A DNA stretch of 64,000 bases from Persephonella sp. (GTDB taxonomy: Bacteria; Aquificota; Aquificia; Aquificales; Hydrogenothermaceae), in contig NZ_JALVTW010000033.1 in assembly GCF_027023985.1 (NCBI RefSeq), forward strand, positions 1 through 64,000. The letters are read 5' to 3'. Made by a program: the position numbers and the translations under genes. Below the pieces are notes generated by a model, which made no database searches, was not told the DNA's origin, and saw only the letters and a program-made list of their open reading frames with translations. Shown one piece after another: positions 1 through 64,000 of the stretch (its first letter is position 1; every line of letters begins with the position of its first letter).

Positions 1-118
1 CTCTACACATCTCAAGCTTCGTTTTCGGGAAATTGTTTTTGTATATATGTGTTTCAAAAACTTGTTGTGCCTGGGCGGCAATTGCCAGCCCAAGCAAAAA
101 GAATGTAAAAGTTTTCAT
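1..118 (-). CDS. Partial exported phage protein after the endolysin
   Basis: The first 39 codons of a leftward gene are present and the rest lies beyond the window. It begins with ATG at 116-118 behind a GGAGAT ribosome site. The first ~18 residues are a typical Sec signal peptide (MKT, then FTFFLLGLAIAAQA), followed by a polar stretch, so the product should be exported. It starts 2 bp after the endolysin stop, so it is probably co-expressed in the lysis part of the leftward late operon. A spanin-like or other lysis accessory role is possible from position alone. No family is recognised. Confidence 0.6.
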   Translation of the reverse strand, partial: MKTFTFFLLGLAIAAQAQQVFETHIYKNNFPKTKLEMCR

Positions 119-120
119 GA

Positions 121-594
121 TTATCTCCTTTTCACTATATGTTGATAAGTTTCGCTATCTTGGAAATGTGGAAACTCTTTGAAGTGTTTCCAGTTTCCAC
201 CCCATTCTAAGCCTATTTCTTTTGCTATTTGTCCAAGTGCTTTATAGGCTTCTTTGTTGCTCCAGTCAGGCTTTCCGCCGCTCAAAGGGACACAGTCAAA
301 GGCTACCCCATATTGGTGATAACTTTGCCAGCCTCTTGCATTTGTCACTATCCGGTTTGCTTCTTTTTCTGATAGAGGATACAATCCGAGTTTTTTCCTT
401 TCTTCATTTAGTTCAGAAACAGTAATTCCAAATTCTCTTAATCTGCCCTGTTTGTATAGTATCCCTTGTTCTTCGGGGCTTCTGTAAGTGCAATAAATAA
501 GAACTTCTATGCCATTCTTTTTTGCAAGTTCCAAAAATTCTCTTGCTTTTTGCTGAGTAATTGGATGCAGGTCTTCTATTCTTCTACTTGCCAT
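121..594 (-). CDS. Phage endolysin, M15-family L,D/D,D-peptidase
   Basis: This 157-residue protein looks like the M15 (VanY/Ply-type) zinc peptidases that cut peptide stems of peptidoglycan at lysis. Visible family motifs are YRSPEEQ (about residues 38-44), SYHQYGVAFD (about 91-100, with the zinc ligands His and Asp), and EWGGNWKHFKEFPHF near the end, with the catalytic Glu/Asp region and third zinc His. The length suits a single catalytic domain with no separate wall-binding domain. There is no signal peptide, so it would need a holin to reach the wall. It starts just after the stop of the upstream gene with GGGGAG as ribosome site. Confidence 0.9.
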   Translation of the reverse strand: MASRRIEDLHPITQQKAREFLELAKKNGIEVLIYCTYRSPEEQGILYKQGRLREFGITVSELNEERKKLGLYPLSEKEANRIVTNARGWQSYHQYGVAFDCVPLSGGKPDWSNKEAYKALGQIAKEIGLEWGGNWKHFKEFPHFQDSETYQHIVKRR

Positions 595-596
595 GG

Positions 597-1112
597 CTAC
601 TCCCCGCTTGGTAATGGTGCTGTTTGTATAGACTGGTCAAATATTTGTTGTTCAATTGCTTTCATATCAAGTGAAAGGAGTTTGTCAAGTGTCGCAATCA
701 CCTGTAAATCGTTGTTTATCCAATCCCAAATCAGACTGTCATATGCATACCACCAGTTCTCCAAGTCTTGAGCTTCTGTCCCCTCTTCTTCACCACTCTT
801 TTCTTTTTGTGCACAGAACTGGATATCAGCGAGATCGTTGTAATCGTATTCGTCGCAAATCTTTTGAAACCTTTGTTTTTCAAACTGCAGTATCTCTTTC
901 CTTTTCTGCTCTTTGATTTTTTGAAAAACGCAATTTTCATCAACCTCAAATGTTTCCATGTTGATACAATCGTTTGGGACATATTCAGGAATTGGTTTAT
1001 TTCCTTCTGTGAGCCATTTTTGAAACTCTTGAAAATCTCTGTTTGCAGGGTCTTTGGGTATCGCTTTATTTTCTTTGAGATTTAGTATTGTTTGTCCTTT
1101 ATCTTGATACAT
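597..1112 (-). CDS. Unknown protein downstream of the tail fibre, possibly fibre assembly
   Basis: The start is taken as the ATG at 1110-1112 (protein begins MYQDKGQ). It sits 6-7 bp after a perfect AAGGAGG, whereas a longer reading would run back into the tail fibre gene. The product is about 171 residues, acidic and Trp-rich near the C-terminus, with no membrane segment or signal peptide. The stretch EFQKWLTEGNKPIPEY resembles the W-x-x-x-GN-x-P pattern common in proteins encoded beside tail fibres, including fibre chaperones. Position between fibre and endolysin supports a tail fibre assembly or attachment role, but the function is inferred from context only. Confidence 0.55.
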   Translation of the reverse strand: MYQDKGQTILNLKENKAIPKDPANRDFQEFQKWLTEGNKPIPEYVPNDCINMETFEVDENCVFQKIKEQKRKEILQFEKQRFQKICDEYDYNDLADIQFCAQKEKSGEEEGTEAQDLENWWYAYDSLIWDWINNDLQVIATLDKLLSLDMKAIEQQIFDQSIQTAPLPSGE

Positions 1113-1123
1113 TTCAAACCTCC

Positions 1124-2707
1124 TTACAATTCTGCGTCGGCTGTGAAGTGCCAAGAATATAAATGTCCTTGTGTAAGAACGTTATCCGCATACCAGTAAA
1201 TTTGACGTTCATTTGTTTCTATACCTATTAGCAATCCAGATATTGTCGCATTTGCATCAATATCAGTAATCTGTCCCTGAACACCACTACCACGAGAATA
1301 TACCGTGATTGTCGGTATTGTTCTCATTGTTGTAGGGAAATGAACATATCTATCGTAGAAATCGTATCCAGACATTGCATGGGAAGTAAAAGCACCAGCT
1401 GGATTTGACGGGTCATAATGTGGATACATAGAAGAAAAATAATATCTCATACACCTCAATAATTGCACATCATATGGAACATACTCAAAATCAGTTCCTG
1501 TATCAGATTCTTCAACTTGGACATACGCAAGCTCAATGAAATCTCCTACATCGACAGTAGTGTCTTGTATAGTAGAACCATCATTTCCCACTTTGATTCC
1601 AAAGAGTTCTACAAATTCAAGAGTCAAAGTATCAATTCCTGCTACGGTCAAATCAAGTGTGTATGTCCACTCAAGTTTTGTCCAAACATTAGGAGAAACA
1701 TTAAAGTCTTGTCTATAAAGTATTAGATGCTGATTTTGGTCTTTCGCTGTTACATATAGCTGAACAATTGATTTGTTTGTTTTTACCCAGCAAGAAACTG
1801 TATATTGTTTTTTATCAAACAAGTGATAATTGTCTTTTGTAATCTCAACCCTTTGAGCGATACCTGTTATTCTATTTGCTACATTTGTATCAACTTGAGT
1901 GATTTCATGATGATAAATGTTCCCAGAAAACTCAGACCCTGTATAAGTTCTTTTTTCTATCAGCTTCCCCAGTATGCCGACAGGTGATGCAGACCAATCA
2001 AGAAACCTATCTGCACAATACTGTGAATTTCCTGTATTGAAAGAAGTCCCCCTCTGCCATATTGTGAAATCGCCATTGATTATGAGATTCTTGAAATTTA
2101 TCCCGTTCAGCTTCGCAAAATTTACGCTATCTCTTATATCTGCATGAGCAGATGTATTTGTATTGTGATTGTTTATTGCTGTGGAAATCTGCCCTGGTAT
2201 GTTGTGTGAGGTCTGGTCTGAATTGTGAGCAGTTATCTCATCATTTACATATTTTCTGCTTGCAAGCACTATCGCTGGGTCTATTTTGAGTTGAACTGAA
2301 TCTACATTCTCAACCTCCATAATAAAGCGTATATACATATCATTTCCAGCACCTTGAGAAAGAACTGGTTTATATGTCTCTGGATAGTTTCCAATAGCTA
2401 TCAAATTCCCGCTATCATCAAATATTCCTATTTCTCTGATTGTGAAACCTCCCTGGTCTGCAGGAATAATTCCTTCTACGATTATCCAGTTTGGATTGTC
2501 TGAGTCAGTAGTTATTCTGTTTATCTGTGCCCTGTAAACTTCATTTTCGAGAGCTGTTTGAGTTTCGTTCGGTGCGTAATAACTGCCATTTCCGTCTCCT
2601 ACTGCAAACTCTGTAATGTTGACAGCTGTTCCGCTTGCCTGTGCGTTTGCAAGTGCTTGTTTTCCGTATGAAGTTAGTATCGTATAGTAATTCTCATTTG
2701 TAGCCAT
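1124..2707 (-). CDS. Tail fibre protein with N-terminal tail-collar domain (DUF3751 type)
   Basis: At 527 residues this is the largest leftward structural gene after the sheath. Residues 1-160 match the phage tail-collar fibre domain: a start like MATNENYYTILTSYGKQAL, then FAVGDGNG and FTIREIGIFDDSG, which anchors fibres to the baseplate. The middle (about 160-215) is polar and His/Asn-rich. The remainder is a beta-rich region (IINGDFTIWQRGTSF, then VSCWVKTN) like carbohydrate-binding jelly-roll modules of fibre tips, expected to contact the host surface. It follows tail protein I, the usual order in P2/Mu-type tails. The start is preceded by AGGAGG. Confidence 0.85.
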   Translation of the reverse strand: MATNENYYTILTSYGKQALANAQASGTAVNITEFAVGDGNGSYYAPNETQTALENEVYRAQINRITTDSDNPNWIIVEGIIPADQGGFTIREIGIFDDSGNLIAIGNYPETYKPVLSQGAGNDMYIRFIMEVENVDSVQLKIDPAIVLASRKYVNDEITAHNSDQTSHNIPGQISTAINNHNTNTSAHADIRDSVNFAKLNGINFKNLIINGDFTIWQRGTSFNTGNSQYCADRFLDWSASPVGILGKLIEKRTYTGSEFSGNIYHHEITQVDTNVANRITGIAQRVEITKDNYHLFDKKQYTVSCWVKTNKSIVQLYVTAKDQNQHLILYRQDFNVSPNVWTKLEWTYTLDLTVAGIDTLTLEFVELFGIKVGNDGSTIQDTTVDVGDFIELAYVQVEESDTGTDFEYVPYDVQLLRCMRYYFSSMYPHYDPSNPAGAFTSHAMSGYDFYDRYVHFPTTMRTIPTITVYSRGSGVQGQITDIDANATISGLLIGIETNERQIYWYADNVLTQGHLYSWHFTADAEL

Positions 2708-2717
2708 TTATAGCCTC

Positions 2718-3386
2718 CTATGCTGCTTGATGAGGGTAAATTGTTGTTGTGTGAACTGCTTGATATCCAATAGCCCTATAATCCCCAAAATTGGTTTGAA
2801 TTTCTTTAACCTGATATGGATAAACTGTCATGTCGTGTCCAGAAAGAGCAGCTGTCGCTCTGTTTTGTTTGAAGTCTGAGGTGAGGTAGATAATCAGTTT
2901 TTCTAAAACCTCATGTGTAGGTTTGATTTTTGGTAGAAGCTCTGAAATTAGTGAAAATTTTTCCTCAGATATTCCATTCCTTACATCTGCTTCTACCCTG
3001 AACTCTGCCCATCTATTTGGATCTGTTTGTAAAACAGGTGTTATTTTTACATTTTCAAAGCCATATAAAGCTAAAATTTCTTTAATTCCTTTTACCGTTC
3101 CTGCTTTCTTATACCACGGTATCGTGTTTATAACTCTGTTTCTAAATTCTTCTTCTGTTTCAGATTTGAATTTGCTAAAGCCTCTTTCTTTACCAAGCAG
3201 GTATAAAGCATTTGAATTTGCAAATTGAGGAAATTTCTGCCTTCTTACCTTAAATGCATGTTGCCTAAAGTTTTCAATATTTACTTCCCAGGACTGATAA
3301 AGTTTATAAACATCTCTTTCTATTTTTTCTTTATTTCCTGTTTTAAAGCTTGCAGGAGAAATCTCCCAAAGCCAGTCTGCAATCAT
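2718..3386 (-). CDS. Tail protein I family baseplate protein (P2 gpI/Mu gp48-like)
   Basis: The 222-residue product shows the pattern of the P2 tail protein I family: an N-terminal LYQSWEV region, then FANSNALYLLGKERG (about 60-74) and FRNRVINTIPWYKKAGT (about 85-101), where the recurring W-x-x-x-GT motif begins the central helix bundle. These proteins link the baseplate wedge to the fibres. Its ATG overlaps the stop of the tail tube gene (TAATG), so the two are translationally coupled. The tail fibre gene follows directly, as in P2 and Mu. Confidence 0.75.
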   Translation of the reverse strand: MIADWLWEISPASFKTGNKEKIERDVYKLYQSWEVNIENFRQHAFKVRRQKFPQFANSNALYLLGKERGFSKFKSETEEEFRNRVINTIPWYKKAGTVKGIKEILALYGFENVKITPVLQTDPNRWAEFRVEADVRNGISEEKFSLISELLPKIKPTHEVLEKLIIYLTSDFKQNRATAALSGHDMTVYPYQVKEIQTNFGDYRAIGYQAVHTTTIYPHQAA

Positions 3387-3838
3387 TATGCGATGCTACC
3401 CCATTCAATTGGTTGTAAAAGAACAAGTGTAATTTCTACATCAACTTTTTCATCACCTTCTGCTGCTTTTGTTTTTGGATTGTCCATTTTCACAGACGGT
3501 AGTTTATCGGTAACTGCCACATTAAACTCATCATCAAGATAAGAAATGGTTATAGGGAAAGGGGCTATCTGGGAAACTCTCTGTTTACCTTGAGACCTGA
3601 CCCATTCCATTAATATGTTAAATCCGGTTCTTGTAAGGGTAATTTTTCCTGAACCTTCCCATTTACCTTTTGTCCAGCCGATAGGAATGTTTCCTCTGCC
3701 GTATCTTGCTTTTATGTTCTCTTTATCTTCATAATCAATTGCTACTATGTGGTCTTTTAGTATTTGAGGTGCATCGTCTATCCCTATTTCAACAGAGCTC
3801 CAGTCGTACTCTTTTCCATTGATTAATACATTAGCCAT
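3386..3838 (-). CDS. Major tail tube protein
   Basis: This is a 150-residue beta-rich protein directly behind the sheath gene, the normal place for the tube protein of contractile tails. It has the family look of short tubes: an N-terminal LINGKEYDWSSVEI strand pair, then IGWTKGKWEGSGKITL (about 52-67), LMEWVRSQG, and a C-terminal strand with VDVEITLVLLQPIEW. Tube proteins stack as hexamers to form the DNA conduit inside the sheath. Only 5 bp separate it from the sheath gene. Identification rests on position, length and strand pattern. Confidence 0.75.
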   Translation of the reverse strand: MANVLINGKEYDWSSVEIGIDDAPQILKDHIVAIDYEDKENIKARYGRGNIPIGWTKGKWEGSGKITLTRTGFNILMEWVRSQGKQRVSQIAPFPITISYLDDEFNVAVTDKLPSVKMDNPKTKAAEGDEKVDVEITLVLLQPIEWGSIA

Positions 3839-3843
3839 TTTTA

Positions 3844-5049
3844 TTAACCTCCTATTTCAAGAAGTGGATTTTCAAAGGATTGATGTATTTCAATCCAGTC
3901 CATGTGCGGAGTTGGAATTGATTTTGTGTACACATTTAGTTCTCTTGATGCCCAGATATCCTGACCTTCCGGTATATATACCCTGTACCCGTATAGTTCT
4001 TTTCTGTCATACATTCCAACTTTTAACGCATGTTCTATTTTTGCCTTCAGTTCCTGAACTGTAGGTGACTTTGTAGGTTTCACAGGATTTGAAGGATCCT
4101 GGTTGTTTGGTGGAAGTATCTCACCTTTCAGGTACTTCATTACTGCTTTTCTGGATAGTTTTGCAGCCTTATCAGCTGCCCTTCTTGCATACATAAAGTG
4201 GTAATCAGAAGTTGGGTCGTTCATTGCAACAGGGTTTGTAACGTAGTATCCTGCATATCCATCATAGGTTCTTATAGTTATGAATCCTGCCTGGTCAAGT
4301 GTGTATATATGGGAATATGTAAGACCGTCTGGAAGCGAAACAAGATTTTTAATAGGAAATGCTCCAACTTCCCCAATGTCCTGAGAAACTTTAGCTCTTG
4401 AAATAAGTCCCATTATAGAACCAAGACCATTCCTGTGTCCCTGATTTCCTTTTATGTTTGTAAATGTTGCATAAGCGGCAACAACAAAAGTTCTTAAAGC
4501 TGTAAATCCAGACCATTCATTGATTAGATTAGTTACATATGTATCGAAATCAGGCTCAACCGTGGTATCCGGATTTTTATCTCTTGCTTCCACAATTGCC
4601 CAGACATATATGTGTCTTGATACAAGGGAAGAAAGATAAGACTCTATTGATGTTGCAAGAGTTTTATCTACTGGTGTTAAAACCGCTATGTATTCAAAAA
4701 GGGCGTCTCCATTTACAAGAGATTGTTCTACTGCTGTTTCTATTGCAGTAAGTATATCTGCAGAAGTGTTAGAAGCTGCAGATATTGCATATACTATTCC
4801 CTGTCCATTTGAAACGGCATCAAGCAGTTTATCTGCAAAAGCACCACCAAACAGCTCAATAGCTTTCTCATAATCATTAGGCAGGAACAGTCTATAAACC
4901 TGATTTGCTGTTGCAGTTCCTGAAGTATCCTTGATACCGACTGCTATTGCTATTCCATCTCCGGTAGCCGGTATTCGTCCTAACGCACCATCATAAAATA
5001 GAACATCAACATCGGGTAATGCTGACTTTTGTCCTTCTACTCTAATCAT
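3844..5049 (-). CDS. Contractile tail sheath protein
   Basis: The 401-residue protein resembles phage tail sheath subunits. The N-terminal part shows VDVLFYDGALGRI and GTATANQVYRLF. The centre has the AAA-like stretch IYVWAIVEARD and FRTFVVAAYA-type strands. The C-terminal third has YIPEGQDIWASRELNVYTK and ends HMDWIEIHQSFENPL. It is shorter than Mu gpL (about 495 residues) but in the range of compact sheaths. The tube gene follows directly. The protein would surround the tube and contract to drive DNA injection. Confidence 0.75.
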   Translation of the reverse strand: MIRVEGQKSALPDVDVLFYDGALGRIPATGDGIAIAVGIKDTSGTATANQVYRLFLPNDYEKAIELFGGAFADKLLDAVSNGQGIVYAISAASNTSADILTAIETAVEQSLVNGDALFEYIAVLTPVDKTLATSIESYLSSLVSRHIYVWAIVEARDKNPDTTVEPDFDTYVTNLINEWSGFTALRTFVVAAYATFTNIKGNQGHRNGLGSIMGLISRAKVSQDIGEVGAFPIKNLVSLPDGLTYSHIYTLDQAGFITIRTYDGYAGYYVTNPVAMNDPTSDYHFMYARRAADKAAKLSRKAVMKYLKGEILPPNNQDPSNPVKPTKSPTVQELKAKIEHALKVGMYDRKELYGYRVYIPEGQDIWASRELNVYTKSIPTPHMDWIEIHQSFENPLLEIGG

Positions 5050-5348
5050 TATTTATTGCCTCCTTTCTTTTTAGTTACTAATGCCCCAGTGGCGATATTT
5101 TCACCCACTTCTTCTTGGGGTTTTTTTGACAAATCAGGAATTTCATGGCTTTTGCTTTTTAAAAAAGCATCCATCATTTCTTTGAAACGATTTTCTGAGA
5201 TTTCATCATCATCTTTGATATTGAAAGCTACTTTCATACCTTCAAAAATGTGCATTCTGTTTTTTAGAACGATTTCTCTTTCTTTTTCTCCATGTTTGAT
5301 TTTTGCTTTCTTAATTAAAAGTTTTTCTGCTATCTCTTTTGCTTTCAT
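5049..5348 (-). CDS. Small conserved-position tail protein of unknown function
   Basis: A 99-residue, highly charged, Lys-rich protein without signal peptide or membrane segments. Its start overlaps the end of the preceding gene and its stop abuts the sheath start, so it is embedded in the tail operon. A slot between a tail terminator-like gene and the sheath is held by small unknown proteins in several Mu-like phages (Mu gp38 region). No family is recognised from the sequence. A C-terminal tail of KKKGGNK-type residues may be disordered. Confidence 0.6.
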   Translation of the reverse strand: MKAKEIAEKLLIKKAKIKHGEKEREIVLKNRMHIFEGMKVAFNIKDDDEISENRFKEMMDAFLKSKSHEIPDLSKKPQEEVGENIATGALVTKKKGGNK

Positions 5349-5833
5349 GAGAATGTAACCTCCGTATTAACTGATATTTTGGGATATTCTTTGTCTAAAA
5401 CTGATATACCTTTTACTGTTAAGATAGCCCTATATTTGTTTATTCCTTGTTTGTCCGTTTCTTCCTGGAATTCAAATGGGGTTATGGATAGTTCCAGCTG
5501 CTCTCCATTTGAATCTGTTTTATATGGATTGTTTAAAATCAAAGAAACAATCTGGTCTAAAAGATTAATCTGGCTTTCAGGAATCTGAGCATTAAGTTCA
5601 AATGTGTAGATAAAATCATCAATTTTATATCTGATTGTTATTCCTGTATCTGTTTCAGTAGTTTTCCATCTTTTTCTGTTTCTTTTGATGCTTTGACCTG
5701 CAAACTCAACTACCAGCAATGGAATGGTGGAATGTTGCCCATATCCTTTATGGGCTTTTGTCGTATTAATAATCTGCGAAAAGTCAGCTACTAACATATT
5801 TAAAATCTCTTGGCTGCCTGGCATTTTAATCAT
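5345..5833 (-). CDS. Tail completion/terminator-like protein; probable leaderless mRNA
   Basis: A 162-residue protein whose central strands (TGITIRYKIDDFIYTFELNA) and LNNPY region resemble the tail-terminator fold that caps the tail tube, in the position of Mu gp37. Assignment is by context and pattern, not a firm match. It is the first gene after a late-type promoter whose predicted +1 is the A of this ATG at 5833, with no ribosome site between the -10 box and ATG. A second in-frame ATG follows three codons later. The tail genes down to the endolysin follow in one closely packed series. Confidence 0.6.
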   Translation of the reverse strand: MIKMPGSQEILNMLVADFSQIINTTKAHKGYGQHSTIPLLVVEFAGQSIKRNRKRWKTTETDTGITIRYKIDDFIYTFELNAQIPESQINLLDQIVSLILNNPYKTDSNGEQLELSITPFEFQEETDKQGINKYRAILTVKGISVLDKEYPKISVNTEVTFS

Positions 5834-5882
5834 GTAAAAAAGATAGAATGTGAAAAGGGCAAAAGTTAGGACAGGTTGGACA
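5833..5882 (-). promoter_or_regulatory. Late promoter P5 (leftward), predicted leaderless start
   Basis: On the minus strand the 18-bp element TGTCCAACCTGTCCTAAC occupies 5882-5865. After 19 bp comes TATCTT (5845-5840), and the expected +1 at 5833 is the A of the gene's ATG. From the element through the -10 box, the 43 bp are identical to promoter P27 on the other strand. Confidence 0.8.
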
Positions 5883-5891
5883 GGTAGAAGA

Positions 5892-6251
5892 TTAGTAGTA
5901 AAGGCTTACAAGTTTGACCACTTCTTCAAATGGAATTCTTTTGTTTTTGTCTTCCAGTGTTAGTATTTGACCTTCCATTATCCTATGATGGATAGTTGAA
6001 CGGGATATACCGGTTATTTTTGAAACTTCTCTAATAGAATATGACGCTTTAACTTCACCGAACTTTTCTATGCTTTTTTGTTTAACCCAGCTTTCATAAT
6101 CTATAATTACCTGTCTCTGGAGGTTCAGTTTTTCCTTTAGCTTTCTGTTTATTTTTGCTAATTCTTCATTTAATTCTTGCTTTTTTCTTATGAGACTTAA
6201 AATTTCTTCCTGGATTAAATTTCCTTCTTTTGCAGGAATTTTTATTCCCAT
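5892..6251 (-). CDS. Coiled-coil protein with C-terminal HTH (MerR/excisionase-like)
   Basis: A 119-residue protein. About residues 15-50 are a charged helix (IRKKQELNEELAKINRKLKE) likely to dimerise. About residues 70-95 are a helix-turn-helix of the MerR/excisionase type (SIREVSKITGISRSTIHHRI) with a following MEGQI-LTLE wing. It lies between the terminase and the tail operon and stops 10 bp upstream of late promoter P5. It could be a regulator or a packaging DNA-binding protein. It is one of several HTH genes that could encode the missing late activator, but nothing in the sequence singles it out. Confidence 0.6.
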   Translation of the reverse strand: MGIKIPAKEGNLIQEEILSLIRKKQELNEELAKINRKLKEKLNLQRQVIIDYESWVKQKSIEKFGEVKASYSIREVSKITGISRSTIHHRIMEGQILTLEDKNKRIPFEEVVKLVSLYY

Positions 6252-6336
6252 TTTAGCCCTCAGGTTATGTTTTTTGTGAATCTACATTATTTATTGATGG
6301 TGTATCAAGTTGTTTTGGAATTTATGTGGTTGAGCA

Positions 6337-7881
6337 TTAGTACTGAATTTCCAGCTTTTGTGAGCTCCATGGAGTAGAATCTACTATTTTTACTTCTCCT
6401 GAAGACTTTTCAAATCCACTGATAGCCATTTCAAGTGCATCCGGAAGGTCATCATGGGATCCTTTCGGAAACTCTACAAGTTGATCTATCAATAACTTTT
6501 GATTTTCTTTGAATTTGATTAGCCCATTTTCTATAAGTGGGCTTAATTTTTGTATTCTTACTTCTTTCTGGATTGTAGATTTTATAGGTTTTATAGGTAA
6601 ATGAATTCCTTGCTTAGAAGCTTCTCTCATTATTGTGTTTTTATATAGTTCTTGAAAAACTTGTGATTCAAAAATTATTTTCCTTGGTTTATATATCAGG
6701 TACTTCTCAATTATTTTGTTGGCAAATTTTAAGTCCGATATTTTCTCTCCATAGGCATCTAAAACATAATAAATGCCTGTGTCAAAGTCTTTGGCCACTG
6801 TTACTATGGCTGAATAGTCTCCTGTTTTCTTTCCTGTTGCTGGGTCTATTCCCATTATGATGTCAAGCCTTTTGCTGTGTATCTCAATCGGCTGGTAATA
6901 TTCAATCCAGGAAAGTTTGAATATCATGTCTTCTTCTGATAGGGGTTCATTTAGATACTCTGTTGAGAAATGAACAGAACCTAAAGCTCTTTTCTTTTTT
7001 TCTAAATCTTCAATAGACCACATTTCTTTCCAAAGCGGCGTTCCATCTTCAAGTATTGCAGAAAATCTTAAACCTAACCAGTTTTTGAGTTTTTCTTCTT
7101 CTATTTCTTTTAAAAGCCTTGAGGGCAGGTCATCTGAATGAAATATTGTATTTACCACAACCACAAAAGCATTTTTACCAAGTGCCATTACTACTCTTTT
7201 AAACCATCTATAAAGCTTTTCCCTCTGTGCCGGTGAGTTTGCTAAATCGTCCTTCATAATATCGTCTGCTATGACCAAATCCGGTCTGTGCTGTCTGTAT
7301 CTAATACCTCTCATTGAAGCTCCTGCACCTTTTGAGGCTATAGCAGAGCCGTTTTTAAGGGTTATAAAGTCTGATTTCCATTTATCCCCTTGCTGTTCTC
7401 CAAAGTCGTTTATCAGCTTTTCATTTTCCTCAAGCTCTGCTTTTATGTTTTCTAAAAACAGGTTTGCCATTTCTTGAGATGCTGACATAAGAAGGATAAA
7501 CTTGGATTTGCCGGTCAGAACCCGCCATAATGGGTAAGCAAGGCTCATTCTGGTTGATTTTGCGTGTTCCCTTGGCTCTACATCAACCAATCCTTCAAGT
7601 TTGTGAACCGGCTTTAAAAGGTTGTGATATTTGGGTTTAATGTATTTTTTGAGCTGGTTAACCTGGTGGCTGTCTATTTTTTCTGTGTTTATTATCTCAA
7701 CTAATATTTTGTGATACTCTGCAGGCTCACTGCTGAAATAGTGAGGTAAATAGTAAGAACAAAAAAACCAGAAATCATTTTTTGCTTTTTCTATCCTTGC
7801 TTGTTTTTCAGGATCCTGCTGTTGGGATTGCTCTTTTACTTTTTTTAAAGCTCTTTTTATACCTTCTTTTTTATAACTCAT
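6337..7881 (-). CDS. Terminase large subunit (Mu gp28-like TerL)
   Basis: The 514-residue protein is the DNA-packaging motor. The ATPase half has a Walker-A-like VEPREHAKSTRMSLAYPLWR (about residues 100-119) and a Walker B with DLVIADD (about 203-209). The nuclease half has MGIDPATGKKTGDYSAIVTV (first Asp and the GDYSAI strand) and ends with SHDDLPDALEMA, the conserved metal-binding Asp pair. Together with the genes upstream it reproduces the Mu gp25-gp26-gp27-gp28 order. Oddly, the portal gene is not next to it but about 24 kb away on the other strand. It overlaps the upstream gene by 11 bp. Confidence 0.9.
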   Translation of the reverse strand: MSYKKEGIKRALKKVKEQSQQQDPEKQARIEKAKNDFWFFCSYYLPHYFSSEPAEYHKILVEIINTEKIDSHQVNQLKKYIKPKYHNLLKPVHKLEGLVDVEPREHAKSTRMSLAYPLWRVLTGKSKFILLMSASQEMANLFLENIKAELEENEKLINDFGEQQGDKWKSDFITLKNGSAIASKGAGASMRGIRYRQHRPDLVIADDIMKDDLANSPAQREKLYRWFKRVVMALGKNAFVVVVNTIFHSDDLPSRLLKEIEEEKLKNWLGLRFSAILEDGTPLWKEMWSIEDLEKKKRALGSVHFSTEYLNEPLSEEDMIFKLSWIEYYQPIEIHSKRLDIIMGIDPATGKKTGDYSAIVTVAKDFDTGIYYVLDAYGEKISDLKFANKIIEKYLIYKPRKIIFESQVFQELYKNTIMREASKQGIHLPIKPIKSTIQKEVRIQKLSPLIENGLIKFKENQKLLIDQLVEFPKGSHDDLPDALEMAISGFEKSSGEVKIVDSTPWSSQKLEIQY

Positions 7882-8383
7882 CTTGAAGCCTGTTTATTAT
7901 TTTTTCCCGAAGCTGTTTATCTTCTACCACTTCAATTAATACTTTTGTGATTTTTTCAAACATCTTTTCTGTGTGTTGTATTAGCTGTGTTTTTGTTTTT
8001 TCAACGTAAGCAGTTGAACGGGAAAGATTTGCTGAAGCATTTATAAGAGATAAAAGCTTGTCAATCTTTTTTTCTTCTATTTCTCCTTTTTCCTGCCATT
8101 CTGCAAATAGCTCCATAAGCAAGCCATTTGTAAGCAGTGCAATATTTTGGGACTGGGTCATAAGGTCAAAATCTTCATCTGAAAGCAAGCCAGCTTGTTT
8201 TAGTTCCAGTAGTGGTTTTACTCTCTGTATAAATCTATGGATTGATGTTCTTGAAGCCTGAGCATTAGGAAATTTTATTTTCAGCTCCTGTTCTATTTCA
8301 GCTATTGTTTTACCTTCTGCATACATTTTTGCAACTTCCTTTTTTAAGTGCGGCTGCTTATCAAAATTGTGTTTTCTCGGCAT
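7871..8383 (-). CDS. Mu gp27-like protein (DUF3486), probable small terminase role
   Basis: A 170-residue helical protein with an N-terminal HTH: a start like MPRKHNFDKQP, then VAKMYAEGKTIAEIEQEL and ASRTSIHRFIQR (about residues 15-55). A long helical remainder ends near QLREKIINRLQDEL. This matches the DUF3486 family, whose Mu member gp27 precedes the large terminase and is thought to act in DNA recognition for packaging. Gene order (gp25, gp26, gp27, TerL) and overlap with TerL support this. Confidence 0.75.
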   Translation of the reverse strand: MPRKHNFDKQPHLKKEVAKMYAEGKTIAEIEQELKIKFPNAQASRTSIHRFIQRVKPLLELKQAGLLSDEDFDLMTQSQNIALLTNGLLMELFAEWQEKGEIEEKKIDKLLSLINASANLSRSTAYVEKTKTQLIQHTEKMFEKITKVLIEVVEDKQLREKIINRLQDEL

Positions 8384-8385
8384 AA

Positions 8386-8679
8386 TTAAATCTCCAGATC
8401 AATGTTTGCATCTATAAATTCTTTTTTAAGTAGTGCTTTTCCTTTAGGTGTAATCCTGAATTTCATCGCATCATCAAGTATTGGATGATTGCTTTTTGGT
8501 TCTATATAGTGCTTGTTGACAAGGTATCTTATGTTTACGTTCATCAAATGATGTCTGTCTGGAAATAAATGCCAGTCATAAAGAAGCCCCTCAATAAATG
8601 CAATAGTTAATCCTTCATTCCCCATTTTGTCTAAAAATTTCAAGATTAAAGCGTTTATCTGCTTATCCACTTTTTCCAT
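8386..8679 (-). CDS. Mu gp26-like winged-helix protein
   Basis: A 97-residue protein with a winged-helix look: helices around LIAFIEG/LLYDWH, then IRYLVNKHYIEPKSNHPILD, and FRITPKGKALLKKEF at the end. In Mu the equivalent slot, between the DUF2730 protein gp25 and gp27, holds gp26, a small predicted DNA-binding protein. Function in Mu is not well defined. The assignment here is by position and fold pattern. The gene overlaps the upstream gene by 17 bp and ends 2 bp before the gp27-like start. Confidence 0.6.
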   Translation of the reverse strand: MEKVDKQINALILKFLDKMGNEGLTIAFIEGLLYDWHLFPDRHHLMNVNIRYLVNKHYIEPKSNHPILDDAMKFRITPKGKALLKKEFIDANIDLEI

Positions 8680-8956
8680 TTCTTATCTCCATAATAAGTT
8701 TTTTAATTTCTTCAAATTCCCTTTCCATTTTTGCTTCTGTTTTATTGTGATATGCAAGCCATTCATCTCTTTTCAGATATTTGTCTGCTATCTCTTCTCT
8801 CAGCTTGTAATGTTTTTCCTGGAGATCCTCCAGTCTTTTGTTGTGATTATCCTGTAATTTGGAAAGGTCGGCTTTCAAACTTCGTGTAAACCAAACTAAT
8901 GCTCCAACTGTCCCAATCAGCTGTCCAATACTAATTGCTACTTGCCATTCTGACAT
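8663..8956 (-). CDS. Mu gp25-like membrane-anchored coiled-coil protein (DUF2730 type)
   Basis: A 97-residue protein with one N-terminal membrane helix (about residues 8-26, ISIGQLIGTVGALVWF) and a long charged coiled coil (about 28-90). This is the plan of the DUF2730 family, to which Mu gp25 belongs, and the gene order around it agrees. Its role is unclear. A membrane-linked packaging or lysis function has been suggested only by location. It overlaps both neighbours (19 bp upstream, 17 bp downstream). Confidence 0.6.
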   Translation of the reverse strand: MSEWQVAISIGQLIGTVGALVWFTRSLKADLSKLQDNHNKRLEDLQEKHYKLREEIADKYLKRDEWLAYHNKTEAKMEREFEEIKKLIMEIRNGKSG

Positions 8957-9219
8957 TTGATTTCCTCCAGATATCTCTTCAGGGGTAATACTATGTATGG
9001 TTCTTGTCTATTAGCTTTGATAACTAATTTGTCTGCTCCATCAAATAGATTTAAAACCGAAAACTGCTTTCGTGCTTTTACTTGAATAGAACCTATTCCT
9101 TTGACTTGTAAATCTGCTTTCCCAAAAGAACCTGCTGAACGAACAGTTTCAAATCCAGCCTCTTCAAAAATTTTTTTAACTTCTCTTTCTACTCTTGAGC
9201 CTTTTGCTTTTGCTTTCAT
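8938..9219 (-). CDS. Small PD-(D/E)XK-like nuclease (Hjc/VRR-like), altered motif
   Basis: A 93-residue protein with the outline of a minimal Holliday-junction resolvase-type nuclease: KGSRVEREVKKIFEEAGF (first Glu, about residues 7-24), SFGKADLQV (Asp of the PD motif, about 31-39) and GSIQVKARKQF, where the usual (E)VK is QVK. The Gln in place of Glu could reduce or alter metal binding, so catalysis is uncertain. It is the first gene behind late promoter P9 and is followed by the packaging genes, so a role in resolving DNA before packaging is plausible. Confidence 0.6.
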   Translation of the reverse strand: MKAKAKGSRVEREVKKIFEEAGFETVRSAGSFGKADLQVKGIGSIQVKARKQFSVLNLFDGADKLVIKANRQEPYIVLPLKRYLEEIKCQNGK

Positions 9220-9243
9220 TATTTGACCTATTAAGTTTAATTT

Positions 9244-9293
9244 TGATTAAAAGATAAAACACACCAGTGTGTAGTGTTAGGACAGGTTGGACA
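9244..9293 (-). promoter_or_regulatory. Late promoter P9 (leftward)
   Basis: The 18-bp element (9293-9276 on the minus strand, TGTCCAACCTGTCCTAAC) is followed after 19 bp by TATCTT (9256-9251) and a predicted +1 at 9244. It leads into the nuclease and packaging genes 25 bp further on. The spacer contains a small dyad, ACACACTGGTGTGT. Confidence 0.8.
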
Positions 9294-9303
9294 AATAAAG
9301 GAT

Positions 9304-9942
9304 TTATACTGTTGTTGTATCTGTATCTGCTGAAGGCGGCAGAGGCTTTTGCTTTGCCCAGTCTTCAAAGGCAAGGATTGTTTTGCCTTCCATTCTTTCC
9401 TTTTCATACTTGACCAGCAGCTTTCTGCAGTATTCGTCTGTTGACTGGGCTGTACATGTTTTTGTTTTGCTGGTGTTTTTTTTGGAAAAACCTGTTGTGC
9501 TTGCAGTTGTATCTGCGGAAGTTTTTTTCTCTTTCTTTTCTTCAGGAAGTTTTGTTTCAATTAGTTGAACTGTAGCTTCAATTCCGGTATCAACTTCCAT
9601 AGACCTAAAATTATAAAACTGAACTTTCTGGATACCTCTTGCTCTGCAGTGTTTATCTATGATTGTCCAGACGACAGGTCTTCCATTTTTTAGTCTCTTA
9701 AAAGCTTTCTCAATTTGTTTAACCTTGTCAAATGCTGAAATATCTTCTTCATCTGCAAGGGAGAAAGTTATGTCTATGTATGCCGGTTCATAACCCTGAT
9801 AAATTCTCGTTAAAGAGCTGTTTCCTTCCCCTGTGTTGTCTTCATATTTTATATTTTTGTAAACCTCAACTCCGGTATTATCTACCGGAAGAATTATCTC
9901 ATTACCGTCTTCATCAATCAGTTTTACTACTTTGTTTTCCAT
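9304..9942 (-). CDS. Baseplate-associated protein of unknown function
   Basis: A 212-residue protein that closes the V-W-J baseplate operon. The first ~130 residues are beta-rich (GYEPAYIDITFSLAD, then NGRPVVWTIIDKHC and VDTGIEATVQLIE) and look like a compact hub- or wedge-associated domain. The remainder is a Thr/Lys/Ser-rich linker and a short helical end (YEKERMEGKTILAFEDWAKQ). Position after baseplate J suggests a tail role. I do not recognise a named family. It stops just before late promoter P9. Confidence 0.55.
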   Translation of the reverse strand: MENKVVKLIDEDGNEIILPVDNTGVEVYKNIKYEDNTGEGNSSLTRIYQGYEPAYIDITFSLADEEDISAFDKVKQIEKAFKRLKNGRPVVWTIIDKHCRARGIQKVQFYNFRSMEVDTGIEATVQLIETKLPEEKKEKKTSADTTASTTGFSKKNTSKTKTCTAQSTDEYCRKLLVKYEKERMEGKTILAFEDWAKQKPLPPSADTDTTTV

Positions 9943-9945
9943 TTG

Positions 9946-11109
9946 CTATACCACCTGCAGTGTTAAGCTTTGAAGAGTTGGAAGTTCATTAGGGTTTACC
10001 GTTATGTCAGATGTCGGATTGTTTATGTTTGCTTTTTCTACTCCTTCTATTTCCATGAGAACATAGTAAATAGTGGAAAGAACAACGCTTTTTCCTATGG
10101 TAAATCTCCTGCTTTCATAGTCAAAAATTATATCTTTGTAGTCTGGATTATACACAAAGAGAGCATGTATTCTTCTTTCTGCTTCAGCTTGAATTAATGC
10201 TTTATCTGGATAATCAGAATAAGATGTTATCGTTATATCTAAATCCACAGGCTTTTCTGTTGGACTTTTTACCTGTATATCTGCAGCTGGAGTTTTTATA
10301 TCATCTATAACAGCCTGAACCTGCGAAATTAAATCTGCCGTCGGCATTCCAGAAGAAGAAACTATGTATATATCAGCTGTTCCCTGTCCTCTTGGATGCT
10401 GGTTATCAATATAGCAGTCAACTACACCATCAACAGATAAAGTGTGAAATCTATAATAATCATCTGTAAAGATAGACTTTGTAGCCCATACGAGAAGAAT
10501 TCTATTTCTAAGACTTTCGTCTGATTCTTCATCTGTTCCTTCTTCAATGAGCCAGTCAGCTGGATTATATATCTCATCAATACCAGATATATATGTTGTC
10601 AGGGTATTTATCATTCCCTCTCCCACATTGTATTTTGCTCCAGGTTCTTCAGCTTCTATTTGGACAGAAGTTTCTGCCTGTCCATCTATTAGCACTTTTT
10701 CCTCAATGGTTATAAACTTAAGCTCTTCTCCAAAGATATTGGGAGCAGTTTTTACTATAGTTCCTTTTGGGATAAGTACATTTCCTGATATATCTGTTCT
10801 TCTGAAAAGAAGATATCCTTTTGCTTTTTTTGCTGGTTTTCTTGTTATTCCAAATGTAGCTGCATGGGTATCAAGCCATTTTCCCTTGGCAGTCATCACA
10901 AACATATTTGGAACGATGTGTTCTTTCACAAGGTCGTACAACTGTTTTATGGCTTCTGAATTAACCTCAAGGAGTGTTCTGTAAGCTCCACCAACATTGT
11001 AGTTTGTTATTTTAGGGTTTTTCTGTCTTGATAAAGCAATAGATTCTTGTAGTAGTTGTTCAAATGTCGGATAATCCAGTAAACTGTCTAAAGTCTGTTT
11101 ATAGTCCAT
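9946..11109 (-). CDS. Baseplate wedge protein J (Mu gp47/P2 gpJ-like)
   Basis: The 387-residue protein has the features of the baseplate J family: an N-terminal YPTFEQLLQESI and NVGGAYRTLLEVNSEA region (about 12-55), YLLFRRTD with IPKGTIVKTAPN (about 105-130), the central NPADWLIEEGTDEESDESLR (about 182-201) that is diagnostic for J proteins, and VVDCYIDNQHPRGQGTADIY. J forms the wedge ring of the contractile tail baseplate. It follows the W/gp25-like gene as in P2 and Mu, and is followed by a small baseplate-associated gene. Confidence 0.9.
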   Translation of the reverse strand: MDYKQTLDSLLDYPTFEQLLQESIALSRQKNPKITNYNVGGAYRTLLEVNSEAIKQLYDLVKEHIVPNMFVMTAKGKWLDTHAATFGITRKPAKKAKGYLLFRRTDISGNVLIPKGTIVKTAPNIFGEELKFITIEEKVLIDGQAETSVQIEAEEPGAKYNVGEGMINTLTTYISGIDEIYNPADWLIEEGTDEESDESLRNRILLVWATKSIFTDDYYRFHTLSVDGVVDCYIDNQHPRGQGTADIYIVSSSGMPTADLISQVQAVIDDIKTPAADIQVKSPTEKPVDLDITITSYSDYPDKALIQAEAERRIHALFVYNPDYKDIIFDYESRRFTIGKSVVLSTIYYVLMEIEGVEKANINNPTSDITVNPNELPTLQSLTLQVV

Positions 11110-11112
11110 TTT

Positions 11113-11532
11113 TTATCCCTCTATTGTTTTTGAAACTTTTATGTATATGTCCTGACTATCTCTATCCAAATCAATAATCAAATTGATAGGCGTGTCATAC
11201 TCTACTGTTTCAACTATTACTTTTATTACAAATGTTCTCATATCTATATACTCTCTGACAGCTGTTGCTTCCAAAATCCTTGGATCCTTTTCAAGTTCTG
11301 TTTCAATAAGTGTCAGTATTTCAAGTTCTACCTCCTCTGACCACTGAGCCTTAAGATATTTATAAAGGTCTATTCCGTAATCTGGATGCCTGAAGTGTGA
11401 ACCTTTTACTGTTTTGAGTCTATTAATAATATCCTGAATGAGGCAATATTTATCGTTTACAGTTGTTATATCTCCTGTCGGCAAAACCTGAAAATCTCCA
11501 TTAATGCAGTAGATATCTGTTCCAAAATCCAT
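11113..11532 (-). CDS. Baseplate wedge protein W (T4 gp25/Mu gp46-like)
   Basis: A 139-residue protein of the GPW/gp25 family, the conserved baseplate wedge subunit. Visible features: TVNDKYCLIQDIINRLKT (about 24-41), then GSHFRHPDYGIDLYKYL (about 44-60) with the usual P-x-x-G-x-x-L motif, and ELEKDPRILEATAVREYI (about 83-100). It sits between the V spike and the J wedge, with 3 bp to J. Confidence 0.9.
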   Translation of the reverse strand: MDFGTDIYCINGDFQVLPTGDITTVNDKYCLIQDIINRLKTVKGSHFRHPDYGIDLYKYLKAQWSEEVELEILTLIETELEKDPRILEATAVREYIDMRTFVIKVIVETVEYDTPINLIIDLDRDSQDIYIKVSKTIEG

Positions 11533-11541
11533 TTTCGCCCT

Positions 11542-12219
11542 CTATATAGTTTGGTTTGGTGTTCCTGTTGTTCCTCCGCTATCTCCCGGATGAGTATGAG
11601 AATTGTATGTATCCCTTAGCTGAGATAGTGTTCCTTTTGTTCCTCCCAAATCTGCTATTTGCCCATTGGATGTGATGTTTCCTGTTGTTAGGAGATTTCC
11701 GGTTATCTGCACATCTCCGGTTAGAAAAAATCCCGAAGGTGCTGTTAGCTCTACTTTTTTATATGACCCTGACCACAGGTTTGAAACATTTTCCGTTTTG
11801 TTGTTGCCAACCTGTTTTATCTCATCTTTTGGAACGTTTATCTGAAGGTTATCCTTCCCATGTTGTGGAATAGATTTTCTGAAAGGAAGAATTCCATCTA
11901 TGACTGGATAGGACAGACATCCATACAGGAATGACACTTTTACTATTGCTCCTTTTTCAGGAAGGAAAAATATTCCCCTGTTATTTCCAAACCCTATCCC
12001 AAGAATTGGAACATCTGGAATAACAAGCTCTGAATCTTTAAAGTCTCCACCCTCTGTAAGTTCTATTAGTCTTACATCAGCTGAATACAGGCAGTTCAGA
12101 AAATCAGATTTACCTGCCACTTCATAAACTTTTTCTACCTTTCCTAATACTGGCGGAGTAGGAATAGATACTGTCTTCTCTATTAAGCTTTTAATTTCTT
12201 CAATCTGTTTTTCAATCAT
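11542..12219 (-). CDS. Baseplate spike protein V (Mu gp45/P2 gpV-like)
   Basis: A 225-residue protein with an OB-fold-like N-terminal domain (about 20-110, LGKVEKVYEVAG, then IPDVPILGIG and GAIVKVSFLYG), a linker, and a C-terminal beta-helix region with repeats (GDVQITGNLLTTGNITSNG) ending in NSHTHPGDSGG, typical of the membrane-piercing spike apex with its His-x-His metal motif. It starts the baseplate operon. The predicted +1 of late promoter P12 is the A of its ATG at 12219 and no ribosome site precedes it, so the first gene may be translated from a leaderless mRNA. Confidence 0.85.
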   Translation of the reverse strand: MIEKQIEEIKSLIEKTVSIPTPPVLGKVEKVYEVAGKSDFLNCLYSADVRLIELTEGGDFKDSELVIPDVPILGIGFGNNRGIFFLPEKGAIVKVSFLYGCLSYPVIDGILPFRKSIPQHGKDNLQINVPKDEIKQVGNNKTENVSNLWSGSYKKVELTAPSGFFLTGDVQITGNLLTTGNITSNGQIADLGGTKGTLSQLRDTYNSHTHPGDSGGTTGTPNQTI

Positions 12220-12268
12220 AAGAAAAAGATATATTAGGGGAGGGTAGAGGATTAGGACAGGTTGGACA
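12219..12268 (-). promoter_or_regulatory. Late promoter P12 (leftward), predicted leaderless start
   Basis: The element TGTCCAACCTGTCCTAAT (12268-12251 on the minus strand, one base off the consensus) lies 19 bp before TATCTT (12231-12226). The predicted +1 at 12219 is the first base of the spike gene. It begins 2 bp after the stop of the A+T-rich cassette, so it separates lysogenic from late transcription. Confidence 0.8.
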
Positions 12269-12270
12269 AG

Positions 12271-12894
12271 TTAACTAAATAAAGTGACTTTCTTTCGATC
12301 TATTTGTTTTTTCCCTCTTAATAGTATTACTTCAACTTCCTTATTGCTTTTTTCATAATCTGCCTCATCTATCCTAATGCGAGGAATAGTTATAAGTATT
12401 GATTGCTTTGTTTCTTTTATTTTTATAACAAGCTTATTATTTTCTCTATTAGATTCGTATGGGAGGTTTATTTCATTTGTTATGACAACTTCAAATCTAC
12501 TATCAAAATGTAGTTCTAACTGATCATCTTTTTTTAAGTTTTCACAAAAAATCAATAGTGGTGATTCGAATATTAATACATATCCATTCCTTGTATTCTC
12601 CTTTTTAGGATGTCGATTTAAAGTTTTGACATTTAATGAAGAATCGGATGAAAATAACTTATTTCTAATAATATACATTATGTATAATAACAACAAGAAA
12701 TTAAAAGTCAACAAATATAGAGACAAAAATTCAAAATACTTTCTATTGTTATTTATAAATGTAAAAATTACATTTTTAACACTACCATTAAAAAATAAAA
12801 TAACTGGCAAACCTATTACAAATAGAAAGATATAGGCAAGATTTTTATAAAAAAAGTTAATAATATTTTCTCTTAACTTATCAATATCAATCAT
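12271..12894 (-). CDS. Unknown two-helix membrane protein of the A+T-rich cassette
   Basis: A 207-residue protein with two strong membrane segments (about residues 19-36 and 54-76) and a cytoplasmic or periplasmic C-terminal half (about 80-207) that is beta-rich (YVLIFESPLLIFCEN, then FEVVITNEINLPYE and LVIKIKETKQSILITI). It is the last of a four-gene A+T-rich run behind the repressor. Its ATG overlaps the upstream stop (ATGATTGA), implying coupled translation. No family is recognised. The architecture would suit a membrane effector of an exclusion or defence system, but that is inference. Confidence 0.6.
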   Translation of the reverse strand: MIDIDKLRENIINFFYKNLAYIFLFVIGLPVILFFNGSVKNVIFTFINNNRKYFEFLSLYLLTFNFLLLLYIMYIIRNKLFSSDSSLNVKTLNRHPKKENTRNGYVLIFESPLLIFCENLKKDDQLELHFDSRFEVVITNEINLPYESNRENNKLVIKIKETKQSILITIPRIRIDEADYEKSNKEVEVILLRGKKQIDRKKVTLFS

Positions 12895-13465
12895 CTTTGA
12901 TTTCTAAAAAAGTATCAATATTTTCAGATATTAATTTTATGATTTCTTCTTTTTTGTTTTCTACATTACTGAATCTAAATGTTTCGCCTTCATAATATAG
13001 TATATGTATTTCATTTTCTATTTTTATTCTCAGTGCTAAGCTAACGATATTATGTGGGAACTCATCCGGATATTTTATATAACTCTTTAAAACTTTATGT
13101 AAATATTCTCTTTCTATCTCTTCAACGAAAAAGTTAATCTTATCGGTTAAGTCTCTAATTTCTAGATATGCAATTCTATCTATTAAATCTTTTTCAAAGA
13201 AAAAATCTATAATCTGTAAATCTAATTTAAACCTTCTTAAACCTTTTTGAGAAAATTTAAATGATGAAAGCAATTTATCTAATGCCACAAAATCATTAAA
13301 AGAAATAGTCAAAAAATTGTATTTTGGTGAAACATAAGAAACAGAAAAAATTTCTTCAGAGTATAACTGCTTTTCTTCCAAATTGGATATCAATAATTCT
13401 CTTTCGTTATTGCTCAATTTTCTTAGGTCATAAATTTCAAAATACAAAAAATCTACGGTGACCAT
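12887..13465 (-). CDS. Unknown cytoplasmic protein of the A+T-rich cassette
   Basis: The start is taken as ATG at 13463-13465 (begins MVTVDFLYFEIYD), about 9 bp after AGGTGG. A TTG two codons upstream is possible but too close to the ribosome site. The ~192-residue product is rich in Phe, Ile, Glu and Lys with alternating strands and helices (YNFLTISFNDFVALDKLLSS, then LKSYIKYPDEFPHNI). It has no membrane segment or recognised motif. It sits between the 342-residue protein and the membrane protein, with which it overlaps, so the three probably act together. Confidence 0.6.
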   Translation of the reverse strand: MVTVDFLYFEIYDLRKLSNNERELLISNLEEKQLYSEEIFSVSYVSPKYNFLTISFNDFVALDKLLSSFKFSQKGLRRFKLDLQIIDFFFEKDLIDRIAYLEIRDLTDKINFFVEEIEREYLHKVLKSYIKYPDEFPHNIVSLALRIKIENEIHILYYEGETFRFSNVENKKEEIIKLISENIDTFLEIKDD

Positions 13466-13480
13466 AATCAATCACCACCT

Positions 13481-14509
13481 TTAATCTTTAAAATTTGAAT
13501 AATTCTCTTTTATTATTTCCCCTATCCTTGCATTTACTTCATCACTATCATTATTGATAGCTTTTATTATCAATGTGTATGATTTTTTATATATAGTTGC
13601 CAACTCTGACGGTTTTAATTTAGTATCTGGAATACCTATTTTCAACATGCCATCGTGAAATTCTATATTAATCTTTGTTGTACGCTTATAGTTAGAACCC
13701 AAGGAAAATCTTGATTCAAATCTAACTCCTGTTATAGAAGCTCCTCTTTCCATTATAAATTCCCAGAGCGTCGGATCTTCCCAAGGATCTCCTTTGAAAA
13801 TAGCATTTTTTATGTGACCTCTCTCGTTTTCAACGTCTATTCTATTAATACGTTCAACAGAAAATTCATTTAGAAGAGTTATAAAAAAAGCTGTTTTGTC
13901 TGATACAAGATTTTGTTTATATGATGGATTAATACTTGTTTTATTCTTAATGTGCATATCAATAAAATTTTGAGCAAAAGTCTTTTTGGTAGTAATTATT
14001 AAAAAGAAATCTTGGTCTGCGTTTCCTCTATTCAATTTTATACCGTGCACGATTTGTTCATCTTTTTCTATTCTTGGAACATTATGTGCATCAATTATAG
14101 GTTTAAATCTTACTTCTTTTCTATAATACGCATTTTCCTCAAGTTCAGAAAGTTCATCTTTTAATTTAAACTTTTCATGGAAGCCAGCTTCAAGTTTGCT
14201 TTTATTATCGAAATCTTCACCAGTTGCTAAATATGAACTAAATCCAAGAGATGATCCAGAAAGAATTTCTACGATTGATAAAAACTCTTCTTCAGAAAAA
14301 TTTTCATCTATTTTTAATATCTCATCGATAATATCCAACTTTTTATTCCTTAATAGTTCTTTCAATTTGTATTTTCTTCCCAAGTTTTTCAATCTATCTT
14401 CTAATATGGAAACCAATATAGCTTTTGTAAGTTTCTCTAGAATTTTTATTTTTTCTTCTTTCTCAAATGAATTAAAGTCCTCAACCTGAGCTTTAAATGA
14501 TTCCATCAT
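13481..14509 (-). CDS. Unknown 342-residue protein of the A+T-rich cassette
   Basis: The largest gene of the cassette. The N-terminal ~90 residues are helical and charged (EKEEKIKILEKLTKAILVSI). The rest mixes strands and helices (ADQDFFLIITTKKTFAQNF, then GASITGVRFESRFSLGSNY and KINIEFHDGMLKIGIPDTKL). There is no Walker, HD, PD-(D/E)XK or zinc signature that I can see, and no membrane segment. GGGGGAT precedes the double ATG start. Base composition is visibly more A+T-rich than the flanking tail genes, suggesting separate acquisition. It may be the soluble sensor or enzyme of a lysogenic conversion module. Function is unknown. Confidence 0.6.
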   Translation of the reverse strand: MMESFKAQVEDFNSFEKEEKIKILEKLTKAILVSILEDRLKNLGRKYKLKELLRNKKLDIIDEILKIDENFSEEEFLSIVEILSGSSLGFSSYLATGEDFDNKSKLEAGFHEKFKLKDELSELEENAYYRKEVRFKPIIDAHNVPRIEKDEQIVHGIKLNRGNADQDFFLIITTKKTFAQNFIDMHIKNKTSINPSYKQNLVSDKTAFFITLLNEFSVERINRIDVENERGHIKNAIFKGDPWEDPTLWEFIMERGASITGVRFESRFSLGSNYKRTTKINIEFHDGMLKIGIPDTKLKPSELATIYKKSYTLIIKAINNDSDEVNARIGEIIKENYSNFKD

Positions 14510-14532
14510 TTTTATCCCCCATAGATTTTAAA

Positions 14533-15168
14533 TTAAATAACCTTCCCACAAAACGGATCTAAATATCCTTTATAAGTTCTGCATTGTTCTATAAACCAGC
14601 TTTCTAAATTCTTGTTCTTTTTTACTACTTGAAGATTATTCATAATAATTGCATGTATAACTCTTCCATTTGTATTCTGTTTATATACTCCCAAAACTTG
14701 ATGTGGGAAATACTGCAGTCTGAAAATAAACTTGTCTCCATTATAAACATCTATATAAAACCAATTAGGTTGATTGGAAACCTTTGAAATTTCTTGAGTT
14801 AGATTTTTGAAGCCTAATGCATAGTCCATGAATGTTGCTTTCTCAAAGAAATGTATCTCTATTACTTTAAAATTATTATCAAAAGTTTTAATATTTACTT
14901 TCTCAGCGGATACCATATAAGGATGTTGTTGTAAAATCTGTAGAACTTCCTCAAATTTCTTGTTCTTTATTTGCTTAGTTTTTTCTATAGCAACTTTCGG
15001 TTCTTCTTTTTTTTCTGGAGTTAAAGCATCAACTATAAACAAAGCAATAAATAATCCTATGGAAATGAAAACAGGAACTTTTTTTGGTTTTTTCTTGATA
15101 AAAGCATAAGTAAGATACCCCAGAGATATAAAAAATAAAGTGCTTAATAGTCCCTGTAAAATCTCCAT
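14533..15168 (-). CDS. Unknown membrane-anchored protein next to the repressor
   Basis: A 211-residue protein with two N-terminal membrane helices (about residues 5-24 and 31-48) and a soluble C-terminal domain (about 70-211) carrying FDNNFKVIEIHFF, WFYIDVYNGDKFIFRLQYFP and a C-terminal pair of Cys (CRTYKGYLDPFCG). It starts 29 bp after the repressor stop with a GAGGGGAAG ribosome site, so it is probably transcribed with the repressor in the lysogen. That is the classic place for superinfection exclusion proteins, but no family match is evident. Confidence 0.6.
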   Translation of the reverse strand: MEILQGLLSTLFFISLGYLTYAFIKKKPKKVPVFISIGLFIALFIVDALTPEKKEEPKVAIEKTKQIKNKKFEEVLQILQQHPYMVSAEKVNIKTFDNNFKVIEIHFFEKATFMDYALGFKNLTQEISKVSNQPNWFYIDVYNGDKFIFRLQYFPHQVLGVYKQNTNGRVIHAIIMNNLQVVKKNKNLESWFIEQCRTYKGYLDPFCGKVI

Positions 15169-15197
15169 TTTCTTCCCCTCTATGTTTTAAGCCTTAT

Positions 15198-15875
15198 TTA
15201 CAATTTGCTTAAATTTACCAGTATCCTGCCTATGATTTTTATTTCTGACTGCTGGTCTTCTGTTATTTCAATATCGTTATATTCCGGGTTGTCTGATTTG
15301 AAAATAAGCTTATTGCCTTTTCTATCTCTTTTGAATCTTTTTACAAATAATTCGTTTTCTATACGGAACACATACACAGAACCTTCCAGCAAGAACGGTT
15401 CAAATTCCCAGAACCTTCCTACCAGGTAATCTCCCGGTTTTATAGTCGGATACATAGAATCTCCGTAAGCTTGTATCATAAAAAGTCCATTTCCAGAAGA
15501 TATGCCAAGTATAGCCTGTGCAAAAAGTTTGTCTATTTGAATTGGCTTTGGTTCTGATTCAACAGCTTCTATTCCTTCTCCGGCTGAGGCATATATATCA
15601 TAATAAGAAACTTGTAGGTAATTTCCTTTTGCTACCGCTGGAGCTTCCGTGAACATCTCCCCTACCCCTTTTTTAAGCCACTCCTCGTTGACGTTAAATT
15701 CTTTTGCAATGAGTTTCAAGGTGCTTTCGTCGGGGGTTCTCCTTCCTGCTTCATATTCTTGAATAGCCCTAAAACTCTTTCCTATCTTTTCGGCAAATTC
15801 CTTCTGAGATAAACCTAACATCTTTCTAAGCTCTTTTATCCTTTGTCCTATATTATTCATTTCTTTTTGTTTCAA
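15198..15875 (-). CDS. Phage repressor, HTH plus S24 autoprotease (CI/LexA type)
   Basis: A 225-residue protein from the TTG at 15873-15875, or 220 from the ATG at 15858-15860. The choice is unclear. An HTH of the XRE type covers about residues 10-60 (RIKELRKMLGLSQKEFAEKI). The S24 peptidase domain has the Ala-Gly cleavage site in YASAGEG (about 96-101), catalytic Ser in GDSMYPTI (about 139-146) and Lys in FVKRFKR (about 177-183). It should keep the prophage silent and self-cleave on DNA damage through RecA. This differs from Mu c, which is not SOS-cleaved. It reads away from the early operon, and the palindrome at 15946-15962 is its likely operator. Confidence 0.9.
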   Translation of the reverse strand: MKQKEMNNIGQRIKELRKMLGLSQKEFAEKIGKSFRAIQEYEAGRRTPDESTLKLIAKEFNVNEEWLKKGVGEMFTEAPAVAKGNYLQVSYYDIYASAGEGIEAVESEPKPIQIDKLFAQAILGISSGNGLFMIQAYGDSMYPTIKPGDYLVGRFWEFEPFLLEGSVYVFRIENELFVKRFKRDRKGNKLIFKSDNPEYNDIEITEDQQSEIKIIGRILVNLSKL

Positions 15876-16000
15876 TCATTATTCCATTTTGCAAATTTTC
15901 AATTTGGAATATTATCCACACAAAGGCACACAAAAAGTGTTGACATATTCACATTGTGAATATATACTTATTTACAACCACATAAACGGAGGCTAAATAA
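15876..16000 (+). promoter_or_regulatory. Immunity control region with early promoter and operator
   Basis: A textbook early promoter reads right: TTGACA (15940-15945), 17-bp spacer, TATACT (15963-15968). The whole spacer is the perfect palindrome TATTCACATTGTGAATA (15946-15962), so repressor bound there would block RNA polymerase directly. A second, imperfect inverted repeat (TTCCATTTTG...CAATTTGGAA, about 15880-15908) lies near the repressor start and may be an autoregulatory site. An AGGAGG-like site (CGGAGG) precedes the first early gene at 16001. Confidence 0.8.
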
Positions 16001-16186
16001 ATGTCAACCACAGGTAATATTAAACAGGAAAAAAGAAGTAAAGACAAGGTAATTTTAGAGCTCTACCAAGCAGGTTTCACTATCAGACAAATATCAAATA
16101 TTTTGCAACTTTCAAAAACTTCTGTATTCAGAGCAATCAAAAAGGATAGTTCCAAAAAGGGAGTAGAAGATGGAAAAGGCAATTAA
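16001..16186 (+). CDS. Small Ner-like HTH regulator, first early gene
   Basis: A 61-residue protein, mostly a helix-turn-helix (ILELYQAGFTIRQISNILQL, about residues 18-37, then SKTSVFRAI). It sits where Mu has ner, the negative regulator of early transcription. The HTH closely resembles the N-terminus of this phage's own transposase (ILQLYTQGFSIRQIAKITGI), so both may bind related sites. It has a good CGGAGG ribosome site 8 bp before ATG. Confidence 0.75.
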   Translation: MSTTGNIKQEKRSKDKVILELYQAGFTIRQISNILQLSKTSVFRAIKKDSSKKGVEDGKGN

Positions 16187-16373
16187 ATTCTTAATTTACT
16201 CACTTGCTATATCGATTTTAGTATTGTCGCTTTCGATAGAAAAAAATAGGACTCTTGAAATAGCTTTAGGAATAGCTATCACTGCTGGATTTATTTTCAG
16301 CTATTTGGCAATAGCAAAAATCTGCTCAAGCAAAAATAAAAAACAAAATGGCAACGATAATAAGGAGCTGTGA
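16170..16373 (+). CDS. Small early membrane protein, two helices
   Basis: A 67-residue protein with two hydrophobic segments (about residues 5-21 and 31-50) and a polar Lys/Asn-rich end. It begins inside the end of the HTH gene (17-bp overlap), so it is translated from the same early mRNA. No family is recognised. The early operon contains several such small membrane proteins. The last ~48 bp overlap an opposite-strand membrane protein gene. Confidence 0.55.
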   Translation: MEKAIKFLIYSLAISILVLSLSIEKNRTLEIALGIAITAGFIFSYLAIAKICSSKNKKQNGNDNKEL

Positions 16374-16547
16374 GATGTCTAAAGTAGCTTTGGAAGTTTC
16401 TTTTAAGCCTCTCTTTTCGGCAGAAACAGCAATTAAAGCAAAAACTGCAGAAAAAAGCAAACATACAAAACCAATAATGATGCCAGAGTTATTCAAAAGA
16501 AATTCTTTGCTCACTTTAAGCACTAAAAAAACTAACTTAACTTCCAT
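16326..16547 (-). CDS. Antisense small membrane protein (holin-like) behind late-type promoter P16
   Basis: Read leftward from ATG at 16545-16547 this gives 73 residues (starts MEVKLVFLVL) with two clear membrane segments (about residues 22-43, GIIIGFVCLLFSAVFALIAV, and 59-73) separated by a basic turn. The predicted +1 of P16 is the A of this ATG, so the message would be leaderless. It faces against the early operon. A competing rightward frame (16375-16623) has a ribosome site, but its residues look unlike a protein family and its conserved end is just the promoter DNA. Small size and topology fit a holin or antiholin, which is otherwise missing from this phage. Function is inferred. Confidence 0.5.
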   Translation of the reverse strand: MEVKLVFLVLKVSKEFLLNNSGIIIGFVCLLFSAVFALIAVSAEKRGLKETSKATLDISQLLIIVAILFFIFA

Positions 16548-16617
16548 ACAAAAACCATACTCCAAAACCTTTCCTTTCTTTAGGACAGGTTGGACAAATA
16601 CACTCCAAGGAGGCTCA
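16541..16617 (+). repeat. 77-bp duplicated block, copy 1
   Basis: This block matches 18101-18177 closely along its length, including a perfectly shared core (TTTAGGACAGGTTGGACAAA and then TACACTCCAAGGAGG). It bundles a leftward promoter and ATG with a rightward ribosome binding site. Confidence 0.75.
16547..16596 (-). promoter_or_regulatory. Late-type promoter P16, leftward inside the early operon
   Basis: Element TGTCCAACCTGTCCTAAA (16596-16579 on the minus strand), 19 bp, then TATGGT (16559-16554) and predicted +1 at 16547, the first base of an ATG. The surrounding ~77 bp are duplicated at 18101-18177. On the plus strand the same DNA supplies the AAGGAGG ribosome site of the next early gene. 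Confidence 0.7.
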
Positions 16618-16619
16618 AG

Positions 16620-16895
16620 GTGAAAACCATTGATATACAAAAGCAGATAAAAAAATACGGAAAAGTGAATTTCGTTAAAGGGGAACTACTCAAAAGAGGA
16701 TACTCACTCAAAGATTTTGCCCGTAATGTGCTTGGAATTCACGAAAACTTCCTGTATCAAATGCTCTACAAAGATGCACGCTCAAAGAGAATAGCAAAAC
16801 AGATAGAAGATTTTTTAGAAGTTCCGAGAGGTTCGCTTTTTCCTTACCTTCTGGAGCCTGTGGAAAATTCCAAAGAAAAATCTGAGGACAAATAA
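16620..16895 (+). CDS. Small HTH early protein
   Basis: A 91-residue protein from GTG at 16620-16622, placed about 7 bp after AAGGAGG. The body (KRGYSLKDFARNVLGIHENF, about residues 26-45, then LYQMLYKD) is a lambda-repressor-like HTH, followed by IEDFLEVPRGSLFPYL, the usual end of such domains. It is likely a DNA-binding regulator of the early phase. It sits directly downstream of the P16 element, so leftward transcription or an activator bound there could interfere with it. Confidence 0.65.
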   Translation: MKTIDIQKQIKKYGKVNFVKGELLKRGYSLKDFARNVLGIHENFLYQMLYKDARSKRIAKQIEDFLEVPRGSLFPYLLEPVENSKEKSEDK

Positions 16896-16897
16896 AA

Positions 16898-17011
16898 ATG
16901 GAAGCAGGCTTTTTTCTTATAGGTCTTGCAATTCTGATTTTAGCTTTGAACGCAGAAGATTTAATCAAAGCTTTTAGATGCAAAGATAAATCAAAAGGAG
17001 GTAACAAGTAA
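16898..17011 (+). CDS. 37-residue single-helix membrane peptide
   Basis: A short gene with ATG at 16898 encoding one membrane helix (about residues 3-18, GFFLIGLAILILAL) and a basic tail ending SKGGNK. Its stop TAA overlaps the next ATG (TAATG at 17009-17013), and its own last codons form the AAGGAGG ribosome site of that gene. This tight coupling supports it as real. Function is unknown. Confidence 0.5.
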   Translation: MEAGFFLIGLAILILALNAEDLIKAFRCKDKSKGGNK

Positions 17012-17478
17012 TGGCACACGCTAACTTTGGATGGGTTTACAAAAGGTTCATCAAAAGGGTAAATCCTCTGATTTTTCAGGTAAGAGCTGGCATTTCTCAC
17101 AAGACTGTTTACAGCTGGGCTCAAGATGCAGACAATCCATACTACCGCAGAGATCCTCTTTCAAAAGCTGTTGACATTTTAGACATTCTCAAAGACGAAA
17201 CACCAGAACTATTCCAACAGGTTCTACAAGAACTACTCAGAAGATACGGCTATGTTCCAGTAAAACAAGAAAATCCTTCTGAAGATGTAAAACTCTCCAG
17301 GCTAATGAAGGAGCTCAACGATGTTCCCCTAACAGAAGTAAACATCATGGAAGATGGAAGGATAACAAAAGAAGAACTACTTCAGCTCTTAAACGAAATT
17401 GATGAAGCCCTTGCAGTTCTCAATGAAAAAAGAGCAATTGTCAGACAAAAAGTAATAAGTCTCAGGGAGGAATATTGA
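17011..17478 (+). CDS. Phage regulatory protein with CII-like HTH
   Basis: A 155-residue protein. The N-terminal part (FQVRAGISHKTVYSWAQDAD, about residues 22-41, then NPYYRRDPLSKAVDILDIL) follows the plan of proteins of the phage CII/regulatory type found in Mu-like early operons. The C-terminal ~60 residues form a helical coil (ITKEELLQLLNEIDEALAVL). It may be a transcription regulator and is a candidate for the late activator, though it lacks recognisable Mor/C features. AAGGAGG lies 9 bp before the start. Confidence 0.6.
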   Translation: MAHANFGWVYKRFIKRVNPLIFQVRAGISHKTVYSWAQDADNPYYRRDPLSKAVDILDILKDETPELFQQVLQELLRRYGYVPVKQENPSEDVKLSRLMKELNDVPLTEVNIMEDGRITKEELLQLLNEIDEALAVLNEKRAIVRQKVISLREEY

Positions 17479-17479
17479 G

Positions 17480-17824
17480 ATGGAAGAAAAATTAACAGCT
17501 CTATTTTTCATGTTACTTTCTTTTTCAATTCTTATTTTTGGTCATCTGGCTTTCAGAATAACAAAGCTAATTTACACCATCCAGGATATCTTTGGACTGA
17601 GAGGGAAACCAAATCGCAAACTTACTGCTATAGAAAATACTATTACAGCGGGGGAATTGATATTAATAACAGGTATAGCCATTGCATTTTTGCATATGCC
17701 CGAGGTGGCAGGATTTTTGATTTTCACTGGGTTTTTGATGGTAGTAGTTCCTCTTAGCTATCTCTGGTATTTAGAAATCTTTTCTGAATTTCAAAAATTA
17801 AAGAAAAACAAAGAGGAGAATTAA
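17480..17824 (+). CDS. Early membrane protein, three helices
   Basis: A 114-residue hydrophobic protein with membrane segments at about residues 6-25, 52-70 and 76-97 and a short Lys-rich tail (FQKLKKNKEEN). The ribosome site GGGAGG precedes ATG by 9 bp. No family is recognised. It lies in a cluster of small membrane genes between regulators and the ParB-like gene. Confidence 0.55.
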   Translation: MEEKLTALFFMLLSFSILIFGHLAFRITKLIYTIQDIFGLRGKPNRKLTAIENTITAGELILITGIAIAFLHMPEVAGFLIFTGFLMVVVPLSYLWYLEIFSEFQKLKKNKEEN

Positions 17825-17825
17825 A

Positions 17826-17981
17826 ATGTTTGAAGTTTTTGCATTTAGCATAATAGGTTCGCTAATTATTACTTCTGCATTCGTTATTTACATGAAATTG
17901 CTCCAGTTGGAAATGCTCATAAATAAACAGGAACACCATAAACAGGAGAATACAAACAATGGTGAAGATAATGAGGCATAA
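17826..17981 (+). CDS. 51-residue single-helix membrane peptide
   Basis: ATG at 17826 follows AGAGGAG by 7 bp and starts 1 bp after the preceding stop. It has one membrane helix (about residues 5-24, FAFSIIGSLIITSAFVIYM) and then a polar tail rich in Asn, Glu and His. Its 3' part overlaps the opposite-strand membrane gene 17862-18107, so both strands may be coding here. Function is unknown. Confidence 0.5.
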   Translation: MFEVFAFSIIGSLIITSAFVIYMKLLQLEMLINKQEHHKQENTNNGEDNEA

Positions 17982-18107
17982 AAACCAGAAGAAAAAATTA
18001 GAGGATTTATCTTTGAATAAAGCTCTTTGCACATTAAATTTTGCGGTAATTCTTACTATTTCTAAAAACATATATATCAAAGCCCCAAACAATAATCCAA
18101 GTTCCAT
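17862..18107 (-). CDS. Antisense small membrane protein (holin-like) behind late-type promoter P18
   Basis: Read leftward from ATG at 18105-18107 this gives 81 residues (MELGLLFGALIYMFLEIV...) with an N-terminal hydrophobic helix (about 2-18) and a long second one (about 41-66, WFLCLIIFTIVCILLFMVFL), joined by a basic loop. The predicted +1 of P18 is the A of this ATG. Layout, size and start context (ATGGAA) match the other antisense gene at 16326-16547, though sequence similarity beyond the first residues is low. Two different small membrane proteins from duplicated promoters could be a holin/antiholin or pinholin pair. This is inference. Confidence 0.5.
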   Translation of the reverse strand: MELGLLFGALIYMFLEIVRITAKFNVQRALFKDKSSNFFFWFLCLIIFTIVCILLFMVFLFIYEHFQLEQFHVNNECRSNN

Positions 18108-18177
18108 ATCAAAACCATACTTCAAACCATTCCAACTATTTAGGACAGGTTGGACAAATACACTCCAAGGAGGGTTA
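18101..18177 (+). repeat. 77-bp duplicated block, copy 2
   Basis: Second copy of the block at 16541-16617, same orientation. The middle between element and -10 box has drifted more than the core, which fits selection on the promoter element and the ribosome site. Confidence 0.75.
18107..18156 (-). promoter_or_regulatory. Late-type promoter P18, leftward inside the early operon
   Basis: Element TGTCCAACCTGTCCTAAA (18156-18139 on the minus strand), 19 bp, TATGGT (18119-18114), predicted +1 at 18107, the first base of an ATG. The spacing is identical to P16 and to the six other late promoters. The plus strand of this block carries the GGAGG ribosome site for the ParB-like gene. Confidence 0.7.
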
Positions 18178-18182
18178 AGCAG

Positions 18183-19142
18183 ATGATAGTAAAACTACCT
18201 ATAAACAAAATCATAATTCCTCAAGGGCTACTCCCAAGAATTTTTGGAGTAAATGAGGAAAAAGTAGAAGAATACGCAGAAGCTATGGAAAATGGGGCAG
18301 AGTTCCCACCTATAAAAGTTTGGGAAAAGTTAGACGGGACCTATCAGGTAATAGATGGAGTTCACAGGATATCAGCTTACAGAAAACTTGGAAAAGAGTA
18401 TATAGAAGCTGAAATAATTCAGGGCATTGAAGATGAAGTTGCATTTATGGAATGGGCTATCAGAGAAAACCTCAAACACGGTTTACCACTCTCCAGAGAG
18501 GACAAAAGGGAAGATGCAAGAAGGCTATACATAAAGGGTAGAAAACCTGAGAGTATAGCAAGGCTTTTCAAAGTATCACTGAGAACTGTTTACAACTGGA
18601 TAGGAGATTTGAAAGAAGAAGAAAAACTTGAAAAAGAAAAACTGAAACAAAAGGCTTTAGAGCTTTACAGGGAAGGTTATACACAAGGGGAAATTGCAAA
18701 AGAATTAGGGGTCGAACAAGGAACTATTTCTAAATGGTTAAGAAATTATTCCACTTTGAAAGATTTCAAAACGGAATATCAACCCACCCAAGAAGAACCC
18801 TCTTATGAAGAGGAAGTAGAAGAATACGACGGAAGCTGGGACGACTGGAACGAAGAAGAGGAAACAGAAGAGGAGCAAGTAGCCGAGGAACCAAAAGCAA
18901 AACCCAAAAAAGAATCTTCAAAAGAAGAAAAGAAACTCTTACACCCAAATCACATACTTGAAAGAGATAAAAACGCAATCTGGGATGCAGTTATAGAAAT
19001 AGAGTTTCATTTTGGAGAAGAAAAAGCTTTAGAAGTTTTAGAAGAGATCTACTTCGCTTACAAAGAGAGAAAGCACAAAGGATTAACCATTTACAAAGAT
19101 AGAAGAGCTCTGTTTATATACAACCAAAAAAGAGGAAACTAA
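18183..19142 (+). CDS. ParB-like nuclease-domain protein with two HTH motifs
   Basis: The start is ATG at 18183-18185 (MIVKLPINKIII), 8 bp after GGAGGG. A TTG 33 bp upstream falls inside the promoter element and is not used here. The 319-residue protein has a ParB/Srx N-domain (IKVWEKLDGTYQVIDGVHRI, about residues 44-63, the DGxHR motif), one HTH (about 107-140, PESIARLFKVSLRTVYNWI), a second HTH (about 160-193, YTQGEIAKELGVEQGTISKW) and a very acidic region (about 205-250). ParB-like genes are frequent beside MuA in Mu-like phages. Here it lies 2 bp before the transposase gene and probably binds phage DNA. Confidence 0.8.
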   Translation: MIVKLPINKIIIPQGLLPRIFGVNEEKVEEYAEAMENGAEFPPIKVWEKLDGTYQVIDGVHRISAYRKLGKEYIEAEIIQGIEDEVAFMEWAIRENLKHGLPLSREDKREDARRLYIKGRKPESIARLFKVSLRTVYNWIGDLKEEEKLEKEKLKQKALELYREGYTQGEIAKELGVEQGTISKWLRNYSTLKDFKTEYQPTQEEPSYEEEVEEYDGSWDDWNEEEETEEEQVAEEPKAKPKKESSKEEKKLLHPNHILERDKNAIWDAVIEIEFHFGEEKALEVLEEIYFAYKERKHKGLTIYKDRRALFIYNQKRGN

Positions 19143-19144
19143 AA

Positions 19145-20596
19145 ATGGATAAGAACAAAATCCTCCAGCTCTATACCCAAGGCTTTTCAATAAGACAGAT
19201 AGCAAAAATTACAGGAATAAGCAAATCAACAGTTCACAGAATTGTAAGCGGGGATGTAGGAAAAGAGAGAAAAAGAGGAGAGAAAAACCTCCAGATTTAC
19301 AAATCTATGTCAGAGTCCACAAAAAACAAGCTTAGAACCCTATTAACCTTCCGCACAGAAGAAAAGGGAATTAGCAGAGTTTTGTCTTATTCCCAGATAT
19401 ACGAGCATATCAGGATTAATCTCCTTGCAGATAATATCAAGCTTGGCAAGAAAGCATTTTATGAATTTTTAGACTACTTCATCATAAGAGAATTTGGCTC
19501 TCAAGAAAACCTTGAAAAACAAAGAAGACTCAAAAAAGAGATGGCAAAATTTGTCCAGTCCAGAGGAACCGTAAAAAGAGAAGTTGGTCTGTGGGAGATA
19601 GATGCGACTGGCTATCAGTGGAATGGGAAAAATTACTCAATCATGCAGGTTATTGATACCTTCACCGGTTATGTATTCCCGGCAATGATTGTTGAAAACA
19701 AAGAGAAAAACGCAAAGCACTACAACAAAGCCTTTAATTCTCTTGATGTTGCTTACTACCTGATGACACTTTTTATCCAGTATGGAGTTCCAAAAGCCAT
19801 AAAATCTGACAATGATAAGATTATCAAAAACGATTACATCATAAATGCTTTAAAACATCTGAACATTAATTACCGGAACACAAAATCCGGAAAACCATCA
19901 TCAAAAATTATAGAGGGATTTTTCAAGAATCTGAAACTCACTGCCAGAACCATCAGAGCAACCGGTTTTGAGGGAAGTATGGAAGATTTATGGCATCTAT
20001 CAATTGAACACTTCAACAAAGAATCTCATAACTTTAAACACATACAGGGAGCATTTTCACCACTGGAGTTGGTCAGCTCATACGGACTTGGAACAAAACA
20101 GGTGGATGAAGAAACCATCAGAATGGCATTCGCCGAAAAATTTGAAAGAAAAGTTAGCAACAACCAGATACAGATAGACAACTTAATATACGAATTCATT
20201 CACCACAAAGTAGAAACAGACCTTGGAAGAAAAAGAGAAAATCTTGCAGTTGTATGTTTGAGAGACATTGAAAATATCACAAATCTTTTCGTTTATTCTC
20301 ACGAAACAGGAGAATACTTGGGAGTTGCCAAACTTATAAGCCAGCCAATACACCTTGACGCAGTATCGCAAAAACAAGCAGTTCAAAAACAAAAAAGAGT
20401 TCAGAAAAGAGTTCAAAAACTTGAAGCAGAAAAAACAATGCTTGAAGTAGAAGCAGTCCAGGAGGATCCTCACAAGGTAGAAATATCCACAGAACCACTA
20501 TACGAACAGCTTCAAGAAAACCTTATCAATGAAGAAGAACATCAAGAACCAGAAGAAGAAAACATATTAGAAAAACTTTTAATGGAGGAAGATTGA
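19145..20596 (+). CDS. DDE transposase (MuA-like)
   Basis: A 483-residue transposase that inserts and replicates the phage genome by transposition. The N-terminus is an HTH (about residues 5-35, QIAKITGISKSTVHRI). The catalytic core has Asp153 in GLWEIDATGYQW, Asp222 in AIKSDNDKII and Glu257 in SSKIIEGFFKNLK, the rve-type DDE triad. A C-terminal coiled region (about 415-483), rich in Gln, Lys and Glu, is where the ATPase partner contacts MuA. It is shorter than Mu A (663 residues) because it has fewer N-terminal DNA-binding domains. The MuB-like gene follows after 1 bp. Confidence 0.92.
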   Translation: MDKNKILQLYTQGFSIRQIAKITGISKSTVHRIVSGDVGKERKRGEKNLQIYKSMSESTKNKLRTLLTFRTEEKGISRVLSYSQIYEHIRINLLADNIKLGKKAFYEFLDYFIIREFGSQENLEKQRRLKKEMAKFVQSRGTVKREVGLWEIDATGYQWNGKNYSIMQVIDTFTGYVFPAMIVENKEKNAKHYNKAFNSLDVAYYLMTLFIQYGVPKAIKSDNDKIIKNDYIINALKHLNINYRNTKSGKPSSKIIEGFFKNLKLTARTIRATGFEGSMEDLWHLSIEHFNKESHNFKHIQGAFSPLELVSSYGLGTKQVDEETIRMAFAEKFERKVSNNQIQIDNLIYEFIHHKVETDLGRKRENLAVVCLRDIENITNLFVYSHETGEYLGVAKLISQPIHLDAVSQKQAVQKQKRVQKRVQKLEAEKTMLEVEAVQEDPHKVEISTEPLYEQLQENLINEEEHQEPEEENILEKLLMEED

Positions 20597-20597
20597 A

Positions 20598-21290
20598 ATG
20601 CAAGTGAAAACACACGCTTTTGAAGAGCTTGAAAAAGTTGTATTAATGCTCAGGAAAACAATAAAAGACAACAAGCAAGGGCTTGCAGTAGTGTCTGCAA
20701 ACTACGGAGTAGGAAAAACAGAAGCAGCAAAAATGCTTTCAAAACAGTATCACGACGTTTTTTACATGAAAGTATCACAAACACTTGACACACCTTCAAA
20801 GTTTACAAGAGAACTTGCAAGAGTATTAGGCTCTGCAATCTCCAGAAGCTATCAAGAAACACTTGAATTTTTATCAACATACCTTGAAGCAACAGGACAA
20901 AGCCCGATAGTAATTTTAGACGAAGCTCAAAGGCTCTTGTCAAAAAGAACCTTAATGGGAGAAATAAAAGACGTATTTGAAGAGTTTCCAATCAGGTTTG
21001 CACTTCTTGGAGACCTTGACCTTTTAAAACACATGGGAAAATATCCAGCATTAAACAAAAGAGTAATAATCAGAAAATCCCTTGCTCCAATATCAGAAAA
21101 AACAGTTAGACAGCTTGCAGACCACTACAAAATAAGAACAGATGAAAACCTTCTAAAAATAGCAAAGCAGAGAAACTGGACAACAATAGAAATTGACAGG
21201 CTTCTATACTACGCAAAAGGAATGAAGCTTGAACAATTGTCAGAAAAAGAAATCAAAAAATTAATAAAAGCAGTAGAGGTATCAATATGA
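20598..21290 (+). CDS. AAA ATPase, transposition target protein (MuB-like)
   Basis: A 230-residue ATPase with Walker A in SANYGVGKTEAAKML (about residues 33-47), Walker B in PIVILDEAQRLL (about 103-114) and a helical C-terminal lid. MuB/IstB-type proteins bind target DNA, activate the transposase and give target immunity. It follows the transposase directly, the standard MuA-MuB pair. It lacks the longer N-terminal HTH domain of Mu B (312 residues). Confidence 0.9.
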   Translation: MQVKTHAFEELEKVVLMLRKTIKDNKQGLAVVSANYGVGKTEAAKMLSKQYHDVFYMKVSQTLDTPSKFTRELARVLGSAISRSYQETLEFLSTYLEATGQSPIVILDEAQRLLSKRTLMGEIKDVFEEFPIRFALLGDLDLLKHMGKYPALNKRVIIRKSLAPISEKTVRQLADHYKIRTDENLLKIAKQRNWTTIEIDRLLYYAKGMKLEQLSEKEIKKLIKAVEVSI

Positions 21291-21829
21291 AAAACACAAT
21301 CTGGTCTTTCATGGTCAAAAGAAAAGTTTTTACACCTAAAGACATAGTGAAAGACCTTGAAGGAACAAAATACAGGTATCTGGGAAAAGCATTTTTAAGA
21401 AATAAAGTAAAAGACTTCATAAAACAACAGCTCTATAAAGCAACCATAACAGCAGTAGCAGAGGGGATATTTGCCCTAAAAGATTACGCTCCAGACTGGG
21501 AGAAATACATAGAAAAAAGAAAATGTGCAGTCTGCAACAAAGACTTTGTTCCATTTGAAGAAAAACAGATTTTCTGTTCACAGGCATGCAAAAAAGAATA
21601 CTACAAGCTGTATCACAGGGCTAAAAGACATCGTGGAAAGAAAAGTAGAAAATTCCAGACCTGGCAGGAATGGGAAGAGCAAAGACTAATAGAGGTTTTC
21701 AAACCTGACAATTACAGATTTAACAGACAAAAAGCACAACAGCTCTCCAAAGAACTCGGCAGAACTGAAGAAGCTATCAAAGAAAGATTGAAAATCATCA
21801 GAAGAAGATTAAGAGGGGTTGCGTTATGA
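21287..21829 (+). CDS. Early DNA-binding protein with zinc knuckle and Myb/SANT-like end
   Basis: A 180-residue basic protein. Residues ~1-65 look like a winged helix (VFTPKDIVKDLEGTKYRYLG). Residues ~79-100 form a Cys4 zinc finger (CAVCNKDFVPF then FCSQACKK). Residues ~125-175 resemble a Myb/SANT DNA-binding repeat (WQEWEEQRLIEVF, then LSKELGRTEEAIKERLKII). Three DNA-binding modules in one short early protein suggest a regulator or replication factor. It overlaps the MuB-like stop by 4 bp. It is one possible late activator, but evidence is lacking. Confidence 0.6.
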   Translation: MKNTIWSFMVKRKVFTPKDIVKDLEGTKYRYLGKAFLRNKVKDFIKQQLYKATITAVAEGIFALKDYAPDWEKYIEKRKCAVCNKDFVPFEEKQIFCSQACKKEYYKLYHRAKRHRGKKSRKFQTWQEWEEQRLIEVFKPDNYRFNRQKAQQLSKELGRTEEAIKERLKIIRRRLRGVAL

Positions 21830-22350
21830 GACACGAAACAATCCTTAAAAGACTTATAGAGATAAGAAATGCTAAGTCGGGCAAAGAAGCAAAAGCAAAA
21901 CTGGACAAACTCATAAAAGGACTGCAGATATACCTTGAAGACAAACAGAAAGACAAAGTTGACATAAGACACCTCATGGGCTGGTATCTGAACCTATGGA
22001 ACAATGAACCACCAGAAAAGCTTATGAGTGTGAAATATCAGGCAATCATCGGAAAACACTTAAAGGAACTTGTAAAAATCTACCAGCAAAACAACGAATC
22101 CATAGAACAGTTAAAAGCAGATTATGAAAAATTCAAAGAGACACAGAGAAAAGGCTCCAAAGGGATAACACAGTTCAGAGCTTTACTTCCTGCAATAAAG
22201 AAATCCCAAAAAACCCAAAAGAAAAAATGGACATCCCCGGAAAACGAGAGAGGATTGGACTATTACCTGAAAGCCATTGAGCAGGAAGAAGAAGAGTCAG
22301 ATTTAAGCATTTCAAATGATTTAGATGACATTGAAGACATTCCATATTAA
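21826..22350 (+). CDS. Early protein of unknown function, helical
   Basis: A 174-residue charged helical protein (LIEIRNAKSGKEAKAKLDKL, then LMGWYLNLWNNEPPEKLMSV) ending in a strongly acidic tail (LSISNDLDDIEDIPY). It overlaps the upstream gene by 4 bp. Mu-like early operons carry a helical protein (gp16/DUF1018 region) at a similar place, but I cannot confirm kinship. The acidic C-terminus resembles protein-interaction tips of replication proteins. Confidence 0.5.
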   Translation: MRHETILKRLIEIRNAKSGKEAKAKLDKLIKGLQIYLEDKQKDKVDIRHLMGWYLNLWNNEPPEKLMSVKYQAIIGKHLKELVKIYQQNNESIEQLKADYEKFKETQRKGSKGITQFRALLPAIKKSQKTQKKKWTSPENERGLDYYLKAIEQEEEESDLSISNDLDDIEDIPY

Positions 22351-22364
22351 AAGGAGGCTTTAAA

Positions 22365-23003
22365 ATGTTTATGGCAAAAAGTGCAGAAGAAGCAATCAAA
22401 AAAGTAAACGGTAAGCATTTATACTTTGAAGATGAAACATACTACTGGGTAGCAAAACAAGAAGGAATAGAAAAAGTTTTAAAGCCTCTACCTCAAGGGC
22501 AGGTAGAAGAAAGACTGTTGAATGGAAACTTTCCAAAGAAATACATAAAAGCAATATTTCAGAAAGAAAAAAGAAAAACAAAAGCCCTTGAGGAAACCCT
22601 CAAGAGCCAAAAACCGGTAGTTCTGTCAGGAAATGCAGGAATAGGGAAAACATTTGCCTGTATATACAAAATAGCAAAACTGCTTCAGGAATACAAAATC
22701 AACTCTCCATTATATGTATCTTTACAAAATTTTGACATAAACGAGATAAGAAAAATATACGAACAAGCCGACTGCTATCTTGTAGACGATTTCAATCCAA
22801 ACCTGAACGAATGGGAAAGAAAGTTTGCTACAGAAATAATTTACCACGCATACAACACAGACAAGTTGTTATTTGTTACCACAAATGCCAGTTTTAAAGA
22901 CCTTGCAAATTTTATTTCAGAAGAACCAGTCATCTCAAGATTGCTTGAAATGTGCGAAATCAAACAAATCAAGGATAAAGACCTGAGAGTAAAAAGGAGA
23001 TAA
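22365..23003 (+). CDS. DnaC/IstB-like helicase-loader ATPase
   Basis: A 212-residue AAA protein with Walker A in LSGNAGIGKTFACIY (about residues 87-101), Walker B in CYLVDDFNPN (about 137-146) and sensor region LLFVTTNASFKDL. The layout matches DnaC-type loaders that place replicative helicase on DNA. Mu relies on host PriA/DnaC for this step, so a phage-encoded loader is notable. It has AAGGAGG before the start at 22365. A second ATG lies two codons later. Confidence 0.75.
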   Translation: MFMAKSAEEAIKKVNGKHLYFEDETYYWVAKQEGIEKVLKPLPQGQVEERLLNGNFPKKYIKAIFQKEKRKTKALEETLKSQKPVVLSGNAGIGKTFACIYKIAKLLQEYKINSPLYVSLQNFDINEIRKIYEQADCYLVDDFNPNLNEWERKFATEIIYHAYNTDKLLFVTTNASFKDLANFISEEPVISRLLEMCEIKQIKDKDLRVKRR

Positions 23004-23006
23004 ACC

Positions 23007-23186
23007 ATGAAAAGCAAAGACTTTTATCTCAAAAAGAAATTAGCAGAAAAGGGCAAATCTGATTATACGGAAAAAGAGTTCTTTCTGCTGAAGATGGAAT
23101 TTATTGACAATCTGTTTATCTACAAAAACAAAGAAAAAGCCTTTGAGTATGCTTTTGAAAAAGTATTTAAAAAAGGAGGTGATTAA
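23007..23186 (+). CDS. 59-residue unknown early protein
   Basis: ATG at 23007 follows AAAGGAG by about 7 bp. The product is charged and helical (KKKLAEKGKSDYTEKEFFLL, then AFEYAFEKVFKKGGD) with no membrane segment. Its last codons provide the AAGGAGG site for the next peptide. It shows no recognisable family. Confidence 0.5.
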   Translation: MKSKDFYLKKKLAEKGKSDYTEKEFFLLKMEFIDNLFIYKNKEKAFEYAFEKVFKKGGD

Positions 23187-23188
23187 TT

Positions 23189-23266
23189 GTGGAAAATCTG
23201 ATTCTTTCAATGTGTGTCCTGCTGGGTATTTGGCTTCTTTATGAAGAAAGAAAAAGGAGGAGGTAA
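23189..23266 (+). CDS. 25-residue membrane peptide
   Basis: GTG at 23189 lies about 8 bp after AAGGAGG. The product is a single hydrophobic helix (about residues 3-17, NLILSMCVLLGIWLLY) with a basic end (EERKRRR). The terminal codons form the AGGAGG site of the HU-like gene 3 bp on. It is tiny but well framed by ribosome sites. Confidence 0.4.
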   Translation: MENLILSMCVLLGIWLLYEERKRRR

Positions 23267-23269
23267 GCC

Positions 23270-23560
23270 ATGACTTACAAAGAGTTAAAGGTGCAGGTTT
23301 CAAAAAACGCTCAGGTCCCTTATGAAACAGCGGACCGTGTTGTAGAGGAAGTATTTCAAACCATTAAGTCTGCCCTGAGAAAAGGAGAGCGGCTGCAAAT
23401 TCCTATGTTTGGAGTGTTTTATATAAAAACACGGAAACCCCGTAAAGTAAGGACTTATCACGAAAAAACAAAGCAGCTGCCATTTAGGAGAATTCCTGCA
23501 TTTGCCCCGGCTTTAGCCTTAAAACACGAAATTGAATCAAATACGTTTAAGGAGGATTAA
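23270..23560 (+). CDS. HU/IHF-like DNA-bending protein
   Basis: A 96-residue protein of the HU/IHF fold: N-terminal helices (YKELKVQVSKNAQVPYETAD, then VVEEVFQTIKSALRKGERLQ), the short strand IPMFGVFYIKTRKPRK (about 46-61) with the conserved GxF motif, and a basic arm (FRRIPAFAPALALK). In Mu, host HU and IHF are needed to fold the transposase-DNA complex, so a phage copy may supply this. AGGAGG precedes ATG by 6 bp. Confidence 0.8.
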   Translation: MTYKELKVQVSKNAQVPYETADRVVEEVFQTIKSALRKGERLQIPMFGVFYIKTRKPRKVRTYHEKTKQLPFRRIPAFAPALALKHEIESNTFKED

Positions 23561-23562
23561 CC

Positions 23563-23814
23563 ATGAAAAACATCGTATTAGACTTTGGAATTGTAAGAAT
23601 GCATTTCTCTGCGAGGTATTACAACCACTGTATCTATCCTCACGACAGGTTTATCAAAATTTCCACAAAAGAAGGTAAAACAGTAATGGTTGTTAATTAC
23701 ACAGGGTTTGAAGTGGACGAGGAGAACTTGATTTTCAAAGTTAAAAAAGAGGAAGTGCCTCAAGCGAGAACACTCCCTACAAAAACACGCACGCTACCTG
23801 AAAAAATATCCTAA
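23563..23814 (+). CDS. 83-residue unknown early protein
   Basis: A small protein with an N-terminal beta region (LDFGIVRMHFSARYYNHCIY, then MVVNYTGFEVDEENLIFKVK) and a basic Thr-rich tail (TLPTKTRTLPEK). It starts 3 bp after the HU-like gene with AAGGAGG overlapping that stop. It shows no recognised motif and no membrane segment. Confidence 0.5.
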   Translation: MKNIVLDFGIVRMHFSARYYNHCIYPHDRFIKISTKEGKTVMVVNYTGFEVDEENLIFKVKKEEVPQARTLPTKTRTLPEKIS

Positions 23815-23830
23815 AAAAAGGAGAAACACA

Positions 23831-24076
23831 ATGCAACTTAACCAGTTCGAAAAGAAGAGAAAGAGAATAGACACCTCGGACACAAATATTGAAGAAGCTC
23901 TTATTCAATTGGAGGAACTGCTCAGATATCCAGACAGAATTTTGTTAAAGGTCAGGGACATAGAGGGGCTTATAGGACAGCCCCTTTCTCCTGTAGTGGA
24001 CAAAAGTATCAAAAATATTGAAAGAAATCTAAATCGCATCAGAGATGAGATTTTAGAAAAGCTGGAGGGAAAATGA
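23831..24076 (+). CDS. 81-residue unknown early protein, helical
   Basis: A small charged protein predicted to be all helix (NIEEALIQLEELLRYPDRIL, then SIKNIERNLNRIRDEILEKL), possibly a dimerising coil. AAAAGGAG precedes the ATG. The stop overlaps the next ATG (ATGATG). Its function is not apparent. Confidence 0.5.
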   Translation: MQLNQFEKKRKRIDTSDTNIEEALIQLEELLRYPDRILLKVRDIEGLIGQPLSPVVDKSIKNIERNLNRIRDEILEKLEGK

Positions 24077-24273
24077 TGATTCATATTAGTTATGGATGTG
24101 ACTTTTGCACTTTTTCCACCTGCCAACCAATTTATGTTTCTATCAATGGGAAAGAAGAAATAGCCTGTCCAGATTGTTGGAGAGATCTGAAGAAAGAGTA
24201 TCGCATAGAAAAAATTTATCAGAAAGATAGAGTGAAAATACGCAAACTTAAAAAGAAAAGGAAGAAAAAATGA
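24073..24273 (+). CDS. 66-residue zinc-ribbon-like protein
   Basis: It contains two Cys pairs (CDFCTFSTC near residues 9-17 and CPDCW near 33-37) compatible with a small zinc ribbon, then a strongly basic tail (KIRKLKKKRKKK) suited to nucleic acid binding. It overlaps both neighbours (4 bp upstream, ATGA downstream). It is likely a small regulator or adaptor; no family is identified. Confidence 0.5.
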   Translation: MMIHISYGCDFCTFSTCQPIYVSINGKEEIACPDCWRDLKKEYRIEKIYQKDRVKIRKLKKKRKKK

Positions 24274-24341
24274 GTGAAACATTAGTCATCACAGCAATTT
24301 TATTAATGCTTTCACTGCCAGTTTTGTATTTCAAAAATTGA
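24270..24341 (+). CDS. 23-residue membrane peptide
   Basis: ATG at 24270 overlaps the preceding stop (ATGA) and encodes a single hydrophobic helix (LVITAILLMLSLPVLYF) with a short end. The coupling and the following AAAGGAGG site of the next gene suggest it is translated. It is too short to classify. Confidence 0.35.
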   Translation: MSETLVITAILLMLSLPVLYFKN

Positions 24342-24354
24342 AAGGAGGTAAACA

Positions 24355-24687
24355 ATGGAACAAATAATAAAAATAGAAAGCTTAATCGACTTTTTGCAAA
24401 CCGTGCAAGACATATCTGGTTTTATAGCTACAATTAGCTTTTTAGCATTAGCTTTGTCATTACTTTTTTTCTCTATCGGCGAAATAAAAAGAAAACCTGT
24501 ATTAATAGCATTAGTAATATTTGCAATTTCCGTGTCTGTAACTTCGTTATCTAACTATTGGGTAGACAGTAAATATGCAGAACTCTATTCAGTAAAGCTT
24601 TCTACAAAAGAATGTAAAAGTTTTAAAAAAGCTTTGATTTCGGGAAAAAGCTCCCTTTTAGAACTTTATTTTTCAAAGTGCGAATAA
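24355..24687 (+). CDS. Early membrane protein, two helices
   Basis: A 110-residue protein with two membrane helices (about residues 22-41 and 49-66) and a soluble C-terminal part with two Cys (TKECKSFKKALISGKSS, then YFSKCE). If the tail is periplasmic the two Cys could form a disulfide. AAAGGAGG precedes ATG. Such a protein near the end of an early operon might alter the envelope or exclude other phages, but nothing shows this directly. Confidence 0.5.
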   Translation: MEQIIKIESLIDFLQTVQDISGFIATISFLALALSLLFFSIGEIKRKPVLIALVIFAISVSVTSLSNYWVDSKYAELYSVKLSTKECKSFKKALISGKSSLLELYFSKCE

Positions 24688-24713
24688 AAATTATCTATTG
24701 GAGGTAAACAATC

Positions 24714-25508
24714 ATGGAAACAAAAACATTAACACCCGCAGTAAAGGGTTCTAATCTGATTCAGCAAAACTACATAACAGAAGAAGGACTTGATATTGTA
24801 AACAGACACATATCGTTATTTAAGCAGTTCATACAATCTCAGATGGTAGAAGGCGTAGATTACGGGTACATAACAAACAAAGAAGGAAAACCTATTTCTG
24901 ACAAACCAACTCTGTTCAAATCTGGAGCAGAAAAACTTGCAATGCTGTTTAGTTTCTCTCCTATGTATGAAGTTGACAAATACGAGGACTGGGACAAAGG
25001 TATTTTCAGGTATGAAGTTAAGTGTTCCTTAATTAGCAGAAAAACTGGAGAAGTAATTGCCGAAGGACACGGAATTGCTCACAGCAAAGAAAGGAAATAT
25101 AGAAGCAACAAAGTAGATCCTTTTGACCTTCCAAATACACTTCTAAAAATGGCAAAAAAAAGAGCATTTGTTGATGCAGTTTTACTTGCAACTGGTGGAA
25201 GTTTCTTCTTCACACAGGACTTAGAAGACACTACGGAACCGATACAAACAGATAACAGCAACAACATATCCGAAGCTCAGATAAGAAAAATCTCTGTCCT
25301 GGTAAAAGAGCTTGGCTGGAGTGAAGAACAGTTCAAAAATTGGCTTAAAAAAGCTGCAAAAGTAGAAAGCAGAAAAGATTTGACTAAATCACAGGCAAGT
25401 AAAATAATTGACTATCTACAAAAGCAATTAGATGAAAAGAAGAAACAAGAGCCAGAAATAGAAGAACCAGAAGTTCAAGAAGTATCAGATGACGATGTTC
25501 CATTTTAA
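24714..25508 (+). CDS. Probable ssDNA-binding/recombination protein with SSB-like acidic tip
   Basis: A 264-residue protein. The N-terminal ~170 residues carry a pattern seen in many phage early regions: GVDYGYITNKEGKPISDKPT (about 42-61), FKSGAEKLAMLFSFSP, GEVIAEGHGIAHSKERKYRS and NTLLKMAKKRAFVDAVLLAT. A helical linker follows (about 185-240). The end is EVSDDDVPF, like the DDDIPF tip of bacterial SSB that recruits repair and replication proteins. I infer ssDNA binding or annealing. The exact family is not certain. It is the last early gene, followed by a terminator. Confidence 0.6.
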   Translation: METKTLTPAVKGSNLIQQNYITEEGLDIVNRHISLFKQFIQSQMVEGVDYGYITNKEGKPISDKPTLFKSGAEKLAMLFSFSPMYEVDKYEDWDKGIFRYEVKCSLISRKTGEVIAEGHGIAHSKERKYRSNKVDPFDLPNTLLKMAKKRAFVDAVLLATGGSFFFTQDLEDTTEPIQTDNSNNISEAQIRKISVLVKELGWSEEQFKNWLKKAAKVESRKDLTKSQASKIIDYLQKQLDEKKKQEPEIEEPEVQEVSDDDVPF

Positions 25509-25532
25509 TTCCCTCCCCCTAACTCCCCCCTT

Positions 25533-25556
25533 GCCCCTGCAATAGGGGGCTTTTTT
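25533..25556 (+). terminator. Rho-independent terminator of the early operon
   Basis: GCCCCT, a 5-base loop and AGGGGGC form a strong stem directly followed by TTTTTT. It closes the early operon 25 bp after the last early stop and insulates late promoter P25, whose element starts 2 bp later. Confidence 0.85.
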
Positions 25557-25557
25557 A

Positions 25558-25607
25558 TGTCCAACCTGTCCTAACATGTTCCAGTCTTAAATATTATCTT
25601 GTTATCA
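25558..25607 (+). promoter_or_regulatory. Late promoter P25 (rightward)
   Basis: Element TGTCCAACCTGTCCTAAC at 25558-25575, 19 bp, TATCTT at 25595-25600, and predicted +1 at the A of TATCA (25607). It is followed by AAAAC and a GCGAGGTAG ribosome site for the tail chaperone gene. Confidence 0.8.
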
Positions 25608-25629
25608 AAACAATTAGCGAGGTAGAAAT

Positions 25630-26187
25630 ATGGAACTTAATCTGGAGTATCATGGAGAAAATTATTCTTTCAGATTTTCAAATCCATCAGAAAAAGACCT
25701 TAATGCATTTATAGAACTCAATAGAAAAGGAAAAACAGAAAAAGCCTCACAAGTCCTGGTCTTTTCATCTGTTGACCCGAGAGACAGGGCAAAACTGAAA
25801 GATGCCCCTCAGATAATAAAAGATAAAGTTGCGGTAATCATAGGTCAGTATTTAGGGCTTACAGAGGAGGAACCATATATCGAAGATGGAAAGCTGTTCA
25901 TTCCGGTATATGACCCTGATATAGAAATAGAAATGTTTGAACAGTTTTCCCTGAAAAATTTTGATTATGAAAAAGCGAAATCTCTACTTGTGAATGCCCG
26001 TGGAATAAAACTTATAGAAAAAATGAAAGAGGTAATATTAGACTCCGTAGAGGAAACACAGAAGATGAAAACACTATTAGAAAACTATCCACTACTGACA
26101 CTTAGGGTCTTCCCTGTTCTTGTAAAAACCGTTGAAGACGAGGTAAAAGCTCAAATAAAAAAGCCAGAGAGTTCTCCACAGAAATAG
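25630..26187 (+). CDS. Tail assembly chaperone, short form (zero frame)
   Basis: A 185-residue protein with an N-terminal beta part (LNLEYHGENYSFRFSNPSEK, then FIELNRKGKTEKASQVLVFS) and a helical remainder. It contains the classic slippery heptamer A-AAA-AAG at 26157-26163 in the correct frame, ten codons before its stop. A -1 shift there adds the frame 26163-26327. A pair of overlapping products joined by -1 frameshifting is the hallmark of tail assembly chaperones (lambda gpG/gpGT; also Mu-like phages). The downstream hub gene supports a tail role, although the tape measure gene is about 7.5 kb away. Confidence 0.75.
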   Translation: MELNLEYHGENYSFRFSNPSEKDLNAFIELNRKGKTEKASQVLVFSSVDPRDRAKLKDAPQIIKDKVAVIIGQYLGLTEEEPYIEDGKLFIPVYDPDIEIEMFEQFSLKNFDYEKAKSLLVNARGIKLIEKMKEVILDSVEETQKMKTLLENYPLLTLRVFPVLVKTVEDEVKAQIKKPESSPQK

Positions 26188-26327
26188 AAAATAATGGACT
26201 TTTATTTCTGGAAACACTGATAATGAAATATTTCCATAAAAAGCCGTCCTCTTTTGAAGAGCTTACAGAACTTGGAGGAATGGCTCTTTTCCTCTACAAA
26301 AAAGAATTTCCACAGGTAGAAGAGTGA
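26163..26327 (+). CDS. -1 frameshift extension of the tail assembly chaperone
   Basis: After slipping at A-AAA-AAG the ribosome would read GCC AGA GAG and continue for 54 codons (AREFSTEIENNG, later FLETLIMKYFHKKPSSFEEL and GGMALFLYKKEFPQ) to TGA at 26325-26327. That stop overlaps the GTG start of the next gene (GTGA), as in coupled phage genes, which argues the frame is used. The long form would be about 232 residues. An internal ATG exists but lacks a clear ribosome site. Confidence 0.7.
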   Translation, partial: AREFSTEIENNGLLFLETLIMKYFHKKPSSFEELTELGGMALFLYKKEFPQVEE

Positions 26328-27040
26328 TATACAAACCTAACTTTAAGCTTATTATCGGAGACAGGGAAGAAACCCAGAACCTTTTAGAATTCGTTGTTGT
26401 ATTGTCTGCAAAGTTCCACACCCAGCACTGTGAACTGAAAATCTCAAACATAACACCAGGTATAGACGAAAAAATTGAGCTTTATCTTGGATATGAAAAG
26501 CTATATCCGGTTTTCAAGGGCTATATTACAGATGTATCAGACAAGCAGGTTAAATATATAAAAGCTAAAGATGAATATGTAAAGCTTCAAAACAAGAAAA
26601 TAACAGCATCCTTTAACCGAACTACACCCAGAGAAATAATAAATTCCATAATAAAATATCCAAAAGTATTAAGCGAAAAATCTTTTATCCAGAAACACCA
26701 TTTCCCAATCTGGAATGAATCCATAGACACAGCGTTAAGAAGAATACAAAAAACATGGAACCTTAAAAATTTCGTATGGTTCTTTGACATAGAAGGAAAC
26801 TTTCATTTTCATGAAGTAAAAAAGCTAAAGGACTATAAAACCCAGATCTCCGACGACGTGATTAAAGTAATACACCCAAGAAAAGATTTCACAGAGGTAT
26901 CCCTAACAAAACCGACTTTTGATATTTATCCCTTATATTCCATAAAAGTTTTTCAAAAAACATTCCTGGTAGAAAGCGTAATACACAAATATTCAGACAA
27001 AAGGCTTAATACTACCCTCAAACTGTCCAACCTGTCCTAA
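26324..27040 (+). CDS. Tail hub protein of the late control D/gp44 type
   Basis: A 238-residue protein with GTG start overlapping the upstream stop. The beta-rich front half (FKLIIGDREETQNLLEFVVV, then ELKISNITPGIDEKIELYLG and VFKGYITDVSD) and the later IHPRKDFTEVSLTKPTFDIYP resemble the hub domains of P2 gpD/Mu gp44, which sit under the spike and contact the tube. It is shorter than usual (300-380 residues). Its last codons (CTG TCC AAC CTG TCC TAA) are also the core of late promoter P27. Confidence 0.7.
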   Translation: MIYKPNFKLIIGDREETQNLLEFVVVLSAKFHTQHCELKISNITPGIDEKIELYLGYEKLYPVFKGYITDVSDKQVKYIKAKDEYVKLQNKKITASFNRTTPREIINSIIKYPKVLSEKSFIQKHHFPIWNESIDTALRRIQKTWNLKNFVWFFDIEGNFHFHEVKKLKDYKTQISDDVIKVIHPRKDFTEVSLTKPTFDIYPLYSIKVFQKTFLVESVIHKYSDKRLNTTLKLSNLS

Positions 27041-27073
27041 CTTTTGCCCTTTTCACATTCTATCTTTTTATCA
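27024..27073 (+). promoter_or_regulatory. Late promoter P27 (rightward), head genes
   Basis: Element TGTCCAACCTGTCCTAAC at 27024-27041 overlaps the hub gene's last codons. TATCTT is at 27061-27066 after 19 bp, with predicted +1 at 27073. The 43 bp from element through -10 box are identical to leftward promoter P5. Confidence 0.8.
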
Positions 27074-27093
27074 AAAATCTCTAAAGGTGAGTA

Positions 27094-27972
27094 ATGAGTA
27101 AGAACCTGAAGCTTACAGCAAAAACAAACCAGAAATACAAGCTAAAAGAAACAGATGAATATATTGAAATTCCATTTGTGGCACTTTCTGAAAATACCGT
27201 ATTTAGACCTCTTATTGATTATGAGCCTAAAGATGCAAGCTTTACCCCTGAAGCTATAAAACTTACAGCTGAAAAATTAAAAGGTAAACCTCTCCTGGCT
27301 GACCACAGAGAAAGCATAACTCACATTGTAGGTGTTGTTGCTGATGCTGAAGTTGTTAACGGTGAACTGATAGCTTATGTAAGAATCCCTAAAGCAGAGG
27401 AAAAAATTGTTGCACTGGCAAAAATGAAACCTTCCCCTATTAGAGAAGTTTCTATCGGTGGCTATATCACAAACTACACCATAGATGAAGCTACAGGAGT
27501 AGTAACAATTAATGAATTTGAACCTATTGAGCTTTCTCTTGTTTTACAGGGGGCAGAACCAAATAACAGAAGATTAGACGCAAAAAAATCTAAGGAGGAT
27601 TTAGATATGCAAGAAGAAATCAAAAAATTACTTGCAAAAAACACAGAGCTTGAGTCCCAGCTCAAGCAAAAAGAAGAGGAGATCCAAAGCCTCAAAGCAA
27701 GCCTTGAAGAAAAAGAAAAGGAAGTCCAGAAGCTTCAGGCTGAAAAACTTCAGGCTGAACTATCTGCTTACAAAACTGAAAAATTATCTGAAGTTCCTGA
27801 AGAAGTAAGAGAGCTTTTAAAGGCAAGTCTTGAAGTAGCAAAAACAAAAGAAGAAGTTGATAAGCTCACAGCAACATTTAAAGAAAAACTTCCAAAAATG
27901 CAGGCTGGCTTAACTATTCCAAATCCAAACGACAACACAAAAACTGAAGACAATCCATTTATTACCTATTAA
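27094..27972 (+). CDS. Prohead protease with C-terminal scaffold (Mu gpI-like)
   Basis: A 292-residue protein. Residues ~1-165 look like a capsid maturation protease (FTPEAIKLTAEKLKGKPLLA, DHRESITHIVGVVADAEVVN and IREVSIGGYITNY with a candidate Ser/His set). Residues ~172-292 are a long coiled coil (ELESQLKQKEEEIQSLKASL) ending in a polar tail, typical of scaffold. The internal ATG at 27607 has a strong ribosome site, so the scaffold is also made alone. It is first in the head operon behind P27. Starting codons follow AAAGGTGAG. Confidence 0.75.
   Translation: MSKNLKLTAKTNQKYKLKETDEYIEIPFVALSENTVFRPLIDYEPKDASFTPEAIKLTAEKLKGKPLLADHRESITHIVGVVADAEVVNGELIAYVRIPKAEEKIVALAKMKPSPIREVSIGGYITNYTIDEATGVVTINEFEPIELSLVLQGAEPNNRRLDAKKSKEDLDMQEEIKKLLAKNTELESQLKQKEEEIQSLKASLEEKEKEVQKLQAEKLQAELSAYKTEKLSEVPEEVRELLKASLEVAKTKEEVDKLTATFKEKLPKMQAGLTIPNPNDNTKTEDNPFITY
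27607..27972 (+). CDS. Nested scaffold protein from internal start (Mu gpZ/lambda Nu3-like)
   Basis: In the protease frame, AAGGAGG at 27592-27598 lies 8 bp before ATG 27607-27609 (MQEEIKKLLAKN). This gives a separate 121-residue scaffold consisting of the coiled coil and tail. Mu I/Z and lambda C/Nu3 use the same device, producing free scaffold in excess over protease. Confidence 0.75.
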   Translation: MQEEIKKLLAKNTELESQLKQKEEEIQSLKASLEEKEKEVQKLQAEKLQAELSAYKTEKLSEVPEEVRELLKASLEVAKTKEEVDKLTATFKEKLPKMQAGLTIPNPNDNTKTEDNPFITY

Positions 27973-27986
27973 AAGGAGGATAAAGC

Positions 27987-28331
27987 ATGCTTAGGTATGA
28001 TAGAGACGACAGAGTTTTAGTTAAAAACACTGGAACTTCTGATATTCCAGCAAATTCTCTTGTGAAAGTTGGAAACTGGGTAGGAGTTGCTTATACAGAC
28101 ATTCCGGCAGGACAAGAAGGAATAATTATGACAAGAGGTGTTTTTGAACTTCCTGTAGCAGACCCATCGGTTGCAATAGCATCAGGGGAGTTGCTTCAGT
28201 ATGACGGAAACGGTGGTGTAAAACCTTATGATTCTGCTGATACCACAAACCCTAAAATAGGAAAAGCTTTTACAGATAAAGCCGCCGGCGAAAATACCGT
28301 GCTAATAACACTTATGCCAGAACTTTACTAA
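27987..28331 (+). CDS. Head decoration protein (DUF2190 type)
   Basis: A 114-residue protein of the DUF2190 kind: YDRDDRVLVKNTGTSDIPAN near the start, then GVAYTDIPAGQEGIIMTRGV (about 40-59) and ASGELLQYDGNGGVKP, a beta-tulip decoration fold found beside major capsid genes of Mu-like and Siphoviridae-type phages. It lies between scaffold and capsid genes with AAAGGAGG upstream. Confidence 0.8.
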   Translation: MLRYDRDDRVLVKNTGTSDIPANSLVKVGNWVGVAYTDIPAGQEGIIMTRGVFELPVADPSVAIASGELLQYDGNGGVKPYDSADTTNPKIGKAFTDKAAGENTVLITLMPELY

Positions 28332-28347
28332 AGGAGGTCAAACAAAA

Positions 28348-29313
28348 ATGGGAGTATTAATTAAAGGTAAAATTCAAGCTGCAGCCATTCTTTCTGACCC
28401 GAAACTGAGGGCAAAATTTATTGATGCCGTAGACAGTTATATGAAAGCCGGTCTTTATGGTCCAGATGGTCTTCCTATCCCAAGAGAACAGGGTATAAAA
28501 CTTCTCCAGCAAAAACTTCAGGCTGCAACACAGATGCCTCCAGAGGCGATGAAACCACCTAAACCTGTGGTGGTTAATATAGATGAAGATGTTGTTCCTG
28601 AATATGATGATAGATGGATGAGGATATTTAAAACCGTTGAATCTACATCAGATGCCGAAACTTATGAATCTGGACAACAATCTATATCTTTTGAAGAATT
28701 AAAGCCTGGTGGGAGCATCAAATTTACACATGCTGCAACAGGAAAAACAGTTACAGTTAAAAACATCACTTATGCAGCAGGAGTAGGACTCCTCAGAACT
28801 TGGTTTGAAGATAACAAATGGTGGAAAATTGAAGATGTTACAAGAAAAGCCAAAGAGCAGGCTGTGGTTGATAAAGCATCTGCCATGTTTGCACTCATAA
28901 AAAACACAAACTACGATTCGGTAGCTTATTCTACATCCTGGATAAAAACACTTAACACTGCATGGGCTAAACTTCTAAGAAAACTCAAAAAAGACAGCAT
29001 AAGAAAACCTATTGTTGTAGCACCTGTTGAAGTGGCAGCAGAACTTATTCAAGCTAAAAAAGACTCCACTGTAGCAGGACAGAGAGGAGAAAGGCTCACA
29101 TTTGATTTTGACATAATAGACACAGTTCACTACGACCCTGCTGGACCAGTTGACCTTATAATCCCTAAAAAAGACCAGTATTATCAGCACAGACAAAGCC
29201 TTCAGGTTGACAGAGATTTTGACATAGGCACACAGGAAATAAAACTTGCATACACAGAAAGATACAACGGTGTAGTTCTTTCTAACAAATACGGAATCAG
29301 GATAACACTATAA
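28348..29313 (+). CDS. Major capsid protein (Mu gpT-like)
   Basis: A 321-residue protein in the major capsid slot after protease/scaffold and decoration. Features: an N-terminal arm (about 1-85), then WMRIFKTVESTSDAETYESG (about 91-110), the central GVGLLRTWFEDNKWWKIEDV (about 145-164), and a C-terminal VDLIIPKKDQYYQHRQSLQV followed by YNGVVLSNKYGIRI. These fit the HK97-fold capsids of the Mu gpT group. A hairpin follows the stop, which may dampen read-through into the connector genes. Confidence 0.8.
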   Translation: MGVLIKGKIQAAAILSDPKLRAKFIDAVDSYMKAGLYGPDGLPIPREQGIKLLQQKLQAATQMPPEAMKPPKPVVVNIDEDVVPEYDDRWMRIFKTVESTSDAETYESGQQSISFEELKPGGSIKFTHAATGKTVTVKNITYAAGVGLLRTWFEDNKWWKIEDVTRKAKEQAVVDKASAMFALIKNTNYDSVAYSTSWIKTLNTAWAKLLRKLKKDSIRKPIVVAPVEVAAELIQAKKDSTVAGQRGERLTFDFDIIDTVHYDPAGPVDLIIPKKDQYYQHRQSLQVDRDFDIGTQEIKLAYTERYNGVVLSNKYGIRITL

Positions 29314-29314
29314 T

Positions 29315-29331
29315 AGAGGGCTTTGCCCTCT
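29315..29331 (+). terminator. Hairpin after the capsid gene, possible partial terminator
   Basis: AGAGGGC TTT GCCCTCT forms a 7-bp stem with a three-base loop right after the capsid stop, followed only by TCTTT. With a weak U tract it may be an attenuator lowering expression of downstream genes, or protect the 3' end of the abundant capsid message. Confidence 0.5.
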
Positions 29332-29346
29332 TCTTTGAGGTTTCCT

Positions 29347-29670
29347 ATGGCTATTGATAAAACAGCTCTTGTTCAGAAAGCTTTAATTAGACTTCCATTT
29401 GCAGACCAGACAACAGCTGAAAATCTTGCAGATGAATTTTTAAACGAACCCACAGAAAAAATAGCCCTTTATAAACTTGTTATTGAGCTTATAAAAATAG
29501 AAATCTCTGTTGTTCAATCAGCTTCCATAGGAGACCTTAAAGTAGAAGGAAATAGCAGGCTGGAAGCTTTAAGAACCCTTCTTGAGGATTATAAAGAAAA
29601 GCTAAAAAAAGAAACAGGCTCAACTGTAAAAATAGTTCCCCTTCCTGAAGAGGAACCAAAATGGGATTAA
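29347..29670 (+). CDS. Head-tail connector-region protein of unknown function
   Basis: The start is ATG at 29347 (MAIDKTALVQKA), after TTGAGGT. The upstream in-frame TTG lies in the hairpin and is unlikely. The 107-residue product is helical (LADEFLNEPTEKIALYKLVI, then RLEALRTLLEDYKEKLKKET). It sits between the capsid gene and the MuF-like gene where Mu-like phages have small connector proteins (gp35-gp36 region). Function is by position only. Confidence 0.55.
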   Translation: MAIDKTALVQKALIRLPFADQTTAENLADEFLNEPTEKIALYKLVIELIKIEISVVQSASIGDLKVEGNSRLEALRTLLEDYKEKLKKETGSTVKIVPLPEEEPKWD

Positions 29671-29972
29671 AACCAGACCTATTCAGAAAAATATTTGATG
29701 GCTTTCCCTTCCCGAAGGTTTCTATAACTCTGGCAGACAACTCCACTGTAGATGGATATTTCACTTCCAAAATAACTTCTACAAACACAGACGAATTTGG
29801 ATTTTCTGAAGAATACGACGCAACTGTTTATCTTCCGTTTAATACCAGTATCAAGGCTGGAGATATTATCACCGTTTTAAATCAGCAGTATATAGCCGTA
29901 AAACTTGAAGATTATTATGTGGGAACTGAAAAAGTTGCAATAAAAACTTATCTGAAAGTGTATTATGGCTAA
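29661..29972 (+). CDS. Small beta-rich head-completion-like protein
   Basis: A 103-residue protein with alternating strands (VSITLADNSTVDGYFTSKIT, then ITVLNQQYIAVKLEDYYVG), overlapping its neighbours by 10 and 8 bp. The size and fold pattern suit a head-tail joining or stopper protein. No precise family is claimed. Confidence 0.55.
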   Translation: MGLKPDLFRKIFDGFPFPKVSITLADNSTVDGYFTSKITSTNTDEFGFSEEYDATVYLPFNTSIKAGDIITVLNQQYIAVKLEDYYVGTEKVAIKTYLKVYYG

Positions 29973-31311
29973 TATACAAAACATAATCCAGAGAAAAGCA
30001 AGAGAAGCAAAGAAAAAACTTTTAAGAAGCGGAAATAAATACGCAAAAGAATATGTAAAACTTCTTGAAGAAGTTCAAAAAGAAATATCTCAAAAGTTGT
30101 TAAACCAGGAAGAAACACCATACCAAAACTGGAGACTTCAAAATCTACTAAAAGAAATAGAAAAGGATATCCAGAACATCCTTGAAAAACCTTCAAAAGC
30201 TTTAATGAAAAAGATTGCAGAGGAAAGCCTTCAGGAAGTTTCACAAAGCTTAAAAGAAGCTTTTCAAGAAATAGCAGAAAAGGCAAAAGAAGAAGATATA
30301 TCTCAGATAAAAGAAACATTTAACGAAGTTTTTAAACAATCAGCCAAGGATCTGCAGATAAAAGAAAGCTTTTTCTTGATTCCTAAAGAAGCTGTCCAGT
30401 TCCTAACAGCTTATTCGATGGTATTTTCTGATAATCTTTCCAAAGACCTAATTGGCAAAATAAAAAAACAAATATCCCTTGGTATGCTTCAGGGAGAGTC
30501 TGTCTATAAAATCGCAAGAAGAATTGCAAAAACTCCTCTTCCTTCAAATGAGGTATTTAGAGATGTTTATGATAGAGCTTTAACAATTGCAAGAACAGAA
30601 ACGGCAAGAGCTTATACTTATGGTTCTCTACATTATTACAAAAAAATGGGAATAAGCAGAGTTAAATGGCTCTGCGGTAAAACCCCCTGCCCTAAATGTC
30701 AGGCACGATGCGGAATTATATACGAGGCTGATGTAGGGGGGGATATACCACTACACCCAAACTGCACATGTGCAATAGCTCCAGCTCAAATAGGTAGAAA
30801 GCCAATAGTTTCGGAAAAAGAAATCCAGTTTTCAAAAGAAAAGAAAAGACATATTAAGAATACAAGGAAAGTTTTAAAAAATGTAAGAAAAGGTAAACTA
30901 CCGGGCTGGTTGGAAGAGGAATTAGAAGAAGAAAAGCTAAAAAAACACGTTAAGAAAATATTTGGAGTTCATTGGGAAAATCTGAGAGAAGATAGGAAAA
31001 CCTATTACAAAGAAAAATTCTATGATATCTTAAGAGAAACATTACAAAACCCAAGCAGAGTTTTTTATTTTGACGACGCTGGATTAAAAAATACCGGTAA
31101 ATATTATTTTGTTAAATACAAAACAGGAACTATAGCTATGGTAGATAGAGACACCTTGAAACTTAGAACATTTTTTAAAGTTGATAAAGAAAAAGGTAGC
31201 ACTAATAAAGAAAGAGTTCTAAATTATATCCAGGAACAGAAAGACTTGCTTAGAAACCACAAGGGGAATAAAATTTTTCTGGAGCTTGGAGATGGCGAAG
31301 GTAAAAAATAA
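29965..31311 (+). CDS. MuF-like minor head protein with C-terminal toxin-like domain
   Basis: A 448-residue protein. Residues ~1-275 are a phage Mu F/SPP1 gp7 head morphogenesis protein: VYDRALTIARTETARAYTYG (about 201-220), WLCGKTPCPKCQARCG (Cys237, 242, 245, 249) and PLHPNCTCAIAP (His264, Cys267, Cys269). Residues ~320-410 form an extra domain with KKHVKKIFGVHWENL, LRETLQNPSRVFYFDDAG and YYFVKYKTGTIAMVDRDTLK, resembling BECR-fold nuclease toxins of MuF polymorphic toxins. A small gene overlaps its 3' end as immunity genes do. Delivery with the phage head is known for the family only by proposal. Confidence 0.8.
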   Translation: MANIQNIIQRKAREAKKKLLRSGNKYAKEYVKLLEEVQKEISQKLLNQEETPYQNWRLQNLLKEIEKDIQNILEKPSKALMKKIAEESLQEVSQSLKEAFQEIAEKAKEEDISQIKETFNEVFKQSAKDLQIKESFFLIPKEAVQFLTAYSMVFSDNLSKDLIGKIKKQISLGMLQGESVYKIARRIAKTPLPSNEVFRDVYDRALTIARTETARAYTYGSLHYYKKMGISRVKWLCGKTPCPKCQARCGIIYEADVGGDIPLHPNCTCAIAPAQIGRKPIVSEKEIQFSKEKKRHIKNTRKVLKNVRKGKLPGWLEEELEEEKLKKHVKKIFGVHWENLREDRKTYYKEKFYDILRETLQNPSRVFYFDDAGLKNTGKYYFVKYKTGTIAMVDRDTLKLRTFFKVDKEKGSTNKERVLNYIQEQKDLLRNHKGNKIFLELGDGEGKK

Positions 31312-31555
31312 AGAAGAAATTAAATATGCTCTTGAAAATATACTTTTATATTTTGATTTCGATGAGTTCATTGGGGTAGATATTTACGACATGGAAAAGG
31401 CATTAGAAACAGAAGATCCAGAACTGGTAAGCATGGTTGATGAAATTTTGAAAAAGTTCAAAAATCAAATAACAGAACCGGGAGTTTATGAATCAATATT
31501 ATTTATCACAGAAAAAAATACACCTTTACTTTATCAAAAACTTAAGAATATCTGA
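31292..31555 (+). CDS. Candidate immunity protein to the MuF-fused toxin
   Basis: The start is ATG at 31292, 8 bp after CTGGAG and inside the end of the MuF-like gene (20-bp overlap). A TTG at 31286 is an alternative. The ~87-residue product is acidic (FDFDEFIGVDIYDMEKALE, then EDPELVSMVDEIL), a usual trait of immunity proteins that neutralise basic nucleases. It interrupts the head operon where Mu has no such gene, and base composition drops in G+C. Function is inferred from position and charge. Confidence 0.55.
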   Translation: MAKVKNKEEIKYALENILLYFDFDEFIGVDIYDMEKALETEDPELVSMVDEILKKFKNQITEPGVYESILFITEKNTPLLYQKLKNI

Positions 31556-31879
31556 AGGTGTATTTTCAAGATTGACTGGCTCTATTTTAAATTTTCCTTC
31601 GTATTCTCTGATAATATAAAGAACTACTGAATCCATAAAATTTTTTATAACAACTTCCGTGTGAACAACTCTTTGTAATTCAAAGTCAGGTAAAAACTGT
31701 TCAATATACTTTATCTCTCCTTTTCCATCTATAAATTTAACGCTTACTCTAAATCCTTTTTTTCTAATTATGTTGATTTCTAAAAAATCTTCCAGATGTT
31801 TCCGTCCAGTTTTTTCGTAAAAGTTTCTTAGCTGATTGTCAATATAATCCTTTATATACTCTTCATTATAAATATTCAT
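31526..31879 (-). CDS. Opposite-strand unknown gene next to the immunity gene
   Basis: A 117-residue protein read leftward (MNIYNEEYIKDYIDNQ...), with a helical start and a beta-rich middle (FRVSVKFIDGKGEIKYIEQF, then FMDSVVLYIIREYEGKFKIE). It converges on and overlaps the immunity candidate by 30 bp. It is A+T-rich and flanked by late promoter P31, which reads the other way. It may be a moron gene expressed in the lysogen. No family is recognised. Confidence 0.5.
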   Translation of the reverse strand: MNIYNEEYIKDYIDNQLRNFYEKTGRKHLEDFLEINIIRKKGFRVSVKFIDGKGEIKYIEQFLPDFELQRVVHTEVVIKNFMDSVVLYIIREYEGKFKIEPVNLENTPSDILKFLIK

Positions 31880-31933
31880 TAACTACCCTCTCTTTCGTAG
31901 TTCACTTTTAAATATAAATTAACATATATCCAT

Positions 31934-31983
31934 TGTCCAACCTGTCCTAACAATCCCACCACTTTAGAATTAACCTTTTATCA
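31934..31983 (+). promoter_or_regulatory. Late promoter P31 (rightward), portal to tape measure
   Basis: Element TGTCCAACCTGTCCTAAC at 31934-31951, 19 bp, TAACCT at 31971-31976, and predicted +1 at 31983 in TTATCAAAA. A CAAAGGTGA ribosome site precedes the portal gene. The -10 box is the weakest of the eight. Confidence 0.8.
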
Positions 31984-32005
31984 AAACATTTTCCAAAGGT
32001 GAACT

Positions 32006-33265
32006 ATGGGATTTTTTGATATATTCAAAACTCCACTGAGAAAAGTTCCTTCTTTGATAGACTCTTTCTGGAGTAAAGTTGCAGAAGATGATTACTCCCA
32101 GCTTGACCCTGAAAAGCTAAAACAGTATTACAGGGAAGAATTTTTTGTAAAAGCTATAACAAATATATCAGCATCGTTTATTTTTGCAGATGGATTTTCT
32201 ATAAAAAGTGAAGACCCAGAAGCCCAAAAGATCCTTCAAAAAATCTGGAATAACAACTTAGAAGAAGTTCAATCTGCCGGTAGAGATGCTTCACTTTTTG
32301 GAAATGCTTACCTGTTTATAGGATATAACAACGGCATTGACATTATGACAATCTTTCCCGGTAAAGTTTCTATAATTCCAAATCCTGCAGACATAAGAGA
32401 TTACAGGGAAATTTTAATCACACACATAATTAATCAGGACTTGCAGGGTGTTATTCAATCCAAAATAACAACAAGATTAACTCCAGAATATATAGAAACT
32501 TACCAGGACGATAAGCTTACTGAAAAACAACCTAACAAAATAAAAGAAATTCCGGTTATTCATATTGCTTATGACAGATTTGCAGGGGAATTATATGGAA
32601 CCGGAGATATAACAGAAGCTACTATAAAAGCCATTAAGGCTTACAGCGATACAATAGAAGCTGCAAGAAAAAACCTTAAATATCACGGAACACCAACTCC
32701 GGTTATCATCACAAGAGACACAGAAACAGCAGAAAAACAGATAAAAAACTGGGATATGAATAAAGCATTACTTCTCCCAGAAGATAGTGAAGCTAAATTC
32801 TTAGAAAGTTCCAGACCATTCGGAGAGCTTAAAGACTTCCTTGAAATACTTTTTTACAACATCGTGATACTATCTGAAACTCCAGAGTTCCTTTTAGGAG
32901 CTCATACTCCTTCCTCTCTTGCTTCAGTAAAAGAACAAATGCATCCAATAATCAGAAAAACAAAAAGAAGACAGCTTATATGGAAACAGGCTATTCAGGA
33001 TGCAAACAGAATTATACTCAAGTTATTAGAACTAAACGAAGGATATAAATTCAGTACCTACGAAACAGAAGTAGAATTTCCTGAACCTTACAAAAAAGAC
33101 CTCAAAGATGTGGTTGACAGTATTTCAAAACTTGTGGCAGCGGGAATAATCAACGAAGAACAAGCAAAAGCAATCATTGATGATTATCTTCCACAGCTTG
33201 TAGAAGTAAATAACGAAGATACAGACTATAATCCAGAACAAAATTGGCAAGAGGAAAATGCGTAA
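32006..33265 (+). CDS. Portal protein
   Basis: A 419-residue protein with the portal pattern of SPP1 gp6/Mu-like type: KQYYREEFFVKAITNISASF (about 43-62), AGRDASLFGNAYLFIGYNNG (about 92-111, the conserved G/N-A-Y strand), ELYGTGDITEATIKAIKAYS and the crown helix TPEFLLGAHTPSSLASVKEQ. It forms the dodecameric DNA channel on which terminase docks. Being separated from the terminase gene by about 24 kb and placed on the opposite strand is unusual. Confidence 0.8.
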   Translation: MGFFDIFKTPLRKVPSLIDSFWSKVAEDDYSQLDPEKLKQYYREEFFVKAITNISASFIFADGFSIKSEDPEAQKILQKIWNNNLEEVQSAGRDASLFGNAYLFIGYNNGIDIMTIFPGKVSIIPNPADIRDYREILITHIINQDLQGVIQSKITTRLTPEYIETYQDDKLTEKQPNKIKEIPVIHIAYDRFAGELYGTGDITEATIKAIKAYSDTIEAARKNLKYHGTPTPVIITRDTETAEKQIKNWDMNKALLLPEDSEAKFLESSRPFGELKDFLEILFYNIVILSETPEFLLGAHTPSSLASVKEQMHPIIRKTKRRQLIWKQAIQDANRIILKLLELNEGYKFSTYETEVEFPEPYKKDLKDVVDSISKLVAAGIINEEQAKAIIDDYLPQLVEVNNEDTDYNPEQNWQEENA

Positions 33266-33786
33266 TGGCAGGAACTTTTGGATTTGATAAATTTCATAAG
33301 TTTTTAGACAGGAAAGTTAAAGAATTCAAAGAAAAAGAAAGAAGATTTCTAAAAGAAGCTGCTGCACGGGCAGAAAAATATGCAAAAGAAGAGGTTCCCG
33401 TTGATACAGGACATCTAAGAAGAAGTATAAAAGTAGAAATAGGAGATAACTGGTCTGCAGTTGGAACTAATGTGGAATATGCACCTGCACAGGAGAGAGG
33501 GGCAATAATAAGACCAGTTAAGGCAAAATTCCTTGCAATTCCTGTAAGTAAAAAAATAAAAAAGCAAACAGAAAAGTATGGTTCTCCAAGGGCTTTTATA
33601 GATGCTCTTAAAAAACAAGGATACAGCATTTTTGTTGAAGATGGTGTGATAAAGGCATCAAAAAAGAAAAAAGTTATTTCATTGTTTGCCCTAAGAAAGC
33701 AAACAAAAATAGAAGGAAAACACTTCCTTAAAAATGCAAAAATTAAAGTAATTCAAGAAATTCCTGAAATAATCAGAGGGTTATAA
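33265..33786 (+). CDS. HK97 gp10/Mu gpG-like tail completion protein
   Basis: The start is ATG at 33265 (TAATG overlap with the portal stop), with GAGG 10 bp before. The 173-residue product has KYAKEEVPVDTGHLRRSIKV (about 38-57), the VDTGxLRxSI signature of HK97-gp10-like proteins, then VGTNVEYAPAQERGA, the usual second motif. These proteins join tail to head. It ends on the base where the tape measure gene begins (overlap). Confidence 0.85.
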   Translation: MAGTFGFDKFHKFLDRKVKEFKEKERRFLKEAAARAEKYAKEEVPVDTGHLRRSIKVEIGDNWSAVGTNVEYAPAQERGAIIRPVKAKFLAIPVSKKIKKQTEKYGSPRAFIDALKKQGYSIFVEDGVIKASKKKKVISLFALRKQTKIEGKHFLKNAKIKVIQEIPEIIRGL

Positions 33787-36206
33787 TGTTTGGAACCGAT
33801 GATATATTCAGAATTGGAGTTGTTTTTGAAGCTATTGATAAGCTATCCAAACCTTTAAAGCATATAGAAAAAGTTTCTGAAGAAACACAAAAGGCATTAG
33901 AAAGTCTTTACGCAAGCTCTAAAAAGCTTGCAAATATTGGTAAAGACCTTGCTATATTAGGAGGAAGTATCACAGCAGCTTTTACCCTACCCGTTGCCTC
34001 AGCTATTCAGCTTGAAAAACAGGTTTATGAGTTTAATAAAGTTGTGGGAGCTTCAGAATCCGAACTTTCAAAATACACAGAAGCTTTTATGAAAATGTCT
34101 TCTCAAATTCCAATAGCAACAGACGAGATATTTGCATTATCTGCTTCTCTTTCCCAGATGGGAATTCCTAAAGAGCAACTTATAGAATTTACAGAAATGG
34201 TATCAAAAGCTGCTTTTGCCTTTGATATGCTTCCAGAAGAAGCAGGAAAAGCATTTGGAGAAATCAAAAATGCATTTGCTATACCAACAATAGAAGCTTT
34301 AAGAGATGTTGGTGATACTATTAACTACCTTTCCAATACAATGGGTGCAGCTGCAACAGATATTATTGATATTCTCAGGAGAGTTGGTGCTACAGCAAAA
34401 GCATTCGGTATAGAAGCAAAATATGCAGCGGTATTTGGAGCGGTTATTAAAGAAGCAGGTATTTCTGCAGAAGAAACAGCAACTTCTTTCAGAACACTTT
34501 TAACCAGAACTCAAGCAATGGATAAGGGATTCTTAAATGTTCTGTCTGCTATTGGAATGACTAAAGATGAATTTATGAAACTAAAGCAACAGAACCCTTC
34601 AGAGGCTCTTATTAAAGTCTTAGATGCAGTAAAAAGACTGGACTCAACAAAACAAACACAACTTTTAAAAGAATGGGTCGGTCTTGAACATGTTGGTAAA
34701 ATACAAATCCTTGTAAATAATCTTGATAGACTGAAAGACAAAATAAAAGAGGTTCAAGGTGGAGCTCAAGCAGGTTCTATGCAGCAAGAATTTGAAGCAT
34801 TAACAAAATCTACAGCTGCACAGCTCCAGCTACTCTGGAATAACATAAAAAACATAGCATCTTTAATAGGGTCTGTGTTTTTACCACCACTCAATATGAT
34901 GATACAGGCTTTCAGTGCTATTCTTTCACCAATAGCTACATTCATAAATCACCATAAAACATTAGCTTCTGTCATTCTCTTGCCAATAGGAGCATTTGGA
35001 ATTTTGACTTTGGCTGTAGGAGCACTTCTTGGAACTATCGGTTTACTTGGAATGGGGATAACAAAAGGGATTTTAAGCTTTATAAATTTAAAGTCTGAAA
35101 TTATTGAGCTTAGCAGTATTCTGAAAAAAGAATTAATTCCTTCTCTTAATGTCGCTATCGCTAAACTTAATCTATCTTCTGGGGTATCTACATTTTCAAA
35201 AACAGCTTTTATGGCATTAACAAACAGTATCAAAACATCAGTAATTGCTTTAAGAAGTTTAACAGTGGCTGCTATTAGCTTTATCTTTACTCCAATAGGT
35301 GCGGTTCTAACAGGAATAGCTATAGCAGGTTATCTGGTTTATAAAAACTGGGACAAAGTAAAAGGACTGTTTAAAGCAATCTATAATTTCCTTTACCTTG
35401 ACAGAATAAAAGCCTTCTGGATGGGGCTAAAAGAAGGCTTCAGTGATATTTCTAATGCCTTGAAACCTTTAAAGGATGCTTTTTCAAATTTAGCTAAAGC
35501 ACTTGAACCGGTTTTTCAAACAATAGCAAAAGTTTTTGGATTTAAGTACTCTCCAGACAATAATGCCTTTATTGCTTTTGCAAGAATAGGGATATTAGTA
35601 GGTAAGGGTCTTGTTACCATTATCTCAATAATTGCTAACCGCATTGCAGAATTTATAAATTTTGTTGCAGCAGCTGTTAGATTTGGTATAAAGATCGTAA
35701 ACACAATAGTTGATGCATTTGAAAAAGTAAAAAGTTATCTAAAAAATTTCAATCTGTTTGATATCGGAAGAAATATAATAGAAGGACTTTTAGCCGGGAT
35801 AAAATCTACGGTTTCTAAACCAGTAGAAGCTGTAAAAAACGTTGCCAAAGATATAGTCGGTGGAATCAAAAGCTTTTTAGGAATACAATCACCATCCAAA
35901 GTTTTTGCAGAAATAGGCTTATTTACACTTGAAGGACTAAAAATCGGGTTCCTGAAAAAAGAAAAAGAGATCTTTAAACTTTTTTCAGATTTTGCAGTTA
36001 ATTTAAAAAATCCTTTTAAAGAAAAAAATGAACCGGATATCCCTTCTCCTATGAAAAACGTTAATAAATCTGAAAGCAAATCTGTTACAGTAATAATCAA
36101 ACAATTGGTTATAAACACACAAGCCAAGAATGCTAAAGAAATAGCCCAAGAAATCCCAAAAGAAATAGAAAAGTTAGATTGGGGAACTCTTGCAGAAAAC
36201 ATTTAA
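33786..36206 (+). CDS. Tail tape measure protein
   Basis: An 806-residue protein with the TP901-type N-terminal core: SAIQLEKQVYEFNKVVGASE (about 75-94), then MSSQIPIATDEIFALSASLS and ISAEETATSFRTLLTRTQAM. Several hydrophobic segments occur at about 390-435 and 495-520, which are thought to help DNA ejection across the host membrane. The C-terminal portion has the GGIKSFLGIQSPSKVFAEIG motif. Length sets tail length. It ends 1 bp before a tRNA gene. Confidence 0.9.
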   Translation: MFGTDDIFRIGVVFEAIDKLSKPLKHIEKVSEETQKALESLYASSKKLANIGKDLAILGGSITAAFTLPVASAIQLEKQVYEFNKVVGASESELSKYTEAFMKMSSQIPIATDEIFALSASLSQMGIPKEQLIEFTEMVSKAAFAFDMLPEEAGKAFGEIKNAFAIPTIEALRDVGDTINYLSNTMGAAATDIIDILRRVGATAKAFGIEAKYAAVFGAVIKEAGISAEETATSFRTLLTRTQAMDKGFLNVLSAIGMTKDEFMKLKQQNPSEALIKVLDAVKRLDSTKQTQLLKEWVGLEHVGKIQILVNNLDRLKDKIKEVQGGAQAGSMQQEFEALTKSTAAQLQLLWNNIKNIASLIGSVFLPPLNMMIQAFSAILSPIATFINHHKTLASVILLPIGAFGILTLAVGALLGTIGLLGMGITKGILSFINLKSEIIELSSILKKELIPSLNVAIAKLNLSSGVSTFSKTAFMALTNSIKTSVIALRSLTVAAISFIFTPIGAVLTGIAIAGYLVYKNWDKVKGLFKAIYNFLYLDRIKAFWMGLKEGFSDISNALKPLKDAFSNLAKALEPVFQTIAKVFGFKYSPDNNAFIAFARIGILVGKGLVTIISIIANRIAEFINFVAAAVRFGIKIVNTIVDAFEKVKSYLKNFNLFDIGRNIIEGLLAGIKSTVSKPVEAVKNVAKDIVGGIKSFLGIQSPSKVFAEIGLFTLEGLKIGFLKKEKEIFKLFSDFAVNLKNPFKEKNEPDIPSPMKNVNKSESKSVTVIIKQLVINTQAKNAKEIAQEIPKEIEKLDWGTLAENI

Positions 36207-36207
36207 T

Positions 36208-36283
36208 GGGGTGGTAGCTTAATTGGCAAAGCAGTGGACTCCAAATCCAAAGATTGCAGGTTCAAATCCTGTCCACCCTGCCA
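36208..36283 (+). tRNA. tRNA-Trp (CCA), with encoded 3' CCA
   Basis: A full cloverleaf folds: acceptor GGGGTGG/CCACCCT, D-stem GCTT/AAGC, anticodon loop CTCCAAA (anticodon CCA), T-arm GCAGG-TTCAAAT-CCTGT, discriminator G73 and genomic CCA. The anticodon stem has one mismatch at its first pair (27-43) and the acceptor's outer pair is G-T, so it is somewhat relaxed. It starts 1 bp after the tape measure stop and appears to belong to the prophage. Confidence 0.85.
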
Positions 36284-36285
36284 AT

Positions 36286-36422
36286 TTGTTCCAAAAATCT
36301 GGGACACTTTTCCAAAAATTTGGGACACCTAAAAAATATATTTTTTGCATAAACAAGTATTACCAATATCCCGAAATATCCCTATATTTCCCTATATATC
36401 CCGAAATTAGTGTCCCAAAAAA
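36286..36422 (+). repeat. Repeat cluster at the probable right prophage end (transposase-binding candidates)
   Basis: Two direct copies of TTCCAAAAATyTGGGACAC (36289-36307 and 36310-36328) are followed by four 10-bp units, TATCCCGAAA, TATCCCTATA, TTTCCCTATA and TATCCCGAAA (about 36368-36407). Then comes an inverted partial copy, GTGTCCCAAAAAATCA, running into the argB stop at 36423-36425. Multiple transposase sites near the tip are expected for Mu/IS21-type elements, whose ends read TG...CA. No gene lies here. Confidence 0.6.
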
Positions 36423-37331
36423 TCAGGAAATTTCAACTACAATCTCTGTTCCGATTCCTTCTGAAGTGAAAATCTCAAGAAGAACGCAGTGGGGAATTCT
36501 ACCGTCAAGGATATGGGCTTTTTTGACACCCTGTTGTAAGGCATTTATACAGGCTTTTACCTTTGGAATCATTCCATCTTTTATTGTTCCCTCTTCTATC
36601 ATCTGATTTATTTTTGCAATATTTATTGAAGAAATTGTCTGGCCGTTTTCGTCTTTTAATCCTTCTATATCTGTCAAAAATATTACCTTTTCTGCCTTCA
36701 ATGCTCCTGCAATTGCTGCAGCTACAAAATCAGCATTTATGTTATATGCGTTCCCCTGTGCATCAAATCCTATAGGTGCTATAACAGGAATATAGTTATC
36801 CTCTTCAAGATGTTTCAAAATCTGGACATCAACAAAATCCACCTCTCCTACATGACCAAGGTCTATTAGCTCTGTAGGCCTGAAATCTCCCATCTGCCTG
36901 AAATATTCTTCTGCATCTAATTTTTTGGCTCTTATAAGTCCACCATCTTTTCCTGTGAGACCAACAGCCCTTATATGTCCACCTGCGTATCTATTTATAA
37001 GCATCACAATATTTTTGTTAACAAGCCCCCCTAAAACCATTTCAACAACTTCCATTGTTTCTCTGTCAGTAACTCTAAGGCCTCCGACAAACTTTGATTC
37101 AAGTCCCATCCTTTTCAGGACTTCGCCTATTTGTGGACCTCCACCGTGAACAATTACAGGGTTTATCCCTATATACTTAAGCATTAATATATCCTGGGCA
37201 AAAGCGGCTTTAAGGTCTGCTTTTGCCATTGCATTTCCACCGTATTTTATGACGAATGTTTTTCCTCTAAATTTCGTGATAAATGGCAGGGCTTCCATTA
37301 ATGTCTCTGCTTTTTCAACAAGCCTTTCCAT
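36423..37331 (-). CDS. argB: Acetylglutamate kinase
   Basis: A 302-residue enzyme that phosphorylates N-acetylglutamate in arginine synthesis. It shows [20 protein letters not shown] (about 28-47), [18 protein letters not shown] (nucleotide-binding Gly loop, about 58-75), [20 protein letters not shown] (about 80-99), and [13 protein letters not shown] followed by [10 protein letters not shown]-like [20 protein letters not shown] near the C-terminus. Length and motifs are complete, although the stop codon lies on the edge of the prophage end repeats and the terminal residues might come from phage DNA. Confidence 0.95.
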
Positions 37332-37649
37332 TTACTCCTCCATAAATTCCTTAAGAAAATCTACAACCTGTTGATTATATGGCATATCCACCCAGTATTG
37401 GCCATCTTCATGTTCAATCCTGAGGATTTTTCTACCCTGATTGTTTTTTACATGAAAAAGTGTAAGACCTTTTGAGAAATACCATTCTATATTCTCATAA
37501 GGGGCTTTCATGTATAGGGTAAAACCACCTTTTCTTTTTGTTATTTTTTCAAGAAGAACAGGAGTTTTTTGGATAACATCTTCTTCTCTCCATTCTTCTG
37601 AAAGAACATCAACTGCAACAGCATTTAGTTTTATATTAAGCTCCTCCAT
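37332..37649 (-). CDS. Unknown 105-residue protein between argB and ispG
   Basis: A small mixed alpha/beta protein (EEDVIQKTPVLLEKITKRKG, then FTLYMKAPYENIEWYFSKGL and ILRIEHEDGQYWVDMPYNQQ). It starts inside the end of ispG (14-bp overlap) and argB begins immediately after its stop, so the three are co-transcribed. No membrane segment or known motif is visible. Confidence 0.65.
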   Translation of the reverse strand: MEELNIKLNAVAVDVLSEEWREEDVIQKTPVLLEKITKRKGGFTLYMKAPYENIEWYFSKGLTLFHVKNNQGRKILRIEHEDGQYWVDMPYNQQVVDFLKEFMEE

Positions 37650-38712
37650 TTTCCTCCTCTTTCATCTTCTGGATTTCTTCAAGTAATTGATCAACCATTT
37701 CTTCTTCTGAAACCCTTTTTAAAGGTTGCCCTTTTTTGAAAAGGATTGCTGATTTATTTCCACAGGCAAGTCCGATATCCGCTTCCCTTGCTTCTCCTAT
37801 TGCGTTTACAACACAGCCCATTATTGCCACTTTTATTGGCAAGTCTTCACCTTCAAGCTTTTCTTCAACTTTTTTGACAACTTCAGATAGATTAACCTCT
37901 ATTCTTCCACATGTTGGACAGGAAATTATCTCTATTCCTTTTCTTCTAAGACCTAAAGACTGGAGTATCTGATAGGCAACTTTTACTTCTTCAACAGGAT
38001 CTGCTGTTAGGGAAACTCTAATCGTATCTCCTATTCCCATATAAAGCAAAATTCCCAGTCCTACTGCAGATTTTATAGAACCTTTTCCTGCAGGTCCTGC
38101 TTCTGTTATTCCTATATGTAATGGGATATCTGTTTTTTCTGCAAATATCTGATTTGCCTGAATATTCTGGAGAACATCAGAGCCTTTTATTGATACTTTG
38201 AAATTGGTAAAACCTACGCTTTCAAAAAATTCTGACCAGTCCAATGCACTTTCTGCAAGTGCTTCTCCTGAAGGGTATCCGTATTTTTCAAGGAGTCTTT
38301 CTTCCAGTGAACCTGAATTAACTCCTAATCTTACGGCTATATTTTTCTTTTTGCATTCCTGAAGTATTTCTTTTATTTTGCCTTTATCATTAATATTTCC
38401 AGGATTAAGCCTTATTCCATGTATTCCGCTTTCCAGTGCTAAAAATGCAATTCTCGGTGAAAAATGTATATCTGCAATTACCGGAATTGGGCTCCTTTTT
38501 ACTATTTCCGGAAGTGCCTGTGCATCTTTTTCTGTCGGTGCAGCAACCCTAATTATTTCACAGCCAGCTTCATATAAACGATTTATCTGGTTGAGGGTGG
38601 CTTCTATATCATGGGTTTTGGTATCGGTCATTGATTGGACTATAACAGGAGCACCATCACCGATTTTTACATCGCCTACAAATACCGGCCTTGTCTTTCT
38701 CCTGTTTATCAT
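37636..38712 (-). CDS. ispG: 4-hydroxy-3-methylbut-2-enyl diphosphate synthase (GcpE)
   Basis: A 358-residue iron-sulfur enzyme of the MEP isoprenoid pathway. Motifs include RRKTRPVFVGDVKIGDGAPV at the start, VQSMTDTKTHDIEATLNQI, ADIHFSPRIAFLALESGIHG, and the cluster Cys in ISCPTCGRIEVNL and IMGCVVNAIGEAREADIG. The length fits the bacterial short form. It works upstream of the polyprenyl synthase encoded nearby. Confidence 0.95.
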   Translation of the reverse strand: MINRRKTRPVFVGDVKIGDGAPVIVQSMTDTKTHDIEATLNQINRLYEAGCEIIRVAAPTEKDAQALPEIVKRSPIPVIADIHFSPRIAFLALESGIHGIRLNPGNINDKGKIKEILQECKKKNIAVRLGVNSGSLEERLLEKYGYPSGEALAESALDWSEFFESVGFTNFKVSIKGSDVLQNIQANQIFAEKTDIPLHIGITEAGPAGKGSIKSAVGLGILLYMGIGDTIRVSLTADPVEEVKVAYQILQSLGLRRKGIEIISCPTCGRIEVNLSEVVKKVEEKLEGEDLPIKVAIMGCVVNAIGEAREADIGLACGNKSAILFKKGQPLKRVSEEEMVDQLLEEIQKMKEEENGGA

Positions 38713-39923
38713 CTACGATATGAAACCTCTTTTAAGGGTATTTTTAAAACCATTCCTGGTTTTATTAAACTCCCTCTTATTTTATTGATTTTTTTGATTT
38801 TTTCAATGGAAATCCCATACTTTCTGGAAATTCTATAAAGGGTATCTCCTTTCTTAACCTTATGATACCTGTATCTTTTTCTTTTTATATAACTAACTCT
38901 TTTTAAGAATAATTTTTTCTGTGCTAAAGTTTTATATGGAATATTAAGATTATATCCTCTTATTGCAACGTTCCTTCTAAAATGCGCATTGTATTTTTTA
39001 AGCAGTCTATAATCTATTCTTAGGTTTCTGGCAATATAGCTGAGTGATGCTGTTATCGGTGCTCTCTGGGTTTTTACATAGTATATATTAGTTCTTCTTA
39101 TCCTAATTCCGTATTTTTCAGGATGTTTTGCAATTAATACAACAGCCAAAAATTTTGGGACATATTTTTGAGTTTGGTCTGGAAGGTCATATTTTATGTC
39201 CCAGAAATTTGCAAACGGATTATCCATTCTACTGAGAACACATCCTTCACCACAGTTATAAGCAGCAAGGACTAAATCCCATCTTTTAAAAATTCCATAT
39301 AAATGTTTTAGATATTTAGCTGCTGCAATGGTTGATTTATATGGGTCTCTTCTTTCATCTACATATCTGTTTATCCTAAGGCCAAATCTTCTACCTGTCG
39401 TCCTTACAAACTGCCATATTCCTGCTGCCCCTGAATATGAGGTGGCAAATGGGTCATATCCACTTTCTACAACAGGTAGATATGCTAATTCCTCCGGTAA
39501 ACCATACTGTTTGAAAATACTTTTTATCATAGGCATATAAAAATTAGCTCTGTTTAATGCTGCTTCTGTCCATGCTCTATTTTTAACACCGTAAAAATAT
39601 AAATAATCTTCAAGGTCTGAATATTTTGGAACTCTCAACCCCAAATTAATAAATTCTTCGTATAAAATACCTTCGTCTTCTTTGTCTATATGAACAGTTT
39701 CATCTGATTTTATAACTACAGGTTCTTTAGGAAGTGAATTTTTTTCAGAATTTTTGATAACTTTTACGCGGGTCTGGTCTTCTTTTTTGATAATCACATA
39801 GGTTTTATCTTTTTTGGGAATTATATAAGTTTTTTCTGTATTTACTTTTTTTGTGCTACAGGAAGAAAACAGAATGGCCAGCATTATCCCTGCAAAAAGA
39901 TAATACCGGCCGATTTTTTTCAT
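38709..39923 (-). CDS. Membrane-bound lytic transglycosylase with LysM (MltD-like lipoprotein)
   Basis: A 404-residue lipoprotein (lipobox LFSSC, Cys22). An SLT domain follows (about 135-270), with catalytic Glu in LPVVESGYDPFATSYSGAAG, then IWQFVRTTGRRFGLRINRYV and AAYNCGEGCV. One C-terminal LysM module (about 350-395, YHKVKKGDTLYRISRKYGIS) binds peptidoglycan. It should cut glycan strands in the periplasm for wall remodelling. MltD of enterobacteria has two or three LysM repeats, so this is a compact version. It overlaps ispG by 4 bp. Confidence 0.9.
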   Translation of the reverse strand: MKKIGRYYLFAGIMLAILFSSCSTKKVNTEKTYIIPKKDKTYVIIKKEDQTRVKVIKNSEKNSLPKEPVVIKSDETVHIDKEDEGILYEEFINLGLRVPKYSDLEDYLYFYGVKNRAWTEAALNRANFYMPMIKSIFKQYGLPEELAYLPVVESGYDPFATSYSGAAGIWQFVRTTGRRFGLRINRYVDERRDPYKSTIAAAKYLKHLYGIFKRWDLVLAAYNCGEGCVLSRMDNPFANFWDIKYDLPDQTQKYVPKFLAVVLIAKHPEKYGIRIRRTNIYYVKTQRAPITASLSYIARNLRIDYRLLKKYNAHFRRNVAIRGYNLNIPYKTLAQKKLFLKRVSYIKRKRYRYHKVKKGDTLYRISRKYGISIEKIKKINKIRGSLIKPGMVLKIPLKEVSYRR

Positions 39924-39927
39924 ACTT

Positions 39928-40350
39928 TTAATCCTTTATAAGATTTTTATTTCTAAGTGCTATTTCCTTTGCCTCTTCGGAAAAAACACCTGCTACTTTA
40001 TGCTCTTTTATATTATTTTCGTCATCAATGTAAACCAAGTTTACTTTGAAATCTTTCAGTTCATCGTCTTCTACATCTGCATACGACACGATTATAATAA
40101 GGTCTCCAGAGTGTCCCAGTCTTGCAGCTGCACCGTTGAGAATACATTCCCCGCTGTATCTTGCTCCGGGAATAACATAGGTAGAAAATCTGTTCCCATT
40201 GTTAATATTGAACACCTCAACTTTTTCAAATGGAACAAGGTTGGCAGCCTCCATTATAGCCTCATCAAGTGTTAAAGAACCTTCATAATGAAGGTCAGCC
40301 CCTGTAATTGTAATTCTGTGTATTTTTGATTTTAAAACTGTTCTTCTCAT
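39928..40350 (-). CDS. panD: Aspartate 1-decarboxylase proenzyme
   Basis: A 140-residue pyruvoyl enzyme making beta-alanine for pantothenate. The self-cleavage site Gly24-Ser25 is visible in [15 protein letters not shown]; also [20 protein letters not shown] (about 42-61), and [20 protein letters not shown]. Length is normal (about 126) plus a short C-terminal extension. It abuts the polyprenyl synthase gene and precedes the lytic transglycosylase. Confidence 0.95.
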
Positions 40351-41306
40351 TAAAACTCCCTCTCTACAATAAATCTTGCAAGTTCTTCCAGTTTTTTAAG
40401 ATATTCGTTCTGTGGAAAAGTTTCAAGCTGTGTAATAGCATTATTTACAAGCTCTTTTGCCTTTTCTATGGTGTTTGTCATACCGCCTTTTTCTTCAACT
40501 ATGGATTTTACCTTGTTTATGTCCTCTTTAGAAGGATTAAGTTCTCTTATCACTTTTTTGACTAATTCTTTTTCCTCTTCAGTGAGTTTGTCCATTACAG
40601 ATAAAAGAGGATATGTAATTTTCCCTTCTCTAAGATCGTTACAGACAGGTTTTCCTAATTTCTCCTCAGTTGAGGTGTAATCAAGATAATCATCTATCAA
40701 CTGAAATGCCAGACCTATATTTAACCCATAGTTATAAGCTCTATCTTTTTGCTCCTGTGGGGCACCACCTAAAGCGGCTCCCACATAACAGCAACTACCG
40801 AATAAAACAGCTGTTTTGCCTTCCAGTATTCTAAAATACTCATCAAGAGTAACATCCATATCTCCTATTTTTTTCAATTCTAATAGCTGACCTTCTGCCA
40901 TTTTCTTAACGCTATCTGATACATTCCTAATCATATCTATATCACCATAAATAGAGAAAAGATAAAGGGCATTTGCATACATATAATCCCCTGTTAGCAC
41001 TACTGTATCATTTCCAAATACACGATTTGCTGATTTTTTTCCTCTCCTTGTGTCTGCACCGTCTACGACATCATCATGCAGCAATGATGCTGTGTGAAGG
41101 TATTCCATAGCAACCGCAAGGGGATAATCTCTTTCTTCATTGTATCCCCTAAATAACTTTGCAAATGTAAGGACTAAAACAGGTCTTAGCCTTTTTCCAC
41201 CGCTGGAAAGTATGTAATTCCCTATTTTTAATAAAAATTCAACGTTAGAATCCATATACTCTGAAAGGTATTCTTCAATCTTTTCAAGCTCTTTTTTTTC
41301 TACCAT
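40350..41306 (-). CDS. ispB: Long-chain polyprenyl diphosphate synthase
   Basis: A 318-residue all-helical prenyl transferase with both Asp-rich motifs: [20 protein letters not shown] (FARM, about 75-94) and [20 protein letters not shown] (SARM, about 206-225). Also [11 protein letters not shown] (about 36-46). It probably makes the side chain of the respiratory quinone. The residues before the first Asp motif that set chain length favour long products, so octaprenyl-type activity is likely; the exact length is not determined. Confidence 0.85.
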
Positions 41307-41321
41307 CTTTTCTCCCTTAAG

Positions 41322-41395
41322 TGCGCCCGGCAGGATTTGAACCTGCGACCCCCAGCCCCGGAAACCGGTGCTCTATCCTACTGAGCTACGGGCGC
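41322..41395 (-). tRNA. tRNA-Arg (CCG)
   Basis: The minus strand folds as a cloverleaf: acceptor GCGCCCG/CGGGCGC, D-stem GCTC/GAGC, anticodon loop TTCCGGG with anticodon CCG, T-arm GCAGG-TTCAAAT-CCTGC, discriminator A. No CCA is encoded (A is followed by CTTA), unlike the two other tRNAs in the window. Its 5' end overlaps the nfo 3' end by 18 bp. Confidence 0.9.
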
Positions 41396-42232
41396 TTTTA
41401 TAAGATTTTTTAATCTTTCCATATTTATTAAATCCCAATCTCCTTCTTTCGGTGTTTCCAGTATAAATGGAAGATTTTTAAAATATTCATCATTTAGAAA
41501 TAATTCAAATCCTTTTAAACCGATAGAACCTTCTCCAATGTGCTCATGTCTATCTCTACGGGAGTTGAAAGGTGTTTTTGAATCATTACAATGGATTACT
41601 TTTACTTTTTCAAGTCCGATTTTCTCTTTTAGTTCTTCTTTATATTCAAAAAACTTTTCTTCCTCATTTATTTTGTATCCAGCCGAGTATAGATGGCAGG
41701 TATCAAGACACACACCTGTTTTTATGTTAGGAAAAGGCTCCATAAGTGCTACTATCTCGTCTGTTGTTTTTCCTATTTCTCCTTTCTGGCCAGCAAGAGT
41801 TTCAAAGAGAAAGGTGGTGTTTTTCAGCTGCACTTCAGAAAATACTATCTTTAGACTTTCTATTATATTTTGTATAGCTTGTTCTTCAGGTTGCCCTTTT
41901 GCCTTACCTGCATGTATCACATAGTAATCTATTCTAAGCTCTTCGCACAGTTTCAACTCATTTATCACACCATTAATAGATTTTTTTCTGAGATTTTCAT
42001 CTGCAGAAGCAAGGTTAAAAAGATAAGAAGCATGAACAACAACAGGTTGTATACCTGTTTCTTCTCTTTTTTGCAAAAATAAAGTTTTTTCTTCTTCTGT
42101 TCTTTCCTTCCAGGCCCATGAACGTGGAGAAGATACAAAAAATTGTATTGTATCTGCTCCTATTTCTTTACCTCTATCAAAAACCAAATCTAAAGATTTT
42201 GCAGATGATACATGAGTTCCGATTTTTACCAT
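41378..42232 (-). CDS. nfo: Endonuclease IV (AP endonuclease)
   Basis: A 284-residue zinc enzyme that cuts DNA at abasic sites in base excision repair. Motifs include MVKIGTHVSSAKSLDLV at the start, VHASYLFNLASADENLRKKS (about 66-85), YYVIHAGKAKG, FLFETLAGQKGEIGKT (Glu ligand), GVCLDTCHLYSAGYKI (His/Asp), VIHCNDSKTPFNSRRDRHEH and FILETPKEGDWD. The last six codons and the stop (TAG at 41378-41380) lie inside the tRNA-Arg gene, so the mRNA and tRNA share sequence. Confidence 0.95.
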   Translation of the reverse strand: MVKIGTHVSSAKSLDLVFDRGKEIGADTIQFFVSSPRSWAWKERTEEEKTLFLQKREETGIQPVVVHASYLFNLASADENLRKKSINGVINELKLCEELRIDYYVIHAGKAKGQPEEQAIQNIIESLKIVFSEVQLKNTTFLFETLAGQKGEIGKTTDEIVALMEPFPNIKTGVCLDTCHLYSAGYKINEEEKFFEYKEELKEKIGLEKVKVIHCNDSKTPFNSRRDRHEHIGEGSIGLKGFELFLNDEYFKNLPFILETPKEGDWDLINMERLKNLIKAPVAQ

Positions 42233-42864
42233 GTTCTTACCCTAAATACGCCTGTTATATACGGATTTGTTTTTTTCTCAGCGCCTATTGTGGTTGGTTC
42301 ACCATGTCCCGGATAAACCTTTACATCATCCGGTAATTGTTTCAATTTCTCAAGTGATTTAACCATATCTTCAGGATTTCCACCGGGTAAATCTGTTCTA
42401 CCTATACTACCTTTGAACAAGGTATCACCTGTAATTATGAACTTGTTCTTTTCATCGTAAAAACATACGCTTCCCGGTGTATGCCCGGGAGTTGCAATTA
42501 CTTTTAGGGAAAATTTTCCAAAAGAAATAATATTCTCTTCCTTTATGGTTTTGTCAGGTTCAGGGCATTGAACTGCTTCTACCATCTGAGCAAAACCAGG
42601 AAAGATATCATTATTGATTAAAAATATATCTTTTTCATTCATTAAAAAAGGAACATTATATTTGGTTTTCAAATATCCTACCTGTCCAACATGGTCTAAA
42701 TGGCCATGGGTAGCAAGTATATATCTAAGCTTGTATTTTTCAAGCTCTTTTTCTATTCTTTGGCCTTCAGACCCAGGGTCTACAACAACAGCTTCTCCTG
42801 TAGATTCATCAGCAATAATTATTGTATTTTCCTCAAGGGGACCAACAGTCAGGATTTTTATCAT
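42226..42864 (-). CDS. Metallo-beta-lactamase-fold hydrolase (glyoxalase II-like)
   Basis: A 212-residue protein with the HxHxDH signature in LATHGHLDHVGQVGYLK (about 51-67), TPGHTPGSVCFYDEKNKFII (His and strand, about 131-150), TGDTLFKGSIGRTDLPGG (Asp ligand) and VYPGHGEPTTIGAEKKTNPY. It belongs to the YcbL/GloB-like group, which may cleave thioesters such as S-lactoylglutathione; true substrate unknown. It overlaps nfo and the biotin carboxylase gene by a few bases each. Confidence 0.85.
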   Translation of the reverse strand: MIKILTVGPLEENTIIIADESTGEAVVVDPGSEGQRIEKELEKYKLRYILATHGHLDHVGQVGYLKTKYNVPFLMNEKDIFLINNDIFPGFAQMVEAVQCPEPDKTIKEENIISFGKFSLKVIATPGHTPGSVCFYDEKNKFIITGDTLFKGSIGRTDLPGGNPEDMVKSLEKLKQLPDDVKVYPGHGEPTTIGAEKKTNPYITGVFRVRTW

Positions 42865-44222
42865 TCTCTAATTCCCAGATATTTTTTATCAACAAGGGCG
42901 GTGGTGTATTTTCCTGAAAGAAAATCCTTATCTTCTAATATTTTAAGATGGAAATCTTTTGTGGTTTTAATACCTTCTACAATAAGCTCTTTTAATGCTC
43001 TTTTCCCTCTTACTATGGCTTCTTCTCTGTTCTTACCATAAACAATAATTTTTGCAATTAGAGAGTCGTAATAAGGAGGTATTTTATATCCTTTGTATAT
43101 ATGAGTATCCACCCTTACCCCAAAACCACCTGGAAGGTATAGCTCTTCTATAGTCCCGGGATTTGGAACAAAAGTCTCAGGGTCTTCTGCATTTATTCTA
43201 AACTCTATTGCATGGCCTTGCTGCTTTATATCTTCCTGTGTAAAAGAAAGTTTTTTACCATCAGCCACAAGCATCTGCCATGCAACAAGGTCAATCCCAG
43301 ATGTCATTTCAGAAACAGGGTGTTCAACCTGAATACGACCGTTCATTTCTATAAAATAAAAATTCATATTTTCATCAACTATAAATTCAACGGTTCCGGC
43401 ACCGGTAAATCCTACATGTTTCGCAAATCGGACAGCAGCTTCACCCATTTTCTTACGAACTTCTGGAGTTATGAATGGTGATGGAGATTCTTCTAAAAGC
43501 TTTTGATGCCTTCTCTGAATAGAACATTCCCTGTCACCTATGTAAACAACATTTCCATGTTCATCTGCGAGAATTTGAATTTCTATATGTTTAGGATTCT
43601 GAATAAACTTTTCTATATAAACTCTACTATCTCCAAAATTTGCTTCAGCTTCCCTCTGTGCTACAGGTAATAGTCGTGATAACTCTTGCGGTGAATGAAC
43701 TACCCTCATTCCCCTACCACCACCACCAGCAGCAGCTTTCAGTAAAACTGGATATCCAATCTTATCTGCAACCTCAAGTGCATCTTTTAAAGTGTTTACC
43801 GGTGGACTTCCGGGAATTATTGGAACATCTGCCTCCTGCGCTGCTTTTCTGGCTTCTGCTTTATCTCCTGTTAAACGAATAGTTTCTGAACGGGGACCTA
43901 TAAATTTTATGTTTGCTCTTTCTAATAATGCTGCAAAATTTGGATTTTCAGCAAGAAATCCATATCCCGGATAAACAGCATCTGCATAAGATATCTCTAT
44001 TGCCGACAAAATAGCCGGAATATTTAGATAACTTTTATCTGAAGGGGCTTTCCCTATACATATCGCATAATCTGCGAGTTTAACATGCATTGAGTCTTTA
44101 TCAGCCTCAGAATATATTGCTATGCTTTCACCACCTAATTCCCTTATTGCTCTTATTGCTCTAACTGCGATTTCTCCTCTGTTTGCTATCAGGATTCTTT
44201 TGATATTGTCCAGTTTTAACAA
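42861..44222 (-). CDS. accC: Biotin carboxylase (AccC; possibly the 2-oxoglutarate/pyruvate carboxylase small subunit)
   Basis: A 453-residue ATP-grasp enzyme that carboxylates biotin. Motifs: ILIANRGEIAVRAIRAIREL (about 10-29), YPGYGFLAENPNFAAL, GSPPVNTLKDALEVADKIGY, KAAAGGGGRGMRVVHSPQEL (Gly-rich ATP loop, about 158-177), ECSIQRRHQKLLEESPSPFI and FIEMNGRIQVEHPVSEM. Aquificota carry paralogues serving acetyl-CoA carboxylase and 2-oxoglutarate carboxylase of the reductive TCA cycle (cfiB); no biotin carrier gene is adjacent, so which role applies cannot be decided here. Confidence 0.85.
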   Translation of the reverse strand: MLKLDNIKRILIANRGEIAVRAIRAIRELGGESIAIYSEADKDSMHVKLADYAICIGKAPSDKSYLNIPAILSAIEISYADAVYPGYGFLAENPNFAALLERANIKFIGPRSETIRLTGDKAEARKAAQEADVPIIPGSPPVNTLKDALEVADKIGYPVLLKAAAGGGGRGMRVVHSPQELSRLLPVAQREAEANFGDSRVYIEKFIQNPKHIEIQILADEHGNVVYIGDRECSIQRRHQKLLEESPSPFITPEVRKKMGEAAVRFAKHVGFTGAGTVEFIVDENMNFYFIEMNGRIQVEHPVSEMTSGIDLVAWQMLVADGKKLSFTQEDIKQQGHAIEFRINAEDPETFVPNPGTIEELYLPGGFGVRVDTHIYKGYKIPPYYDSLIAKIIVYGKNREEAIVRGKRALKELIVEGIKTTKDFHLKILEDKDFLSGKYTTALVDKKYLGIRE

Positions 44223-44313
44223 TACTTTTCTCCTACACTATAGCTTTTTCTGTTAAATTTCCTAAATATTATATAATAATTGGCGGATAACACTAAAATT
44301 ATAAGGATATAAG

Positions 44314-46050
44314 ATGGGAGATGTAGATTTTAAAAGTAGAAGGAAATTAACATTTCTTCGTTTAATGGTATCCCAAGGAATAGTTCCTGCAGAAAAAGTT
44401 CGGAATAATCCCAATATAGAAGGAAAAGATTTCACAGATATTTTAACCTATCTTGTTGAAAGTAAAATAGCTGATGAAAAAAAGATAAAGGAATTTTTCG
44501 TTAATTTTTTAAATCTAAAGCCTTTTGACCCTAATATGAATATTGATGTAGATGAATCAATAATGTCAAATATTACCTATAATTACATGTTGAAGAAAAA
44601 ATTCGCTCCTGTTTTTTATGATAAAGATAAAAATCAACTTTCAATTGCAGCATTTAATCCAATAGATAAAGAAATAATTCATTATCTTAAATTTTTAGGA
44701 ATTAAAAACATTGAGATCCTCGTTGCAACTTATTCAGAGATTCAATCTCTTCTTGAAAATTTCAGTAGAATGGCATCTCCTACAGAAATTCTCGATAATA
44801 TAGGCCTCGATGCAGATGTAGAAGAAGAATATCAAAGGGAAGAAGAAATAAATGTAAACGAGGCAATAGCTGAAGCAGAAGAAGCACCGATAGTTAAAGC
44901 CTCCAGACTTTTTATAGTAAACGCAGTCCGACAGGGTGCATCTGATATTCATATAGAACCCTTTGAAAAAGAATTAAGGGTAAGATATAGGATTGATGGT
45001 ATTCTCCGAACAGTTCAAAAACTTCCTGCCAGTATAAAAGATGCTTTAGTTGCCAGATACAAAATAATGGCGAATCTGGATATTGCAGAAAAGAGGTTAC
45101 CCCAAGATGGAAGAATTAGAGTAAAAATAGATAGAAAACCTATTGATTTAAGGGTATCTATCATTCCTACAGTTTATGGTGAAAAAGTAGTTATGCGTAT
45201 TCAGGATGCCCAATCGTATCTGGGATTAAAATTAGAAGATCTTGGTTTTGAACCGGATGACCTTGAAAAAATCAGAAAAGCTATCTATAGTCCTTGGGGA
45301 ATGGTCTTAGTTACAGGACCAACAGGGTCAGGTAAAACTACAACTTTATACACTGCATTAATGGAAAGGAATACAGATGATGTAAACATATCAACAGCAG
45401 AGGATCCTGTTGAAGTATCTATTCCAGGAATTAATCAGGTTCAAATCAAAGAACATATAGGATTAACTTTTGCAGAAGCTTTAAGATCTTTCCTTAGACA
45501 AGACCCGGATATTATACTGGTTGGAGAGATAAGGGACAGAGAAACGGCTGAAATATCAATTAAAGCAGCATTAACAGGTCACCTTGTATTCTCCACATTA
45601 CACACAAACGATGCTCCATCTTCTATAACAAGATTAATAGATATAGGAGTTGAAAGTTTCCTTGTTGGAACAGCTGTAAATATGATAATTGCCCAGAGGC
45701 TTGTCAGAAAATTATGTAATTACTGTAAACAGCCTGCTACATATCCGAAAGAGTTCTGGACAGGATTGGGATTATCTGAAAAAGACGTAGAAGAAGGAAC
45801 ATTTTTTGTTCATAAGCCGGGAGGTTGTGACCGTTGCAATAAAACCGGTTATAAAGGTAGAACTGCTGTTCATGAAATACTGGAAATTGACGATAATATC
45901 AGAAAAGCTATTTTATCTGGAGCTAATGCAACACAGCTTAAAGAGCTTGCGATAAAAAATGGAATGAGAACCCTATATCAAAATGCCCTTTTAAAAGTAA
46001 AACGAGGAATAACAGATATTGCAGAAGTAGAAAGGGTTTTAGTTAAATAA
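44314..46050 (+). CDS. pilB: Type IV pilus extension ATPase PilB (GspE family)
   Basis: A 578-residue secretion ATPase. The N-terminal MshEN/GspE-N region (about 1-160) is followed by SRLFIVNAVRQGASDIHIEP (about 196-215), Walker A in VTGPTGSGKTTTLYTALMER (about 336-355), Asp box ISTAEDPVEVSIPGINQVQI, Walker B in LRQDPDIILVGEIRDRETAE, and a tetracysteine zinc site (CNYCKQ then CDRCNKTGYKG). It powers pilus assembly, working with the PilT and PilC genes that follow. It reads divergently from accC. Confidence 0.92.
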   Translation: MGDVDFKSRRKLTFLRLMVSQGIVPAEKVRNNPNIEGKDFTDILTYLVESKIADEKKIKEFFVNFLNLKPFDPNMNIDVDESIMSNITYNYMLKKKFAPVFYDKDKNQLSIAAFNPIDKEIIHYLKFLGIKNIEILVATYSEIQSLLENFSRMASPTEILDNIGLDADVEEEYQREEEINVNEAIAEAEEAPIVKASRLFIVNAVRQGASDIHIEPFEKELRVRYRIDGILRTVQKLPASIKDALVARYKIMANLDIAEKRLPQDGRIRVKIDRKPIDLRVSIIPTVYGEKVVMRIQDAQSYLGLKLEDLGFEPDDLEKIRKAIYSPWGMVLVTGPTGSGKTTTLYTALMERNTDDVNISTAEDPVEVSIPGINQVQIKEHIGLTFAEALRSFLRQDPDIILVGEIRDRETAEISIKAALTGHLVFSTLHTNDAPSSITRLIDIGVESFLVGTAVNMIIAQRLVRKLCNYCKQPATYPKEFWTGLGLSEKDVEEGTFFVHKPGGCDRCNKTGYKGRTAVHEILEIDDNIRKAILSGANATQLKELAIKNGMRTLYQNALLKVKRGITDIAEVERVLVK

Positions 46051-46070
46051 ATTTTTTAAGGAGATATATT

Positions 46071-47156
46071 ATGGAGCAAGAAAAACTTGCATTCACAATT
46101 GATGAAATAGCAAGGGTTGCTATAGACAAAGATGCTACCGATATACACATAACAGCGGGAGCACCTCCAACTATCAGGATAGATGGAAAAATAACTTATC
46201 TATCTGAATATCCTGTTATGTACCCAAAAGATACCCAAAAATTTATTTACTCTATTATGAATGAAAAGCAAAGGCGGACATTTGAAGAAAAGAATGAGGT
46301 TGACTTTTCCATCGGAATTAAAGGGGTTGGTAGATTTAGGGTAAACGTTTATAGACAAAGGGGTAGTGTTGCTGCTGCTTTAAGAAGAATACCTTATGAA
46401 ATAAAGCCTATGGAAGAGTTAGGACTTATTCCCTCTGTAAAAGGTTTATGTCATAAAAGTATGGGATTAGTGCTTGTTACAGGGCCAACAGGATCAGGTA
46501 AAACTACAACCCTTGCCTCAATGATAGATTATATAAATACAAATTATCCTTATCACATAATTACAATTGAAGATCCAATAGAATATCTATTCCCACATAA
46601 AAAATCACTTGTTGCACAAAGGGAAGTCGGTAATGATACTTCCAGCTTTGCCATAGCACTGAAATATGCTTTAAGGGAAGACCCAGACGTTATTCTGGTT
46701 GGTGAAATGAGGGACTTAGAAACAATCAGAGCTGCACTTACAGCCGCTGAAACAGGTCACCTTGTATTTGCAACATTACACACAAATACAGCAATTCAAA
46801 CAATAAACCGTATCATCAACGTTTTCCCTGAAAATGAACAGGAACAGATTAGAACAGAGTTAAGTTTTGTTTTACAGGGTGTAATATCACAAAGGATTCT
46901 ACCAAGAATCGGAGGTGGGAGAGTCCTTATACATGAAGTTTTAATACCAACAACAGGTATAAGAAACCTTATTAGAGAAAATAAAATTCACCAAATATAT
47001 GGGCTTATGCAGTCTGGACAAGTTGGAACAGGTATGCAAACAATGAACCAGTCAATTTTACGGGCGATCAAAGAAGGACTAATTACAGAAGAAGATGGAA
47101 TGAAAGTATCTCCTGAGCCACAAGAACTCGAAAGATTATTAAAAACTCTGAAGTAG
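46071..47156 (+). CDS. pilT: Type IV pilus retraction ATPase PilT
   Basis: A 361-residue ATPase with DATDIHITAGAPPTIRIDGK (about 19-38), Walker A in VTGPTGSGKTTTLASMIDYI (about 137-156), Asp box ITIEDPIEYLFPHKKSLVAQ, Walker B in LREDPDVILVGEMRDLETIR, His box AAETGHLVFATLHTNTAIQT, and GIRNLIRENKIHQIYGLMQS, the variant of the PilT AIRNLIRE motif needed for retraction. An AAGGAGAT ribosome site lies before ATG. It is co-transcribed with pilB and pilC. Confidence 0.92.
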   Translation: MEQEKLAFTIDEIARVAIDKDATDIHITAGAPPTIRIDGKITYLSEYPVMYPKDTQKFIYSIMNEKQRRTFEEKNEVDFSIGIKGVGRFRVNVYRQRGSVAAALRRIPYEIKPMEELGLIPSVKGLCHKSMGLVLVTGPTGSGKTTTLASMIDYINTNYPYHIITIEDPIEYLFPHKKSLVAQREVGNDTSSFAIALKYALREDPDVILVGEMRDLETIRAALTAAETGHLVFATLHTNTAIQTINRIINVFPENEQEQIRTELSFVLQGVISQRILPRIGGGRVLIHEVLIPTTGIRNLIRENKIHQIYGLMQSGQVGTGMQTMNQSILRAIKEGLITEEDGMKVSPEPQELERLLKTLK

Positions 47157-47168
47157 AGGGGGAAATAG

Positions 47169-48380
47169 ATGCCAAAGTTCAAATATATAGCAAGGGACAA
47201 ATATGGTGTCAGAAGGGAGGATGTTATTTATGCTCCTGATGCAGGGGCAGCACAAATAGAGTTAGAGAAACAAGGATTTGAAGATATAAAACTACAGTTA
47301 ATCCCACAAAAAAAGTTTTCTTTTGAAATCGATATATTTAAGCCAAAAGTAAAAGAAAAAGACCTTGCTTTATTTACACGGCAGTTAGGCGCTATGATTG
47401 CTGCCGGTGTTGGTATTGCTGAAGCACTTGAAATTTTGGCAGAGCAGATGCCAAATAAAACTCTTAGAGAAGCTCTAAAAGAAGTAAAGGAAGATGTTGT
47501 TGCAGGTATGTCTCTTTCAAAAGCAATGGCTAAACATCCAAAAGTTTTTCCTGAATTTCTCGTGAATTTAATAGAAGCTGCAGAAGAATCAGGTAATTTG
47601 GATGTTATTCTTCAAAGAGCAACCCAATATTATGAAAAAATTGCTGCAATTAAAAGAAAAATTATAAGTGCTTCCTGGTATCCTGCAATGGTTGTTGTTA
47701 TAGCAACTGTTATTGTTTTGGGAATTTTAACTTTTATTGTTCCGACATTTGCCAATCTATATGCAAGCATGGGAGGGCAACTTCCATTTCTTACACAACT
47801 ACTGATCGATATAAGTAATACTCTCAAAAATAATATTTTGATAATTATAGGTGTAATTATTGGAATAATTATATTAAATAAATTTATATACAGCACAAAA
47901 GCCGGTAAAGAGTTCTATCATAGATTATTCCTTAAACTCCCCCTTCTTGGAAATATATTTCTAAAAGGTGCTATAGCAAAATTTGCAAGAACACTTGCAA
48001 CACTTATTGCAGGTGGTGTTCCTATTATGCGTTCCCTTGAAATTTCGGCATCTGTTGCAGGAAACGTTGTTGTAGAAAAAGCTATTCTTGAAGCGAAAGA
48101 TAAAGTAGAAAAAGGTCAGGAGATATATAAATCCCTTGACCCAAAAATTTTCCCGCCTATATTAATCGCCATGGTGAGAGTGGGTGAAGATACAGGTAGA
48201 CTTGATGAGATGCTGGATACTATTGCAAATTTCTTTGAGGATGAAGTTGACAGATCAGTGGAAGCATTAATTTCAACTATAGAACCATTACTTATTGTAT
48301 TTATAGGAATTATTGTAGGTGCCATTCTTATAGCTCTTTATCTACCAATATTCAAAATGGGTGAACTTATTCAATCATAA
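47169..48380 (+). CDS. pilC: Type IV pilus inner-membrane platform PilC (GspF family)
   Basis: A 403-residue protein with two GspF domains (about 70-195 and 270-395): LALFTRQLGAMIAAGVGIAE, ALEILAEQMPNKTLREALKE, LIEAAEESGNLDVILQRATQ, and the repeat with FARTLATLIAGGVPIMRSLE and MVRVGEDTGRLDEMLDTIAN. Three membrane helices are near residues 170-190, 220-238 and 375-395. It anchors PilB/PilT motors. It begins with MPKFKYIARDKYG, typical of the family. Confidence 0.92.
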   Translation: MPKFKYIARDKYGVRREDVIYAPDAGAAQIELEKQGFEDIKLQLIPQKKFSFEIDIFKPKVKEKDLALFTRQLGAMIAAGVGIAEALEILAEQMPNKTLREALKEVKEDVVAGMSLSKAMAKHPKVFPEFLVNLIEAAEESGNLDVILQRATQYYEKIAAIKRKIISASWYPAMVVVIATVIVLGILTFIVPTFANLYASMGGQLPFLTQLLIDISNTLKNNILIIIGVIIGIIILNKFIYSTKAGKEFYHRLFLKLPLLGNIFLKGAIAKFARTLATLIAGGVPIMRSLEISASVAGNVVVEKAILEAKDKVEKGQEIYKSLDPKIFPPILIAMVRVGEDTGRLDEMLDTIANFFEDEVDRSVEALISTIEPLLIVFIGIIVGAILIALYLPIFKMGELIQS

Positions 48381-49441
48381 TGAAAAAAGTTGCAGTTGCA
48401 TTAAGTGGTGGGGTGGATTCTTCAGTGTCCGCCCTTTTGCTTAAAGAAAAAGGATACGACGTTATAGGAATTACCTTAAAATTATCTTCCGTAGTATGCG
48501 AAACAGATACACAGATATGCTGTTCCCCACAAGATGTCAAAGATGCAAAAAAAGTATCTCAGTTTTTAGGTATAGAGCATTATGTTTTAGATTGGGAAGA
48601 TATTTTTCATAAAAAAGTGATTAATTATTTTTTAGATGAGTATAAAAAAGGTAAAACTCCAAATCCATGCTCTATATGTAACCGGGAAGTAAAAACAGGT
48701 CTTCTTGCAAAATATGCAGTTGATGTTCTAGGCGTTGATTATCTTGCTACAGGACATTATTTAGGAATTTCTGATATAGAAGGACATAAAGTAATCAAAA
48801 GAGGTAAAGATATTAAAAAAGACCAGTCTTACTTTATGGCTCTTTTAGAAAAGGAAATCTTAGATTATCTTATCTTTCCTTTAACAGATAAAACAAAAGA
48901 AGAAGTCAGGCAAATAGCTCAAAAATATAAAATTCCTGTAGCTCAAAAATCTGAAAGCTTTGAAATATGCTTTACGGCTGGAAAGACTCCCGGAGAATAT
49001 ATAGACCAGCTTGGATTAAATATAAATACTGCCGGGGATATTTTGCTTGATACAGGAGAAAAAGTTGGTAAACATAAAGGTTTATCCCACTACACTATAG
49101 GCCAGAGAAGAGGTCTTGGGGTTGCATGGAAAGAACCTCTTTATGTTTTAGACAAAGATATAAAAACAAATTCATTGATTGTAGGGACAAAAGACAAACT
49201 TTTAACTGATTATGTTGGGGCAGGAAATATCAATTTATTTGTTCCGGAAGACTTTTTATTTGAAAAAGAAATTTTAGTTCAAGGAAGATATAAGCAAAAA
49301 CCCGTAGAAATAAAAAAAGTAGAAAAAGGAAATAACAAATTTAGATTTTACTTCAAAACTCCACAACCGAAATTTGCACCGGGACAAATTCTGGCTATAT
49401 ATACAAATGACAAACTGTTAGGCGGTGGTGTTATAGTATAG
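48380..49441 (+). CDS. mnmA: tRNA 2-thiouridine synthase MnmA
   Basis: A 353-residue tRNA-modifying enzyme that thiolates U34. It has the PP-loop VAVALSGGVDSSVSALLLKE (about 4-23), TPNPCSICNREVKTGLLAKY (first catalytic Cys, about 95-114), VDYLATGHYLG, KDQSYFMALL, SESFEICFTAGKTPGEYI (second Cys) and GLSHYTIGQRRGLGVAWKEP. The start overlaps the pilC stop (TAATG). The last 24 bp overlap the convergent CCA/poly(A) polymerase gene. Confidence 0.95.
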   Translation: MKKVAVALSGGVDSSVSALLLKEKGYDVIGITLKLSSVVCETDTQICCSPQDVKDAKKVSQFLGIEHYVLDWEDIFHKKVINYFLDEYKKGKTPNPCSICNREVKTGLLAKYAVDVLGVDYLATGHYLGISDIEGHKVIKRGKDIKKDQSYFMALLEKEILDYLIFPLTDKTKEEVRQIAQKYKIPVAQKSESFEICFTAGKTPGEYIDQLGLNINTAGDILLDTGEKVGKHKGLSHYTIGQRRGLGVAWKEPLYVLDKDIKTNSLIVGTKDKLLTDYVGAGNINLFVPEDFLFEKEILVQGRYKQKPVEIKKVEKGNNKFRFYFKTPQPKFAPGQILAIYTNDKLLGGGVIV

Positions 49442-50065
49442 TTCCTTTATAAACTCTATTGCCTGCTCTTTAGTTTTTATTTTTCCTTCTACCTGCTTTT
49501 TTTGCAGTTCTTCTTTAATTTTTCCAACAATTGGGGAAGGTTTTATATTCAAAATTTCCATAATTTCTTTTCCATTTAACAAAGGTTGCTCTATAACTTC
49601 TTTAGTATAAATATCAAAATAATATTCCTGGAGAAAAATCACAAAAAGTTCAAGTTTTTTAAGATATTCCTTATTTTCAGAGGTGGCATAGGCATCTGCA
49701 TAGGTAAGGATAAAAAGGTGAGGAATTAAACTTTTGTTCCTGAACCAGAAAAAATTTAGCTCTTTATTAGTCAGGTTATCTGCTTCTTTCAAAGCTAATA
49801 ATCTAAATATTTCCAGATGAGAACCAACAAGATTTCCAATGAATTCTGATGCTTTTTTTCCAAGGGATAGCTCTCTATTTATTGAGTTCAAAATGATTTC
49901 CTTGCCTTTTATATCATGTTCCTTAAATTTTTGTTTGGTTGTGTATATTTTTCCAATATCATGAAAGAAAGCTGTAAATTTTAAAAGAGTAATATCATTA
50001 AATTCTGTAAAAAATTCCTGTTTACCTAATTTTTCTAAAAATGATTTAGGGATACTATTTTTCAA
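49418..50065 (-). CDS. C-terminal half (HD domain) of CCA-adding/poly(A) polymerase, -1 frame
   Basis: This frame encodes the rest of the tRNA nucleotidyltransferase family protein: LLKFTAFFHDIGKIYTTKQK (HD motif, about residues 27-46), then a helical C-terminus with INRELSLGKKASEFIGNLVG and LTYADAYATSENKEYLKKLE. Its only likely start is a TTG without a ribosome site. The frame is open upstream across the run of nine A, so I read it as the continuation of the gene 50062-51033 after a -1 shift, giving a 538-residue protein. See the finding on the shift. Confidence 0.7.
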   Translation of the reverse strand: MKNSIPKSFLEKLGKQEFFTEFNDITLLKFTAFFHDIGKIYTTKQKFKEHDIKGKEIILNSINRELSLGKKASEFIGNLVGSHLEIFRLLALKEADNLTNKELNFFWFRNKSLIPHLFILTYADAYATSENKEYLKKLELFVIFLQEYYFDIYTKEVIEQPLLNGKEIMEILNIKPSPIVGKIKEELQKKQVEGKIKTKEQAIEFIKELYYNTTA

Positions 50066-51033
50066 TAACTCTTTTTTTTTAAAAATTCTTCCATATACTC
50101 AACTGTTTTTAAAGAATGCTCCAGCAAGGGATATTTATGAAATTCTCCTTGATTTTTGATCTTTATCATTTCATTTATTTCAGGAACAATTTGCTGAAAT
50201 ATTCCGGCTGATATTAGTTTTTCAATTGTTTTGTAGCTATCTTCCCCTTCAAAAATTTTTAAAATTTCATCTCTTATCCTTTCAACCGGGGAGTTTTTAA
50301 CTAATTCCTTATTTTTCTTAACCCATTTTTCGTATTCTTTATCTAACTCAAAATCAAGCTGCTGGGCAATTCTAAAACCTCTGAATATTCTTACAGGGTC
50401 TTTTTGTATATTTTCATATGAAACAGGCCTTATTATTCCTGTCTGAAGATCTTCAAGACCACCGGATGGATCAAATAGAACCGTTTGGGAAGCACCCATA
50501 CCCAAAGCATCATCAAAAACAATTGCCATTGCATTAATTGTAAAATCTCTCTGGAGTAAATCCTGATTAACCCGCTCTATTATTTCTTTTTCCTTATCAT
50601 AAAAGTCCAGCTGGGGATTTGACATAATATCAGAGATATCCATATAAGAGAAATCAAATCTATAGCGGGTCTGCCCTTCATAGAAAATTATAGTAGCTAC
50701 ATCTTTTTCTTTTTCAAAAGAGAATATATCTCCTTTACCAAGGATATTTTTTAGTTTTTTTACTATCTCAAACGGGTCTGTTGTTACAATAAAATCAACA
50801 TCAACTTTATTTTTAATAGGTCTGTTTAACAGTCTATCTCTTATCCAGCCTCCAACTATAAGACAGACCGTATCTTTTCCAAGAGCTTTTGCTACCTGGT
50901 CAAAATAAGAGTTATAGAATAAAAGTCCATGAACATACTTTGTTTTTATATCTAAATCAAATTCTTCCCGTTGGTCTTTGGGAATATTCTGTCTATGAAG
51001 AATTTTCTCAAGTAGTTTTTCTATTCCAAGCAT
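50062..51033 (-). CDS. N-terminal half of CCA-adding/poly(A) polymerase family protein
   Basis: The nucleotidyltransferase head is complete: VCLIVGGWIRDRLLNRPIKN (about 56-75), then KVDVDFIVTTDPFEIVKKL with the DxD metal pair, LLQRDFTINAMAIVFDDALG (RDFTINA motif, about 168-187), DPVRIFRGFRIAQQLDFELD (about 218-237). It ends in LLEHSLKTVEYMEEFLKKKSY, where the first His of the HD domain is present, but the HD pair lies in the next frame. Aquificota use separate CC- and A-adding enzymes, and this is one of those candidates. Confidence 0.8.
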   Translation of the reverse strand: MLGIEKLLEKILHRQNIPKDQREEFDLDIKTKYVHGLLFYNSYFDQVAKALGKDTVCLIVGGWIRDRLLNRPIKNKVDVDFIVTTDPFEIVKKLKNILGKGDIFSFEKEKDVATIIFYEGQTRYRFDFSYMDISDIMSNPQLDFYDKEKEIIERVNQDLLQRDFTINAMAIVFDDALGMGASQTVLFDPSGGLEDLQTGIIRPVSYENIQKDPVRIFRGFRIAQQLDFELDKEYEKWVKKNKELVKNSPVERIRDEILKIFEGEDSYKTIEKLISAGIFQQIVPEINEMIKIKNQGEFHKYPLLEHSLKTVEYMEEFLKKKSY

Positions 51034-51043
51034 TTGATTTCCT

Positions 51044-51547
51044 TTAGAGAATATTAAATTGTTTTAATATTTTGGCAAGCTCAGGGTCTTTTTTGGCTAA
51101 TTGTTTTAAAGCCTGATACAATTCTCTTAATTTTTCTTCTTTTTGAAGTTCCTCAAGGGTTTCATCTTTAGCTCTTTTTATAATTGTCCTTCTGTCCCAG
51201 TAAGCAAACCCTATTACAAAAACAGTTAAAGTTGTAAAGATTCCAGTTATAATCCATAGAAACTGAATAAAATGGTCAAAACGCTTATTAATATCCTCAA
51301 ATCGTCTGTTAATATCCTCAAAACGTTTGTTAATATCTTCAAATCGTTTGTCTATTTGCTCAAATCTTTTATTAGTTTCTTCTTTAAAATCTCTAAACTG
51401 AGTTTCAAGGATAGTTAGTCTTTTGTCTATATCAATGAGTTTTTGATAAATCATTTCATTGGTTATTTTTACATTTTTGTTTTCTGCAAAAGAAAATCCA
51501 AATAAACCTAAAGTTAAAAAAAGAGAAAATAAAACTTTTCTCATCAA
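51044..51547 (-). CDS. Exported membrane-anchored coiled-coil protein
   Basis: A 167-residue protein. It has a signal peptide (about residues 1-21, ending SFAEN), a coiled coil with a repeated heptad (KRFEQIDKRFEDINKRFEDI, about 61-95), one membrane helix (about 100-122, FLWIITGIFTTLTVFVIGFA) and a charged helical end. This plan is common in proteins of unknown role in thermophiles. It precedes the CCA/poly(A) polymerase gene by 10 bp, in the same direction. Confidence 0.65.
   Translation of the reverse strand: MMRKVLFSLFLTLGLFGFSFAENKNVKITNEMIYQKLIDIDKRLTILETQFRDFKEETNKRFEQIDKRFEDINKRFEDINRRFEDINKRFDHFIQFLWIITGIFTTLTVFVIGFAYWDRRTIIKRAKDETLEELQKEEKLRELYQALKQLAKKDPELAKILKQFNIL
51280..51365 (-). 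repeat. 21-bp tandem repeats coding a heptad
   Basis: Four near-identical 21-bp units (plus-strand form like AATATCCTCAAATCGTCTGTT) encode the repeated KRFEDIN heptad. Such units can expand or contract by slippage, so coil length may vary among strains. Confidence 0.75.
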
Positions 51548-51613
51548 TTACCTCAAATAAATTCCACAATTTACTTTAATTTTATGGAATGTAATGAGAT
51601 TTTGCAAATAAAA

Positions 51614-51635
51614 AAGCCCCCATTAACGGGGGCTT
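51614..51635 (-). terminator. Rho-independent terminator of porin 1
   Basis: AAGCCCCC...GGGGGCTT with a 6-base loop. Read leftward, it is followed by a T-rich tract (TTTTTTATTTGC), 28 bp past the porin stop. Confidence 0.85.
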
Positions 51636-51662
51636 GAGAAGAAGATTTATAGAATGAATTCC

Positions 51663-52856
51663 TTAGAAGAGGAATCCAGCTTCGAAAGCTAAAACTGTTC
51701 TGTTGTCTTTAGCTTTTCCGCTGTCGTTTACGAAAACTTTTTTATCTGTTGAAATGTAAGCAGCTTCAAGTCTTGCAAATGTGTTTTTAGTTGGTTTCCA
51801 TGTTGGTGTAATTGTAAATGACCATGCACTGTTTTTACCTGTGAGATAGATTCCACTACCGTTATTATCGCTTGAATCTCCGTTATCTACATATTCAATT
51901 CTAATTGGGAAAGTTACATTAGCAATTTGAGCATCAAGGAAATCTACGTCAATATTAAGAGCTACACCCCATGCAGAATCATCTGCTTTAGAATCACTTC
52001 CTAACGGATTTTTGGTTCCTGTGGCAGATCTTTTTGCAGCATCATCAAGAGTTGTATAATCAGCCTCAAGTCCTGCCTTTACAATTCCAAAGTCAAAGTT
52101 TGTGCAGAGAACATAGAGATTTCTTCCTTCTGCTTCGTTATATGTGTGTAATCCTACTTTTGAACCGAAACCTACAAAATCTGACAGATTGAAAGAAATA
52201 CCAGCTTCGAAAGCATCTGAAATACCATAGCCTAAAACATCATTACTTTTACCTTGTAACAATCCTCCTCCTTGATTGTATCCTACATAAACTTGAGCAA
52301 TTCCTGCATCATAGTTGGCTCTTGCTCCAGCATAAAGAACAGGGTGTCCTGTAAAGAGGATACCTCTTGTATAGTTTCTATTGAGAATTGTTAATGGAGC
52401 TTCACCGAATTTGTTCCAGAGAAGTCCTGCATCAATAGAAAGACCTTCAATTGGAGCAATTGTTACATAAGCAAGCCATGGTTTAAAATCTGTTGTTTTT
52501 CCCCATTTAAGAAGTCTTTGTCCTTTGCCACTATTTAAAGAATTATCTCCATTTACAACTGCTGAAGATGCTACTAATGTTGGAACTTCGAAGCTTGCGA
52601 AAGCTGCATTAAATCCGATTGGGCTGTTTGCATCAGCTTTTTTCATTAATCCGATAGCAAATGTAGATACGTGGAAATTATCGTTATTGCCATCATTTCC
52701 AAAGTTTGATAGAGCAAAATCATTGTCCTGCCAGTCGTAAGAAGCTGATACTCCACCATAGAGAACAATGTCAGAGTTAGCAACTGTAAGAGTTCCAGCC
52801 TGTGCAGCACCTGCTGCAAGTAATCCTGCTGCTGCTAAACCTAATACTTTTTTCAT
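51663..52856 (-). CDS. Outer-membrane porin-like beta-barrel, paralogue 1
   Basis: A 397-residue protein with a Sec signal peptide (MKKVLGLAAAGLLAAGAAQA, cleavage after AQA at about 20) and then many alternating strands, ending with aromatic Phe (LAFEAGFLF) as outer-membrane barrels do. Its N-terminus (GTLTVANSDI) and C-terminal WKPTKNTFARLEAAYISTDK closely match the second porin at 53323-54348, so the two arose by duplication. It likely lets small solutes pass. Promoter and terminator are both visible, so it is monocistronic and probably strongly expressed. Confidence 0.8.
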   Translation of the reverse strand: MKKVLGLAAAGLLAAGAAQAGTLTVANSDIVLYGGVSASYDWQDNDFALSNFGNDGNNDNFHVSTFAIGLMKKADANSPIGFNAAFASFEVPTLVASSAVVNGDNSLNSGKGQRLLKWGKTTDFKPWLAYVTIAPIEGLSIDAGLLWNKFGEAPLTILNRNYTRGILFTGHPVLYAGARANYDAGIAQVYVGYNQGGGLLQGKSNDVLGYGISDAFEAGISFNLSDFVGFGSKVGLHTYNEAEGRNLYVLCTNFDFGIVKAGLEADYTTLDDAAKRSATGTKNPLGSDSKADDSAWGVALNIDVDFLDAQIANVTFPIRIEYVDNGDSSDNNGSGIYLTGKNSAWSFTITPTWKPTKNTFARLEAAYISTDKKVFVNDSGKAKDNRTVLAFEAGFLF

Positions 52857-52892
52857 GTCGTAACCTCCTTAAATATGATTTTTTTCATAAAT

Positions 52893-52921
52893 TTTATACC
52901 AAATTTTAATTCATATGTCTA
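52893..52921 (-). promoter_or_regulatory. Promoter of porin 1
   Basis: On the minus strand TAGACA (52921-52916), 17 bp, TATAAA (52898-52893). A TAAGGAGG ribosome site sits just before the ATG at 52856. Confidence 0.65.
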
Positions 52922-53295
52922 TTCTAATATATTATTTGTTTAATTTTCGTAACAAATACATTTTCCTTTAATTTTAGAAGGAAACAATATTTATGCCAAA
53001 ATTAGGAAACATTCATAATATTTGGGGAAGTATTGATATTTCTTGATGGAAAAGATATGAAAGAAAAAAATCAATGTAAAATTTATTTTTCCTCTTCTGC
53101 ACTTTTGCAAAAATTAAAAATTTTTTCTTCTTTGATAGAAACATTATTTGATGATTTTTTCTTCATCTGAAGAACTTTTCGTCGAATTATATTTCTACCT
53201 TTGTTTTTATGAAGGCAAGATTTATATGCGCATATTTGACACAAGAAATCATTTGGATTATATACTTGACCCATTAGCTTTCTCCATTAAAGAAA
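52922..53295. other. Intergenic region between the porins, no convincing gene
   Basis: About 370 bp of A+T-rich DNA between the porin 1 promoter and the porin 2 terminator. A 63-codon leftward frame at 53083-53274 is open but has no good ribosome site or recognisable protein features. No RNA structure was recognised. Confidence 0.5.
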
Positions 53296-53315
53296 AAAGG
53301 GGCTTTCGCCCCTTT
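53296..53315 (-). terminator. Rho-independent terminator of porin 2
   Basis: AAAGGGGC TTTC GCCCCTTT. Read leftward it is followed by TTTTCT. It lies 8 bp past the porin 2 stop. Confidence 0.85.
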
Positions 53316-53322
53316 GGAAAAT

Positions 53323-54348
53323 TTAGAATACGAATCCAGCTTCTACACCCATAACTGTTCTATTGTCTTTTTTGTTTCCATTATCATCTTGGAAACCTTT
53401 TTTGTCAGTTGAGATGTAAGAGAATTCTGCTCTGAGGAATGTGTTTTTAGTTGGTTTCCATGTTGGTGTGATCGTGAAAGTCCATGCATCATCACCGGCA
53501 ACACTATATATTCCACTTGTTCCATCATTTACGTATTCAATTCTTACTGGAATTTCAAAAACATCCATTTTTGCAGATGCATAGAGAGCTATACCGTAAG
53601 CAGAATCATCCTTTCCAGACTTTTTCGCTGTGTCATCTAACCATTGATAATCAATATTTGTTCCAAGTTCAATACCTGCAACTTCTGTGCTGAGAACTAC
53701 ATCAACAAGGTTTTTGAAAGCAGAATAGTCAAAATAAGAAACAGCATAGTTAAAACCCGCTATAGAACCAATAGAACCTATAGCAAAAGCATCAGAAGGC
53801 AATACTCCGTTTATGGCACTAACGGTATCTTCACTTTGCTGAGTATACTCAGCGTAAATGTCAATTCCATCCATAATAGAGTAAGTCACTCTTGCTCCAG
53901 GATAAACGAAAGGTTGCCCATACCAAACTGCACCAAAAAGATAGTTAGGATTATCATAAGTATGATACAATTCATATCCAATATTTGTAGTAAGTTTTCC
54001 CGCATCTATAGTTAACCCTTCAATTGGTCTTATACTAACCCATGCATATTCAACATCAAATTCAGGAGAAGGAGGTAATGTCTCATCTAAGATATCCGGT
54101 TGTCCACTTGCACCAAAACCTACAGTAAAGCCAATTGTAGAGTTCATTTTTGAAGTTAAATCAATTGCAAAAGAAGAAACTGTAAAATAATCATTATTTT
54201 GATTCTTCCCATTATTTGTTGCATAGAAATAACCCGCTGTTACACCTCCTGTCATTTCAATATCAGAGTTAGCAACTGTAAGAGTTCCAGCCTGCGCAGC
54301 ACCTGCTGCAAGTAATCCTGCTGCCACTAAACTTAATGCTTTTTTCAT
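53323..54348 (-). CDS. Outer-membrane porin-like beta-barrel, paralogue 2
   Basis: A 341-residue protein with a signal peptide nearly identical to porin 1 (MKKALSLVAAGLLAAGAAQA), then GTLTVANSDIEMTGGVTAGY, a strand-rich body and the shared end WKPTKNTFLRAEFSYISTDK followed by MGVEAGFVF. It is about 55 residues shorter than porin 1, with differences concentrated in the loops, suggesting diverged solute or surface properties. It lies between porin 1 and amt-glnB, but has its own ribosome site (AAAGGAGG) and terminator. Confidence 0.8.
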   Translation of the reverse strand: MKKALSLVAAGLLAAGAAQAGTLTVANSDIEMTGGVTAGYFYATNNGKNQNNDYFTVSSFAIDLTSKMNSTIGFTVGFGASGQPDILDETLPPSPEFDVEYAWVSIRPIEGLTIDAGKLTTNIGYELYHTYDNPNYLFGAVWYGQPFVYPGARVTYSIMDGIDIYAEYTQQSEDTVSAINGVLPSDAFAIGSIGSIAGFNYAVSYFDYSAFKNLVDVVLSTEVAGIELGTNIDYQWLDDTAKKSGKDDSAYGIALYASAKMDVFEIPVRIEYVNDGTSGIYSVAGDDAWTFTITPTWKPTKNTFLRAEFSYISTDKKGFQDDNGNKKDNRTVMGVEAGFVF

Positions 54349-54413
54349 ACTGTAACCTCCTTTAAGTTTTTATTAGCCAATATTAGCACATTTTTAATCT
54401 AAATAGCAAAAAT

Positions 54414-54430
54414 GGGGCTTTTAAAGCCCC
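54414..54430 (-). terminator. Rho-independent terminator of amt
   Basis: GGGGCTTTTAAAGCCCC palindrome. Read leftward it is followed by ATTTTTGC. It lies just after the amt stop. Confidence 0.75.
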
Positions 54431-54438
54431 GAAATTGT

Positions 54439-55740
54439 TTATAAATTAAATCCTCTCTCTCCATGTGTTGCTTCATCAAGACCCATTGTTTCTGTCTCTT
54501 CGTCAACTCTTGCTCCACCTGTTAACAGAGAAGATACAAAATATAAAATGGCTGTCATAATTGCTGTGAATACTATTGTGAATAAAATAGATTCAACCTG
54601 AACAATAATTTGTCCCATTCTATCTCCGTTTTGGAGAGGAGAGCCGTCCCATGCGAGTGGTTGAAGTGCGAAGAAACCTGTTGCTAATGCACCCCAGATA
54701 CCTGCCATTCCATGAACACCGAAAGCATCAAGGGAGTCATCATATCCAAGGGCTTTCTTGAGAACATAAACCCCGAACCATCCAACTATACCTGCTATAA
54801 AGCCAATAATAAGTGCACCTGCAGCATTAACAAAACCTGCCGCTGGGGTAATAGCTACCAGACCTGCAATAGCACCTGAAGCAGCACCAAGGAGTGTTGG
54901 CTTTTTAGCTGTTATCCATTCTATTAATACCCATGAGATAACTGCTGCTGCTGTTGCAAGGTTTGTTGTAAGAAGTGCAACACCTGCAACCTCGTTTGCA
55001 CCAAATGCAGAACCTGCATTAAATCCAAACCATCCAAACCACAGGAGACCTGCACCAAGGGCAGTTAAAACAACTGAAGATGGAAGAATTGCTGTTTTTT
55101 TGTAATCTTTTCTTTTTCCAAGAAGTAATGCTAAAACCAGACCTGTTACCCCTGCGTTGATATGAACAACTGTTCCACCTGCAAAGTCAAGAGCTCCTGC
55201 ATCAAAGAGGAAACCTCCACCCCATACAACGTGAGCTATTGGAGCATATACAAAAGTAATCCATAGAATTACAAATACGAGCCATGTGGAAAATTTCATT
55301 CTTTCAATTACTGCACCTGCAGCAAGTGCTATTGTGATAGCAGCGAATGTTGACTGGAATGTTGCAAATACCCATTCAGGATATGTTCCACTTAAAGCTT
55401 TATAATCAACTCCATTCATTAAAAATTTGCCAAATCCTCCAACTATAGCATCAAGAGCTCCATATCCGTCTGTGAATGCCATAGAATAACCCCAAAGGAA
55501 CCACACAACAATTGCTATTGCATAAGCCATAAGAACCATCATTACTGTGTTAACAATATTTTTGTATCTTGTCATTCCACCGTAGAAAAGGATAAGTCCT
55601 CCCACAGTCATAAGAACAACCAGAGCTGTTGCTGTTATCATCCATGCGGTATCACCGGTATCTAACTTTGCTTCATCTGCAAAGGAAATAGCCGGCACCA
55701 GCAGGGAGAAAGCCCAAAATAATAAAGATTTAATTCTCAT
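54439..55740 (-). CDS. amt: Ammonium transporter Amt
   Basis: A 433-residue channel with a signal peptide (about 1-21, ending SFADE) and eleven membrane helices. Conserved parts: GGLILFYGGMTRYKN (about 47-61), VWFLWGYSMAFTDG, the twin-His sites VVHINAGVTGLVLALLLG and DSLDAFGVHGMAGIWGAL, and WFGWFGFNAGSAFGANEVAG. It takes up ammonium and is blocked by GlnB/GlnK-type PII proteins. The PII gene lies upstream in the same direction. Confidence 0.95.
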   Translation of the reverse strand: MRIKSLLFWAFSLLVPAISFADEAKLDTGDTAWMITATALVVLMTVGGLILFYGGMTRYKNIVNTVMMVLMAYAIAIVVWFLWGYSMAFTDGYGALDAIVGGFGKFLMNGVDYKALSGTYPEWVFATFQSTFAAITIALAAGAVIERMKFSTWLVFVILWITFVYAPIAHVVWGGGFLFDAGALDFAGGTVVHINAGVTGLVLALLLGKRKDYKKTAILPSSVVLTALGAGLLWFGWFGFNAGSAFGANEVAGVALLTTNLATAAAVISWVLIEWITAKKPTLLGAASGAIAGLVAITPAAGFVNAAGALIIGFIAGIVGWFGVYVLKKALGYDDSLDAFGVHGMAGIWGALATGFFALQPLAWDGSPLQNGDRMGQIIVQVESILFTIVFTAIMTAILYFVSSLLTGGARVDEETETMGLDEATHGERGFNL

Positions 55741-55769
55741 ACTGTAACCTCCTGATTTTTATTTATTTT

Positions 55770-56280
<511 letters not shown>

Positions 56281-56301
56281 AAGCCCCCATTACGGGGGCT
56301 T
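56281..56301 (-). terminator. Rho-independent terminator of groESL
   Basis: AAGCCCCC ATTAC GGGGGCTT. Read leftward it is followed by a long T run. It lies 26 bp after groEL. Confidence 0.85.
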
Positions 56302-56327
56302 GGAAAACTTTTTATATTAAGGGCTTT

Positions 56328-57965
<1,638 letters not shown>

Positions 57966-57991
57966 CTATTTCCACCTCCTTTGTTTTTTTG

Positions 57992-58285
57992 TTATTGGAT
58001 AATAGCAAGGATGTCGTCTTCTCTGAGAACTATAAGTTCTTCTCCATCAACAACAAATTCATTTCCGGCATATTTGCTGTAGATAACTTTGTCCCCAACT
58101 TTTACTTTTAATGGTTTGATTTCTCCATTTTCTAAAAGTCTTCCTTCACCAACGGCTATTACTTCACCTTCTGATGGTTTTTCTTTAGCTGTATCAGGGA
58201 TGATAATTCCTGATGGAGTTTTTTCTTCTGCTTCTTCTGCAGGTTTGATCACTACTCTATCGTAGAGGGGTGTGATTTTAGCCAT
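57992..58285 (-). CDS. groES: Co-chaperonin GroES
   Basis: A 97-residue cap of the GroEL cage: [20 protein letters not shown] at the start, mobile loop [20 protein letters not shown] (about 26-45), then [20 protein letters not shown] and [10 protein letters not shown]-like [14 protein letters not shown]. It lies 26 bp before groEL. Confidence 0.97.
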
Positions 58286-58324
58286 CCTGCATAACCTCCT
58301 TTTTCTTTATTTTTACTATTTAAT

Positions 58325-58353
58325 ATTATATTCCTGAATATAAAAAAATGCAA
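58325..58353 (-). promoter_or_regulatory. Sigma-70-type promoter of groESL
   Basis: On the minus strand TTGCAT (58353-58348), 17 bp, TATAAT (58330-58325), 40 bp before groES. No CIRCE inverted repeat (TTAGCACTC type) was found between promoter and gene, so HrcA control is not supported. Confidence 0.7.
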
Positions 58354-58441
58354 TAAGTTTGCATATAAAATATGCTTGTATTTGACTCAGATTTTATAAG
58401 ACCAAAATAAACCCTATACTTGATTTAAACGTTTTACCTGC

Positions 58442-61039
58442 CTATTTTTTAATCACTTTATATAACTGTTCCTTAATCTGTTCTAAGAGTGATTCATCTG
58501 TGATTTTTTTCTTGTCTGGAGTTCTTACATAAAAAGCATCTCTTATCCTTTCCCCTTGAGTAGCAACTTTGACTATATGGACGTAGAGATCAAATTTCGC
58601 AAATACTTTGAAAATATCAAATAGTAATCCTATTCTATCTTCTCCAGAAATATCAAATATGGTGTAAATGTCCGATGAACTGTTGTCCACTTTTACAAAT
58701 GTCGGTGGTGGAATTACAGATGCTTTAAATACAGTGTTCCTTTTTTTAGAAAGGTCTTCAAGGGTAAGTTTTTTGTCAAGATATTTGGCAAACAGTTCTT
58801 TAAATTGCTCAAATTTTTTATCTTCAACAACTTCAAGGGATGAGGTTGATATTTGAAGGTCAATTACCACGATACCATCTTTTCTCATATAGCTATAAAC
58901 AGAAAGAATATTAATTCCCATGTAAGAAAGTATTCCTGTTACAACAAGCAATGGATTTTTTACTTTCTTACTATCCAAAACTACAATAAGTTCGGAAAAT
59001 CCTATACCATAATTTTTATCAAAAAAGAACTGGGGTTTTCCTGTTTTGAATAAAAGTTCTTCCATTTTGATATGTCTTATCATTGTGTCCAGTGGGGTTG
59101 AAAGCAGGTAATATTCAGAAAATCTTTGCATATGGAATTTTGCTCTCTCTTCTCCAAGCTCTGCTTCAAGAAGTGCATAAAGTTTTTTTCTTTTTTCTTC
59201 TATCTTTTTAGCTGCTATCTCTTCATAAGAAACATTTTCTTCAAGGACTTCCATTGTTTTGTGGTAAAGTTCCCACAGAAGAGAGTTTTTCCAGTCATTC
59301 CAGATGTTAGGACCAACGGCATTTGCATCGCACCATGTTAGGACTGTAAGCATCTTTAATAGCTCTTTGTTTTTTATGGTTTTTGCAAAATCATTTATAA
59401 CCTTTGGGTCGTTTAAATTTCTTCTTTGGGAGATCTTTGCCATATCAAGATGATGTCTAACAAGGAAACCAACAATCTCTGCGTCCCTTTCAGGATAGCC
59501 AAATCTACGCATAATATCCCTTGCCATTTTTTCTCCTAAAATACAGTGGTCAGTTTTATGTCCCTTTCCTATATCGTGCAAAAAGATAGCCCATGTAAGT
59601 AAATCAACCCTGTCTATCTCCTTGTAAAGCTCATACATCATTTTTCTGTGGGGATGGTCAACTTTTTTGAGACTTTCCAGCTCTTCCACTGCCTTTATTG
59701 CATGAGCATCTGTTGTGTATTTGTGGTAAGCATCATACTGGAAATGGCACCTTTGATATCCGAATTCTGGTATAAGGTCATCAAGAACATAAAAGTCCTG
59801 CATTTTTCTAAGAGTTTTTGCAAGATTTTTTGGATCAGAGAATATTTTTCTAACAAGGCTTTTTATCTCAGGATTGTCTCTGTTTTCTCTCAGTTTTTCT
59901 TCATTTTTCCTAATTAAAAATTCCAGTTCAGAAGAAAAATCGAGATTATATTCTTTAAAATACAGGAATGCTTTTAGAATATTTTTTACATCTTTTTCAA
60001 ATTTGTTTTTGTTGAATACATCAAGCTCAATAGATGTTCTGGAAAAGACATCATCAATAGGTTCATGAATTTCAAGTTCATCTTCTTCAGTAAGGGCTTT
60101 TAGAATTCTCTTTGTTATAGTGTTTATTGATTTTGCATACAGGTAATAAAGCCTCATCATTTTTTCAACGCTTTCTCTGAGGGCTTCTTCATCATAAGGA
60201 GCTTCTACATAGCCTAATTTTTTTGCTACTTCTTCCTGAAGGGGCCTGACCAGAACATCACATCTTTTATTGCATATTAGGTGCATCTCATTTCTAAGTC
60301 TTAAGAGAAAGTTATAAGCTCTGATAAGTTCCTGATATTCTTCCTCAAGGATTATATTGTTTTCCACAAAGTAGTGATAATTAGGGACGTCATCTAAAAC
60401 TTTTGCAATCCAGAAAACCTCATGGAAGTCCCTCAGACCTCCTTCACCCTCTTTTATATGAGGTTCCATCATGTAAATGGTTGAACCGGTTCTTTGGTAT
60501 CTCATTTTTCTGGCTCTGAGGGTAGCATTTATATAGGCTGATCTTTTCCTTCTGATTAATCTTTTAAATTTTTTTATAAGCTCGTCATAAAGTTCTTTAT
60601 TCCCAATAATAAATCTTCCTTGTAGCAAAGAAGTTGCTACGGTAAGGTCTTCTTTTGATAAATCAAGGAATGTTTTTATATCCCGTGGCGAAAATCCAAT
60701 ATCAACTTTAAGGTCTAAAAGTGCGTAATAGAAGTTTTCTATCCCTTCCTTTAGCTGTTCAAAATTATCAGGTTCAAAAACAAGGGACAAATCTATATCA
60801 GATTTAAAACAGAGCTCTCTCCTTCCATATCCTCCTAAAACAACAATTGCTATCTGGGATAAATCTTTAAAGGATATCTCTGCAAGCTGTTTTATGGTTT
60901 CGTCTGTGAGGTCTGATAATGAACGGACTGTTTCCAGACCGTCGGCACCTGCTCTATGTTTCTGGACGATTTCCTCTTTTTTTTCAAAGTAGTTTTTTAA
61001 TATTTCCTGTTTCTTTTTTTCCAGTGTTTTATTCATCAT
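58442..61039 (-). CDS. glnD: PII uridylyltransferase/uridylyl-removing enzyme
   Basis: An 865-residue sensor that modifies PII according to glutamine. Domains in order: nucleotidyltransferase with VVLGGYGRRELCFKSDIDLS (about 66-85), PII-uridylyltransferase linker (about 195-320), HD domain with FQYDAYHKYTTDAHAIKAVE and AIFLHDIGKGHKTDHCILGE (about 430-505), and two ACT domains near 690-760 and 800-865. Its start overlaps the mutL stop (ATGA), so the two are co-translated. The target GlnB is encoded close by. Confidence 0.93.
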   Translation of the reverse strand: MMNKTLEKKKQEILKNYFEKKEEIVQKHRAGADGLETVRSLSDLTDETIKQLAEISFKDLSQIAIVVLGGYGRRELCFKSDIDLSLVFEPDNFEQLKEGIENFYYALLDLKVDIGFSPRDIKTFLDLSKEDLTVATSLLQGRFIIGNKELYDELIKKFKRLIRRKRSAYINATLRARKMRYQRTGSTIYMMEPHIKEGEGGLRDFHEVFWIAKVLDDVPNYHYFVENNIILEEEYQELIRAYNFLLRLRNEMHLICNKRCDVLVRPLQEEVAKKLGYVEAPYDEEALRESVEKMMRLYYLYAKSINTITKRILKALTEEDELEIHEPIDDVFSRTSIELDVFNKNKFEKDVKNILKAFLYFKEYNLDFSSELEFLIRKNEEKLRENRDNPEIKSLVRKIFSDPKNLAKTLRKMQDFYVLDDLIPEFGYQRCHFQYDAYHKYTTDAHAIKAVEELESLKKVDHPHRKMMYELYKEIDRVDLLTWAIFLHDIGKGHKTDHCILGEKMARDIMRRFGYPERDAEIVGFLVRHHLDMAKISQRRNLNDPKVINDFAKTIKNKELLKMLTVLTWCDANAVGPNIWNDWKNSLLWELYHKTMEVLEENVSYEEIAAKKIEEKRKKLYALLEAELGEERAKFHMQRFSEYYLLSTPLDTMIRHIKMEELLFKTGKPQFFFDKNYGIGFSELIVVLDSKKVKNPLLVVTGILSYMGINILSVYSYMRKDGIVVIDLQISTSSLEVVEDKKFEQFKELFAKYLDKKLTLEDLSKKRNTVFKASVIPPPTFVKVDNSSSDIYTIFDISGEDRIGLLFDIFKVFAKFDLYVHIVKVATQGERIRDAFYVRTPDKKKITDESLLEQIKEQLYKVIKK

Positions 61040-62559
61040 ACCCTACCTACCTTCTTTTTTATGGTTTCAACTGGAATTTTATAATAAATGGGTCTTCCGT
61101 GGGGACATAGATTTGGATTGTTTGTTGCAAGCCATATTTTAAGGAGATTTTTGGCCTCTTCATCGTCGAGGATTTCTCCGGCTTCAATTGAAAGCTCACA
61201 GGCAATCTCCCCCAGAAATTTCTCTATCTCAATATCAGGATATTCTGTTTCTGTCAGGGAGAGTATGAGATTTTTAAGGGTTTCTCCTTCAAGGTGGGAT
61301 TTTGTTATTTTAATGCCATCAAGTAAAATTTCAAACTCTATTCCTGCATTTTTTAATTTGCCTTTTAGATTTTTGATCTTTTCAATTTGGTTTTCATCAA
61401 GAGGAATTTTTACAGGTTTTATCTCTTTTGACTCTAATCCGGTTGTTCTATATTTTTTCAGTAGTAGTTCATAATTAATTCTTTCACTTGCTACATGCTG
61501 ATCTATAAAGTAAACCTCACCATCAAAATAAACAACAAGAAATGTATTTTCTATCTGGCCAATAATCTCAAACTGGCTGTTATACTTGGCTGTTTTTTGA
61601 TTTAGGCTATAATTTATCTTAGGTTTTGATACATTTTCCAGTGCTTCTTTTGTCAGTTCCAAAACAGGATTTTCTTTTCTTAGCTTAACTTCTATTTTTG
61701 CAGGGTGGACATTATGGTCAACCATATAAGGTGGCAGTTCTAAGAATAAAATAGATATTGTTTTTCCAGCCTTTGATTTTAAAACTTTTTTAATAAGGCT
61801 GTTTCTGACAGGTCTTCCATTGATGTAAATAAACTCTTTTCCTGTCTGGTAATCCGGAAGTAAAAAGCCGTAAGCTTTTCCTGTCTGATTTTCCTGTGAA
61901 AAAGTTAGAATATTTTCTGCTTTTGGAAATAAATCTTTTATTCTCTGCCTTCTGTCTGCAGGTAAAAGGGTATAAATATTTTTCCCATCAACTTCAAGGC
62001 TAAAAAATACATTATTGTGGTAAATAGCATATCTTAAGAAAACATCTATTATGTGGTTTAATTCTGTCTTTTCTGATTTTAGGAATTTTTGCCGGACAGG
62101 AATATTGAAAAATAGGTCTTTAACTCTAACTGTTGTCCCTTCAGGTGCTCCTGTGTCTGTCAGATGTTTAAAAACTCCACCTTCTATATAAAGTTCCTTT
62201 CCCAGTGGAAAACCTTTTGCCCTTGAAATAAGACTAAATTTTGAAACAGAAGCGATACTTGCGAGGGCTTCTCCACGGAAACCATAGCTATCCAGTGCAT
62301 ACAGCTGGTCTATAGAAGAAATCTTGCTGGTTGCATGCCTATCAACTGCAAACATAATATCATCAGGGTGTATGCCTGTGCCGTTATCTTTTACCTCAAT
62401 TAGTTTTTTTCCGCCTTTTTCAATTTTTATTTCTATTCTATCTGCCTGTGCATCAAGGGAGTTTTCTATTAACTCTTTTAAAACGCTTGCAGGTCTGTCT
62501 ATTATTTCTCCTGCAGCTATTTTATTTATTATTTCTACAGGTAATTTTTTAATTCTCAT
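61036..62559 (-). CDS. mutL: DNA mismatch repair protein MutL with endonuclease motifs
   Basis: A 507-residue protein. The GHKL ATPase shows INKIAAGEIIDRPASVLKEL (about 11-30), VKDNGTGIHPDDIMFAVDRH and SYGFRGEALASIASVSKFSL (about 89-108). The C-terminal part has DQHVASERINYE, a match to the DQHA(X)2E(X)4E metal-binding motif with Ala changed to Val, plus ACELSIEAGE and CPHGRP. It should therefore be a nicking MutL, as in bacteria lacking MutH. It leads the mutL-glnD pair. Confidence 0.93.
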   Translation of the reverse strand: MRIKKLPVEIINKIAAGEIIDRPASVLKELIENSLDAQADRIEIKIEKGGKKLIEVKDNGTGIHPDDIMFAVDRHATSKISSIDQLYALDSYGFRGEALASIASVSKFSLISRAKGFPLGKELYIEGGVFKHLTDTGAPEGTTVRVKDLFFNIPVRQKFLKSEKTELNHIIDVFLRYAIYHNNVFFSLEVDGKNIYTLLPADRRQRIKDLFPKAENILTFSQENQTGKAYGFLLPDYQTGKEFIYINGRPVRNSLIKKVLKSKAGKTISILFLELPPYMVDHNVHPAKIEVKLRKENPVLELTKEALENVSKPKINYSLNQKTAKYNSQFEIIGQIENTFLVVYFDGEVYFIDQHVASERINYELLLKKYRTTGLESKEIKPVKIPLDENQIEKIKNLKGKLKNAGIEFEILLDGIKITKSHLEGETLKNLILSLTETEYPDIEIEKFLGEIACELSIEAGEILDDEEAKNLLKIWLATNNPNLCPHGRPIYYKIPVETIKKKVGRV

Positions 62560-62652
62560 TTTTTCCTCTTGTAAAACAGTTTCAGGGAAATAATATTATT
62601 TATTGCACAGATAATTTAAGAAAACAAAAAAAATTCTCAAGGAGGGCTGAAC

Positions 62653-63003
62653 ATGGCTGTAAAGAAACTGGAAAAATCTGAATGGGAAAGTTACTTTAAC
62701 GAATTTGACAAGAAGTATAGGGAAGGACAAATTCCTGCAAAGGAAGTTCAGATTGAAATTGTAAATGATGAAATTGGCGATCAGGTTGAAACCTGGTGGC
62801 AACCACTTGTAGGACTAGCTTATGACCCAAAGGACGATGAGTTTGAAGTGGCTGCAGAAAGACATGACCATCTAATTCACAAACCTGTGGAAATTTATGT
62901 TGATGAAGATGTTGATGGTATAAAAACGATTGAAGTTGTTCAGGAAGATGGGACAAAACATATAATCAAACTAAGAACTCCTGAAGCACTTCCAGAAAAA
63001 TAA
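62653..63003 (+). CDS. DUF5335-like protein of unknown function
   Basis: A 116-residue acidic protein with the DUF5335 pattern: WESYFNEFDKKYREGQIPAK (about 11-30), the YDPKDDEFEVAAERHDHLIH stretch (about 56-75), and KTIEVVQEDGTKHIIKL near the end. The family has no assigned role; members are short single-domain proteins. It is monocistronic, with AAGGAGG before the ATG and its own terminator, and is divergent from mutL. Confidence 0.75.
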   Translation: MAVKKLEKSEWESYFNEFDKKYREGQIPAKEVQIEIVNDEIGDQVETWWQPLVGLAYDPKDDEFEVAAERHDHLIHKPVEIYVDEDVDGIKTIEVVQEDGTKHIIKLRTPEALPEK

Positions 63004-63008
63004 AGAAT

Positions 63009-63026
63009 AAGGGGCGAAAGCCCCTT
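63009..63026 (+). terminator. Rho-independent terminator of the DUF5335 gene
   Basis: AAGGGGC GAAA GCCCCTT, a strong tetraloop stem, followed by AATTAATTTTT. It lies 6 bp after the stop. Confidence 0.75.
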
Positions 63027-63260
63027 AATTAATTTTTAAGGCAAATTTTTACTATCAGGATTAGATCTACAAAAATATATTAATTACCGGAAATTTTCAC
63101 CTCAGATATCCTAAAAATTAACCATATGGTTTTTTCTTTTAAAGCCTTGGTATTAAATATCCCTAATTGGCAAAAAATAGATGAAAAATAAATCAAAAGA
63201 GAAAATTCTATGAAATTTTGAGATGAAATTATTTGAAAGGGAAAGGGAAGAGTTATATTA
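63027..63260. other. Intergenic region without a recognisable gene
   Basis: About 230 bp of A+T-rich sequence between the terminator and tRNA-Phe. No open frame of note, promoter or RNA fold could be supported. It is probably just the downstream flank of tRNA-Phe. Confidence 0.5.
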
Positions 63261-63336
63261 TGGTGGCCAAGGGCGGAATCGAACCGCCGACACCGCGGTT
63301 TTCAGCCGCGTGCTCTACCAACTGAGCTACCTGGCC
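63261..63336 (-). tRNA. tRNA-Phe (GAA), with encoded 3' CCA
   Basis: The minus strand folds with acceptor GGCCAGG/CTTGGCC, D-stem GCTC/GAGC, anticodon stem CGCGG/CCGCG, loop CTGAAAA (anticodon GAA), T-arm GGCGG-TTCGATT-CCGCC, discriminator A73 and genomic CCA. Confidence 0.95.
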
Positions 63337-63494
63337 ACACCTTTATTCTGGATAAAATAGTTTATACCTGTTGCGCCTGAATGTCAAGACTTTTTGTATA
63401 TTTTTCCGGCTTCTTAAATCTTTCCTAATCTTTACTATAAAGAGGTTTTATTCTGGTGTAGAATAATTAATTAAACTTTTCAAGGAGGTTGTCT

Positions 63495-63791
63495 ATGCAA
63501 GGCGATGCGATGAGCAGTATAGTTGGTGCTGTTATATGGATGGTAATTCTTATTGCCATATTTTATTTTCTCCTTTACAGACCACAGCAACAACAGAGGA
63601 AAAAACATCAGGAATTTATTAATTCTCTGAAAAAAGGGGATAAAGTTGTTACCTCAGGTGGAATTATAGGGGAAGTTAAATCTATTGATGAAAAGACAGT
63701 TACTCTCAAAGTTTCTGAAGGAACAATGATAAAAGTCCTCAAATCAGCGATTGCTGCACCATTTGAAGAAAAATCTAAAAAGGAAAGTTAA
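63495..63791 (+). CDS. yajC: Preprotein translocase subunit YajC
   Basis: The start is ATG at 63495 (MQGDAMSSIVGA), 6 bp after AGGAGG. The 98-residue protein has one membrane helix (about residues 9-28, GAVIWMVILIAIFYFLLY), then RPQQQQRKKHQEFINSLKKG and GDKVVTSGGIIGEVKSIDEK, the YajC signature. It works with SecDF in protein export. The secD/secF genes usually follow, but here the next gene is a convergent phosphoesterase. Confidence 0.95.
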   Translation: MQGDAMSSIVGAVIWMVILIAIFYFLLYRPQQQQRKKHQEFINSLKKGDKVVTSGGIIGEVKSIDEKTVTLKVSEGTMIKVLKSAIAAPFEEKSKKES

Positions 63792-64000
63792 TCTTTCTTC
63801 ATTTTCAAGATATTCGCAAACATTTCCGGCAGACCCGCATTCAGTATGTCTGCCGCCGCTTTTTCAAAATCATAAGGAACTCTTTTAAACTGAATATATC
63901 CTTCATCTGTATCAACTATTGTATAACCTGCCCTTGTATCTCTATCCCTTGGTTGACCTACACTACCAACACTGATTAGATATTGCTGACCTTCTTTTAT
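63788..64000 (-). CDS. Calcineurin-like phosphoesterase, partial (C-terminal part)
   Basis: The 3' end of a leftward gene continuing beyond the window. The visible ~70 residues contain QYLISVGSVGQPRDRDTRAG followed by YTIVDTDEGYIQFKRVPYD, the signature end of YfcE/diadenosine-tetraphosphatase-type metallophosphoesterases, and the terminal helix with ILNAGLPEMFANILKMK. It overlaps the yajC end by 4 bp (convergent). Substrate unknown. Confidence 0.75.
   Translation of the reverse strand: MKEGQQYLISVGSVGQPRDRDTRAGYTIVDTDEGYIQFKRVPYDFEKAAADILNAGLPEMFANILKMKKD

Follow-up and report, generated by a model that had tools for sequence, protein, structure and literature searches.

Backward late-type promoters in the early operon of an Aquificota Mu-like prophage and the antisense membrane-protein genes predicted to start at them

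Why should a Mu-like prophage carry promoters of its late class facing backwards inside its own early operon, each at the head of a gene for a small membrane protein? The question is raised by the window analyzed here, a 64,000-nucleotide stretch of DNA from an Aquificota bacterium that holds such a prophage. Heat-loving prophages such as this one offer an entry to a little-studied virosphere; by the account of a 2020 paper, no virus infecting this phylum had then been isolated (PMC7689252). The early operon is predicted to start at a promoter found by promoter scan (TTGACA-17-TATACT, 15940-15968, +). The first early gene 3' of the first backward promoter region (cassette 1) encodes a repressor-like HTH protein with a weak profile match (16620-16895, +; phrog_769, E = 0.0027), and 3' of the second (cassette 2) are a ParB/HTH-like gene assigned by profile search (18183-19142, +) and the gene for a MuA-like transposase (19145-20596, +). 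A probable LexA/CI-like repressor gene (15198-15875, -), assigned from sequence, lies in the path of leftward readthrough.

Both backward promoters fit the promoter class of this phage's structural genes, which combines a 17-bp element, TGTCCAACCTGTCCTAA, with a -10 at fixed spacing. Eight exact copies of the element occur in the window, six serving structural (late) operons and two lying backwards in the early operon; with up to three mismatches allowed, there were 8 matches, compared with 0.13 expected from shuffles. A preliminary description of this DNA had pointed to two duplicated 77-bp blocks with leftward late-type promoters, and these blocks do fall within a direct repeat (16527-16619 versus 18087-18179, 81%), each with an exact copy of the element. 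A chance origin of the repeat was ruled out by its 81% match and by the excess of element matches over the shuffle expectation.

The six other copies stand 5' of tail, baseplate, terminase, capsid, and portal-type operons. On the reverse strand, they precede the tail-type gene 5345-5833(-) (element at 5866-5882), the RusA-like/terminase operon (9277-9293), and the baseplate-type gene 11542-12219(-) (12252-12268). On the forward strand, motif search placed them 5' of 25630-26187(+) (25558-25574), 5' of 27094-27972(+) and the capsid genes (27024-27040), and 5' of the portal-like gene 32006-33265(+) (31934-31950). Because a TA-rich -10 occupies motif positions 38 to 43 in all eight copies, +1 is likely to be motif position 50; the layout then has TGTCCAACCTGTCCTAA at -49 to -33, TAxxxT at -12 to -7, and no -35. 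The promoter of the first backward gene, L1, has its activator-type element (-49 to -33) at 16580-16596(-) by motif search and a -10-like TATGGT at 16554-16559(-), the same position as in all late promoters; that of the second, L2, has an activator-type element at 18140-18156(-) by motif search and a TATGGT at 18114-18119(-) by motif position. As proposed earlier, transcription from both is predicted to start on the A of an ATG (16547 and 18107), and the same holds for structural genes 5345-5833(-) and 11542-12219(-). The remaining four of the eight copies are followed by a leader and a ribosome site before the gene; in the RusA-like/terminase operon, the start is at 9219. Generic sigma-70 promoter scans did not set the sites apart from background (40 found, 44 expected), and the case for promoters therefore rests on the common element.

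This activator geometry is that of the middle and late promoters of phage Mu (Mor/C-dependent Pm, Plys, PI, PP, and Pmom), which have an element at about -50 to -35 and a -10 but no -35 hexamer, and which likewise have one element type common to all late operons. In Mu Pm, the Mor dyad lies at -51 to -36, with a -10 present and a -35 absent (PMC4287176). The element sequence found here, however, is unrelated to that of Mu, and a profile search gave no Mor/C-family match among the early proteins scanned. Mu is not known to have backward early-operon copies that start at an ATG, unlike the present prophage with its two.

L1 (16326-16547, -; 73 amino acids [aa]) and L2 (17862-18107, -; 81 aa) are predicted to be late, leaderless genes for membrane proteins. 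The earlier account of them as two-helix proteins agrees with our analysis, in which both open reading frames (ORFs) were confirmed and each has two hydrophobic segments. AlphaFold modeled L1 as a helical hairpin with a mean pLDDT of 76.5; the L models are of low-to-moderate confidence (pLDDT 76.5 and 68.4), and from these models and the hydrophobicity we infer that L may act at the membrane. The leaderless start is a prediction from the alignment of all late promoters, which puts +1 at the start codon. Seven cassettes have a TATGG-type -10, and in six of them a TTG with a purine-rich stretch nearby lies in frame 7 codons upstream of the ATG, so that a non-leaderless start is possible there.

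What lies opposite the L genes required a correction. They had been described as antisense to the early genes. Each overlaps, tail to tail, the 3' end of an early gene for a small membrane protein (E), and its whole length also runs antisense to a second early ORF (X) that looks translated. E1 (16170-16373, +) encodes a 67-aa two-helix protein with a hydrophilic C-terminal tail and overlaps L1 by 48 nt; E2 (17826-17981, +) encodes a 51-aa one-helix protein with a hydrophilic tail and overlaps L2 by 120 nt. X1 (16375-16623, +) has the Shine-Dalgarno sequence AAGGAG and a GTGA overlap with the next early gene, and X2 (17959-18186, +, starting at 17959 or 17971) has an ATGA overlap with the ParB-like gene. 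The rightward ribosome sites noted beside the blocks are real. In the wobble-coincident phase of L and X, a hydrophilic X mirrors a hydrophobic L automatically. The paired E gene, the ribosome-site-bearing X opposite L, and an exchange of promoters between phage types had all been missed.

Relatives were located with the MuA-like transposase as the anchor. Seven related elements contain 11 cassettes with seven unrelated L families, and L is antisense within the early operon in 11 of 11. E/L pairs are present in all elements, with L overlapping the 3' end of E in every cassette, while X, to which L is antisense throughout, is open and preceded by a separate ribosome site in all 11; stop-start overlaps of 4 nt occur in 7. 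Chance or drift would not keep up an arrangement found 11 times in seven elements. The relatives carry the same element set, with one to three backward early-operon copies apiece; the ATG of every backward copy is at element position 50 or 52, or at 48 where the element is that of the other phage type. L1 has an 89% identical homolog in L070/L021, and an E1 homolog adjoins it in L021. A search of viral contigs and of 136 genomes of Aquificota gave no homolog of L2. We found no match to L1 or to the transposase among named phage records and no clear cassette in the inspected parts of more distant Mu-like elements of the phylum.

Among otherwise similar early operons, L/E cassettes differ in kind and place, and homologous cassettes occupy different operon positions: pair 1 of the window is 5' of the HTH gene, and its homolog in L021 is 3' of it. 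The same L gene recurs in a second phage type, where it stands either under that phage's own late-type element, again with an ATG start, or behind both elements in tandem. The element of the first type is conserved exactly over 17 bp in L076 and L011, which belong to the second type, and the spacers have diverged; this tandem element occurs at L genes only and is absent from the other late genes of the second type. In L099, the phage's own element stands alone, and L is at the +1 of that promoter. These comparisons show that whole cassettes move among operon positions and that, between phage types, the promoter is exchanged for the phage's own late-type element, with the ATG remaining no more than 2 nt from the predicted +1.

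Phage morons are small, self-contained transcription units inserted between phage genes, variable among relatives and at times in the opposite orientation. The cassettes resemble them as self-contained units that differ between close relatives, but they use the phage's shared late-type element instead of an independent promoter, include an early partner, E, and are fully overlapped by a ribosome-site-bearing early ORF.

Such traffic could reflect competition between phages, with L as a membrane toxin under late-activator control and E as the protein conferring immunity to it. In a lysogen with E silent, the late activator of a superinfecting phage would turn on L and abort that phage, and during the prophage's own induction E would come first and protect. 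The joint travel of E and L as diverse cassettes, the tandem first-type element kept at L genes only, and the presence of both phage types in one genome (G082) are consistent with this idea. However, cassette transfer may have left the tandem element behind as a relic, L099 carries only its own phage's element, and no defense or exclusion families were matched in Pfam and PHROGs; as the main explanation, we consider competition unlikely.

Which of the two opposed frames is selected, L or X? If the real gene were X and L only mirrored it, the early-operon element could be a site where the late activator blocks early transcription. The ribosome sites and stop-start overlaps of X fit this reading, as does the wobble-coincident mirroring. 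Because the hydrophobicity of L is by itself weak evidence, we used a null of 359 antisense blocks and a comparison of codon positions 1 and 2. Only 1 of the 359 ordinary antisense blocks was open with two hydrophobic segments, against a two-helix L in all unrelated families, and when X codons were resampled, the product for L staying open across independent families was ~0.0025. Between homologs, there were 41 changes at position 1 of the L frame and 25 at position 2 (one-sided binomial, ~0.03), a modest test in that the third positions of both frames coincide. Conservation at position 2 suits L and not X, and the substitutions modestly favor L as the conserved frame. Synonymous codon bias did not tell L and X apart, both frames scattering between true genes and shadows. 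The C-terminal ends of X are merely promoter DNA read backwards, and L099 retains L at the +1 of a different promoter. The leftward frames, whose breakage in relatives had been named as the sign against them, are never broken, and the codon changes fit them better. A real X with L as its shadow is thus, in our judgment, highly improbable; late control and the reality of L are very probable.

Does the protein matter, or only the transcription? The L families have no sequence in common, and it could be that the antisense promoter alone counts, with the backward late promoters an early shut-off switch and L a by-product ORF. The backward promoters are always antisense in the early operon; one copy lies immediately 5' of the ParB-like/transposase genes in four of four window-type phages; and no leftward terminator was found directly past L1 or L2. 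There is also precedent in phage AR9, in which late promoters within ORFs drive antisense transcription with 5' leaders of 26 to 491 nt (PMC5312081). In contrast to AR9, the antisense RNA here is predicted to be leaderless and protein coding, and different phages have conserved the arrangement. In 11 of 11 cassettes, the ATG is no more than 2 nt from +1 and opens an uninterrupted two-helix frame, and both features survive promoter exchange. They argue against a by-product, as does the codon pattern of the L frame, and we doubt that antisense transcription is the whole purpose.

The L genes had also been proposed as the holins that the phage needs, none being otherwise evident. The endolysin gene (VanY/M15 peptidase, 121-594, -) is near the contig end, which comes just past it and before the holin-like gene of the lysis cassette. 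A holin-like/Rz/Rz1 cassette is present twice in the same genome, each time at a contig end; relatives have this gene set at the usual site, 3' of the tail genes in G080, and the second phage type has a related set. The apparent lack of a holin is therefore a contig-end artifact, and a need for L in that role is not supported. A lysis module in which L1 and L2 are holins, E is the antiholin, and late synthesis triggers lysis would agree with the late-type promoters, the small size (68 to 81 aa) and two or more helices of L, the earlier small membrane protein as its pair, and an endolysin sequence with no obvious export signal. Apart from the ordinary lysis genes, it is opposed by the Pfam and PHROG scans of L1, L2, and their homologs, which gave no family match, including none to holin families; a timing device made up of one to three unrelated L genes in each phage would be odd, and the charged loop suggests an N-out/C-out topology. 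Like holin/antiholin pairs, E and L are paired small membrane proteins, one of them late, but their genes converge tail to tail, one on each strand, within the early operon and apart from those for the endolysin and spanins; the lysis genes are past the tail genes. Lysis is, we believe, a distinctly unlikely role.

The reading that we prefer, and consider reasonably probable, is that the blocks form the promoter ends of exchangeable cassettes in which early and late genes interlock, each cassette providing both a late membrane protein and an antisense early-to-late switch. Early in induction, RNA polymerase would read E and X, producing RNA antisense to L. As the late activator builds up, it would start a leaderless L mRNA, and L would enter the inner membrane late. 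Opposing polymerases and antisense RNA would reduce transcription through E and X and into the transposition genes that follow; judged from anatomy, a contribution of the backward promoters to early shut-off is plausible, although we put it at somewhat under an even chance. X would serve mainly to leave a frame open, so that ribosomes go on translating the early mRNA across the antisense gene. E would most likely be the early partner of L, either holding it in check or giving way to it, and we assign it only tentatively as a partner or antagonist of L.

In type I toxin-antitoxin systems of the par/Fst kind, the mRNA for a small hydrophobic protein overlaps a convergent RNA. L/E resembles them in the predicted anatomy of the overlap, but the opposing RNA here is the protein-coding mRNA of an early operon, and the toxin-like gene is under a late phage element. 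In the open-access full-text literature, we found no precedent for a backward late L gene set against early E and X genes. We speculate, with less confidence, that these are a new class of mobile cassette. In it, a leaderless membrane-effector gene driven by a late activator would be fully antisense to an early ORF that is itself translated and would overlap the gene of an early partner in the membrane; a single element would then produce the effector while counteracting the early operon. Such cassettes would be swapped among unrelated phage types, rewired to the phage's own late activator or also to a competitor's, and may act in phage-phage competition.

If confirmed, one piece of DNA would give the phage both its early-to-late decision and a late membrane effector. 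Eleven natural cases of nested antisense coding in seven elements, with direction and timing predicted, make mutual-antisense switching directly testable. The exchange of promoters, in some cases with elements of two different late-type classes in tandem, suggests that the wiring itself is under selection.

The contig (C33) belongs to a 1.9-Mb genome, and a Mu-like prophage occupies the first 36 kb of the window. A repressor gene (15198-15875, minus strand) is followed by an early operon that runs rightward from about 16001 behind a strong predicted promoter (15940-15968, plus strand). Further prophage genes are ParB/HTH-like, MuA-like, and MuB-like, and the structural genes form a leftward-read arm below 12.3 kb and a rightward-read arm above 25.5 kb. 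Relatives of the transposase carry the names Hydrogenothermus sp. and Aquificota bacterium; none was found among named phage records. The genes between the repressor and the structural operon (12271-15168, minus strand), which include two membrane proteins and appear to differ among relatives, are possibly lysogenic-conversion genes.

A repeat core, TGTCCAACCTGTCCTAA, has exactly eight exact copies in the window, and a search for the core GGACAGGTTGGACAAAT allowing ≤3 mismatches still returned eight (0.13 expected). Six copies precede structural operons, each directed into its operon, while two, in blocks that form an 81% repeat (16527-16619 and 18087-18179), are directed backwards within the early operon. 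In all eight, element positions 38-43 form a -10-like hexamer, which puts the predicted +1 near position 50. An ATG has its A at that position in the leftward structural genes at 5833 and 12219 and in two antisense genes, L1 (16326-16547, minus strand) and L2 (17862-18107, minus strand); the remaining four copies have ATC followed by AAAA, then a leader with a ribosome site. The preliminary description had proposed late-type promoters and leaderless starts for L1 and L2, and both proposals are well founded as predictions. The predicted leaderless starts of two structural operons, whose first ATG coincides with the predicted +1 (5345-5833 and 11542-12219, both minus strand, and homologs), are kept in relatives; the window's rightward structural operons have 21- to 25-nt leaders with ribosome sites. 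A 119-aa HTH/MerR-like gene in the structural arm (5892-6251, minus strand), directly upstream of the 5882 promoter and also kept in relatives, is a possible regulator. The element spans -49 to -33, with a -10 and no -35, a geometry like that of Mu Pm, in which the Mor dyad lies at -51 to -36 (PMC4287176), although the sequences are unrelated. No Mor/C protein was found among the proteins scanned.

Of 136 Aquificota genomes, 4 contain the element, and it also occurs in viral contigs. An element scan showed that these relatives have structural promoters as in the window plus one to three backward copies within the early operon: two in G082 (locus L068), three in L021 (the same as G066/L070), and one in G080 (L069). 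A second phage type has a backward copy in L076 (G082:C3) and in L011. Each backward copy has an ATG at position 50 (or 52), which opens an ORF of 68 to 81 aa with two hydrophobic segments; of 359 ordinary antisense blocks, only one combined an open frame with two such segments. AlphaFold predicted a helical hairpin for L1 (pLDDT 76.5) and for an L021-type protein (68.4), in line with the two-helix membrane proteins first described. Because the L families are mostly unrelated to each other in sequence, the two-helix form and fixed start are not simple inheritance. A leftward ORF without the late element, close to where the G082 early operon begins (MEKVSIAIAVTSGIATIISIA...; L068, reverse strand oriented from 10500, 846-1397, minus strand), encodes a possible further membrane protein.

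In each cassette, L lies tail-to-tail with E, a small early membrane gene with its own ribosome site, and overlaps it by 48 to 120 nt. In the window a homologous E/L pair precedes the HTH gene, but in L021 it follows that gene, so the two genes travel as a pair. Antisense across the whole of L and its promoter is X, an early-strand ORF that has a Shine-Dalgarno site and a start coinciding with or adjoining the stop codon of E (11 of 11 cassettes) and whose stop overlaps the start of the following early gene as ATGA/GTGA (7 of 11). X and L share third codon positions, a phase open in all cassettes versus 36 of 196 ordinary 45-codon blocks. Synonymous-codon resampling gave products, by our own multiplication of per-family values over independent families, of about 0.007 for X open (from L) and 0.0025 for L open (from X), and both frames therefore appear to be kept open. 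Since third positions are common to both, changes at positions 1 and 2 were used to discriminate between them. Four comparisons gave L-frame counts of position-1/position-2 changes of 3/1, 12/12, 19/10, and 7/2, for an overall excess at position 1 of 41 versus 25 (one-sided binomial, about 0.03); a coding X would give the reverse pattern. Residue identity and BLOSUM scores of replaced residues mostly favor L too, and across relatives we did not see rightward frames kept with leftward ones broken, the outcome named in advance as refuting.

The second phage type, also Mu-like and found in the same hosts, carries a late-type element of its own, TGTTATATATAACA-N20-TAxxxT, which is palindromic and separated by N20 from the -10 (L076 2128, 11532, 11990, and 19147 and L011 827 and 10313; also in L099). 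This element precedes the terminase operon of that phage type and another operon. The window's TGTCC element was found at neither operon, and the TGTTATATATAACA element is absent from the window's genome. In the L076 and L011 cassettes, L is preceded by the two elements in tandem. The same E/L pair in L099 (G069) is served by the TATATA element alone, with the ATG again close to the predicted +1. Late control of L and its start at the ATG thus seem to be kept by independent promoters. Of all the evidence, this promoter exchange argues most strongly that L is a genuine late gene rather than the debris of a duplicated site; the tandem sites may either respond to a competitor's activator or be relics. 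The other phage type also has a second antisense late-type unit (L076 12003, minus strand; also L099), with a leader and Shine-Dalgarno site, whose one-helix product has a long basic N-terminus.

L had been proposed as the holin on the grounds that no other was evident, which no longer holds: C33 stops just beyond the endolysin gene (121-594), and no holin was seen for that reason. Holin-like (two-helix), Rz-like, and Rz1-like genes follow the tail genes in G080, the window's own genome has this set twice, each copy interrupted within the holin-like gene where a contig ends (C2:3 and C35:65996), and a related set is present in the second phage type. Assembly breaks at a repeat inside the holin-like gene lie at C33:1, C2:1, and C35:65998; a GmhA-like gene lies next to the C35 copy, an arrangement shared with G080. 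Given the two copies, and phage-type genes on C2, a second related prophage in this genome is likely. Pfam and PHROG scans gave no holin-family match for the L proteins, which may be membrane active but need not be the phage holin.

We propose that L is probably expressed late and would be translated without a leader and act on the membrane, that E may antagonize it, and that early and late transcription may interfere with each other. A scan of the window sequence found no terminator immediately to the left of L1 or L2; transcription running leftward could therefore work against the early operon and extend into the repressor gene. Antisense late promoters, as in phage AR9 (PMC5312081), and activator-dependent late promoters each have separate precedent; we found none for their combination in open-access full text. 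Each of the four phages of the window's type has one backward promoter immediately ahead of the ParB-like and transposition genes, where colliding polymerases would lower the reading of these genes, a placement that fits a putative switch.
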